From positions 1 to 34,713 of the forward strand of contig JAGAVE010000012.1 of assembly GCA_017942105.1 (NCBI GenBank): a stretch of 34,713 nt of DNA. Direction: 5' to 3'. The position numbers and the translations under genes are program-made. Shown piece after piece: positions 1-34,713 of the stretch; position 1 is the stretch's first letter, and every line of letters begins with the position of its first letter. This DNA comes from Clostridia bacterium (GTDB lineage Bacteria; Bacillota; Clostridia; Oscillospirales; Acutalibacteraceae). The notes beneath the pieces were generated by a model. It searched no databases and was not told the DNA's origin. It saw only the letters and a list, made by a program, of their open reading frames with translations.

Positions 1-87
1 AATTAGCTGTTCACAGCAGAAAATACAACAATTTCCCAATGCGTCCGTTAAATTGGAAATCTCCCGCTGATTATATCAAGGCTTTTA

Positions 88-270
88 TCAACTTCGGCGA
101 AGTTTTCTAATTTTGTAACACATCATTGACAAACCTACAATCGGCAGGCTTCGCTTTCCGTTTTCATACATCCCGTATGCCTGAGAAGTGACTTTTAAAA
201 TCCGAGCAACATCTTCCTGCCGCAGATCGTTGTCAATTCTGAGGTCGTAAAGTCTTTTTGTATAGTCCAA
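88..270 (-). CDS. Small XRE-family HTH regulator, probably frameshifted
   Basis: Predicted DNA-binding regulator of 60 residues. The helix-turn-helix is visible in RIDNDLRQEDVARILKVTSQ followed by YGMYENGKRSLP, the usual Cro/CI-type pattern. The start is a TTG preceded by AGGGTGGTGAG, a good ribosome site. The C-terminus is abrupt (KIRKLRRS). If one A is removed from the A4 run at 111-114, the frame continues to a stop at 48-50 and reads LENFAEVDKSLDIISGRFPI, which resembles the usual end of this HTH family (a hydrophobic helix followed by SLDYLLGR). So the gene may carry a one-base insertion, or this may be a sequence error. It is divergent from the lipoprotein gene at 401, and the palindromes between them make it the obvious candidate to bind there. 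That link is inference. Confidence 0.7.
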   Translation of the reverse strand: MDYTKRLYDLRIDNDLRQEDVARILKVTSQAYGMYENGKRSLPIVGLSMMCYKIRKLRRS

Positions 271-304
271 TTGCTCACCACCCTGCAGTTTTCTCTATCG
301 CTAT

Positions 305-385
305 GATACAACAAATTGTTTCATTTTTCTTGACACGAAACAATTTGTTTGGTAGACTATGTACAATGAAACAATTTGTTTCATT
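305..385. promoter_or_regulatory. Three phased palindromic operators
   Basis: Three copies of a 21-bp dyad are centred at 315, 344 and 375. The third (365-385) is perfect, with arms AATGAAACAA and TTGTTTCATT around a central T. Copy 1 (305-325) has one perfect arm and one 7/10 arm; copy 2 (334-354) has 8/10 and 7/10 arms. Centre spacings of 29 and 31 bp are close to three helical turns, so dimers would sit on one face of the DNA. Copy 2 lies over the spacer and -10 region of the promoter at 330-358, and copy 3 covers the predicted transcription start up to the ribosome site. This geometry suits a repressor. The binder is not known; the adjacent XRE protein is the best guess. Confidence 0.75.
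330..358 (+). promoter_or_regulatory. Promoter of the lipoprotein gene
   Basis: A -35 box TTGACA (330-335) and a -10 box TAGACT (353-358) are separated by 17 bp, putting the start of transcription near 365, inside the third palindrome. The overlap with two of the three palindromes implies repression. Confidence 0.7.
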
Positions 386-400
386 GAAAGGAGATTAAAT

Positions 401-1852
401 ATGAAAGTAAAGAAAATTCTGGCGCTCCTTATGTCCGCGGCAACTATGATTACGATGTTTGCGGCTTGCGGCAAAGGTGACGGCGAAAGCAAAGACGGCG
501 AGACGACAACAACAACGGCAGCTTCAGCAGTGCAGAACAATAAACCGGTAGAGATTGATATAACAAAGGGCATTACTGCCAAAAAGATTGGTTCTTACAA
601 GAAGAATGAAGATGTTTCTTTCAGTTCTCCAACGGGTGTTGTTTATGAAACGGCTGACGGTAAGTTCGGTATTATTTCCGCAGACGGCAAGCACGATACG
701 GGGGCGATATACACTTCTTGCGGATATGAGAGCGAGTATTTTGTTGTCAGCAAAACCGATTATTCGAAAGCAGACTCTATTGACGATTTCAATGCGGACG
801 GCATGGTTGATGCAAACGGTAAAGAAATCATTCCAATGGGTTATACAAGCTTCACCAGAATAAATGACCGTTATTACCGAGCAGACAAAATAACTGAAAT
901 AACTGAAAACGAAGAAGAAGCTCTGGTATATTTCTCAGATGACAAATATCAGACTCAGTACAAAGAAGGCGATGTTTTGTGCAAGGGTACATGGGAAATT
1001 TATGATATGGAAACAGGAAAGACGGTTCCCGGTGCAACAGGCACGAAGGCTTATAAGCCTTCAGCGAATGGGTTTGCTCTTGAATATACAACAGATTCAA
1101 AGCAAGTAAAGAAAGTCGGCCCCGGAGGAAATGCAATTCCTTCAAACGCAAGAATTCTTGAAAATGACTGCTACAGTATACAGAGCGACAAAAAAGTTAC
1201 CGTATATGATGCTTACGGAGCAAAGCTCTTCGAATATACAGGTGAGAGCTATGTATCCGTTTATGCTGCGGGAAAAGACCGTTTTGCAATCCACGACAGC
1301 TCTAAGAAATATTTTATCGTCGATAAGAGCGGTAAGGCAATCAGCAAGGAGTTTGATTCTTCAATCAACAGCAGTACGGAAGAATTTATCATTTCAAACG
1401 GCAGGATTTACGACTATAACGGAAACCTTATTGTTGACGGCGATTATCATACAATTCAGAAAGACAGTGTGACAAACGGTGTGTGGTATATTTCGGGAAA
1501 TGACGGTAAAGCTCTTATAAAATATGACGGAACTGCTCTTTTCCAATGCAAGAATAACGACGGCGTCGGAATCTATTCAACTCATTTTGCAGTTTCAAGA
1601 AACAGCGACGGCTTGTATTATTCCTTTGCTGACAAGGATTATGTTATTGACGGTAATTCAGTTGCTCCGTGGCTCATAAGAGCACAATCGGAAGATGGGT
1701 CTGATGCATGGCTTGTTGATACTTTGTCAGGCAAAAAGATTATTGAAGGCTATTCTTATTATTATGCCTATGAAGCAAACGGAAAGTATTATATCCATGC
1801 AACAAGCTATGAGCTTGACAGCGTAGATGTTTACGAAATAAGCAAAGCATAA
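401..1852 (+). CDS. Secreted lipoprotein with WG-like beta repeats
   Basis: Predicted surface lipoprotein of 483 residues. The start chosen is the ATG after GAAAGGAG with 7-nt spacing; an upstream in-frame ATG at 359 lies inside the promoter. Residues 1-22 form a signal peptide ending in MFAAC, so Cys23 is the probable lipidation site, followed by a Gly/Asp/Thr-rich linker. The rest is made of short beta-rich units of the type GKFGIISADGK and KKYFIVDKSGKAI, resembling WG/KWG repeats. No catalytic motif is recognised. It is the first gene after the triple operator and is followed 29 bp later by a small membrane-protein gene, probably cotranscribed. Function unknown; surface binding or envelope sensing is possible for this repeat class. 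Confidence 0.8.
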   Translation: MKVKKILALLMSAATMITMFAACGKGDGESKDGETTTTTAASAVQNNKPVEIDITKGITAKKIGSYKKNEDVSFSSPTGVVYETADGKFGIISADGKHDTGAIYTSCGYESEYFVVSKTDYSKADSIDDFNADGMVDANGKEIIPMGYTSFTRINDRYYRADKITEITENEEEALVYFSDDKYQTQYKEGDVLCKGTWEIYDMETGKTVPGATGTKAYKPSANGFALEYTTDSKQVKKVGPGGNAIPSNARILENDCYSIQSDKKVTVYDAYGAKLFEYTGESYVSVYAAGKDRFAIHDSSKKYFIVDKSGKAISKEFDSSINSSTEEFIISNGRIYDYNGNLIVDGDYHTIQKDSVTNGVWYISGNDGKALIKYDGTALFQCKNNDGVGIYSTHFAVSRNSDGLYYSFADKDYVIDGNSVAPWLIRAQSEDGSDAWLVDTLSGKKIIEGYSYYYAYEANGKYYIHATSYELDSVDVYEISKA

Positions 1853-1881
1853 TCTTACTGCAAAAGGAAGGAGAAAGTATT

Positions 1882-2208
1882 ATGGAACGGATTTTGATGG
1901 CGGCTGTTGTCGGTGCTCTGGTAGGGGCCATCACTTCACTTATAGGCTATACAAGATTTAAAAAGCTTCTTGGCTCCTGTGAAACAGCGGCGGGAGATCC
2001 GGGTTCTTTTGAATATAAAGGAAAGTATTATGACGCGAACGCATACATTCAGCGAAGAGCCGAAGCTTTCGGCCAGATGAAGGCTAAGGAACTGCTGAAG
2101 ATGATAAAGAAAGCAGAGAAAAAGCTCGCGAAGAGCAAAAATCCTCAGTTTGATGCGGTCGAGCTGGAGGCTCTTAAGTACGCACTGACATTGGCAGGAA
2201 ACAAATAA
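1882..2208 (+). CDS. Small membrane-anchored hypothetical protein
   Basis: A 108-residue protein preceded by AAGGAAGGAG. Residues about 4-22 (MAAVVGALVGAITSLIGY) form one hydrophobic segment. The remainder is soluble and Lys-rich, with a probable amphipathic helix near MKAKELLKMIKKAEKKLAKS. I recognise no family. The 29-bp gap to the lipoprotein gene and the lack of a terminator between them suggest one transcript. Confidence 0.7.
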   Translation: MERILMAAVVGALVGAITSLIGYTRFKKLLGSCETAAGDPGSFEYKGKYYDANAYIQRRAEAFGQMKAKELLKMIKKAEKKLAKSKNPQFDAVELEALKYALTLAGNK

Positions 2209-2213
2209 AGATC

Positions 2214-2250
2214 AGGCCGGTTTTGTGTGTTTTAAACACGAAGCCGGTCT
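2214..2250 (+). terminator. Hairpin after the lipoprotein transcript
   Basis: A 15-bp stem (2214-2228 with 2236-2250, including three G-U pairs) closes a 7-nt loop just downstream of the stop codon. It lacks a proper U tract (TGTGTTATAC follows), so termination may be partial. Confidence 0.45.
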
Positions 2251-2310
2251 TGTGTTATACATATCTATATCATCAGTCGGGAGTGCCTCCCGGGAAAGAA
2301 GGTTATTTTT

Positions 2311-2799
2311 ATGGCAAAACCAATCGAACAGCAAGTTGCAGAGCTTACAAATGAGCAGAGAAGCAACATTAAATCCATTTATAAAAAGGCGGTTATTGCA
2401 GAAATCTGTTGTATAATTATCGGTCTGATTATTTCTGCGTGCTCATTTGTATTTGTTGCAGTGAAAGCAGAAGAGGCAAAGGACAGATATGAAATGCTTG
2501 AAACACAGCAGGCACTCAATGAAATGAACGGCACATTTAGTTTTGCGTTGAGCGATGAAGAAATGGAAGCAATGGATGAATACTATGACTACAAAGGAAT
2601 TCAGATTTTCAGTCTTTTGCCGGGTTTGGGTTTAAGTTTGATTGGAATAATTGTGTCGTACTGCATTATGAAGGCTAAATATCCATACTACAGCGAAGGA
2701 AAATACAAATATCTTAGAAATAGCGGATATTATAATGCGCCTCAGCAGAGTGTTGCCCCGCAGAATTATAATCAGAACTATCCGCAGCACAGACAGTAA
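2311..2799 (+). CDS. Two-TM hypothetical membrane protein
   Basis: A 162-residue protein with SD AGAAGG. There are two membrane segments, at about residues 30-52 and 97-118, joined by an acidic, Glu/Met-rich loop (DEEMEAMDEYYDY). The C-terminal tail is rich in Asn, Gln and Pro (NAPQQSVAPQNYNQNYPQHRQ is its last part). No family is recognised. A small GC-rich hairpin (2278-2292) sits just upstream of the ribosome site. The strong terminator at 2810-2846 ends this unit. Confidence 0.7.
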   Translation: MAKPIEQQVAELTNEQRSNIKSIYKKAVIAEICCIIIGLIISACSFVFVAVKAEEAKDRYEMLETQQALNEMNGTFSFALSDEEMEAMDEYYDYKGIQIFSLLPGLGLSLIGIIVSYCIMKAKYPYYSEGKYKYLRNSGYYNAPQQSVAPQNYNQNYPQHRQ

Positions 2800-2809
2800 T
2801 GTCTTATTA

Positions 2810-2846
2810 AAAAACGGTGGAGGACTTCGGTCTTCCGCCGTTTTTT
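2810..2846 (+). terminator. Strong intrinsic terminator with UUCG loop
   Basis: A 16-bp stem (2810-2825 with 2830-2845, two G-U pairs) is closed by a UUCG tetraloop, and the descending arm ends in a T6 run. Eleven bases after the preceding stop codon. Confidence 0.92.
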
Positions 2847-2944
2847 AGGTAAAACTGTTTTTACAGCTTCGATTCATTGCCGTGTATACTTTAAATCACA
2901 GGGAGAGATAAACAAATAAATTCACAAAAGAGAGGATAACGAAT

Positions 2945-3256
2945 ATGAACAGAAACTACTACTCACAGGGAAGAAATTACACGGGCAGCTACTCAGTTTT
3001 CGAAGCATCTTATGATAATGATACAAGGCTCGGCCTTTTTGCAAACGCGGCTCTTGCAGGTCTTGCCGCAGTGCTTCTTTTCGCCTCCGTGATAGCGGTT
3101 GTGTTCATCTCAGAGGTAGCAGGATGGGGATATATCTTATCTTCAATGATTATGTTTGCCGTTGATGCGCTCGTTATGCTCTCAGCAGTGAAATTAACTA
3201 AGGCGTTAAAGGTTTGGAAGCTTAACAGGCAGCAGCCTGCTATCCGCTGGGCATAA
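2945..3256 (+). CDS. Small two-TM hypothetical protein
   Basis: A 103-residue protein, SD AGAGGA about 9 nt before the ATG. The N-terminus is polar and Tyr-rich (NYYSQGRNYTGSYSVFEASY). Two hydrophobic segments follow, about residues 28-56 and 61-85, then a basic tail. A TATACT box at 2885-2890 could be its -10, but no convincing -35 accompanies it. It is isolated between two terminators. No family is recognised. Confidence 0.65.
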   Translation: MNRNYYSQGRNYTGSYSVFEASYDNDTRLGLFANAALAGLAAVLLFASVIAVVFISEVAGWGYILSSMIMFAVDALVMLSAVKLTKALKVWKLNRQQPAIRWA

Positions 3257-3281
3257 TCAAGTCGGTTGAATAATCAAAAAG

Positions 3282-3317
3282 AAACGGAGACGCTTCATAA
3301 AGAAGTTGTCTCCGTTT
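3282..3317. terminator. Bidirectional terminator between convergent genes
   Basis: Perfect 10-bp stem AAACGGAGAC (3282-3291) with GTCTCCGTTT (3308-3317), loop of 16 nt. It is T-rich on both sides and can end the plus-strand small gene and the minus-strand lysine operon. Confidence 0.8.
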
Positions 3318-3334
3318 AGCTTTATATATTTTGT

Positions 3335-4630
3335 TTATACCTGCCTTGCGATAAGATCATCAAAGCTTTCTCTTTTAACTGCAACATAATCCTTTTCACC
3401 GTCAAGCATAATGACGGGAGGCTTGCAGATTGCGTTATAGTTTGAACTCATTGCGAAGTTATATGCGCCCGTTGTAAGGACAGCTATCGTATCGCCTCTT
3501 TCAGGCTTAGGGATCTTTACGCCTTCCTGAATAAGGTCTCCGCTTTCGCAGCAACGGCCTGCAACCGTACATTCATAGTCGGCAGGCTCGTTCGCCTTGT
3601 TTGCGACCATAACCGTGTATGCAGACTGGTAAAGAGCGTATCTCGGGTTGTCGGGCATACCACCGTCAATTGAAACATAGTTCTTGAAGCCCTTGATTTC
3701 CTTGCGCGTGCCTGCAGTATAAAGCGTAAGTCCTGCATCTGCAACGATGCTTCTGCCGGGCTCCATAAGGATAGTCGGCATATTAACGCCGTGCTTTGCA
3801 CATTCAGCCTTAACAAGGTCTGCAATTCCTTCGATGTTCTTTGCATAGTCGATTTCGGGGTCGGCTTCAACATATTTAACGCCCATACCGCCGCCGAGGT
3901 TGAGTACGCTTGCCTCAAAGCCGAGCTGAGACTTCATATCCGCGAGGAATTTTATCATAATAACAGCCGCATCGCAGAAGGGGTCGTATTCAAAAATCTG
4001 CGAGCCGATATGGCAATGATATCCCATAAGAGCGATATTTTCTTTTGAAAGAGCAAGCTCAACAAGCTCTTTTGCCTGACCCGTTTCGATAGCGGCGCCG
4101 AATTTTGAATCGACATTACCCGTGCTGATCTTTGCATGGGTATGAGGGTCGATGCCGGGAGTAAGACGAAGAAGAATTTTCTGCTTTATGCCCTTGTTTG
4201 CGGCTTCGCGGTCGATTGCGTTAAGCTCTTCAACATTGTCGCAGACGAAATAGCCGATGCCGTTTTCGATTGCAAAAGCGATGTCAAAGTCAGTTTTGTT
4301 GTTTCCGTGGAAATATGCGTTTTCCATCGGGAAGCCTGCCTTGACAGCCGTGTAAAGCTCACCGGGGGAAACAACATCGATTCCCATCTCTTCCTCTTTC
4401 ATAATCTCATAAATTCTCTTGAAGCAGAGAGATTTACTTGCAAAAAGAGGCATTGATTTTCCGCCGAAAAATTCGCTCATTGCGCCTTTGTAAATACGGC
4501 ACTTTTCTCTTATTTTGTTTTCGTCCATTATATATGCAGGGGTCTGATATTTTGCGGCAAGCTCTACCGTATCGTGTCCTGCAAAGGTAAGATGACCGTT
4601 TTCGTTAACACCAAGGTTATTGCAGATCAT
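3335..4630 (-). CDS. lysA: Diaminopimelate decarboxylase
   Basis: Converts meso-diaminopimelate to L-lysine, the last step of the pathway, in the cytosol with PLP. At 431 residues it has normal length. Visible family features: the PLP lysine in FASKS (Lys66), the HCHIGSQ strand, the glycine-rich GGGMGVKY loop, EPGRS for phosphate binding, and CESGD carrying the catalytic cysteine contributed across the dimer. SD AAGGAAG precedes the ATG. It is the last gene of dapA-dapB-ddh-lysA, 16 bp after ddh, followed by the terminator at 3282-3317. Expression should follow the lysine riboswitch at the head of the operon. Confidence 0.95.
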   Translation of the reverse strand: MICNNLGVNENGHLTFAGHDTVELAAKYQTPAYIMDENKIREKCRIYKGAMSEFFGGKSMPLFASKSLCFKRIYEIMKEEEMGIDVVSPGELYTAVKAGFPMENAYFHGNNKTDFDIAFAIENGIGYFVCDNVEELNAIDREAANKGIKQKILLRLTPGIDPHTHAKISTGNVDSKFGAAIETGQAKELVELALSKENIALMGYHCHIGSQIFEYDPFCDAAVIMIKFLADMKSQLGFEASVLNLGGGMGVKYVEADPEIDYAKNIEGIADLVKAECAKHGVNMPTILMEPGRSIVADAGLTLYTAGTRKEIKGFKNYVSIDGGMPDNPRYALYQSAYTVMVANKANEPADYECTVAGRCCESGDLIQEGVKIPKPERGDTIAVLTTGAYNFAMSSNYNAICKPPVIMLDGEKDYVAVKRESFDDLIARQV

Positions 4631-4646
4631 TTGACTTCCTTCTTCC

Positions 4647-5630
4647 TTATAGCATATGCGCTCTTATTTCCTCGCCCGATTTATCAATGAGCTGAGCGGG
4701 AGCAATATCAAAAACAGTCTTACAGCCTGAATCGCCCGCCTTGCTGAGATTGTATGCGGCTCGTGCATATGCCGCAAGAACACTGCCTGTAAACTCAGGG
4801 TTTGATTCGAGGTTGAGGCTGTATTCGATTGTGTGTTTTGTGTTAAGGTCAAATCCCGTGAATCCGCTTCGGATAACTCTGCCGCCGTGGGGGATACCCA
4901 TATGGTCGCGCTGAAGCTCTTCAAGGGAGATGAAATTTACTGTTGTATCGTAATCGGCAAAGTAATTCGGCATCGTAACGATTTCCTTTTCAATCCTTGC
5001 CTTGTCTGCGCCTTCTTCAACAACGACGAAGCATTCTCTTGTATGCTTCTGCCTTGTTGTCAGCTCAGGGTTTTCGCCGTTACGCACGCTTTCGACAGCG
5101 CTTTCAACGGGTACTGTATACTGACGGGCATCAATGACGCCTTCAATTCGTCTGATTGCGTCCGAATGACCCTGGCTTACGCCCTTACCCCAGAAAGTGT
5201 AATCGTTTCCGTTGGGGAGGATTGCATTCATATAAAGGCGATTGAGGGAAAACATTCCCGGGTCCCAACCGACGGAGATGATTGCAACCTTGTTTCCTGA
5301 TTTTGCACTATTGTCAACATTTGCAAAGTGCTCAGGGATTTTTGCATGAGTGTCGAAGCTGTCTATAACATTGAAGTTTTCTGCAATTGCGGGAGTTGAT
5401 TCGGGGAGGTCTCTTGCGCTTCCGCCGCAGTTTATAATAACATCGATGTCGTCTTTATAGTCTGCGATTTTATCGTAGGGATATACCTTGACACCTTCTG
5501 TTTTTATTTTAACGGAATCGGGGTCTCTTCTTGAAAAAACTGCAACAAGCTCCATATCGGGGTTGTTTTTAACTGCAGCTTCAACTCCTTTTCCGAGGTT
5601 ACCGTAACCTGCTATACCAATTCTTATCAT
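4647..5630 (-). CDS. ddh: meso-Diaminopimelate dehydrogenase
   Basis: NADPH-dependent reductive amination of tetrahydrodipicolinate directly to meso-diaminopimelate, bypassing the succinylase/acetylase branches. 327 residues, normal for Ddh. Visible features: Rossmann motif GIAGYGNLGKG at the N-terminus, FSRRDP after the second strand, the Ddh-specific GWDPGMFSLNR segment, and PHGGRVIRSGF, which matches the substrate-site region of the family. Nine bases separate it from dapB, and its SD (AAGGTG) overlaps the dapB stop. With dapA, dapB and lysA it completes a four-gene route from aspartate semialdehyde and pyruvate to lysine, so no dapD/dapH-type genes are needed here. Confidence 0.95.
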   Translation of the reverse strand: MIRIGIAGYGNLGKGVEAAVKNNPDMELVAVFSRRDPDSVKIKTEGVKVYPYDKIADYKDDIDVIINCGGSARDLPESTPAIAENFNVIDSFDTHAKIPEHFANVDNSAKSGNKVAIISVGWDPGMFSLNRLYMNAILPNGNDYTFWGKGVSQGHSDAIRRIEGVIDARQYTVPVESAVESVRNGENPELTTRQKHTRECFVVVEEGADKARIEKEIVTMPNYFADYDTTVNFISLEELQRDHMGIPHGGRVIRSGFTGFDLNTKHTIEYSLNLESNPEFTGSVLAAYARAAYNLSKAGDSGCKTVFDIAPAQLIDKSGEEIRAHML

Positions 5631-5639
5631 AAAAACACC

Positions 5640-6377
5640 TTATTCCGTAACAATGCTGTTCATATTGTAAAGTCCTGCAGGCTTGTTGAGAATAAACTCT
5701 GCCGCAGAAACTGCGCCCTCTGCAAACAATGCTCTTGAGTGGGCTTCGTGCTTGAGGGTAATGGTCTGGCTGTCTGTTGAAACGAGAACCTCGTGAATAC
5801 CTATGATATTTCCTCGTCTTACAGCGTGAATGCCGACCTCATTTTTCTCTCTTTTTGCGTTGCCCTCACGGCCGAAAACAAACTGAGCCTTTTCGCGGAC
5901 TGCCTTGATTGCGTTTGCAATCATAAGAGCCGTACCGCTCGGAGCGTCGAGCTTGCGGTTATGATGAGTTTCAACGATTTCGATATCAGCATCGGGCATT
6001 GTAGCCGCCGCCTTGACTGCGAGCTCACAAAGAAGAGCTACGCCGAGTGACATATTTGCAGAGTGGAAAACTGCAATCTTTTTGCCTGCCTCTTCGATGA
6101 GAGAAAGCTCCTCAGGAGTGTGTCCCGTTGTTGCAACAACTGTCGGGATATTATTCTTCACGGCATAGTCGAGAAGCTCCTTTGTTCCGAGATGGTTTGA
6201 AAAGTCGATGATAATATCAGCTTTTCCGGAAAAATCGTTTATATCCGTGTAACAGCCGCTTTCAGCCGCCATTTTGTCTACCTTCGCGGCGACGCTCATA
6301 GTCTCGGAAGCTTCAACTATTTTTTCAACTTCCTTACCCATTCTGCCGCACGCGCCGTTGATGAGTACATTTATCAT
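5640..6377 (-). CDS. dapB: 4-Hydroxy-tetrahydrodipicolinate reductase
   Basis: Reduces hydroxytetrahydrodipicolinate to tetrahydrodipicolinate with NAD(P)H, second committed step to DAP/lysine. 245 residues, normal to slightly short. Visible: NGACGRMG nucleotide-binding loop at the N-terminus, ATTGHTPEE, and the catalytic signature ETHHNRKLDAPSGTA with the His-His pair, Lys and substrate-binding loop. Its ATG overlaps the dapA stop by 4 nt (ATGA), implying translational coupling. Confidence 0.95.
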   Translation of the reverse strand: MINVLINGACGRMGKEVEKIVEASETMSVAAKVDKMAAESGCYTDINDFSGKADIIIDFSNHLGTKELLDYAVKNNIPTVVATTGHTPEELSLIEEAGKKIAVFHSANMSLGVALLCELAVKAAATMPDADIEIVETHHNRKLDAPSGTALMIANAIKAVREKAQFVFGREGNAKREKNEVGIHAVRRGNIIGIHEVLVSTDSQTITLKHEAHSRALFAEGAVSAAEFILNKPAGLYNMNSIVTE

Positions 6378-7264
6378 ACATTCAACCCCTGCTGACGCAT
6401 AAGAGCGAGTAAGTTCTGCTTGTGTGCATCTTCCATCGGAGTAAGGGGAAGACGGAGATAATCTTCGCCGTAACCCATAGCGGCCATAGCAGCCTTAACG
6501 GGAATCGGGTTAACCTCGCAGAAAAGAGCGTTGATAAGGGGAAGGTAATCAAGCTGCATCTTAAGAGCTTCGTCTGTCTTACCTTCGAAGAACTTGTGAC
6601 ACATCTGTGATGTTTCCTTAGGAAGAACATTTGAAAGAACGGAGATAACACCTGAACCGCCGAGAGAAAGAAGGGGAATAACCTGATCGTCGTTACCTGA
6701 GTAGAGGTCAAGTCTGTCGCCGACGATAGCCATTGTCTCAACGATCTTTGAAATGTTGCCGCTTGCTTCCTTGATACCTGTAATCATCGGATGGTCAGCA
6801 AGAACGCCGTATGTTGCAGGCTCAATGTTGCAGCCGGTTCTTGAAGGAACATTGTAAAGAAGGCAGGGCTTTGTGCTTTCGTCAGCAATAGCCGTGAAGG
6901 TCTTGATAAGACCGTTCTGAGTAGCCTTGTTGTAGTACGGTGTAACGAGGAGCATACCTTCGTAGCCGATTTCGCAAGCGAATTTTGTAAGGTCGATTGC
7001 GTATGCAGTGTCGTTTGAGCCTGTACCTGCGATCATAGGAACCTTGCCTGCCGCACGCTTGTATGCAAACTCAAGAGCGTCTCTGTGCTCTTCGTCTGAA
7101 AGAGTTGAGCCTTCGCCTGTTGTGCCGCAGATAACGAGAGCGTCAATGCCTTCGTCGATCTGCCAGTCGATGAGCTTGCCGAAGTTTTCGTAATCGATAC
7201 CTTCTGCGTTAAGCGGTGTGATGAGGGCTGTAGCGGCGCCTCTGAAAATGCTGTTTTCTGTCAT
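6374..7264 (-). CDS. dapA: 4-Hydroxy-tetrahydrodipicolinate synthase
   Basis: Condenses pyruvate with aspartate semialdehyde, the first committed step of DAP/lysine synthesis. 296 residues, the usual length. Visible: ALITPLN, GTTGEGSTLS (pyruvate-binding GTTGE), the catalytic tyrosine in YNVPSRTG, and the Schiff-base lysine in GIKEASGN. The ATG at 7262-7264 follows AAAGGAG with normal spacing. An in-frame extension of 38 codons exists but lies inside the riboswitch terminator, so it is not used. First gene of the operon, 4-nt overlap with dapB. Confidence 0.96.
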   Translation of the reverse strand: MTENSIFRGAATALITPLNAEGIDYENFGKLIDWQIDEGIDALVICGTTGEGSTLSDEEHRDALEFAYKRAAGKVPMIAGTGSNDTAYAIDLTKFACEIGYEGMLLVTPYYNKATQNGLIKTFTAIADESTKPCLLYNVPSRTGCNIEPATYGVLADHPMITGIKEASGNISKIVETMAIVGDRLDLYSGNDDQVIPLLSLGGSGVISVLSNVLPKETSQMCHKFFEGKTDEALKMQLDYLPLINALFCEVNPIPVKAAMAAMGYGEDYLRLPLTPMEDAHKQNLLALMRQQGLNV

Positions 7265-7297
7265 TTTAAAAACTCCTTTGTTTAGGTAATAAGCAAT

Positions 7298-7323
7298 AAA
7301 AAATAGCCGATTTGCATCGACTA
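7298..7323 (-). terminator. Riboswitch-controlled terminator
   Basis: Read on the minus strand: an 8-bp stem TAGTCGAT/ATCGGCTA (with G-U pairs) around a GCAA tetraloop, followed by a T6 run. It lies between the lysine aptamer and the dapA ribosome site and is the expression platform's OFF state. Confidence 0.88.
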
Positions 7324-7361
7324 CCCGAATTTGTTCCGGCAATACTGCCGTGAAAAAATGT

Positions 7362-7527
7362 AAGATAGCTCTCCGCAATATGCGACAATAGGCGGGATCT
7401 TATTCCCGACTACCAGCACAGCCTTTGGCTTGGCTGCCTTCGGCAACGATTCCTTTCACATCTGCCGTAAGCCTTGCCGGAGCCTTGAAAAGCAGGTGCT
7501 ACTGATAATGCGATGCGCCTCTATCGT
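7362..7527 (-). ncRNA. Lysine riboswitch (L box)
   Basis: On the minus strand the RNA carries the L-box landmarks in order: GATAGAGGCGC at the 5' side of P1/P2, an AGTA just after, GGCTCCGG and GTGAAAGG, the invariant GCCGAAGG, GGCTGTGCTGG, a CGGGA/TCCCG hairpin, and the 3' closing GGAGAGCTATCT. GATAG (5') pairs with CTATC (3') to form P1. It is followed by a terminator and then the dapA-dapB-ddh-lysA operon, which fits ligand and targets. Lysine binding should favour termination. The class is well known; the assignment rests on motifs, order and context. Confidence 0.95.
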
Positions 7528-7550
7528 TAATTTTTTATTAACTTTGGGAT

Positions 7551-7579
7551 ATAGTATCATACTATATTATAAATTGCAA
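7551..7579 (-). promoter_or_regulatory. Promoter of the lysine operon
   Basis: Minus strand -35 TTGCAA (7579-7574), 17-bp spacer, -10 TACTAT (7556-7551), just upstream of the riboswitch 5' end. The rest of the gap up to the plus-strand promoter at 7712 holds only AT-rich sequence with no element I can name. Confidence 0.65.
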
Positions 7580-7711
7580 GAGTTTTTTTGTATTTTATTA
7601 AAATTTAGTTTAGTGAATATTTAACAAACAAAGAATGTTGTATTTGTAAAAGATAGCAACAAAAATCTGTGCTGATTTTTCGTGGGAATATTAAGTTGTA
7701 TTCGGCATTTG

Positions 7712-7740
7712 TTGACACGGTTTCGGGGGAAGTGTATAAT
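7712..7740 (+). promoter_or_regulatory. Consensus promoter of the orphan gene at 7772
   Basis: TTGACA (7712-7717), exactly 17 bp, TATAAT (7735-7740): both hexamers match the vegetative consensus perfectly. Start of transcription near 7747, leaving a 25-nt leader. Confidence 0.85.
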
Positions 7741-7771
7741 TACATTAATAAAAGCACTGAAAGGAACTCGA

Positions 7772-8437
7772 ATGAAAACTTTTACAATAAATAACTGTAC
7801 GAAAAAGAATATAATTGTTGAGTTTCAGGGCAAACAACAAACTGTTTCGGCAGATAGTATGCAGACAATAGAAGCCGAAGAAACTGACACATTGCGAATA
7901 TTTAAAGCTGAAAATAATTCCACACGCTTGTGTATGGCGAAATATTTTGACAATGAAGCTTTAAGAAAAATATGGATCAAGTTAGTTTTGTTAATCAATT
8001 TTGATTTATATATTGACATCAAAAACGCTCCGAAGCGTATTACTATAAACGAAAGATATTATCATTTTTACACTATTTTAATATTTAGTATGTTGCAGCT
8101 AAATGGTGACAATAAGGTTTATTATGGATATCATAAAAACTCGGATAAAAAGAAATTATTTTTTGTTTCGGTGCTTACAATGTTGTCTATGGTTGCGACT
8201 TGCGTTGTTATGACGGTTGTTTCTTTGTTTGCTTTATTTGATGATTTTTCAGCATTTTCTGTGGCCATCACTCTTATTGATATAGGACTTGTCTGGATGG
8301 TTATCAGTTTTGCAAAAGTATTAAGTAAGTTTAACCGATTCAACGATAATCTTTCATATATATTGAAGGAATCAAAGATATCTAATGTTTATTATGATAA
8401 CGGACGAGTTATAAAGTATAGGGATTTTTCGGACTGA
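7772..8437 (+). CDS. AT-rich orphan membrane protein
   Basis: A 221-residue protein of unknown family. The ATG at 7772 follows AAGGAA; an upstream in-frame ATG at 7682 precedes the promoter and is rejected. Residues 1 to about 125 look soluble and beta-rich (FTINNCTKKNIIVEFQGKQQ); two long hydrophobic segments follow (FVSVLTMLSMVATCVVMTV and AITLIDIGLVWMVISFAKVL), then a basic C-terminal segment. The topology suggests an N-terminal cytosolic sensor-like domain with a membrane tail. Codons are clearly richer in A and T than in the flanking genes, and it stands alone with its own consensus promoter and terminator, which may mean recent acquisition. Confidence 0.7.
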   Translation: MKTFTINNCTKKNIIVEFQGKQQTVSADSMQTIEAEETDTLRIFKAENNSTRLCMAKYFDNEALRKIWIKLVLLINFDLYIDIKNAPKRITINERYYHFYTILIFSMLQLNGDNKVYYGYHKNSDKKKLFFVSVLTMLSMVATCVVMTVVSLFALFDDFSAFSVAITLIDIGLVWMVISFAKVLSKFNRFNDNLSYILKESKISNVYYDNGRVIKYRDFSD

Positions 8438-8464
8438 AATTGATATAAAACTGCAAACAAAAAC

Positions 8465-8500
8465 CGCACAGGGGTTTTCCCTGTGCGATTTTATTATTTT
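8465..8500. terminator. Bidirectional terminator
   Basis: Stem CGCACAGGG (8465-8473) with CCCTGTGCG (8479-8487), short T-rich loop, followed by ATTTTATTATTTTT on the plus strand and by GTTTTTG on the minus strand. Serves the convergent genes ending at 8437 and 8505. Confidence 0.88.
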
Positions 8501-8504
8501 TAAT

Positions 8505-9695
8505 TTATGCGGCCCAGAAGAAGAACGGGTAAAGAACAACTCTCATAACCTTAACGATACCGTTCATAAGGTTTCTGAGGATGCCTGCGAACCAATAGTA
8601 AGCCTTACCGTGATTGCCTTCGGGAAGCTTTGAGCCTTCCTCAAGAGCGAGGTCTGATGTGTAGATCATTGATCTTTCATATGTTGAAAGGTCGTTCTCG
8701 TCAAGAGTGATCATCATAAAGCCCTGAACTGTCATATCATAGTATGAGTTGTATGTTGAGCCGGGAACATTAACTGCATCGATTCCGTTGATGTTTGCAA
8801 CATATGAGTTGATGTGGTCATGGCCGAAGAAAACAGCCTGAACGTCGCCACGCTCTGTGATTGCATCCCACTGACCTTCGCAGTCAGGTGAAGGACAAGC
8901 CTGCTCAAACATCCAGCCTTCTTCAAAGCCCCAGATGTTGGGAAGGTATGTAGCTGCTGTGCCGTCTGAGAAGTTTGTTGAGCCGAGTGCGCCGAGGTCG
9001 CCCTTAACTGTGAACATAACTTCCTTTGCTACCTCTGCAGGAACGATGTGCTGGAACATAAGTGAAGGAACCTTGCCGCCGTTTGCAGCTTCAAGCTCTT
9101 TGCTTACGCCGTCATACCATTCAAGCTGGTCAGCACGAACGCAGTCATAACCGCCTTCGATATAGTCGCCGCTGTCCATCATCCAGAGGTTGAAAGCTGT
9201 CTTTGAACCGTCTGATGAGAGGATCTCAAGGTTGTGTGTGCCTGAACCGTGGAGAGCGGGGTCTGCATCGTAAGCGAGGCAGTTGTCAAATTCCATATAC
9301 TTTGCAAGTTTCTCGTCTTTTGTTGAGCCCTTGTGAGCATCCTGGTCGTCGTGGTTACCGAAAACGAGTGTGAACGGGATGTCTCTGTCAACAAGGGGAT
9401 TGAGAAGGTCGGCATAACCTGCCCAGTATTCTTCGTCTTTTTCAGCAGACATAACGATGTCGCCAAGGAAGATAACGAGGTCGGGCTGAGCCTTGTCGAG
9501 AGCCTGGTTGAAAGCGTTTTTGAAGTCTTCTTCAATGGGGAAGCCGTCCTGAGGGTCAGCAACGATCATTATCTCAAACTTTCCGTCTTCGCCGAACTGA
9601 AGAGCGCCGTTTTTGCTGTTATCTGCTGCGAATGAAACTGATGAAAGAGAAAGCATCATCAGAGCAGCAAGAAGCACTGCAAGAATCTTTTTCAT
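8505..9695 (-). CDS. Secreted metallophosphoesterase with C-terminal hydrophobic tail
   Basis: Calcineurin-like phosphoesterase of 396 residues. Signal peptide MKKILAVLLAALMMLSLSSVSFA at 1-23. Metal-site motifs in order: ADPQ (Asp47, with Gln49 where DxH enzymes have His), FLGDIV (Asp79), FGNHDD (Asn114-His115), FQHIVP (His216), FFGHDH (His292, His294). Substrate cannot be read from sequence; nucleotides, phospholipids or other phosphodiesters are possible. Residues about 366-396 (YYWFAGILRNLMNG then VMRVVLYPFFFWAA) form an unusual hydrophobic/amphipathic tail, perhaps for membrane attachment. SD AGGAGG. It is monocistronic between a promoter at 9735-9763 and the terminator at 8465-8500. Confidence 0.88.
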   Translation of the reverse strand: MKKILAVLLAALMMLSLSSVSFAADNSKNGALQFGEDGKFEIMIVADPQDGFPIEEDFKNAFNQALDKAQPDLVIFLGDIVMSAEKDEEYWAGYADLLNPLVDRDIPFTLVFGNHDDQDAHKGSTKDEKLAKYMEFDNCLAYDADPALHGSGTHNLEILSSDGSKTAFNLWMMDSGDYIEGGYDCVRADQLEWYDGVSKELEAANGGKVPSLMFQHIVPAEVAKEVMFTVKGDLGALGSTNFSDGTAATYLPNIWGFEEGWMFEQACPSPDCEGQWDAITERGDVQAVFFGHDHINSYVANINGIDAVNVPGSTYNSYYDMTVQGFMMITLDENDLSTYERSMIYTSDLALEEGSKLPEGNHGKAYYWFAGILRNLMNGIVKVMRVVLYPFFFWAA

Positions 9696-9734
9696 AGTGA
9701 ATACCTCCTGAAATATTCATAATAATGTGCAAGT

Positions 9735-9763
9735 ATTTTATCACAATCGGAAAATCAAGTCAA
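9735..9763 (-). promoter_or_regulatory. Promoter of the phosphoesterase gene
   Basis: Minus strand -35 TTGACT (9763-9758), 17 bp, -10 TAAAAT (9740-9735). It lies immediately after the S51 peptidase stop, so the phosphoesterase can be transcribed separately. Confidence 0.65.
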
Positions 9764-9769
9764 TTAAAA

Positions 9770-10438
9770 TCAGAGAGTTTTGCCCTCGTAATTCTCATCT
9801 TTGTTGAAAAACCACACATAGCCGACATCATTGCCGTGCATTGTGCTGAATTCTCCGTCCTCATAAATGAGTGCCGCACCGTTCTCAATTCCGACACCCG
9901 AAAGGGGACGGCTTTTGATTTCGTCCTTGAAATTATACCAGCCGTTGCCTTCAAAATGAGGACAGGCACTGTAAGGCAGGATGCCGAGACAGTCACAGAA
10001 AATAAAGCTTCTGTCAGGTCCGCAATCGTCATAACCTTCCTTGAACCAGCAGACGGCGCCTGCACTGTAGCCGGACATAACGATGCCCTTTTCGTAAGCC
10101 TCGCGAAGGATATCCGAAGCGCCCGTTTCGTTCCAGGTGTTCATCATAAATTCAACATTTCCGCCGCCGACATAGATAACATCGGCAGAGAGGATTTTTT
10201 CGCGGATATCGTCGCGCGTGAGAGACTTATCCGTCAGAAAAAGATAGTCAAAGCTGCAGCCGCAGCCGAGGAAAATGTCCCTTATATGCTCGTCGCCCTC
10301 AATGTCGTCAAAGCCTGCTGTCGGAAGAAAGAGGACGGCAGGATTTTCTTTTTTTGCGCAGGATGCGATGTATTCAAGAATGTTTTTGATTTCGCCGTCA
10401 TCGTAGCGTCCGCCGCCAACGGCAATGATTTTTCCCAT
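9770..10438 (-). CDS. Peptidase S51 family (dipeptidase E-like)
   Basis: Serine peptidase homologue, 222 residues, cytosolic (no signal). The nucleophile motif GYSAGA (Ser125) follows GIVMS, and GGGNVEFMMN (91-100) and ACPHFEG (His161) match the S51 fold of PepE and cyanophycinase. PepE cleaves Asp-X dipeptides; cyanophycinase relatives degrade cyanophycin. The short length and absence of export favour the PepE/YgaJ-type group. SD GAGGTGA; own promoter at 10470-10498, divergent from rhaA. A long antisense frame over it is a shadow. Confidence 0.85.
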   Translation of the reverse strand: MGKIIAVGGGRYDDGEIKNILEYIASCAKKENPAVLFLPTAGFDDIEGDEHIRDIFLGCGCSFDYLFLTDKSLTRDDIREKILSADVIYVGGGNVEFMMNTWNETGASDILREAYEKGIVMSGYSAGAVCWFKEGYDDCGPDRSFIFCDCLGILPYSACPHFEGNGWYNFKDEIKSRPLSGVGIENGAALIYEDGEFSTMHGNDVGYVWFFNKDENYEGKTL

Positions 10439-10469
10439 AGTTCAGTCACCTCGTCTGTAGTATGTTGTT

Positions 10470-10498
10470 ATTCTAAACCAAAAAAGGGACATAATCAA
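10470..10498 (-). promoter_or_regulatory. Promoter of the S51 peptidase gene
   Basis: Minus strand TTGATT (10498-10493), 17 bp, TAGAAT (10475-10470). Its -35 sits 3 bp from the -35 of the divergent rhaA promoter, so the two promoters are back to back. Confidence 0.6.
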
Positions 10499-10501
10499 CT
10501 G

Positions 10502-10544
10502 TTGTTTTTTTCGTTAAACTGTGTTAAAATTTTCTCGTATACGA
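10502..10544 (+). promoter_or_regulatory. rhaA promoter with start-site palindrome
   Basis: -35 TTGTTT (10502-10507), 17 bp, -10 TAAAAT (10525-10530). A perfect 10-bp palindrome TCGTATACGA (10535-10544) covers the expected start of transcription, a position typical for a repressor operator. No regulator gene is adjacent. Confidence 0.55.
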
Positions 10545-10564
10545 ACTTTAACGGAGGTTAAACT

Positions 10565-11809
10565 ATGACGCGTTACGAATATGCAAAGGATTTATATGCA
10601 AAAATAGGTATCGACACCGAAGCGGCTATCGAAAAGCTTTCGGCTTTGCCGATTTCAATGCACTGCTGGCAGGGCGACGATGTTGTCGGCTTTGACTCAA
10701 AGGAGGCTCTTTCAGGCGGCATCCAGACAACGGGTAACTACCCCGGCAAGGCTACAACTCCCGAAGAGCTTATGGCAGATATTGATAAGGCCTGCTCTCT
10801 CATCCCCGGCAAGAAGAAGCTCAATCTTCACGCAAGCTATGCGATTTTTGAAGGCGGCGAGTTTGCAGACAGAGACGCAATCGAGCCGAAGCACTTTGCA
10901 AAATGGGTTGAATATGCTAAGGAGAGGGGAATGGGTATCGACTTTAACCCGACATTTTTCTCTCATCCGATGGTAAAGGATAATCTTACTCTTTCTTCGC
11001 CGGATGAAGAAGTGCGCACTTTCTGGGTCAACCACGGCAAGGCTTGCCTTAAGATTGCTCAGTATTTTGCAGAGGAAACAGGCGTTCCCTGCGTTATGAA
11101 TATCTGGATTCCCGACGGATACAAGGATATCCCGGCAGACAGATTCTCACCCAGAGCTCGCTTCAAGAAGTCTCTTGACGAAATCCTTGAGGTACCCTAT
11201 GACAAGAGCAAGGTTTATATCACTCTTGAATCAAAGGTTTTCGGCATCGGTCTTGAATCATACACAGTCGGCTCTGCAGAGTTCAGCCTTTCATATGTTA
11301 ATTATAAAGGCATCACTCCTCTTATGGATAACGGACACTATCATCCGACAGAGGTTGTTTCCGATAAGATTTCATCTCTTCTTCTTTTCAACGAGAAGAT
11401 TGCTCTTCATGTAACACGCGGCGTCCGTTGGGACAGTGATCATGTTGTTATCTTTGACGACGAGACAAAAGAAATCGCAAAGGAAATCGTAAGCAATGAT
11501 GCTCTTGACCGTGTATTTATTGCAACGGACTATTTCGATGCTTCAATCAACCGCGTTGCCGCTTGGGTAATCGGTCTTCGCAATGTGCAGAAGGCTATGC
11601 TCAACGCTCTTCTCACTCCGCACGCAATGCTCCGTGATTTGCAGGACAGCGCAAACACAACGAAGCTCCTTGCTCTTCAGGAAGAGCTTAAAACATATCC
11701 TCTTGCAGATGTGTGGAATGAATACTGCGCCCGTTGCGGTGTACCCGTTGGCGAGAGCTGGTTTGAAGAAATTGAAAAATACGAAGCGAAAGTGCTTTCA
11801 AAGAGATAA
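10565..11809 (+). CDS. rhaA: L-rhamnose isomerase
   Basis: Interconverts L-rhamnose and L-rhamnulose, first step of rhamnose use, cytosolic and metal-dependent. 414 residues, normal length. Family signatures: MHCWQGDDVVGF near the N-terminus, GGIQTTGNYPG, KLNLHASYA, the Glu-containing ESKVFGIGLESY and the metal-site segment LMDNGHYHPTE. SD CGGAGG. The rest of the usual rhamnose cluster (rhaB kinase, rhaD aldolase, transporter, regulator) is absent from the window, so the enzyme depends on genes elsewhere or serves another role, such as isomerising a related deoxy sugar. It is followed after 11 bp by a sialidase-fold gene. Confidence 0.95.
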   Translation: MTRYEYAKDLYAKIGIDTEAAIEKLSALPISMHCWQGDDVVGFDSKEALSGGIQTTGNYPGKATTPEELMADIDKACSLIPGKKKLNLHASYAIFEGGEFADRDAIEPKHFAKWVEYAKERGMGIDFNPTFFSHPMVKDNLTLSSPDEEVRTFWVNHGKACLKIAQYFAEETGVPCVMNIWIPDGYKDIPADRFSPRARFKKSLDEILEVPYDKSKVYITLESKVFGIGLESYTVGSAEFSLSYVNYKGITPLMDNGHYHPTEVVSDKISSLLLFNEKIALHVTRGVRWDSDHVVIFDDETKEIAKEIVSNDALDRVFIATDYFDASINRVAAWVIGLRNVQKAMLNALLTPHAMLRDLQDSANTTKLLALQEELKTYPLADVWNEYCARCGVPVGESWFEEIEKYEAKVLSKR

Positions 11810-11820
11810 AAGGTATAATT

Positions 11821-12801
11821 ATGAAATTAGTTGAAATTGAAAAATCATTGGTTTTTGAGCAGGATAAATTCTTCAGCCAGTGCCACGCATCAACACTCCT
11901 TAAGGTAGGGGATAAGATTCTTTGTGCTTTCTTCGCAGGCACAAAGGAAGGCGACGATGATGTAAGAATTTACCTCTGCGTCAACGAAAACGGAAAGTGG
12001 TCTGACCCTCAGCAGATGACATTTACAGATGATGTTCCCTGCTGGAATCCCGTTCTTTTTGAAAAGGACGGAACAATTTTCCTCTTCTTCAAGGCAGGAA
12101 AAAAGATAACAAAATGGCAGACCTTCCTTCGTAAATCAACGGACGGCGGCATCACCTGGTCAGATGCAGAGGAGCTTGTCCCGGGAGACAAGACAGGAGG
12201 CAGAGGCCCCGTCAAGAATAAGGCAATTGAGCTTTCTGACGGAACGGTGGTTGCGCCTGCATCGGTTGAAACAAACACTAAGTGGGACGCATTTATTGAT
12301 TTTTCACGCGACGGTTGCAAATCGTGGCAGAAGAGCGAATTAATCTTTTTTGACCATAAAAATGCTGTCGGCAAGGGTGTAATACAGCCGACTGTGTGGG
12401 AATCTGAAGGCAGGGTGTACGCTCTTCTCCGCTCGACCGAGGGCTATGTTATGCGAAGCTTCTCCGATAATCTTACTGATTGGTCACCCGCAGAAAAAGC
12501 AGAGCTTCCGAATAACAACAGCGGTATCGATTGCGTTAAGCTTCCGAACGGCGATGTTGCCGTTTTCCATAATCCTATTGCCTGTGCCGATTGGGGAGAC
12601 AGAAACATCATATCTTATGCCGTAACAAAGGATAACGGCGAAACTTTTCTTCCCGCGGTCGAGGTTGAAAAGGACGAGGATACGGATGCGGAGTTCTCAT
12701 ATCCGGCGGCGATAACGGACGGAGAGTATGTTTATCTGACATACACTCACTATCGCAAGAATGTTATGTTCAGAAAGTTCAGAATAGAAACTGATTTGTA
12801 A
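11821..12801 (+). CDS. Sialidase-fold (BNR/Asp-box) protein, cytosolic
   Basis: 326-residue predicted six-bladed beta-propeller of the BNR_2/exo-alpha-sialidase-like group. Two clear Asp boxes: STDGGITW (106-113) and SRDGCKSW (162-169); a third weaker one is TKDNGETF near 268. The N-terminal SQCHASTLLKVGDKILCAFFAG and RGPVKNKAI segments are typical of sugar-acting members, and the end (LTYTHYRKNVMFRKF) is typical of the family. No signal peptide, so it would act on imported oligosaccharides. It sits 11 bp after rhaA with SD AAAGG, so a rhamnose-containing glycan is a more likely substrate than sialic acid. That is inference from context. Confidence 0.82.
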   Translation: MKLVEIEKSLVFEQDKFFSQCHASTLLKVGDKILCAFFAGTKEGDDDVRIYLCVNENGKWSDPQQMTFTDDVPCWNPVLFEKDGTIFLFFKAGKKITKWQTFLRKSTDGGITWSDAEELVPGDKTGGRGPVKNKAIELSDGTVVAPASVETNTKWDAFIDFSRDGCKSWQKSELIFFDHKNAVGKGVIQPTVWESEGRVYALLRSTEGYVMRSFSDNLTDWSPAEKAELPNNNSGIDCVKLPNGDVAVFHNPIACADWGDRNIISYAVTKDNGETFLPAVEVEKDEDTDAEFSYPAAITDGEYVYLTYTHYRKNVMFRKFRIETDL

Positions 12802-12896
12802 TTTTGCACAAAAGAAAAACGGTTTTTTACACTTATCCGTGCATTGACAAATGGTGTATAATGTTTCTGTAAATTATTTTAAGGAGGACACTTTAA

Positions 12897-14381
12897 ATGA
12901 AAAAGTTTTCTAAAAAGCTTCTCGCAGTTGTTCTTTGCCTGACTCTTGCTTTCGGCATCTCGGCAATTTCAACATCTGCCGAAGAAACAGATGCAATCAA
13001 AAGAGTAAGCTGTACCTTTAACGGCGATTCTCAGACATCAAGAGGCTTCTGCTGGTACACAGAGAGCTATTCAGACGCTGATGTTCAGATCGTTAAAACA
13101 AGCGATTATAACGGCTCGTTCGCTAACGCTGCTACATATTCATCAGACAATGTTTATGTTCACCGTGATCAGTATTGCCATAAGGTAACGGTTTCTGACC
13201 TCGAGCCCGGCACAGAGTATACATACCGTGTTGGCGACAAGTCAGAGAAGCTCTGGAGCGATGCAGGTACATTCAGAACGGATGACGGTGACGACCAGTT
13301 CTCATTTATCACAATTGCCGATGTTCAGGCAAGCAGTGACGAAAATTTTGCTGAAGCTTCAGAAACTCTCAAGGGTGCGGTAGCAACTCTTCCCGATGCT
13401 GAATTTACAACAACGCTCGGCGACTATGTTAACGACAATACAAATGAAGAGTGGGACTGGTACTTCAAAAACTTCCAGTTCTCAAATATGTCAACAACCG
13501 TCGCTCCCGTTGCAGGTAACCATGACGGTAACATCACAAACAAGCTTAATATCAATGTTTTCAACTCAATGTTCAACCTTTCAAACGAGAACACAGAGTC
13601 GAATGTTAATTGGGTAAACGGCGTTTACTATTCATTTGATTACGGTAATGCTCACATTGCTGTTCTCAATACTAACGATATGTATCCGATGTCACAGTCT
13701 CAGAGAAACTGGCTCATCAATGATATGACCAATTCTGACGCTGATTGGAAATTTGTGTTTATGCACAGAGCTCTCTTCTCAGAGGGTAAGAATATCAACA
13801 AGCCTGATACAATTATTATGAGAAATGTTCTCGGCGAGATTTTTGCAGAGCTTGATATCGACTTTGTTTATGCAGGTCATGACCATGTTTATTACCGTTC
13901 ACACCCCGTTATCGGTGATGAGGTCGTTAAGGATGTTACATATGTAACAGAGAACTATAAGGGCGAAGAAATCACATTCGCAAACAATCCGGACGGTACG
14001 GTTCATATCCTTCCCTCAACAGCAGGTACAAAGAGATACGGCCTTAACGAGGATGCTATTGATCCTATCGGCGAGGCTTGCGCATTTGATCTTTCAACAA
14101 GAGATATGGGCGGTTGCTTTATGACAACGGTCGTTGACGGCGATAAGGTTATCATCAAGTCGTACCTTGTTGACGACGAGACAAAAGAAATTTCTCTTAT
14201 CGATCAGTACGCAATCAAAAAGGATCTTTCTCAGAAGCCTGAGATCGAAGCAACAGACCTTCCGACAGATAACTTCTCAAACATCGATGATTATATTGTA
14301 AACATCGTTACTGAGATTCTCGGAATGCTTTACAGCTATATCGCAGTTCTTCTTCCGCAGGCAATCAAAGGCTTGTTTTGA
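12897..14381 (+). CDS. Secreted purple-acid-phosphatase-like metallophosphoesterase
   Basis: 494 residues. Signal peptide about 1-28 (KKLLAVVLCLTLAFGISAIS). Residues about 35-127 form an FN3-like Pur_ac_phosph_N domain (SRGFCWYT, DLEPGTEYTYRVGD, WSDAGTFRT). The catalytic domain spans about 135-420, with metal motifs ADVQ (Asp142), LGDYV (Asp176), AGNHDG (Asn208-His209), FMHRALF (His290) and AGHDH (His328, His330). As in the phosphoesterase at 8505-9695, the first motif is D-x-Q and the protein ends in a hydrophobic helix (about 465-494, YIVNIVTEILGMLYSYIAVLL). Preceded by AAGGAGGAC. Promoter elements near 12844-12862 are visible but ambiguous. Confidence 0.88.
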   Translation: MKKFSKKLLAVVLCLTLAFGISAISTSAEETDAIKRVSCTFNGDSQTSRGFCWYTESYSDADVQIVKTSDYNGSFANAATYSSDNVYVHRDQYCHKVTVSDLEPGTEYTYRVGDKSEKLWSDAGTFRTDDGDDQFSFITIADVQASSDENFAEASETLKGAVATLPDAEFTTTLGDYVNDNTNEEWDWYFKNFQFSNMSTTVAPVAGNHDGNITNKLNINVFNSMFNLSNENTESNVNWVNGVYYSFDYGNAHIAVLNTNDMYPMSQSQRNWLINDMTNSDADWKFVFMHRALFSEGKNINKPDTIIMRNVLGEIFAELDIDFVYAGHDHVYYRSHPVIGDEVVKDVTYVTENYKGEEITFANNPDGTVHILPSTAGTKRYGLNEDAIDPIGEACAFDLSTRDMGGCFMTTVVDGDKVIIKSYLVDDETKEISLIDQYAIKKDLSQKPEIEATDLPTDNFSNIDDYIVNIVTEILGMLYSYIAVLLPQAIKGLF

Positions 14382-14401
14382 TTTTAAAAAATAGTTTTTA
14401 T

Positions 14402-14443
14402 CCGCCGTGCAGGCTTGTAAACCTGCACGGCGGTCCTTTTTTT
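14402..14443 (+). terminator. Very strong intrinsic terminator
   Basis: Perfect 12-bp GC-rich stem CCGCCGTGCAGG (14402-14413) with CCTGCACGGCGG (14422-14433), 8-nt loop, then T7 (14437-14443). Confidence 0.95.
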
Positions 14444-14509
14444 GTAACAAAATACACAAAATGGTCGATATTTTTCTACATATCCTTTGAATATTATAGT
14501 CAAAATATC

Positions 14510-14538
14510 TTGAATTTTGTTAATCGCTTTGGTAAAAT
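14510..14538 (+). promoter_or_regulatory. Promoter of the glycogen operon
   Basis: -35 TTGAAT (14510-14515), 17 bp, -10 TAAAAT (14533-14538), upstream of glgB. No other promoter of comparable quality is seen before the end of the operon. Confidence 0.65.
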
Positions 14539-14587
14539 AATAAATGTATAAGTGGATAAGTCCGCCTATACGAAGGAGGGATTGAAA

Positions 14588-16534
14588 ATGAACAAGGGAA
14601 ATAATCCCGCATCAAACCCGAATGATGTTCCTGTTTATCTGTTCCATCAGGGAAATAACGCAAAAGCGTATGAATTCCTCGGAGCGCATCAGGCAGAGGA
14701 CGGCAGAGTTGTTTTCCGCGTCTGGGCGCCTCACGCGGTTGCAGTAAGCGTTACGGGCGATTTCAACGGCTGGGATAACGATGCAAATCATATGTATCGC
14801 CTTTCGGACGGTTCAATCTGGGAGTGTTATATTGACGGCATCAGGCAGTTTGATAACTATAAATTCTGCATCACTGCAAAGGACGGCAGAAGGCTCCTGA
14901 AGGCTGACCCCTACGCTTTTCACGCGGAGACCCGACCTGATACGGCATCAAAATTCTACGATATCGGCGGTTATACCTGGAAAGACTCAAAATGGATGAA
15001 GCAGCGTAAAGAAAAATCGGCATATGAAAGCCCGATTAATATTTACGAGGTACATCTCGGCTCGTGGAAGGTTCACGGGGAAGAAATTTTTTATTCCTAC
15101 CGTCAGCTTGCCGATGAATTGACAAAATATGTTAAAGAAATGGGCTATACTCATATCGAGCTTCTGCCGATAAGCGAGCACCCGTTTGACGGCTCTTGGG
15201 GATATCAGGTAACGGGATATTTTGCGCCAACCTCAAGATACGGCGAGCCGAAGGACTTTATGTATTTTGTCGATAAGTGCCACGAAGCAGGCATCGGTGT
15301 TATTCTTGACTGGGTACCTGCTCATTTCCCGAAGGATGCTCACGGTCTTTATGAGTTTGACGGTCAGCCGCTTTATGAATATGAGGATATGCTCAAGGGT
15401 GAGCATAAGCAATGGGGAACGCGAGTTTTTGATTACGGCAAAAACGAAATCAGAAGCTTCCTTACTTCAAGCGCTATGTTCTGGCTTGAAAAATATCATA
15501 TAGACGGTCTGAGAGTTGATGCGGTTGCGTCGATGCTCTATCTCGACTATTGCAGAACGGACGGAAACTGGAGACCGAACAAAAACGGCGGCAACGAAAA
15601 TCTTGAAGCAATTGAGTTTTTGCAGAAGCTTAACACGGCAATTTTCCGTGAATACGGCGATGTTCTTATGATTGCAGAGGAAAGCACAGCCTGGCCGATG
15701 GTATCAAAACCTGTTTGTGACGGAGGTCTCGGCTTCAATTTCAAATGGAATATGGGCTGGATGAACGATTGCCTTAAATATTTCTCAATGGAAGGCATCT
15801 ACCGTAAGTTTAACCATAACAACCTGACTTTCTCTTTCTTCTATGCGTTTTCCGAAAACTTTGTTCTGCCGATTTCGCACGATGAGGTTGTTCACGGCAA
15901 ATGCTCGCTTATCAATAAAATGCCTGGCGAGTATGAAGAGAAATTTGCAGGTGTTCGTTCCTTCCTCGGTTATATGATGGCTCATCCGGGCAAAAAGCTT
16001 ATGTTTATGGGTCAGGAATTCGGCCAGTTCATCGAGTGGAATTATAAACAGGGTCTTGACTGGCTCTTGCTTGACTACGAGGCTCATAGGAAGCATCAGC
16101 ACTTTGTAAAAACAATCAACGAGCTTTATAAATCAACCCCCGCTCTCTGGGAGGTTGACTATAACTGGGAGGGCTTCAACTGGATAAGCAACGATGATGT
16201 TGATAATTCCGTTATAGCCTTCAGGCGAATTGATAAGGATAAAAAAGAAATCATTGCCGTCTGCAATTTCACGCCCGTCAGCAGGGAGAATTACTGTATC
16301 GGCGTTCCGAAAGCGGGAAGCTATAAGGTCGTTCTCAACACGGATGCCGAAGAGTTCGGCGGTAACGGCAAGGGTTCAACGGGCAGTATAAAGAGCAAAA
16401 AAGTACCGTTGCACGGATTTGAAAACAGCATTTCGCTTGACCTTCCGGGTCTGAGTGTAATATATCTTAAAGCTCCGGCTTCAAGAAAAAGAAAAAATAC
16501 AAACGAAAATGCCGCGAAAGCGGCAAAAAAATAA
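14588..16534 (+). CDS. glgB: 1,4-alpha-glucan branching enzyme
   Basis: Introduces alpha-1,6 branches into glycogen. The ATG at 14588 follows AAGGAGG; it gives 648 residues. Visible order: CBM48 domain (about 30-125; [21 protein letters not shown]), GH13 barrel with [27 protein letters not shown], nucleophile Asp311 in DGLRVDAV, acid/base Glu in IAEEST (about 364), transition-state Asp432 in ISHDEVVHG, then a C-terminal beta domain ending in a Lys/Ala-rich tail. First gene of glgB-glgC-glgD-glgA. The C-terminal tail codons run close to the glgC ribosome site. Confidence 0.96.
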
Positions 16535-16550
16535 AAGGAGGCAGCATTTA

Positions 16551-17765
16551 ATGTCACGCAAACACGAATGTATCGCAATGCTCCTTGCAGGCGGACAGGG
16601 AAGCAGACTCGGGATACTGACAAAAAACATCGCTAAACCTGCCGTACCCTACGGCGGAAAGTACAGAATTATCGATTTCCCGCTTTCAAACTGTGTAAAC
16701 TCAGGTATTTATACCGTGGGCGTTCTCACTCAGTATCAGCCTCTTGAGCTTAACGATTATATCGGCAACGGACAGGCATGGGATCTTGACAGAGCTGACG
16801 GCGGCGTTCATATCCTCTCTCCGTATCAGCAGATTCAGGGCACTGAATGGTATAAGGGAACCGCAAACGCTATTTATCAGAATATTAATTTTATTGACAG
16901 ATACAACCCCGAATATGTCCTCATCCTCTCGGGTGACCATATTTATAAAATGGACTATTCAAAGATGCTCAGCTACCATAAGGAAAAGAATGCTGACTGT
17001 ACGATTGCAATGCTCGAAGTGCCATGGGAGGAAGCATCCCGTTTCGGTCTTATGATCGTCAACGATGACGGCTCGATTTCAGAATTTGAAGAGAAGCCGA
17101 AGAATCCTCGTTCGAATAAAGCGTCTATGGGCGTTTATGTCTTCTCATGGAAGAAGCTTCGTCAGTATCTTCTTGACGACGAGGCAAACCCCTCATCAAG
17201 CAATGACTTCGGCCATGACCTCATCCCTGCAATGCACGAAGCAGGCGAGAGAATGTTTGCTTATGAATTTGACGGATACTGGAAGGATGTCGGAACAATT
17301 GACAGCCTTTGGGAGGCTAACCTTGACCTTCTTAATCCTCAGGTTGACCTCGACCTTACGGACTCAAGCTGGAAGATTTACGCAAAGAATCCTGTAACCT
17401 GTCCGCATTATGTTGCAGATACGGCAAAGGTTCAGAATTCAATGATTGCCGAGGGATGTGAAATTGAAGGCGAAGTAGATTTCTCCGTTCTTTTTGCGAA
17501 TGTTAATGTTGAAGAGGGCGCAATCGTTAAGGATTCAATCATTATGCCCGGCAGTGTTATCAAGTCAGGCGCAAAGGTTCAGTACGCTATCGTAGCAGAG
17601 AATGTTACGGTTGAAAGCGGTGCTTGCGTAGGTAAGCGTCCCGAAGATATGGAAAACATCGAGGATTGGGGCGTTGCGGTTGTCGGCGCTAATGTAAATG
17701 TTGGCAGCGGTGCCTGCGTTGAGCCGAAGGCAATGATAGGCGAAGATGTAAAGGGGGCAGAATGA
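16551..17765 (+). CDS. glgC: Glucose-1-phosphate adenylyltransferase, catalytic subunit
   Basis: Makes ADP-glucose from ATP and glucose-1-phosphate, the committing step of glycogen synthesis. ATG at 16551 follows AAAAGGAGG; 404 residues. Visible: the pyrophosphorylase loop [37 protein letters not shown] with the catalytic Asp, [10 protein letters not shown], and a C-terminal left-handed beta-helix with hexapeptide repeats ([18 protein letters not shown]). Stop overlaps the glgD start by 4 nt, consistent with a coupled heteromeric enzyme. Confidence 0.96.
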
Positions 17766-18874
17766 TGAGAGCCAATAATGTACTCGGACTTGTTTTTTCA
17801 AACAATTTTGATAATTATCTTAATGAATTGACATCAATGCGTTCGATGGGCTCAGTGCCTTACGGCGGACGCTACCGTCTTATCGACTTTAACCTTTCTG
17901 TTATGGTAAACAGCGGAATGGGCAAGGTTGGTATTATTACAAAGAGCAACTATCAGTCTCTTATGGACCATGTCGGCAACGGCAGAGCCTGGGATCTTTC
18001 AAGAAAGAACGGCGGTCTTTATATCCTTCCTCCGTTCAACTCTGCAAATACAGGACTTTACTCAGGCAGAATTGAAGCTGTTGCAGGTGTTATGAACTTC
18101 CTTCAGCATTCTGACGAAGAGTATGTTCTTATGTGCGATTGCAATGCACTTTATAATTTCGACCTTACCAAGATGTTTGCTTATCACGAGGAGAAGGGTG
18201 CGGATATCACGATTGCTTATGTCAACGGTGAAACTCCCGAAATTTCCGAGCTTGCAATCCTCGGTGTTGAAGAAAACGGCAAGGTTAATTCCGTTTCGCG
18301 CAGACTTAAGGACGGCGTTGAAAATTATTCAATAAATATTGTACTTATGAGAAAGTCCTTGCTTGAAAGACTTATCAACGAAGCAACAAGCCTTGGCTTC
18401 CGTTCGTTTACGGATGATATTCTTAAGAGAAATGTTGAGAAGCTTAAGATTTTCGGCTACGAGGTAACGGGCTTTGTTAAGCTTCTTGATTCTATGCAGA
18501 GCTATTTTGAAGCAAATATGGCTTTGCTTGATAAGGAAACAAGAAACGCACTCTGCCGTTCAAATCCTGTTTATACAAAGGTTAAGGATGATGTTCCCGC
18601 AATTTACGGTCTCGGCTCCGATGTTTCAAATTCTCTTATTGCTGACGGTTGCGTAATTGAGGGTAAGGTTGAAAACAGCATCCTCTTCCGCGGTGTTCAT
18701 ATCGGCAAGGATGCGGTTGTTAAAAACTGCGTTCTTATGCAGAATTCTTATATCGGCGATGATGTTTCTCTCAACTGCGTTGTTGCAGACAAGAATGTTG
18801 TCATCAAGCCGAACAAGGTGCTCTCGGGCGATGAAAAATTCCCCGTATACATCGGAAAAGGCATCGTAATCTGA
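17762..18874 (+). CDS. glgD: GlgD, regulatory ADP-glucose pyrophosphorylase subunit
   Basis: 370-residue GlgC paralogue. It keeps [14 protein letters not shown] and the beta-helix end ([19 protein letters not shown]) but has [16 protein letters not shown] in place of the GGxGxRL catalytic loop, and [11 protein letters not shown] in place of the catalytic GDH motif. In Firmicutes this partner forms a GlgC/GlgD complex and raises GlgC activity; on its own it has little or none. The ATGA overlap with glgC supports stoichiometric production. Confidence 0.95.
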
Positions 18875-18907
18875 TTTTTGCAAATTTTCAAGAAAGGGTG
18901 ATTTCTT

Positions 18908-20329
18908 ATGAAGGTTTTATATGCAGCAAGCGAAGCTCTGCCTTTTATGGCGAGCGGTGGTCTCGGCGATGTTGCAGGCTCTTTGCCTCAGGCGCTGAGA
19001 AAAAGACTTATCGGTTGCCGAGTTGTAATGCCTCTTTATGATACGATTCGTCAGGAATTAAAGGATACGATGAAGTTTATAACTCACATCTGTGTTCCCG
19101 TAGCATGGCGCCGCCAGTATTGCGGAATTTTTGAAGCAAAGCACAACGGAGTTATTTATTATCTTCTTGATAATCAGTATTATTTCAAGCGCGATACGAT
19201 TTACGGTCAGTATGACGATGCGGAGCGTTTCGCATTCTTCTCAAGAGCTGTTCTTGAGATAATTCCTTATATCGATTTTAAACCCGATATCATTCATTGT
19301 AACGATTGGCAGACGGCTCTTACTCCCGTATACTATTCAGCAATGTATGCAAATTCACCGGGTTATGAAAACATCAAAACGATTTTTACAATCCATAACA
19401 TTCAGTATCAGGGTGTTTACGGCAAGGAGATTATGGAGGATGTTCTCGGAATTCCTCAGGAGCACGCATCTCTGCTTGAATATGACGGTTGCGTAAACTT
19501 TATGAAGGGCGCAATCGAATGTGCCAACAAGGTAACAACGGTAAGCCCGTCCTATGCAGACGAAATTCTTGACCCGTGGTATTCACACGGTCTTGACAGT
19601 ATTCTCAACGAGAGAAGATATAAGCTCAGCGGTATCCTCAACGGTATCGATGTGCTTGGCTATGACCCTGAAACGGATAAGAGCATCAGAGCTAACTATT
19701 CAGCGACAAATCCTGAGGATAAAAAGCTCAACAAAGAGGATCTTCAGCAGGTTATGGGTCTTCCCGTCCGCGCAGATGTTCCGATAATCGGTATGGTTTC
19801 CCGTCTCGTTTCTCATAAGGGTCTCGACCTTGTAAAGGGTATTCTTGATGAGCTTCTTGCAACGAGTGAAATGCAGCTTGTTGTCCTCGGCTCGGGAGAT
19901 TATGAGTACGAAAGCTTCTTCAGAGAGATTGCGGCGAAGTATCCGGATAAGGTCGGTCTTCGCATCGGCTTCATTCCTGACCTTGCAAGAAAAATTTACG
20001 CAGGTGCGGATATGTTCCTTATGCCGTCAAAGAGCGAGCCTTGCGGACTTTCGCAGATGGTTGCTCTTCGTTACGGTACTGTACCCATCGTCCGTGAAAC
20101 AGGCGGTCTTCGCGACTCTATCTCAGACAGCGGCGACGGTGAAGGAAACGGCTTTACCTTCAAGAGCTATAACGCTCACGATATGCTTGACGCTATCCGC
20201 CGCGCATTGACGGTTTATTATAACCACGATTGGGCAGCTCTTACGCAGAGAGCTCTCGAATGTGACTATAGCTGGGGTCGCTCGGCAAACACATATATTA
20301 AACTCTACAAAGCAACATTAAAGGAATAA
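18908..20329 (+). CDS. glgA: Glycogen synthase (GT5)
   Basis: Elongates alpha-1,4 glucan from ADP-glucose. 473 residues, normal for bacterial GlgA. Visible: N-terminal ADP-glucose loop as ASGGLGDVAGSLP, where most GT5 enzymes read KTGGL/KVGGL so the lysine is replaced by Ser17 or its neighbour; HCNDWQTAL; FTIHNIQYQG; C-terminal KPVIGMVSRL-type segment (PIIGMVSRLVSHKGLD); and FLMPSKSEPCGLSQMVALRYGTVPIVRETGGLRDS with the catalytic Glu. The K-to-S change at the GGL loop deserves a check since that lysine helps bind the nucleotide sugar. SD GAAAGGGTG. Confidence 0.95.
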   Translation: MKVLYAASEALPFMASGGLGDVAGSLPQALRKRLIGCRVVMPLYDTIRQELKDTMKFITHICVPVAWRRQYCGIFEAKHNGVIYYLLDNQYYFKRDTIYGQYDDAERFAFFSRAVLEIIPYIDFKPDIIHCNDWQTALTPVYYSAMYANSPGYENIKTIFTIHNIQYQGVYGKEIMEDVLGIPQEHASLLEYDGCVNFMKGAIECANKVTTVSPSYADEILDPWYSHGLDSILNERRYKLSGILNGIDVLGYDPETDKSIRANYSATNPEDKKLNKEDLQQVMGLPVRADVPIIGMVSRLVSHKGLDLVKGILDELLATSEMQLVVLGSGDYEYESFFREIAAKYPDKVGLRIGFIPDLARKIYAGADMFLMPSKSEPCGLSQMVALRYGTVPIVRETGGLRDSISDSGDGEGNGFTFKSYNAHDMLDAIRRALTVYYNHDWAALTQRALECDYSWGRSANTYIKLYKATLKE

Positions 20330-20337
20330 TAAAACAA

Positions 20338-21015
20338 ATGAAATCTTACTATATCCAACTTATAAGAAACGGTCTGACTGCAGGCAATGTTGACGGCAGA
20401 TACATCGGCCATACGGATGAGGAGCTCAGCGCAGAGGGCATTGAGCAGATAACGCAGATGAAAAAGGATTATAAATATCCTGCTGTTGAAGCTGTTTTTT
20501 CAAGCCCCCTTTCCCGTTGCACGCAGACGGCAAAGCTTATATATCCGAACTGCGAGCCGATAATCATTGACGGATTTATTGAATATAATTTCGGAGAGTT
20601 TGAAGGCAAATCTGCCGAGGAGCTTGAAACGCACCCCGTTTTCCCCGATTGGCTTGCAGGCAAAAAGGGAGTTTCTCCGCCATTCGGAGAGAGCAACGAG
20701 GAGTTTTCTCAAAGAATTGCGCAGACGATGATCAAGGTTGTTGACGGAATTATTCAGTCGGGCATAACCAAAACTGCAATCGTAACTCACGGCGGAGTTA
20801 TTATGGCGCTTCTTGCGATGTTCGGTTTGCCCGAAGCCTCAATGCATGAGTGGCTCACTCCCGGCGGTTGCGGATATACCATCCGCGTAACACCGTCTCT
20901 ATGGTCTCAGGGAAGAAAGTTTGAAGTCTTTGCGCAGATTCCCGAAATTGAGGGCGAGGATGAGTTCCGCGATATCGATGACGATTTCAATGTTGAAGAT
21001 TTCTTATATGATTAA
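20338..21015 (+). CDS. Histidine-phosphatase-fold protein lacking the catalytic His
   Basis: 225-residue member of the phosphoglycerate-mutase/histidine-phosphatase superfamily. The N-terminal signature reads LIRNGLT (Arg10-Asn11-Gly12) instead of RHG, so the histidine that is phosphorylated in catalysis is Asn (codon AAC at 20368-20370). Other site residues remain: SSPLSRCTQTA (Arg60), NFGEFEG (Glu87) and VTHGGV (His151). It ends in a very acidic tail (EGEDEFRDIDDDFNVEDF). Located 8 bp after glgA with its SD inside the glgA end, so it belongs to the glycogen operon. It is probably a pseudo-phosphatase that binds a phosphosugar or partner. A sequence error (one base, C to A) is the alternative. 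Confidence 0.88.
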   Translation: MKSYYIQLIRNGLTAGNVDGRYIGHTDEELSAEGIEQITQMKKDYKYPAVEAVFSSPLSRCTQTAKLIYPNCEPIIIDGFIEYNFGEFEGKSAEELETHPVFPDWLAGKKGVSPPFGESNEEFSQRIAQTMIKVVDGIIQSGITKTAIVTHGGVIMALLAMFGLPEASMHEWLTPGGCGYTIRVTPSLWSQGRKFEVFAQIPEIEGEDEFRDIDDDFNVEDFLYD

Positions 21016-21036
21016 TTTTTGAAAGCAGTGAATTTT

Positions 21037-21669
21037 ATGGATTATATTTCACAGCTTATACAGCGATATCCCGTCCTCGGTAAAAACGAGGAGGATATCC
21101 GTCTGTTTTGCGGAATGCTTATAAATTGCTATGAATCGGGCGGCAAGCTTCTTATCTGCGGAAACGGCGGAAGCTGTGCCGATGCCGAGCATATTGCAGG
21201 CGAGCTTATGAAGGGCTTTCTTAAGAAAAGACCCTTGTCCGAGGAGAAAAAGGCGCAGATGATTTCTGTTGCTCCCGAGCTTGAAAATATTAATGTCGAT
21301 ATGCTTCAGCAGGGACTTCCCGTTTTCACTCTTAACAGCGGTTCAGCGTTGACAACTGCGTTTGCAAACGATTGCGACCCTGAGCTTATCTACGCTCAGC
21401 AGGTTCTTGCAATGGGCAAAAAGGGAGATGCTTTTCTCGGAATAAGCACATCGGGCAATGCAAAGAATGTTTATTCTGCGGCGGTCGTTGCAAAATCTCT
21501 CGGGATAAAAACGGCAGCTCTTTCAGGCAGAAACGGAGGCAGGCTCAAGGAAGTCTGCGATGTTTCAATCGTAGTGAATGAAGATGAAACTTTTAAAATT
21601 CAGGAGCTTCATCTGCCTGTTTACCATGCAATCTGTGCAACGGTTGAAGAGCATTTTTTTAAAGAATAA
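21037..21669 (+). CDS. SIS-domain phosphosugar isomerase (GmhA-like)
   Basis: 210 residues from ATG 21037; an upstream TTG (21019) and GTG (21028) are in frame but have poorer context. The SIS fold is clear: CGNGGSCADAEHIAGEL (phosphosugar loop and helix), LGISTSGNAKNV (Ser/Thr phosphate loop), and IQELHLPVYHAICATVEE, which matches the end of sedoheptulose-7-phosphate isomerase GmhA including its metal/catalytic His region. Heptose synthesis needs partners not seen here. In this position, last in the glycogen operon, it could instead isomerise a hexose phosphate or act as a sugar-phosphate sensor. Exact substrate unknown. Confidence 0.82.
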   Translation: MDYISQLIQRYPVLGKNEEDIRLFCGMLINCYESGGKLLICGNGGSCADAEHIAGELMKGFLKKRPLSEEKKAQMISVAPELENINVDMLQQGLPVFTLNSGSALTTAFANDCDPELIYAQQVLAMGKKGDAFLGISTSGNAKNVYSAAVVAKSLGIKTAALSGRNGGRLKEVCDVSIVVNEDETFKIQELHLPVYHAICATVEEHFFKE

Positions 21670-21703
21670 AGCATCAGTTCCCGTTAACACGGGATAAAAA
21701 TGA

Positions 21704-21728
21704 AAGGCAGAGCGCTTTGCTCTGCCTT
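21704..21728. terminator. Bidirectional terminator between glg and aro operons
   Basis: Perfect 10-bp stem AAGGCAGAGC (21704-21713) with GCTCTGCCTT (21719-21728), 5-nt loop, AATTTT downstream on plus and TCATTTTTATC downstream on minus. A second small hairpin (21679-21694, arms TCCCGT/ACGGGA) lies just upstream on the plus strand. Confidence 0.85.
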
Positions 21729-21732
21729 AATT

Positions 21733-22164
21733 TTATGCGTATTTCTCTTTAAGATATTCCATTGCCATAAGGTAGCCGTCGAAGCCGTAGCCGGCAAATT
21801 TCTTTTCAGCATAAAGACCGACATAGGAAATTCTGCGGAACTCCTCTCTTGCGTCAACATCTGAAATGTGTACCTCGCAGGTCGGGATTGCAACAGCTTT
21901 CAGCGCATCAAGAATTGCGACGCTCGTGTGTGTGTAGGCGGCAGGGTTGATAACGATTCCGTCTGCCTTTTGGTAGGATTCCTGAATTTTATCAACGATT
22001 GAACCCTCGTGGTTGGACTGGAAAAGCTCGACCGTTACGCCGATTTCTTTCGCCTTCGTCTCAATAAGGCTGCAAAGGTCGGCATAAGTGTTTTTTCCGT
22101 AGATATCGGGTTCTCTTATTCCGAGCATATTGAGATTGGGCCCGTTTATAACTAGAATATGCAT
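21733..22164 (-). CDS. aroQ: 3-Dehydroquinate dehydratase, type II
   Basis: Dehydrates 3-dehydroquinate to 3-dehydroshikimate. 143 residues, the dodecameric type II class. Visible: LVINGPNLNMLGIREPDIYG with the catalytic Tyr region, FQSNHEGSIVDKI, NPAAYTHTSVAI, and EVHISDVDAREEFR with the catalytic His. It overlaps the end of the aroE/K gene by 13 nt and is the last gene of the aromatic operon. Confidence 0.96.
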   Translation of the reverse strand: MHILVINGPNLNMLGIREPDIYGKNTYADLCSLIETKAKEIGVTVELFQSNHEGSIVDKIQESYQKADGIVINPAAYTHTSVAILDALKAVAIPTCEVHISDVDAREEFRRISYVGLYAEKKFAGYGFDGYLMAMEYLKEKYA

Positions 22165-23372
22165 TTTAACACCCTTTCTGCCGTAATTTCGGCGTCTGCA
22201 TCAACCTCGACCGTGAAATCGGCAAATGCTTCATAGGTATCTTTTCTGGCTTCGTATATTTTCCTGACGGCATCCTCATCCTTGGAAAGCGGACGACCGT
22301 CAAGAGCGAGAAGAGAGAGATCTTTTTTTAGATATATAACAATGCCGTTTTGCCTGAGGGCATCGCGGTTTTCTTTTTTCATAACGGCACCGCCGCCCGT
22401 TGCAATAATTTTTGAAAGCTTTTTTCCTGCATCTTTGACGGCGTTTGTCTCCTCCTGACGGAAAAACGCTTCGCCTTCAGTCGAGAAAATCTCAGGGATC
22501 GGTCTGCCGTCTGCCTTGACGATTTCCTCGTCTGTGTCGATAACCTCCCTCTGAAGCTTTTCACAAAGGATTTTGCCGACGGTCGATTTTCCGCAACCGG
22601 GCATACCGATGAGGACGATATTCTTCTGCTCCCGAAGCATTGCTCGATAAACCTTATCGATCATTTCGTCACCGAGCTTTTGGTCAATAAACTGCTCTGC
22701 GGAGCGAAGAGCCTGAGCAACGAGCATTGTCAGTCCGTTTGCAAAGGGGATGCCAAGCTCTTGTGCGTCGATAAGAAGCTGAGTCATACACGGGTTATAG
22801 ATAAGGTCGAGAACGCATTGGATTTTTTTGAATTGACTAAGGTCAATCAGGCGATCTCCGTTATTTGGAAACATTCCGACGGGGGTTGTGTTTACGATAA
22901 TGTCAGCATCGTAATGCTTCTCAATATTGCCGTAATTGTTTTCTCCCGTCCTGCTGACGACAATTATCTCTTTCGCGCCGCAATCCCTTGCGACCTCACA
23001 GACAGTAAGGCTAGCGCCGCCGCTACCCAGCACGAGAACCTTTTTGCCTTCATAATCGGCACCGCAGGATTTTGACATATAGTCAAAACCGAAATAGTCC
23101 GTGTTATCGCCGTAGAGAGTTCCGTCAGCTCGTCTTATAACGGTGTTTACACTGCCGATTTTTTTTGCCGTTTCCGAAAGCTCATCGCAATGGTTGTAGG
23201 CATCAATTTTATATGGAATTGTAACATTGTAAGCTTTGAGCGAAGTGTCCTTGAAAAAATCATCAAGCTCCTCGGGCTCACGGCAAAAAAGCTCGTAATT
23301 GTATGAGCCGAAATGAGCGTGGATTTCAGGGGAAAGGCTGTGCGAAAGCTTACGGCCAAGCAAACCGAACAT
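22152..23372 (-). CDS. aroE/aroK: Fused shikimate dehydrogenase - shikimate kinase
   Basis: One 406-residue polypeptide carries two pathway steps. Residues 1 to about 245 are AroE: SHSLSP for shikimate hydroxyls, NVTIPYK with catalytic Lys55, GDNTD with Asp92, GSGGAS nucleotide loop (but lacking the usual GAGG), NTTPVGM. Residues about 248-406 are AroK: Walker A GMPGCGKST (256-264), DTDEEI, EGEAFFRQEE with the shikimate-binding Arg, TGGGAV, and DGRPLS in the lid. The start ATG at 23372 follows GGAGGAATAACG, 2 nt after the pheA stop; a 15-codon upstream extension is rejected because it overlaps pheA. The fusion should channel 3-dehydroshikimate to shikimate-3-phosphate. Confidence 0.94.
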   Translation of the reverse strand: MFGLLGRKLSHSLSPEIHAHFGSYNYELFCREPEELDDFFKDTSLKAYNVTIPYKIDAYNHCDELSETAKKIGSVNTVIRRADGTLYGDNTDYFGFDYMSKSCGADYEGKKVLVLGSGGASLTVCEVARDCGAKEIIVVSRTGENNYGNIEKHYDADIIVNTTPVGMFPNNGDRLIDLSQFKKIQCVLDLIYNPCMTQLLIDAQELGIPFANGLTMLVAQALRSAEQFIDQKLGDEMIDKVYRAMLREQKNIVLIGMPGCGKSTVGKILCEKLQREVIDTDEEIVKADGRPIPEIFSTEGEAFFRQEETNAVKDAGKKLSKIIATGGGAVMKKENRDALRQNGIVIYLKKDLSLLALDGRPLSKDEDAVRKIYEARKDTYEAFADFTVEVDADAEITAERVLKCIF

Positions 23373-23374
23373 CG

Positions 23375-24511
23375 TTATTCCTCCGTATAGCTTCCGAGAT
23401 ATGTGAATGCTTCGCAATCGTTTTCAAGCTCAGCGATAAGTGCTTTGAAATCGGGCGAGTAAACGGATGCGTTGATATCAAAATAAAACATAAATTCGAA
23501 ATTACTGCCTGAAATCGGACGGCTTTCAAGCTTTGTAAGGTTAAGTCCGAGCGCCGCAAAACGGGCAATCATATTGTAAAGAGAGCCCGGTGTGTGCGGA
23601 ATAGTGAGCATAATGCTTGTTTTCTCAGCACCCGGGTAGATTTCAAGCTCTTTTGAGATGCAGATGAATCGGGTGTAGTTATTCTGTGTATTTTGAACAT
23701 TGCCCGAGAGGATTCTCAAACCGTAGAGCTCAGCGCATTCCTTAGCGCCGATTGCGGCGATATCCGTTCTTCCTGATTCCGCAACAATTTTTGCGGCTTC
23801 GGCAGTATTTTTGCAGACGTGTGTCTTAACGCCGAGCTGGCTGATGAAAGCCGAGCATTGGTTAAGAGCCTGCTCGTGAGAGTAGATCTCCTTAATCGAG
23901 CTGATGCTCGTTCCGCTGTTTGCAAGCAGCTTATGCTCGATGCAGAGCTTCATACTGTGCGTGATGAAAAAGCTGTATTTTGACATAAGGTCGTAAACCT
24001 GATTAACTGAACCTGCCGAGCTGTTTTCAACGGGAAGAATACCGTAACGGCAAAGACCTGAGTCAACCGCTTTAAAAACATCCTCAAAGCCGTGGAAATA
24101 CATTATGCTCGGGTAAGTAAACATCTTGTCGCAAGCGTGCTGAGAATATGCGCCCTCAACACCCTGGCAGGCAACAACTGCGCGGTCCGGTCTCTCCTTA
24201 GGGTTTTCTGCAGTAACTTTTTCGATTTTTTCGATGAGTGCAGAATTCTTTGAATTAAGACTTCTCTGGTAAGAACAGCTTACATCAAACATCGTCTGAT
24301 AGAGAACTCTTGTATAGTTGCTGAAATGGGGAGCAACCTTTGATGTGACCTTATTGATGACCTGTCTTTCGCGGCCGCGGTCGGAAACTGCAAGTCCGTT
24401 TGCACGCTTATATTCTGCGATTTCTGCGGCAACATTCATTCTTCTTTCAAAAAGACGGACAAGCTCGTCATCAATGCTGTCGATTTCGTTTCTGAGATTA
24501 TTTATATCCAT
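23375..24511 (-). CDS. pheA: Bifunctional chorismate mutase / prephenate dehydratase
   Basis: P-protein making phenylpyruvate from chorismate. 378 residues from ATG 24511, which follows GAAGGTG; the TTG 15 nt upstream is not needed. Domains in order: AroQ-type chorismate mutase (about 1-85; RNEIDSIDDELVRLFERRMNVA), prephenate dehydratase (about 105-285; GVEGAYSQHA, ILPVENSSAGSV, NYTRFICIS with the catalytic Thr-Arg-Phe), and a C-terminal ACT domain (about 295-370; GSLYNMIARFAALGLNLTKLESRP), the usual phenylalanine feedback site. Since tyrA in the same operon lacks a mutase domain, this protein may supply prephenate for both Phe and Tyr. Confidence 0.95.
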   Translation of the reverse strand: MDINNLRNEIDSIDDELVRLFERRMNVAAEIAEYKRANGLAVSDRGRERQVINKVTSKVAPHFSNYTRVLYQTMFDVSCSYQRSLNSKNSALIEKIEKVTAENPKERPDRAVVACQGVEGAYSQHACDKMFTYPSIMYFHGFEDVFKAVDSGLCRYGILPVENSSAGSVNQVYDLMSKYSFFITHSMKLCIEHKLLANSGTSISSIKEIYSHEQALNQCSAFISQLGVKTHVCKNTAEAAKIVAESGRTDIAAIGAKECAELYGLRILSGNVQNTQNNYTRFICISKELEIYPGAEKTSIMLTIPHTPGSLYNMIARFAALGLNLTKLESRPISGSNFEFMFYFDINASVYSPDFKALIAELENDCEAFTYLGSYTEE

Positions 24512-24522
24512 AGTTTTCACCT

Positions 24523-25593
24523 TCAAATAAGATTAATAAGTGCGAGTGCGGCCGCCGCTTCAATACAAGGAACAGCTCTGGGGACGATGCAAGGGTCATG
24601 CCTGCCTGTGATAACAAGCTCTTCCTGAGTCATTGTTTCAAGGTTGACCGACATTTGCGGCTTGGCGATTGACGGAGTAGGTTTTACGGCGACGCGGAAA
24701 ATAATCGGCATTGACGATGTTATACCGCCTAAAATACCGCCGTGATTATTTGTTTCTGATGCGATTTTTCCGTCAACGAGAATGAAGCTATCGTTATTCT
24801 GACTGCCTCTGAGGTCTGCACAGTCAAATCCGTTGCCGAATTCAATTCCCTTGATTGCGGGGATTGCAAAAACAGCCTTGCTCAGCGCATTTTCAACGCC
24901 GTCAAACATCGGGTCACCGATGCCTGCGGGAAGTCCCGTTACGGCACATTCGATAACACCTCCGACGGAGTCCGAATCGAGCCTTGCCTCTTCGATTTTT
25001 GCAAGCATTTTATCCTTGACGGAATCATCGATAAGCGGAAATTCCTTTGAAGAAACTTTCGAAAGTGTATCGGCGTCAACATTGACGGGGTCAAATCTTG
25101 AATCTTTGATTCCTGCGATTTTTTCAATGTGAGCGCTGATGCGTATGCCTTTTTCTTCAAGAATCTGCATAGCAATAGCGCCTGCAAAGCATAAGGGTGC
25201 CGTCAGCCTGCCGGAAAAATTTCCTCCTCCGCGGATATCATTGAAGCTGTTATGCTTCATATATGCCGCGAAGTCAGCGTGTGACGGGCGGGGAAGGGTT
25301 TTGAGCTTAGAATAATCTTTTGAATTCTGATTGTTGTTTTTTATGATTGCGCATATCGGCGCACCGCAGGTAATTCCGTCAACAACGCCTGATACAATTT
25401 CCGGCAAGTCCGCTTCCTTACGGGTTGTTGAATAAGCGTTTTTGCCCGGAGCGCGACGAGCCATAAAATTGAGGATTTTTTCCATATCAAGCCTGACACC
25501 TGCAGGGATACCGTCAATAACGATTCCGATAGCCTCGGAATGAGACTGGCCGAAAATTGTAATTTTAAATTTTTCACCAAAGCTGTTTGACAT
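24523..25593 (-). CDS. aroC: Chorismate synthase
   Basis: Converts EPSP to chorismate with reduced FMN. 356 residues. Visible: FGQSHSEAIGIVIDGIPAG with the catalytic His, the RRAPG region, ADFAAYMKHNSFNDIRGGGNFSGRLTA-type signature (FNDIRGGGNFSGR), GGVIECAVTGLPAG, NHGGILGGIT, and the C-terminal GRHDPCIVPRAVPCIEA. The start overlaps aroA by 20 nt. Confidence 0.96.
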   Translation of the reverse strand: MSNSFGEKFKITIFGQSHSEAIGIVIDGIPAGVRLDMEKILNFMARRAPGKNAYSTTRKEADLPEIVSGVVDGITCGAPICAIIKNNNQNSKDYSKLKTLPRPSHADFAAYMKHNSFNDIRGGGNFSGRLTAPLCFAGAIAMQILEEKGIRISAHIEKIAGIKDSRFDPVNVDADTLSKVSSKEFPLIDDSVKDKMLAKIEEARLDSDSVGGVIECAVTGLPAGIGDPMFDGVENALSKAVFAIPAIKGIEFGNGFDCADLRGSQNNDSFILVDGKIASETNNHGGILGGITSSMPIIFRVAVKPTPSIAKPQMSVNLETMTQEELVITGRHDPCIVPRAVPCIEAAAALALINLI

Positions 25594-26809
25594 CTGCGTT
25601 ACCTCCGAGAGCTATGAAGTCACTGAAAAATTCGGGATAAGATTTGTTTACTGCCTGAGCATCGTTTATTATAACACAGTTTTTGCATTTTTGCGAGGCG
25701 ACCGCGGCAGACATAACGATTCTGTGGTCGTTAAAGCTTTCAACAGTGCCGCCGTGGAGGGCTTCTTTGCCGTTGACGATAATTCCGTCAGCCGTCGGCT
25801 CTGCATTTCCGCTGAGCGAATTTACCATTTCGACGGTTGATTTTATCCTGTCGCTTTCCTTAAGGCGAAGACGCCCGGCGTTATAAATCCTTGTTTTGCC
25901 CTCTGCCGTCGATGCAACCGCACAGATGACGGGCACAAGGTCGGGAATGTCTGAAGCGTCAATTTCTGCACCGTGAAGAGAGGAAAGAGAAGCGTGGATA
26001 TAGCCGTTTTCCTCGGTAATTTCTGCACCGAAAGAACGAAGAATATCGAGGATTTTTCTGTCTCCCTGAGGAGAATCGGTGTTAAGACCCGACACCTCAG
26101 CTCCCATTGCCAGAAGAAACGCCGCGTTTGACCAGTCACCCTCTACGCAAAAAGCTCCTGCCTTGAAATCCGCTTTTTTCATTATGTATGCGTTTTCCTT
26201 TTCCCGGGTGTCAACGCCGAAAAGAGAAAGAACATAGGTGGTTATATCGATATAAGGCTTTGACTCAACGGGAGGGATAACCTCGATTTCTCCTCCGCAG
26301 AGGGGAAGAGCAAGAAGCAGACCCGTGATAAATTGCGAGCTGATGTTTCCTGCTATTGTGAATTTACCTCCCGTGAGCTTTCCTGAAATCTGAAGAGGGA
26401 AAGAGTCATTGCTTGTGATACCGTGATTTTTCATTTCATCAAGCAAGGGCGTAACGGGACGGGAAGGGAGCCTGCCTTCACCCGTGAAGGTAGCGTTAAT
26501 TCCAAGAGCGGCAACAACGGGAAGAAGAAAACGGAGAGTTGAGCCGCTTTCTTTACAGTTAAGCTCTGCCTTTTCGGGAAAAGCGCAGGGAGGCGTAACC
26601 GTCCACTCGCTGCCGTTTTTCTCAATCCTGACGCCGAGAGCTTCAAGACAACCTGCCGTTGCGTCGATGTCCACGGAAGTTTTATTTATTTTAATTGTAC
26701 TTTTTTCTTTAGCAAGTGCGGCGCAGATAAGCATTCTGTGCGCAACGGATTTTGAAGCAGGTGCTTCAATTTTTCCTGAAAGAGAAGACGGATTTATTTC
26801 TATATTCAT
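25574..26809 (-). CDS. aroA: EPSP synthase (3-phosphoshikimate 1-carboxyvinyltransferase)
   Basis: Transfers enolpyruvyl from PEP to shikimate-3-phosphate. 411 residues, a little shorter than the 427-residue E. coli enzyme. Visible: SKSVAHRMLICAALA, ESGSTLRFLLPVVAALG, GRLPSRPVTPLLDEM, SSQFITGLLLALPL, LRLKESDRI and NDHRIVMSAA. The PEP-site loop reads CKESGSTLRF; the segment that in class I enzymes is LGNAGTA(M)RP is therefore of the GSTLRF (class II-like) type, suggesting lower glyphosate sensitivity, which is inference. ATGA overlap with aroB. Confidence 0.95.
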   Translation of the reverse strand: MNIEINPSSLSGKIEAPASKSVAHRMLICAALAKEKSTIKINKTSVDIDATAGCLEALGVRIEKNGSEWTVTPPCAFPEKAELNCKESGSTLRFLLPVVAALGINATFTGEGRLPSRPVTPLLDEMKNHGITSNDSFPLQISGKLTGGKFTIAGNISSQFITGLLLALPLCGGEIEVIPPVESKPYIDITTYVLSLFGVDTREKENAYIMKKADFKAGAFCVEGDWSNAAFLLAMGAEVSGLNTDSPQGDRKILDILRSFGAEITEENGYIHASLSSLHGAEIDASDIPDLVPVICAVASTAEGKTRIYNAGRLRLKESDRIKSTVEMVNSLSGNAEPTADGIIVNGKEALHGGTVESFNDHRIVMSAAVASQKCKNCVIINDAQAVNKSYPEFFSDFIALGGNADVKQLW

Positions 26810-27852
26810 AATTCAAGAAGCTCCTTGAACTCAGCGAGAGCGATATTTAAAATTTTACAGTTGCCAATCTCTTCAGGCACGATGATTGAAATTCTGCCCG
26901 AAGAGCTTTTTTTGTCGTTTTCCGTTGCATAGTAGAGCGAGCTGTTTGTAAACGGACAGGAAACAGGGAGGTTGTTTTCAAGCAAAGCGTCAATAATTTC
27001 GTCCTGACACCGTTCTTTTGAGAGACACCTCTTCCAAGCGATTTCAGATATGAGCAACATACCCATCGCAACTGCGTTTCCGTGAGAAATCTTAAATTCA
27101 CTCATTTTCTCGATGGAATGGGCAAGAGTGTGGCCAAAGTTGAGAAGGTTGCGCTTTCCTGTATCAAACTCATCTTCACTGACTATTTCACTTTTTATCG
27201 AAACGCAACGGGCAACGACATTTTCAATGTTTTCAACGAGCTCTCCGTTCTTAACAAGCTCAAAAAGTGCTCTGTCTGCAATAACACCGTATTTGATGAT
27301 TTCTGCAACACCTTCCGAAAAGATTTCGGAAGAAAGGGTGAGAAGCATCTGCAGATCGCAAAGAACAAGCTCAGGTTGATTGAAAACTCCTGCAAGGTTT
27401 TTGCCTGATTTCAGGTTGACAGCGGTTTTTCCCCCGACGGAAGAGTCGACCATAGCAAGAAGCGTCGTCGGAATCTGAACAAGGTGCATACCTCTCATAT
27501 ACATCGCGGCGCCGAGCCCCGTAAGGTCTCCCGTAACGCCGCCGCCGAGAGCGATAACAACATCTTTTCTGGAAAAATGCTTGCTTGCAAGAAATTCAAG
27601 AAGCTCAAAAAGAACCTCGGGAGATTTTGATTTTTCACCGTGAGGGAAAACAAAAAGCTCGTTTTTAATATTTTCTTCTCCAAGATATTTTTTGGCCTTT
27701 TCGCTGTAAAGTGAAGCTACGGTATCGTCAGAAACGATGCAGACTTTCACATCTCCGAAAAGCTCTTTTATCTTCTTGCCGAGCAGGGAGAGAACACCCT
27801 GGCCGATTATAACATCATATTCTTTTGAGGCTTTGACTTTTATTGTTTGCAT
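26806..27852 (-). CDS. aroB: 3-Dehydroquinate synthase
   Basis: Cyclises DAHP to 3-dehydroquinate, NAD- and metal-dependent. 348 residues. Visible: FPHGEKSKS, ALGGGVTGDLTGLGAAMYMRG (NAD loop), IPTTLLAMVDSSVGGKTAVN, FSEGVAEIIKYG with a metal-ligand Glu region, NFGHTLAHSIE and ISHGNAVAMGM with metal-ligand histidines. SD AGGTGG overlaps the tyrA stop, 2-nt gap. Confidence 0.96.
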   Translation of the reverse strand: MQTIKVKASKEYDVIIGQGVLSLLGKKIKELFGDVKVCIVSDDTVASLYSEKAKKYLGEENIKNELFVFPHGEKSKSPEVLFELLEFLASKHFSRKDVVIALGGGVTGDLTGLGAAMYMRGMHLVQIPTTLLAMVDSSVGGKTAVNLKSGKNLAGVFNQPELVLCDLQMLLTLSSEIFSEGVAEIIKYGVIADRALFELVKNGELVENIENVVARCVSIKSEIVSEDEFDTGKRNLLNFGHTLAHSIEKMSEFKISHGNAVAMGMLLISEIAWKRCLSKERCQDEIIDALLENNLPVSCPFTNSSLYYATENDKKSSSGRISIIVPEEIGNCKILNIALAEFKELLEL

Positions 27853-27854
27853 AA

Positions 27855-28685
27855 TTAACCCACCTGCTTTTTAGCATCTTTACCTTCCCTGAGCAATGCG
27901 GAAAGGTCTTCGCTGTTACCGCTCACAAGAGCGTCTCTGTATTGTTGAAGATTATTGATAAGAGTATCGATTTCATCTGCGAGATAGTCGCTGTTTTCAA
28001 GGAAAAGCTCTGTCCACATTTTGTCGTTGAGTTTTGCAACTCTCGTCATATCCTTATAACTGCCTGCCGAGAAGCCTTTTCTGAAGGTTGCCTGAGGACT
28101 CTTGACATATGCGCTCGAAACAACATGAGCAAGCTGAGAGGTGAAGGCAATGATTCTGTCGTGCTCGTCGGGCGTAGCGAATGTCGTATCGCCGAAGCCG
28201 ATGGATTCAAAAAATCTTTTTGCCTTGTCAAGAATGGAGATGTCCTGAATTCCGCAGGGAGTCAGAATCATCGAAGCTCCCTTGAAGAGGCTTGCTCTTG
28301 ATGAACCGAAGCCCCAAAACTGAGTACCTGCCATCGGGTGACCGCCGATGAATGTGAAGCCATGTTCGTTTGCGATCGGTATTATTTTATCGCATACGGC
28401 TCTTTTGACACCGCTGCAATCAAAAACAAGACAGTCCTTTTTGAATTTATCTGCGTTGTTTATTATATAATTGACCGTTGCTCCGGGATAAAGAGAAACG
28501 ATAACTATATCACAATCCGTGAGATTTTCTTCGCTCAGTGGTTCGTCGATTGCTTCGGTGAGCTTTGCCGCCAGCATTGTGCTTTCGTCAATGTCGTAAC
28601 CGTAGACGATGTATTCCTTCGTTTCTTTAATTGCTTTTGCCATTGAACCGCCGATAAGGCCGAGTCCGACTACTCCGATTTTCAT
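27855..28685 (-). CDS. tyrA: Prephenate dehydrogenase
   Basis: Oxidative decarboxylation of prephenate to 4-hydroxyphenylpyruvate for tyrosine. 276 residues: a monofunctional enzyme with neither a chorismate mutase domain nor a clear ACT domain. Visible: GVVGLGLIGGSMAKAI (NAD loop), GGHPMAGTQFWGF, LTPCG, and DEHDRIIAFTSQLAHVVSSA with the conserved His of the family. SD AAAGGA. Without an ACT domain, feedback by tyrosine is less likely at this step, which makes control at the operon leader more important (inference). Confidence 0.94.
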   Translation of the reverse strand: MKIGVVGLGLIGGSMAKAIKETKEYIVYGYDIDESTMLAAKLTEAIDEPLSEENLTDCDIVIVSLYPGATVNYIINNADKFKKDCLVFDCSGVKRAVCDKIIPIANEHGFTFIGGHPMAGTQFWGFGSSRASLFKGASMILTPCGIQDISILDKAKRFFESIGFGDTTFATPDEHDRIIAFTSQLAHVVSSAYVKSPQATFRKGFSAGSYKDMTRVAKLNDKMWTELFLENSDYLADEIDTLINNLQQYRDALVSGNSEDLSALLREGKDAKKQVG

Positions 28686-28707
28686 TGCTATCGTTCCTTT
28701 CTTTTAA

Positions 28708-29721
28708 TTATTCTGCGTTCTGATGAAGAACCTTGCGGATGACCTCAGCTTCCTTGACAACCTGAGCAAACTGAACAGGAGTGAGCGCCTGAGGACCGTC
28801 GCAAAGCGCATGCGCCGGGTCGTTATGAACCTCTATCATAAGTCCGTCTGCACCTGCGGCAACTGCGGAGAGAGCGAGGGGGCGGACGAGCCTTGAAAGA
28901 CCTGCCGCGTGGCTTGGGTCAGCGATAACGGGAAGATGTGACTTCTCTTTAAGAAGCGCGATTGCTGAAATATCCATTGTGTTTCTTGTGTACTTTTCGA
29001 AGGTACGGATTCCTCGTTCGCAAAGGATAACTTTTTCGTTGCCGCCTGCCATAATGTATTCCGCACTCATAAGAAGCTCTTCCATCGTGCTTGCAAGGCC
29101 TCTTTTAAGAAGGATAGGTTTATCCGTATGTCCAAGCTCCTTGAGAAGCTCGAAGTTCTGCATATTTCTTGCACCGACCTGAATAACATCAACATTTTCG
29201 AAAAGCTCAAGGTGAGAAATATCCATAATCTCTGTTACGATGGGCATTCCCGTTTCAGCCTTGGCTTTTTCAAGAAGGCTGAGACCTTCTGCACGCATAC
29301 CCTGGAAGGCGTATGGTGATGTTCTCGGCTTGAATGCGCCGCCGCGAAGGAGCGTTGCGCCTGCTGCCTTGGTCTCTTCAGCGATTGAACATATCTGTTC
29401 GGGAGACTCAACCGAGCAGGGACCTGCGATATATTGGAAATTTCCGCCGCCGATTTTAAATCCGCCGATGTCGATAACCGTATCGTCGGGGTGGAACTTT
29501 CTGTTTGCATTTTTGAAGGGTTCGCTGATTCGCGTAACCTTTTCAACGATATCAAGGCTGTTGATAAGATCAATGTCAACATGGCTTGTATCGCCGATAA
29601 GACCGAGAATTGTTTCGAATTCACCGACGGTGATATGAACATCAATGTTCATTGATTTAAGCCAATCAACAAGATGATCCTGCTGATTCTTATCAATTCC
29701 GTTTTTAACTACTACTACCAT
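28708..29721 (-). CDS. aroF: DAHP synthase, type I-beta with N-terminal regulatory domain
   Basis: First step: PEP plus erythrose-4-phosphate to DAHP. 337 residues: an N-terminal ferredoxin-like (ACT-like) domain (about 1-70, MVVVVKNGIDKNQQDHLVDW), as in the Thermotoga enzyme, followed by the KDSA-like barrel. Visible barrel motifs: IAGPCSVES, RGGAFKPRTSPYAFQG, QVGARNMQNF, LLKRGL, LCERGIRTFEKYTRNTMDI, DPSHAAG and EVHNDPAHALCDGPQALTP. The N-terminal domain is the known Tyr/Phe feedback site in relatives. SD AGGAGG with 7-nt spacing, immediately after the attenuator terminator. Confidence 0.95.
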   Translation of the reverse strand: MVVVVKNGIDKNQQDHLVDWLKSMNIDVHITVGEFETILGLIGDTSHVDIDLINSLDIVEKVTRISEPFKNANRKFHPDDTVIDIGGFKIGGGNFQYIAGPCSVESPEQICSIAEETKAAGATLLRGGAFKPRTSPYAFQGMRAEGLSLLEKAKAETGMPIVTEIMDISHLELFENVDVIQVGARNMQNFELLKELGHTDKPILLKRGLASTMEELLMSAEYIMAGGNEKVILCERGIRTFEKYTRNTMDISAIALLKEKSHLPVIADPSHAAGLSRLVRPLALSAVAAGADGLMIEVHNDPAHALCDGPQALTPVQFAQVVKEAEVIRKVLHQNAE

Positions 29722-29739
29722 AATAAAACCTCCTGAAAC

Positions 29740-29774
29740 GAAAAAGTTCCGCAGTTTAATTTTACTGCGGAACT
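29740..29774 (-). terminator. Attenuator terminator before aroF
   Basis: Minus strand: perfect 11-bp stem AGTTCCGCAGT (29774-29764) with ACTGCGGAACT (29755-29745), loop of 8 nt, then TTTT. It lies 6 nt before the aroF SD and does not include it, so it acts on transcription. Confidence 0.9.
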
Positions 29775-29861
29775 AAGAAAATCTTATGAAAACATTTTAC
29801 AGCAAAACCAAATAACCCTATTAACTTTTGTTAATAAAGTAAAAGTAAAAGTATTCTGCTG
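29745..29861 (-). promoter_or_regulatory. Four-segment attenuator (aromatic operon leader)
   Basis: Segment 1 is CAGCAGAA (29861-29854), inside the leader ORF just before the Tyr/Phe codons. Segment 2 is TTTGGTTTTGCTGT (29812-29799). Segment 3 is GCAGTAAAATTAAA (29768-29755), which shares bases with the terminator stem and loop. Segment 1 can pair with TTTTGCTG of segment 2 (8 bp, one G-U). Segment 2 can pair with segment 3 over 14 positions (four G-U), which excludes the terminator. A ribosome stalled on the Tyr/Phe codons would cover segment 1 and free segment 2, giving readthrough; one that reaches the stop, 8 nt before segment 2, would block it and allow termination. Pairings are read by eye. 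Confidence 0.75.
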
Positions 29862-29880
29862 CAAAAATACTGTGTTTCAT
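29821..29880 (-). CDS. Tyr/Phe-rich leader peptide
   Basis: 19-codon ORF MKHSIFAAEYFYFYFINKS plus stop, with AGGAG 9 nt upstream of its ATG. Codons 10-15 (29853-29836) are TAC TTT repeated three times, so six consecutive codons demand Tyr or Phe, the end products of the operon. It starts about 20 nt after the predicted transcription start of a consensus promoter and ends 46 nt before the terminator stem. The peptide itself probably has no role; its translation senses charged tRNA-Tyr and tRNA-Phe. Confidence 0.82.
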   Translation of the reverse strand: MKHSIFAAEYFYFYFINKS

Positions 29881-29906
29881 CGCTTTAATCTCCTAAAGTT
29901 TTCAAC

Positions 29907-29935
29907 ATTATAGCACCGCGAAAATTAAGTGTCAA
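29907..29935 (-). promoter_or_regulatory. Consensus promoter of the aromatic operon
   Basis: Minus strand TTGACA (29935-29930), 17 bp, TATAAT (29912-29907): a perfect vegetative consensus, start near 29900, giving a leader of about 180 nt before aroF. A strong promoter followed by an attenuator is the expected pairing. Confidence 0.9.
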
Positions 29936-29973
29936 GTAGATTTTATTAAGTTTTTTAAAAATATTTATCAGCT

Positions 29974-30444
29974 TCAGAAATTATCATAGCCGACCATAAG
30001 GGCGAGCTCGTATTTTTCACCGTCGGAAATTGTGGTCTGATCAGCGCCGGTCATAAGAGTTTCACCGTTCTTCTTCAGGCTCCACCATTCTTCCTTGCCG
30101 GTGTCAACCGTCCTGCCGTCTTTGAATGGACCGTAAACTGTCTTGATGTAAAGACCGTAGCCTTCCTGGTCGTTTTTGACATAGCCCTCATCAACAAGCA
30201 TTTTGCCGAGCGTTTCGGCATCGGTCTTAACCTCATATGTTTCGGTTTTACCGTCTGCCGAAATCGTCAGTGTAATGGTTTTTGAGTTGTCTTTTGTTTT
30301 GTCGGTCTTGCCGTTTGCCGAGACCGTCGGAGTGGGTACATTTTCGCTGTTATTCGTTGATAGGGGATTAACATAGAAATAAAGTCCTATTCCTGCGGCT
30401 ATTATCGCAACGCAGGCAACAATAGCAATAATTTTCTTTTTCAT
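29974..30444 (-). CDS. DUF4430 protein with N-terminal membrane anchor
   Basis: 156 residues. N-terminal MKKKIIAIVACVAIIAAGIGLYFYV is a signal anchor; a Thr/Asn/Lys-rich linker (about 28-55) follows, then a compact domain (about 56-156; TLTISADGKTETYEVKTDAETLGKMLVD, WWSLKKNGETLMTGADQT, DGEKYELALMVGY) typical of DUF4430. That domain is related to the C-terminal part of transcobalamin-like proteins and is often found on Firmicutes cell surfaces; binding function unproven. It lies 9 bp after the GH36 gene, probably same transcript. No hairpin terminator is visible between its stop and the aromatic promoter. Confidence 0.82.
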   Translation of the reverse strand: MKKKIIAIVACVAIIAAGIGLYFYVNPLSTNNSENVPTPTVSANGKTDKTKDNSKTITLTISADGKTETYEVKTDAETLGKMLVDEGYVKNDQEGYGLYIKTVYGPFKDGRTVDTGKEEWWSLKKNGETLMTGADQTTISDGEKYELALMVGYDNF

Positions 30445-30453
30445 ACAGTCACC

Positions 30454-32121
30454 TTACAAGAGATTTTTGAGATTGCTCTTACCGGTTCTGATGTTGAAGC
30501 GAAGGGTCTTTTTCTTGCCACCCTCAATGTAGCAGATGCGGACATCCTCTTTTGTAACATACTCGGCAGAGAGAATTTCAGCCTCGCTTCTCTTAAAGAA
30601 GAGCTTTAAGTATTCAACCGTTTCGTCATCATAGTCTCCTGCATTATCTGAGACGAAGAGAACACTGCCGAAGAGGTTGTTGATCTTTGCAAGAAGAAGC
30701 TTCTGCTCCTTTGTGAACTTAAGGTTTGTGTCGCGAAGGAAGAAAACATCGGGGTCGTTGCAGAACACTCTTCCGTCAAGATGACGACGAAGGAAAGTGT
30801 TGTTAATTGCGTGCCTTGTGTTAACGATTTCCATGTTGAGAAGAAGCTTATCAATAAAGTTGAATTCGAAATGGGGAGAAACATCGCAACCTATACGGCA
30901 GGCATCAACAACGCCGAATGACGGGCCGAGGGGTACGCCGCAACCGAGGATGAGCTTCTCTTCGCCAACACATTCACGAAGGAAATCCATAGCCTCGCAC
31001 ATAATTGTACCGCGGGTCTTGCCGTGTCTTGGAAGCATAGCCTCTGAATAGAGGAAGTCAAGCTTGACCATATCGAAGCCCCATTCGTTGACGATAACAT
31101 TAAAGAAGTTTTTGATGTATTCTCTTGCTTCGGGATGGTAGAAATCGAGCGTATAAGCTCCGCCCCAGCCCTGACATCCGAGAAGGGGCTTGCCCTTTTC
31201 GTCCTTAATGAGCCAGTCGGGATGCTCTTTTGCAACCCTTGAAACTCTCTGTGCGCTGAAGGGAGCAATCCAGATACCTGCAAGATAGCCCTTATCGTGA
31301 ATCTTGTCAGCGACATATTTCATACCGTTGGGGAATTTTGCAGGGTTAGGGTCGAGCCAGTCACCGACGAAGGTTTCATAACCGTCATCAATCTGGAAGA
31401 TAGAAACGCTGTCCTTAGCTCTGTCAAGACCGTCAAGGTCGCGAAGGATGATATCCTCGTTGATTTTCTGATAATAGTTATACCATGATGTGTAGCCTGA
31501 AAGGTAATCGATTTTCGGCTTTCTGAGTTCCATTGAGCCGAAATACTTATCAAAAACTTCGTCGTACTTTCCGCTGAAGAACACAACATCAACGAGTGTT
31601 GTCTCATTTTCGAGAGTACAGCCTACGATATCCTTCGAAATGCTGAAACGCTTTTTCGGGCAGTCAAGCTCAAAGAGAGTGTAGCCCTCTCTTTCGCTTC
31701 GTGAGCCGAGGAGAACGAGCTCTTCGCCTTTTCTGAAATATGTGTATGTATAAGAATGGAAAAGACCTTCCTTGTCGTACTGAGCAAAGTGATAGTCACC
31801 CTGAACGCCTGCAAAGAATTTCGTGAAATCATTCAGATGAGTGATTTTTCCGAGACCTGAGATTTTATCGTTTGCGTGGCATTCGTAGCACTTTGTCCAG
31901 GACTGGAAGCCATTTGCAAAAAACACTTCGTCTTTTTCAAGAGTTTTTTCGGTGTTAAGTTTGAATTCAAGCATTTCAAGAGCAGTTTTCGGCTTGAGAA
32001 CGCATTTAACTGCATTTTCGCCGGCCTCAAGCTCAAGCGCATAATGCTCGTTTTCAGTAGCTCTGTTTTCGTAAGTTACGCCGTTTGCTTTGTACTTGAT
32101 ATACGGTTCAAAGTTAAACAT
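30454..32121 (-). CDS. GH36-family alpha-galactosidase-like enzyme, cytosolic
   Basis: 555 residues from ATG 32121 (SD GGAGGAG); a 22-codon upstream extension lies over the promoter and is rejected. N-terminal beta domain (about 1-205), then the melibiase barrel: GYTSWYNYY, FQIDDGYE with GDWLDPNPAKFPNG, GIWIAPFSAQ, the nucleophile in MVKLDFLYSEA (Asp355) and the acid/base Asp in CRIGCDVSP (Asp413). No signal peptide, so it hydrolyses imported alpha-galactosides such as raffinose- or melibiose-type sugars. It is shorter than the 700-residue GH36 enzymes, and the exact linkage cannot be read from sequence. Confidence 0.88.
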   Translation of the reverse strand: MFNFEPYIKYKANGVTYENRATENEHYALELEAGENAVKCVLKPKTALEMLEFKLNTEKTLEKDEVFFANGFQSWTKCYECHANDKISGLGKITHLNDFTKFFAGVQGDYHFAQYDKEGLFHSYTYTYFRKGEELVLLGSRSEREGYTLFELDCPKKRFSISKDIVGCTLENETTLVDVVFFSGKYDEVFDKYFGSMELRKPKIDYLSGYTSWYNYYQKINEDIILRDLDGLDRAKDSVSIFQIDDGYETFVGDWLDPNPAKFPNGMKYVADKIHDKGYLAGIWIAPFSAQRVSRVAKEHPDWLIKDEKGKPLLGCQGWGGAYTLDFYHPEAREYIKNFFNVIVNEWGFDMVKLDFLYSEAMLPRHGKTRGTIMCEAMDFLRECVGEEKLILGCGVPLGPSFGVVDACRIGCDVSPHFEFNFIDKLLLNMEIVNTRHAINNTFLRRHLDGRVFCNDPDVFFLRDTNLKFTKEQKLLLAKINNLFGSVLFVSDNAGDYDDETVEYLKLFFKRSEAEILSAEYVTKEDVRICYIEGGKKKTLRFNIRTGKSNLKNLL

Positions 32122-32158
32122 AATGTTGCTCCTCCGGATGCAATTTTTTACATTTAAC

Positions 32159-32187
32159 ATTTTACCATATATTGCAGAATAATTCAA
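32159..32187 (-). promoter_or_regulatory. Promoter of the GH36-DUF4430 unit
   Basis: Minus strand TTGAAT (32187-32182), 17 bp, TAAAAT (32164-32159). Confidence 0.65.
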
Positions 32188-32203
32188 ACATTTTATTTAT
32201 TAT

Positions 32204-32232
32204 TTGACACAGAGAAATTGAGGTGATAAAAT
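32204..32232 (+). promoter_or_regulatory. Promoter of the DUF554 gene
   Basis: TTGACA (32204-32209), 17 bp, TAAAAT (32227-32232). It is divergent from the GH36 promoter, the two -35 boxes being 16 bp apart. Confidence 0.75.
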
Positions 32233-32262
32233 AGCTTTCAATCAAAAGAAAGGTCTGATAAA

Positions 32263-32964
32263 ATGCTTGGCGTTTTGGTGAATGTAATAACTGCTGTTGT
32301 AGGCGGATTGATAGGAACACTTTTCAAAAAAGGTATCCCCGAAAGAATAACGAATGCGATAATGGTTGCCGTTGGTTTGTGCGTTATATATATCGGCATT
32401 GACGGTGCTCTCAAGGGTGAAAATACGCTCGTTCTGATAATTTCAATGCTTATCGGAACAATTATAGGCTCTCTTATCGATATAGATGATAAAATCAACA
32501 GGCTCGGCAAATGGGTTGAAAAGAAATTCAACAAGGGCAAGAAAAAGGTTTCAATTGCTGAAGGCTTCGTTACCGCAACGCTTCTTTTCTGCGTCGGCTC
32601 AATGACGGTTGTCGGTTCGCTTAACGCAGGACTTCGCGGAGATAATCAGATGCTTTATACAAAGGCGATACTCGACCTCGTTTCGGGAACAGTTATCGCA
32701 ACGAGCTGCGGAATAGGTGTCATTTTTTCCGGCGTTTCCGTACTGATTATTCAAGGAGGAATTGTCCTTCTTGCAGAACAGCTCAACGGAGTCTTAACAA
32801 CGCAGGCGATTAACGAGATGACCTGCGTCGGCTCGGTTATAATCATTGCTCTCGGACTGAATCTTGTCGGCATTTCCAAATTCAAGGTGGCCAATTTTAT
32901 GCCGGCAATTTTCCTTGCGCCGATTGTGTGTATGCTTTTGAATTTGTTGCCTTTTTCAATATAA
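32263..32964 (+). CDS. DUF554 membrane protein
   Basis: 233 residues, several membrane segments (LGVLVNVITAVVGGLIGTLF; AIMVAVGLCVIYIGIDGAL; TLVLIISMLIGTIIGSLIDI; then four more weakly separated). The GSLIDIDDKINRLG and FVTATLLFCVGSMTVVGSLNAGL segments are typical of the DUF554 (YdfK/YqgA) family, whose function is unknown. SD AAAGG. Single gene followed directly by the promoter of the dockerin protein. Confidence 0.88.
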   Translation: MLGVLVNVITAVVGGLIGTLFKKGIPERITNAIMVAVGLCVIYIGIDGALKGENTLVLIISMLIGTIIGSLIDIDDKINRLGKWVEKKFNKGKKKVSIAEGFVTATLLFCVGSMTVVGSLNAGLRGDNQMLYTKAILDLVSGTVIATSCGIGVIFSGVSVLIIQGGIVLLAEQLNGVLTTQAINEMTCVGSVIIIALGLNLVGISKFKVANFMPAIFLAPIVCMLLNLLPFSI

Positions 32965-32972
32965 TTTGTATA

Positions 32973-33001
32973 TTGAAAATAACGGGTATATTTGATATAA
33001 T
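32973..33001 (+). promoter_or_regulatory. Promoter of the dockerin-protein gene
   Basis: TTGAAA (32973-32978), 17 bp, TATAAT (32996-33001). It begins 8 bp after the DUF554 stop; no terminator lies between. Confidence 0.75.
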
Positions 33002-33032
33002 GCTCTTGTAAAATATAAAACAGAGGATGCTT

Positions 33033-33737
33033 ATGAAAAAGAAAGTTTCAAAGAAGAATAAACTGACGGATAACAAAAAGCTTGTTCTGCTTTTTGTAGG
33101 AATTGCCGTGTTTTTTGCAATTGTTGCCGTTGTTGTTTTTGTTGCTACAAGACCTACAAATAAGTCATACGAGAACTGCGCCGTCGGCGATGTTGACGGA
33201 AGCGGACAGATAAATTCAGGAGACAGCGTTTTGATTCAGCAGTATCTCAGCGGAAGCAAAGAGCTTTTTGATTCTCAGATAAAAAACGGTGATGTTAACC
33301 TTGACGGTAAGCTCAATGAGCTCGATATAGAAATCATACAGAAATACGCTACGGGGCAGATAAACAAACTTCCGTATACGGGTAACATCAAGGGACAGGA
33401 GCCGATTAAGCAGAATTCCGCAACGCAGAAAACCGATGAGACGGAATCTTCGGTTTATGTTGAAAATAGTTGGGTGAATGAAGACGGGTCACACTCCTAT
33501 CAGTTAAAGATAACGATTAAAAACCTTGAAGATTCCAAGCTGCGCAACTGGCAGACGGAAATTGCTCTGAGTGAAACTCCGGAAATTTCGAACAGTTGGG
33601 ATTGCGAATGTGAAATCAGCGACGGCAAGCTTAAAATCGAAGGTGAAGCGATTTCGGCTGAGGGCTCAATGTCCTGCGGCGTTATTGTCAAAGCAAACAA
33701 GGATATGAAAATTCTTACTGTTAAAACAGATAATTAA
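33033..33737 (+). CDS. Membrane-anchored dockerin plus CBM2-like protein
   Basis: 234 residues from ATG 33033 (AGAGG 6 nt upstream; the ATG at 33027 is too close to it). Lys-rich cytosolic end 1-16, one membrane helix about 17-38, then outside: a dockerin at about 50-112 with two calcium loops, GDVDGSGQINSGD and GDVNLDGKLNELD, each with acidic ligands at 1, 3, 5 and 12; a Thr/Gln/Glu linker 113-141; and a domain about 142-232 (NSWVNEDGSHSYQLKITIKN, RNWQTEIALS, SNSWDCECEIS) resembling a cellulose-binding CBM2. No catalytic domain. A dockerin tethered by its own N-terminal helix would recruit cohesin-bearing proteins to the membrane; the CBM assignment is by pattern only. Confidence 0.85.
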   Translation: MKKKVSKKNKLTDNKKLVLLFVGIAVFFAIVAVVVFVATRPTNKSYENCAVGDVDGSGQINSGDSVLIQQYLSGSKELFDSQIKNGDVNLDGKLNELDIEIIQKYATGQINKLPYTGNIKGQEPIKQNSATQKTDETESSVYVENSWVNEDGSHSYQLKITIKNLEDSKLRNWQTEIALSETPEISNSWDCECEISDGKLKIEGEAISAEGSMSCGVIVKANKDMKILTVKTDN

Positions 33738-33742
33738 AAAAC

Positions 33743-33775
33743 AGCAGGTTTCACTTTGCGGCGAAACCTGCTTTT
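33743..33775. terminator. Bidirectional terminator
   Basis: 10-bp stem AGCAGGTTTC (33743-33752) with GAAACCTGCT (33763-33772), tail TTTTCTT on plus and TTTTTTAATT on minus, shared by the convergent dockerin and spoVT genes. Confidence 0.88.
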
Positions 33776-33776
33776 C

Positions 33777-34310
33777 TTATTCTTCCATCTGTCTGCCTAA
33801 AAAAGAAGCCGCAACCTGGGCGAGCTTTATTTCCGTCGGGGAGATTTTTGTCCCGTCGCTGAAGAGGAAAACGACAGCTCCGAGCACATCACCGTTGCTG
33901 ATGATCGGCGCGGCGATTGATGCCGCATAATCAACACCCTCGACGGGGTAGAGCATATCTCCTACATCGCCGGTGAAAATCTTTCTGTCTTCCATAATGT
34001 TTTCAAGGTCTTCGCTGATGTGCCTTTCAAGGAAATCCTTCTTCGAAACGCCTGCGCAGGAAATAACATGGTCGCGGTCGCAGATGAGAACAGGTGTGTT
34101 AACGCTTCTGTAAAGCACATCGGCGTAATGCTCTGTCACCTCTGAAAGTTCACCAACGGGCGAATATTTTTTGAAGATGACGCCGCCCTGAGTATCTGTA
34201 AAAATTTCAAGCGGCGCACCCTCACGAATGTGCATCGTGCGGCGTATCTCTTTCGGAATAACCACACGGCCGAGATCGTCAATTCTTCTGACAATTCCAG
34301 TTGCTTTCAT
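33777..34310 (-). CDS. spoVT: Stage V sporulation protein T (AbrB family)
   Basis: 177 residues from the ATG at 34310, which follows AAGGAG; the upstream in-frame start is rejected. N-terminal AbrB/SpoVT swapped-hairpin domain: MKATGIVRRIDDLGRVVIPKEIRRTM, followed by the GAPLEIFTD strand. The C-terminal GAF-like domain (about 55-177) contains RDHVISCAGVSKKDFLERHI and AAPIISNGDVLGAVVFLF. In B. subtilis SpoVT controls forespore genes late in sporulation. This is the main evidence that the organism can form spores. Confidence 0.94.
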   Translation of the reverse strand: MKATGIVRRIDDLGRVVIPKEIRRTMHIREGAPLEIFTDTQGGVIFKKYSPVGELSEVTEHYADVLYRSVNTPVLICDRDHVISCAGVSKKDFLERHISEDLENIMEDRKIFTGDVGDMLYPVEGVDYAASIAAPIISNGDVLGAVVFLFSDGTKISPTEIKLAQVAASFLGRQMEE

Positions 34311-34345
34311 ATATAAACATCTCCTTAATTTACAAATTGTGATGT

Positions 34346-34375
34346 TAGTATTTGTTAATACGGAAGAAATATACA
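34346..34375 (-). promoter_or_regulatory. Possible forespore (sigma-G/F-type) promoter of spoVT
   Basis: Minus strand TGTATA (34375-34370), 17 bp, AATACTA (34352-34346). This resembles the sigma-G pattern (-35 TGAATA, -10 CATACTA) with a mismatch in each box. B. subtilis spoVT is sigma-G dependent, which is why I looked. Confidence 0.35.
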
Positions 34376-34431
34376 CTGTTTGTTCTTGATTATAGTTGAA
34401 TAATACAAATAAAAACTAACCTAAAGAGTTA

Positions 34432-34460
34432 TTGATGATGAATCAAGGCGATGCTATAAT
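34432..34460 (+). promoter_or_regulatory. Promoter of the second XRE gene
   Basis: TTGATG (34432-34437), 17 bp, TATAAT (34455-34460). Confidence 0.6.
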
Positions 34461-34504
34461 ATAATTGCAAGTTGACTTGACTCTACAAAAAACGAGGTGT
34501 TACT

Positions 34505-34713
34505 ATGACTGACAATATAAAATTTGGAAAAATGATCGCATTGTTGCGTTCTCAAAAAGGTATTACGCAAGCAGAACTCGGCGAACGATTGGGTGTGTCT
34601 TTTCAAGCAGTCAGCAAATGGGAACGAGGAGAAACACTTCCTGATGTGTCTCTCTTAACTGACTTGGCTGATGTGCTTGAAACAACAGTAGATTTTCTTC
34701 TTCGAGGCGGAGA
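34505..34713 (+). CDS. XRE-family HTH regulator, cut by window end
   Basis: 69 codons visible, running off the window. SD GAGGTG precedes the ATG. Classic Cro/CI helix-turn-helix: GITQAELGERLGVSFQAVSKWERGE, then LPDVSLLTDLADVLETTVDFLLRGG. This QAVSKWERG type is usually the N-terminal domain of a longer Firmicutes regulator with a membrane or sensor C-terminus, which is outside the window. It differs from the XRE gene at 88-270, and the GAAACAA operators are not present upstream of it. Confidence 0.85.
   Translation, partial: MTDNIKFGKMIALLRSQKGITQAELGERLGVSFQAVSKWERGETLPDVSLLTDLADVLETTVDFLLRGG

Follow-up and report, generated by a model that had tools for sequence, protein, structure and literature searches.

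Introduction

Ribosome-mediated transcription attenuation is classically known from the trp, pheA, his and ilv operons of Proteobacteria, in which a leader peptide rich in codons for the pathway product is combined with mutually exclusive 1:2, 2:3 and 3:4 pairings, a terminator placed before the first structural gene, and termination by default when the leader is not translated. The locus described here is built on the same plan, and differs from those attenuators in being clostridial, in that Tyr and Phe would be sensed jointly ahead of a complete shikimate-to-prephenate operon, and in having an extra hairpin nested in the 1:2 stem of its leader. Amino-acid genes of Firmicutes are mostly described as being under the control of T-boxes, TRAP or riboswitches. 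A T-box reads the charging of one tRNA through direct contact between that tRNA and the leader RNA, without any leader peptide.

The preliminary description of this locus contrasted attenuation, as best known from Proteobacteria, with T-box or TRAP control as the more usual arrangement in Firmicutes. This contrast needs to be softened, since leader-peptide attenuators have already been reported in Firmicutes and their kin (PMC2965389, PMC5794164, PMC8632094). The closest published case that we found is the uORFC-13-1 motif of Brewer et al. 2021, which is placed exclusively upstream of aroF in Acholeplasma, comprises 24 representatives from Acholeplasma and environmental sequences only, and was proposed to act by attenuation (PMC8632094). 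Like the leader studied here, it consists of a promoter, an upstream ORF and a terminator directly after it, and its U-run codes for at least one Phe; unlike our Tyr/Phe leader, it is discussed in the text of that paper with reference to Phe only, the comparison being one of descriptions (PMC8632094). In bacilli, His leader peptides were reported by Naville and Gautheret 2010 to replace T-boxes before hisS* and hisZ; there too a leader peptide substitutes for a T-box in Firmicutes, and does so at paralogous genes, but these leaders sense histidine and belong to hisS paralogs (PMC2965389). The leucine-rich attenuator of the Staphylococcus aureus ilv-leu operon, as reported by Kaiser et al. 2018, likewise puts a biosynthetic operon of a Firmicute under a leader peptide and a terminator, although the leader is a different one and serves branched-chain amino acids (PMC5794164). 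According to a survey of 2005, classical attenuation governs none of the tRNA-synthetase genes of Firmicutes (PMC1262725).

Our literature search, by title and the start of the abstract, found no publication on a Tyr/Phe leader in Clostridia; subscription journals lay mostly outside this search, and such a leader may be described elsewhere. As far as searched, neither the clostridial Tyr/Phe family and its breadth nor its nested hairpin and interchange with T-boxes appear to have been described before. The class of mechanism is a known one, that of classical ribosome-mediated attenuation.

Results

Organization of the leader and the operon

The window, that is the whole stretch of 34,713 nucleotides that was analysed, carries on its minus strand an aromatic operon preceded by a leader. 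A perfect consensus promoter, a 19-codon ORF with TAC TTT repeated three times in tandem, and a hairpin with a T-run just before the ribosome site of aroF had been claimed in the preliminary description, and all of them were found at this place. The elements are as follows.

29907..29935, minus strand: promoter, TTGACA, 17-nt spacer and TATAAT (12/12 matches), with TG before the -10 element
29821..29880, minus strand: leader ORF MKHSIFAAEYFYFYFINKS, 19 codons and a TAA stop
29836..29853, minus strand: sensor, six tandem codons, TAC TTT three times (Y10-F15)
29815..29840, minus strand: nested hairpin between the codon run and segment 2, 11 pairs, AAAA loop
29741..29774, minus strand: intrinsic terminator, 3:4 hairpin 29774-29745 (11 pairs, 6 of them G-C) and TTTT
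28708..29721, minus strand: aroF, DAHP synthase, the first gene of the operon (NF006421 and TIGR01361, above cut-off)
21733..28685, minus strand: tyrA, aroB, aroA, aroC, pheA, aroE-aroK fusion and aroQ (type II), assigned by NCBIfam

A Shine-Dalgarno-like AGGAG lies 9 nt 5' of the leader ATG, and the leader peptide of one relative (L002, MKRNIFAAEYFYFYFINKS) is near-identical to that of the window. The hairpin 29840-29815, absent from the preliminary description, is nested inside the 1:2 stem. The U-tract of the terminator is short (TTTT, then CG), and AGGAGG and the ATG of aroF (29721) come directly after it. Folding of the 185-nt leader gave a z-score of -6.7, with none of 200 shuffles folding equally well. 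Upstream of the leader there is an ORF on the same strand (29974-30444), and the consensus promoter stands between the two. This ORF, which adjoins the promoter, codes for 156 aa and has no NCBIfam (E<=0.001) or Pfam (E<=1e-8) match; its neighbour, 30454-32187, is melibiase-like.

The operon covers every step from DAHP synthase to both prephenate dehydratase and prephenate dehydrogenase, in agreement with the whole-pathway control that had been claimed, and its genes make both of the sensed amino acids, Tyr and Phe. The pheA product is a chorismate mutase-prephenate dehydratase. Besides aroF, the matches of aroB, aroA, aroC, aroQ and the chorismate mutase domain of pheA were above the NCBIfam cut-offs, those of tyrA, the dehydratase part of pheA and aroE/K being strong and below the equivalog cut-offs. 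The first intergenic gaps are of 22 and 2 nt, and the genes overlap thereafter. Among named relatives (defined below) with at least 800 nt of sequence after aroF, tyrA was located within 2 kb of aroF in 42/54 leader-bearing versus 13/21 other loci, and aroB in 46/54 versus 12/21. Neither trpE nor trpD was found in the window's genome, which is 79.7% complete, when the same search gave matches in 14 of 14 control genomes; because of this incompleteness the missing genes are weak evidence, and they fit a leader devoid of Trp codons.

A lysine riboswitch (RF00168, 72.8 bits) was detected elsewhere in the window (7358-7531, minus strand), upstream of an apparent lysine operon (3335-7378, minus strand) with dapA, dapB, diaminopimelate dehydrogenase and a lysA-type decarboxylase. 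The window thus has two amino-acid operons with two different RNA sensors.

Conservation of the leader in relatives

The named relatives were the best 80 of at least 590 related aroF stretches, and a leader was flagged where an ORF of 8-45 codons with at least 5 F/Y in 7 residues occurred within 400 nt upstream of aroF. This was the case at 58 of the 80 loci (the best 80 of at least 590), versus 1/80 for the reverse complements, and 22 of the 80 had no flagged leader. Dinucleotide-shuffled upstream regions gave a mean of 1.85 flagged ORFs of 80 (maximum 7, in 20 sets), control stretches within and after aroF gave 0/80, 0/80, 0/76 and 1/75, and a stricter flag (at least 6 F/Y in a 7-residue window) was raised on average 0.2 times per 80 shuffled upstream regions.

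As this set consists of the nearest relatives, aroF places across the class were sampled as well. Out of 148 genomes drawn evenly, 99 had an aroF match at E<=1e-100. The matches numbered 129, one being the window itself; 100 of the other 128, from 87 genomes, were hand-picked, best first, the omitted ones being 24 that were mostly weaker matches and 4 whose frames ran long at the N-terminus, one of these 4 lying at a contig edge as well. A leader was flagged at 41/100 of these places, in 23 of 45 families, versus 5/100 reverse complements, which indicates that a few of the 41 are probably due to chance; the remaining 59 places had none. Four of the class places come from the window's own order: one was flagged (L104, MNARFFNGFFDFSFFGKSDLCCREK, with the lowest accepted score), and another (L155) has a T-box instead of a leader. 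The preliminary description had named a lack of conservation of the aromatic codons as speaking against its proposal; in both samples, at 58/80 and 41/100 places, the codon run is conserved. A chance origin of the run was considered and rejected on the same comparisons (58/80 versus 1/80, and 41/100 versus 5/100).

Together with the window, the 58 named loci make up a set of 59 leaders. Adding 40 of the 41 class leaders gave 99, of which 92 remained at no more than 75% leader identity and 91 were used; excluded were L184, a flagged class place with no terminator behind its ORF, and one leader whose segment-2 region was shorter than 15 nt. The aromatic runs of the 91 leaders, which were chosen for F/Y content, hold 272 Y and 263 F codons, and both amino acids are present in 85 of the 91 runs, a property for which they were not selected. 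A promoter with at least 10/12 matches was found upstream of 71/90 leaders, where mononucleotide shuffles predict 3.7, and 85/91 leaders had a terminator score of -15 or lower, versus 1.3 per shuffled set. At the position of the nested hairpin, a local hairpin beat shuffles (p<=0.05) in 58/91 leaders, with a mean z of -2.4. A Shine-Dalgarno-like 4-mer precedes 62/91 leader starts, this being a raw count.

Trp codons occur in 9 of the 91 leaders (L034, L072, L074, L077, L118, L120, L128, L137 and L153), some of which might sense Trp too, where trp genes are present. L072 comes from a cultured organism, Sporobacter termitidis DSM 10068. A search of the window's own genome for further Tyr-Phe-Tyr-Phe codon runs returned 15 matches, versus 68 for a backwards control pattern. 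Eight matches were read: two (L095 and L096) are the aroF leader itself, two (L091 and L094) lie in long frames, three (L090, L092 and L093) lack an ATG ahead of the run, and the last, L097, is an ATG-started frame of 26 codons with one such run, opposite a 361-aa ORF. Scanning of viral contigs for aroF gave one distant locus (L198).

Alternative pairings and their covariation

The segments that take part in the alternative pairings of the window, in addition to the terminator, are these.

29852..29881, minus strand: segment 1, extending into the first aromatic codon, partner of segment 2 (duplex of -21.4 kcal/mol)
29785..29813, minus strand: segment 2, of which 29809-29785 pairs with segment 1 and 29813-29798 with segment 3 (computed duplexes)
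29754..29769, minus strand: segment 3, ascending arm and loop of the terminator, antiterminator partner (duplex of -13.9 kcal/mol)

The 14-position pairing with the terminator arm and loop proposed in the preliminary description was thus recovered (29813-29798 with 29769-29754). The pairing with the leader ORF, given there as 8 bp, exists as well, but it is longer than that (29881-29852 with 29809-29785). With 200 shuffles of segment 2 for each, the p values in the window were 0.01 for 1:2 and 0.005 for 2:3.

Conservation of these pairings was assessed in a swap test, in which segment 2 was paired with segments 1 and 3 of its own and of the other leaders, the energies being corrected for row and column means. 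This test took the place of a per-base-pair covariation count; the segments shift against each other in the alignment. The search for segment 1 extended no more than 6 nt into the codon run, which bounds the measured end of that segment (median +3 nt). In the 91 leaders, segment 2 paired with its own segment 1 better by 4.68 kcal/mol than the row and column expectation, and with its own segment 3 better by 6.01 kcal/mol, neither value being reached in 20,000 permutations. Preference of segment 1 for its own segment 3 was not significant (0.21 kcal/mol, 3701/20,000 permutations). Reversing a segment left 0.71 kcal/mol for 2 with reversed 3, a small effect (45/20,000), and 0.06 kcal/mol for 1 with reversed 3 (7869/20,000). 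General self-complementarity of AT-rich leaders, considered as a cause of the pairings, was rejected on the 1:3 and reversed-segment controls. Segment 1 therefore matches 2, and 2 matches 3, while 1 does not match 3, which is the pairing graph of a classical attenuator, kept as the sequences change. Loss of the alternative pairing in relatives, the other outcome that the preliminary description had held against its proposal, is accordingly not what the swap tests revealed (0/20,000 for both pairings).

At the level of single leaders, shuffles gave p<=0.05 for 2:3 in 42 of 59, and for 1:2 in only 24 of 59, so that the case for 1:2 rests on the group test. The two partners of segment 2 overlap by at least 5 nt in 85/91 leaders. 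Examples of the pairings are ATTTGGTTTTGCTGTA with CGCAGTAAAATTAAAC in the window, TAAGTAATTTGTGCA with CGCACGGATTACTTC in L025, and GCGTTTGGTGTGCGAGGC with TCCCGACACCAAACGG in L078. In three leaders (L009, L052 and L053), segment 1 has the motif ACGCA, with TTGCG-type partners, versus GCAGC/GCTGC in the kin of the window; these segments look as if they had been replaced together.

Effect of the ribosome position

The effect of a ribosome on the leader was calculated by masking, with an assumed 30-nt footprint, equilibrium folding, and RNA made up to the terminator loop. The mean number of 2:3 pairs in the 59 leaders was 8.7 in the free RNA, 14.5 with a ribosome at the first aromatic codon, 12.0 at the last one and 4.6 at the stop codon; the corresponding values for the window are 0.3, 15.9, 1.5 and 0.3. 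Relative to the stop codon, a stall at the first aromatic codon gave over 2 more 2:3 pairs in 52/59 leaders and fewer in 2/59; relative to the free RNA, the number was higher in 36/59 and lower in 2/59. This calculation is in line with the four-segment logic of the preliminary description, which was to be examined by folding with the leader masked: the antiterminator is favoured when the ribosome sits on the aromatic codons, and not when it sits on the stop codon.

A scan of the window codon by codon gave 14.6-15.9 pairs for codons 3-14 (15.9 at codon 14), 1.2 at codon 15 and 0.2-0.3 after it; a stall on codon 15 no longer frees segment 2. In the masking model, codons 3-9 would serve as well as the aromatic ones. 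Thus, the model explains why the run is not placed further downstream, and it is conservation that singles out the aromatic codons. In 85 of the 91 leaders, 2:3 pairing is greater with the ribosome on aromatic codons than with it on the remaining ones, none of 2000 label rotations reaching the mean difference, and in 87 a ribosome at the stop codon (of the assumed 30-nt footprint) overlaps or has passed segment 2. By calculation, therefore, the sensor codons lie where a stall masks segment 1 and where a ribosome that finishes the leader does not free segment 2. The finished RNA at equilibrium keeps the terminator despite a stalled ribosome (in the window, 8.7 pairs of 3:4 and 0.1 of 2:3). As the terminator is the more stable structure in the complete RNA, antitermination must be won kinetically.

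Discussion

Proposed mechanism

Every property of a classical attenuator that can be checked in a sequence was found here, that is the short ORF, the terminator, the exclusive pairings, the placement of the codons and the nature of the downstream genes. It is highly probable that the leader is a ribosome-mediated transcription attenuator, with charged tRNA-Tyr and tRNA-Phe as its signals and the entire aro-tyrA-pheA operon under its control. The above results show which parts are present, that they are conserved, that the pairings covary and how, by calculation, the position of the ribosome acts on them; from these results we infer the course of events in the cell, from use of the promoter, through translation of the leader and stalling of the ribosome, to termination or readthrough. 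When both Tyr and Phe are plentiful, the ribosome would translate the leader to its stop codon, and either segment 1 would pair with segment 2, or the terminating ribosome would cover segment 2. With segment 2 occupied, the 3:4 terminator would form, and transcription would end before aroF. Shortage of either amino acid would make the ribosome wait at codons 10-14, covering segment 1; the freed segment 2 could then pair with segment 3 as RNA polymerase makes it, no terminator would form, and the operon would be transcribed. Readthrough would thus be expected under Phe or Tyr starvation. Without translation of the leader, 1:2 should form and transcription would terminate by default. RNA polymerase probably pauses at the nested hairpin, which would let the ribosome catch up.

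Alternative explanations

The same parts could be read in another way, namely that it is the peptide, with its many aromatic residues, that halts the ribosome, perhaps together with a small-molecule co-inducer, as in nascent-peptide arrest, of which TnaC and the Erm leaders are examples. Such an arrest would work with the same ribosome geometry, and the peptide is indeed strongly biased, F and Y making up 0.20 and 0.145 of the residues. Nevertheless, we find it improbable, as F and Y differ greatly in order and spacing from leader to leader, so that the content persists with no fixed motif, and as the nearly equal use of Y and F codons is what would be expected for a sensor of both tRNAs.

Less probable still, to a degree that leaves it little room, is control of the operon by a T-box or by some other leader that responds to a trans-acting factor or binds a ligand (TRAP, riboswitch), the short ORF being incidental. 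T-boxes do precede aroF at 9/59 leaderless class places (3/20, 2/20 and 4/19 in the batches scanned), and in the window's genome they are found at pheS and tyrS. On the other hand, both the F/Y codons and the two pairings are conserved, and among the flagged class places, 40 of 41 of which were scanned for T-boxes (L149 was left out), a T-box was present at 1/40, this being L184, which lacks a terminator behind its ORF, and that T-box was the sole Rfam match among the 40 places. At the window's leader, no Rfam family reached its gathering score (cmscan, 4227 families), and matches up to E 10 were only to implausible eukaryotic or viral families. A T-box (RF00230) or other Rfam RNA at the site was therefore rejected; T-box leaders are found before aroF in other class members and are absent here. 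Curated amino-acid operon leaders in Rfam include Phe, Trp, His and other leader families. No Rfam family, these leader families included, was above threshold at the site or at the 5 leader-bearing named loci scanned (out of 58), and the scan showed no T-box either at these 5 loci or at 15 leaderless named loci (out of 22). With T-boxes at 9/59 class and 0/15 named leaderless places, most leaderless places have neither sensor.

The window's own genome gave 11 T-box matches, 6 of them over the cut-off. Genes behind eight T-boxes include pheS, tyrS, valS, a leuA-like gene, an O-acetylhomoserine sulfhydrylase gene and cysE, the match at cysE being below the cut-off; tyrS is taken as the gene downstream of its T-box, given that the minus-strand loci were left unturned. 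Since T-boxes stand at pheS and tyrS and the leader at the operon, the same cell appears to read Phe and Tyr charging in two ways, with T-boxes serving the synthetase genes and ribosome stalling serving the biosynthetic operon. Two other T-boxes of this genome (L083 and L085, C120:46113-46351 and C120:50421-50661) lie 4 kb apart, one in front of a leuA-like gene and the other in front of a gene that matches acyl-CoA synthetase only weakly; a third one (L089, below the cut-off) precedes a gene for a similar protein.

A plain terminator with a promoter upstream and no response to amino acids, either a constitutive attenuator or the terminator of the upstream gene, is scarcely credible: the hairpin is well formed and ORF 29974-30444 does lie upstream on the same strand, but a consensus promoter separates this ORF from the leader, 2:3 covaries though a plain terminator has no need for it, and the codon run is located where stalling matters.

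Spread and evolution of the leader

If the leader is an attenuator, as we propose, its distribution allows a broader view, towards which we incline by a small degree only: an attenuator of five elements (segments 1-4 and the nested pausing hairpin), responding to Tyr and Phe, would be a main shikimate control across Clostridia, perhaps older than many of the families, with segments that drift together under a fixed logic; it would have been exchanged with T-boxes at the same gene, and may have moved with the operon to other phyla. The last suggestion is made because MAGs labelled as Lentisphaerae and Treponema carry the leader.

Within a single class, some lineages have a leader peptide at aroF and others have a T-box there, so that the series of aroF loci offers natural material for asking why and how one sensor of tRNA charging replaces another. 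The collection of about 90 non-redundant leaders with drifting segments is a good data set for the study of attenuator evolution, and the leaders annotate the control of the aromatic pathway in many uncultured bacteria.

In MAGs labelled as Treponema, Treponemataceae or Spirochaetales, aroF is 67-69% identical to that of the window; among these Spirochaetales-type MAGs, none was flagged in L014, L028 and L065, and a leader is present in L046 and in L025, where it is TTG-started. In two MAG contigs labelled as Oligosphaeraceae and Lentisphaerae (L077, upstream of 1505, and L079, upstream of 447), aroF is Clostridia-like (66 and 64% identity) and is preceded by a Tyr/Phe leader of this kind, which reflects either transfer of the controlled operon or mislabelled contigs. 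The terminator of L077 is clear, and that of L079 was scored as weak (-4.8), with longer G+C-rich arms before the T-run seen by eye.
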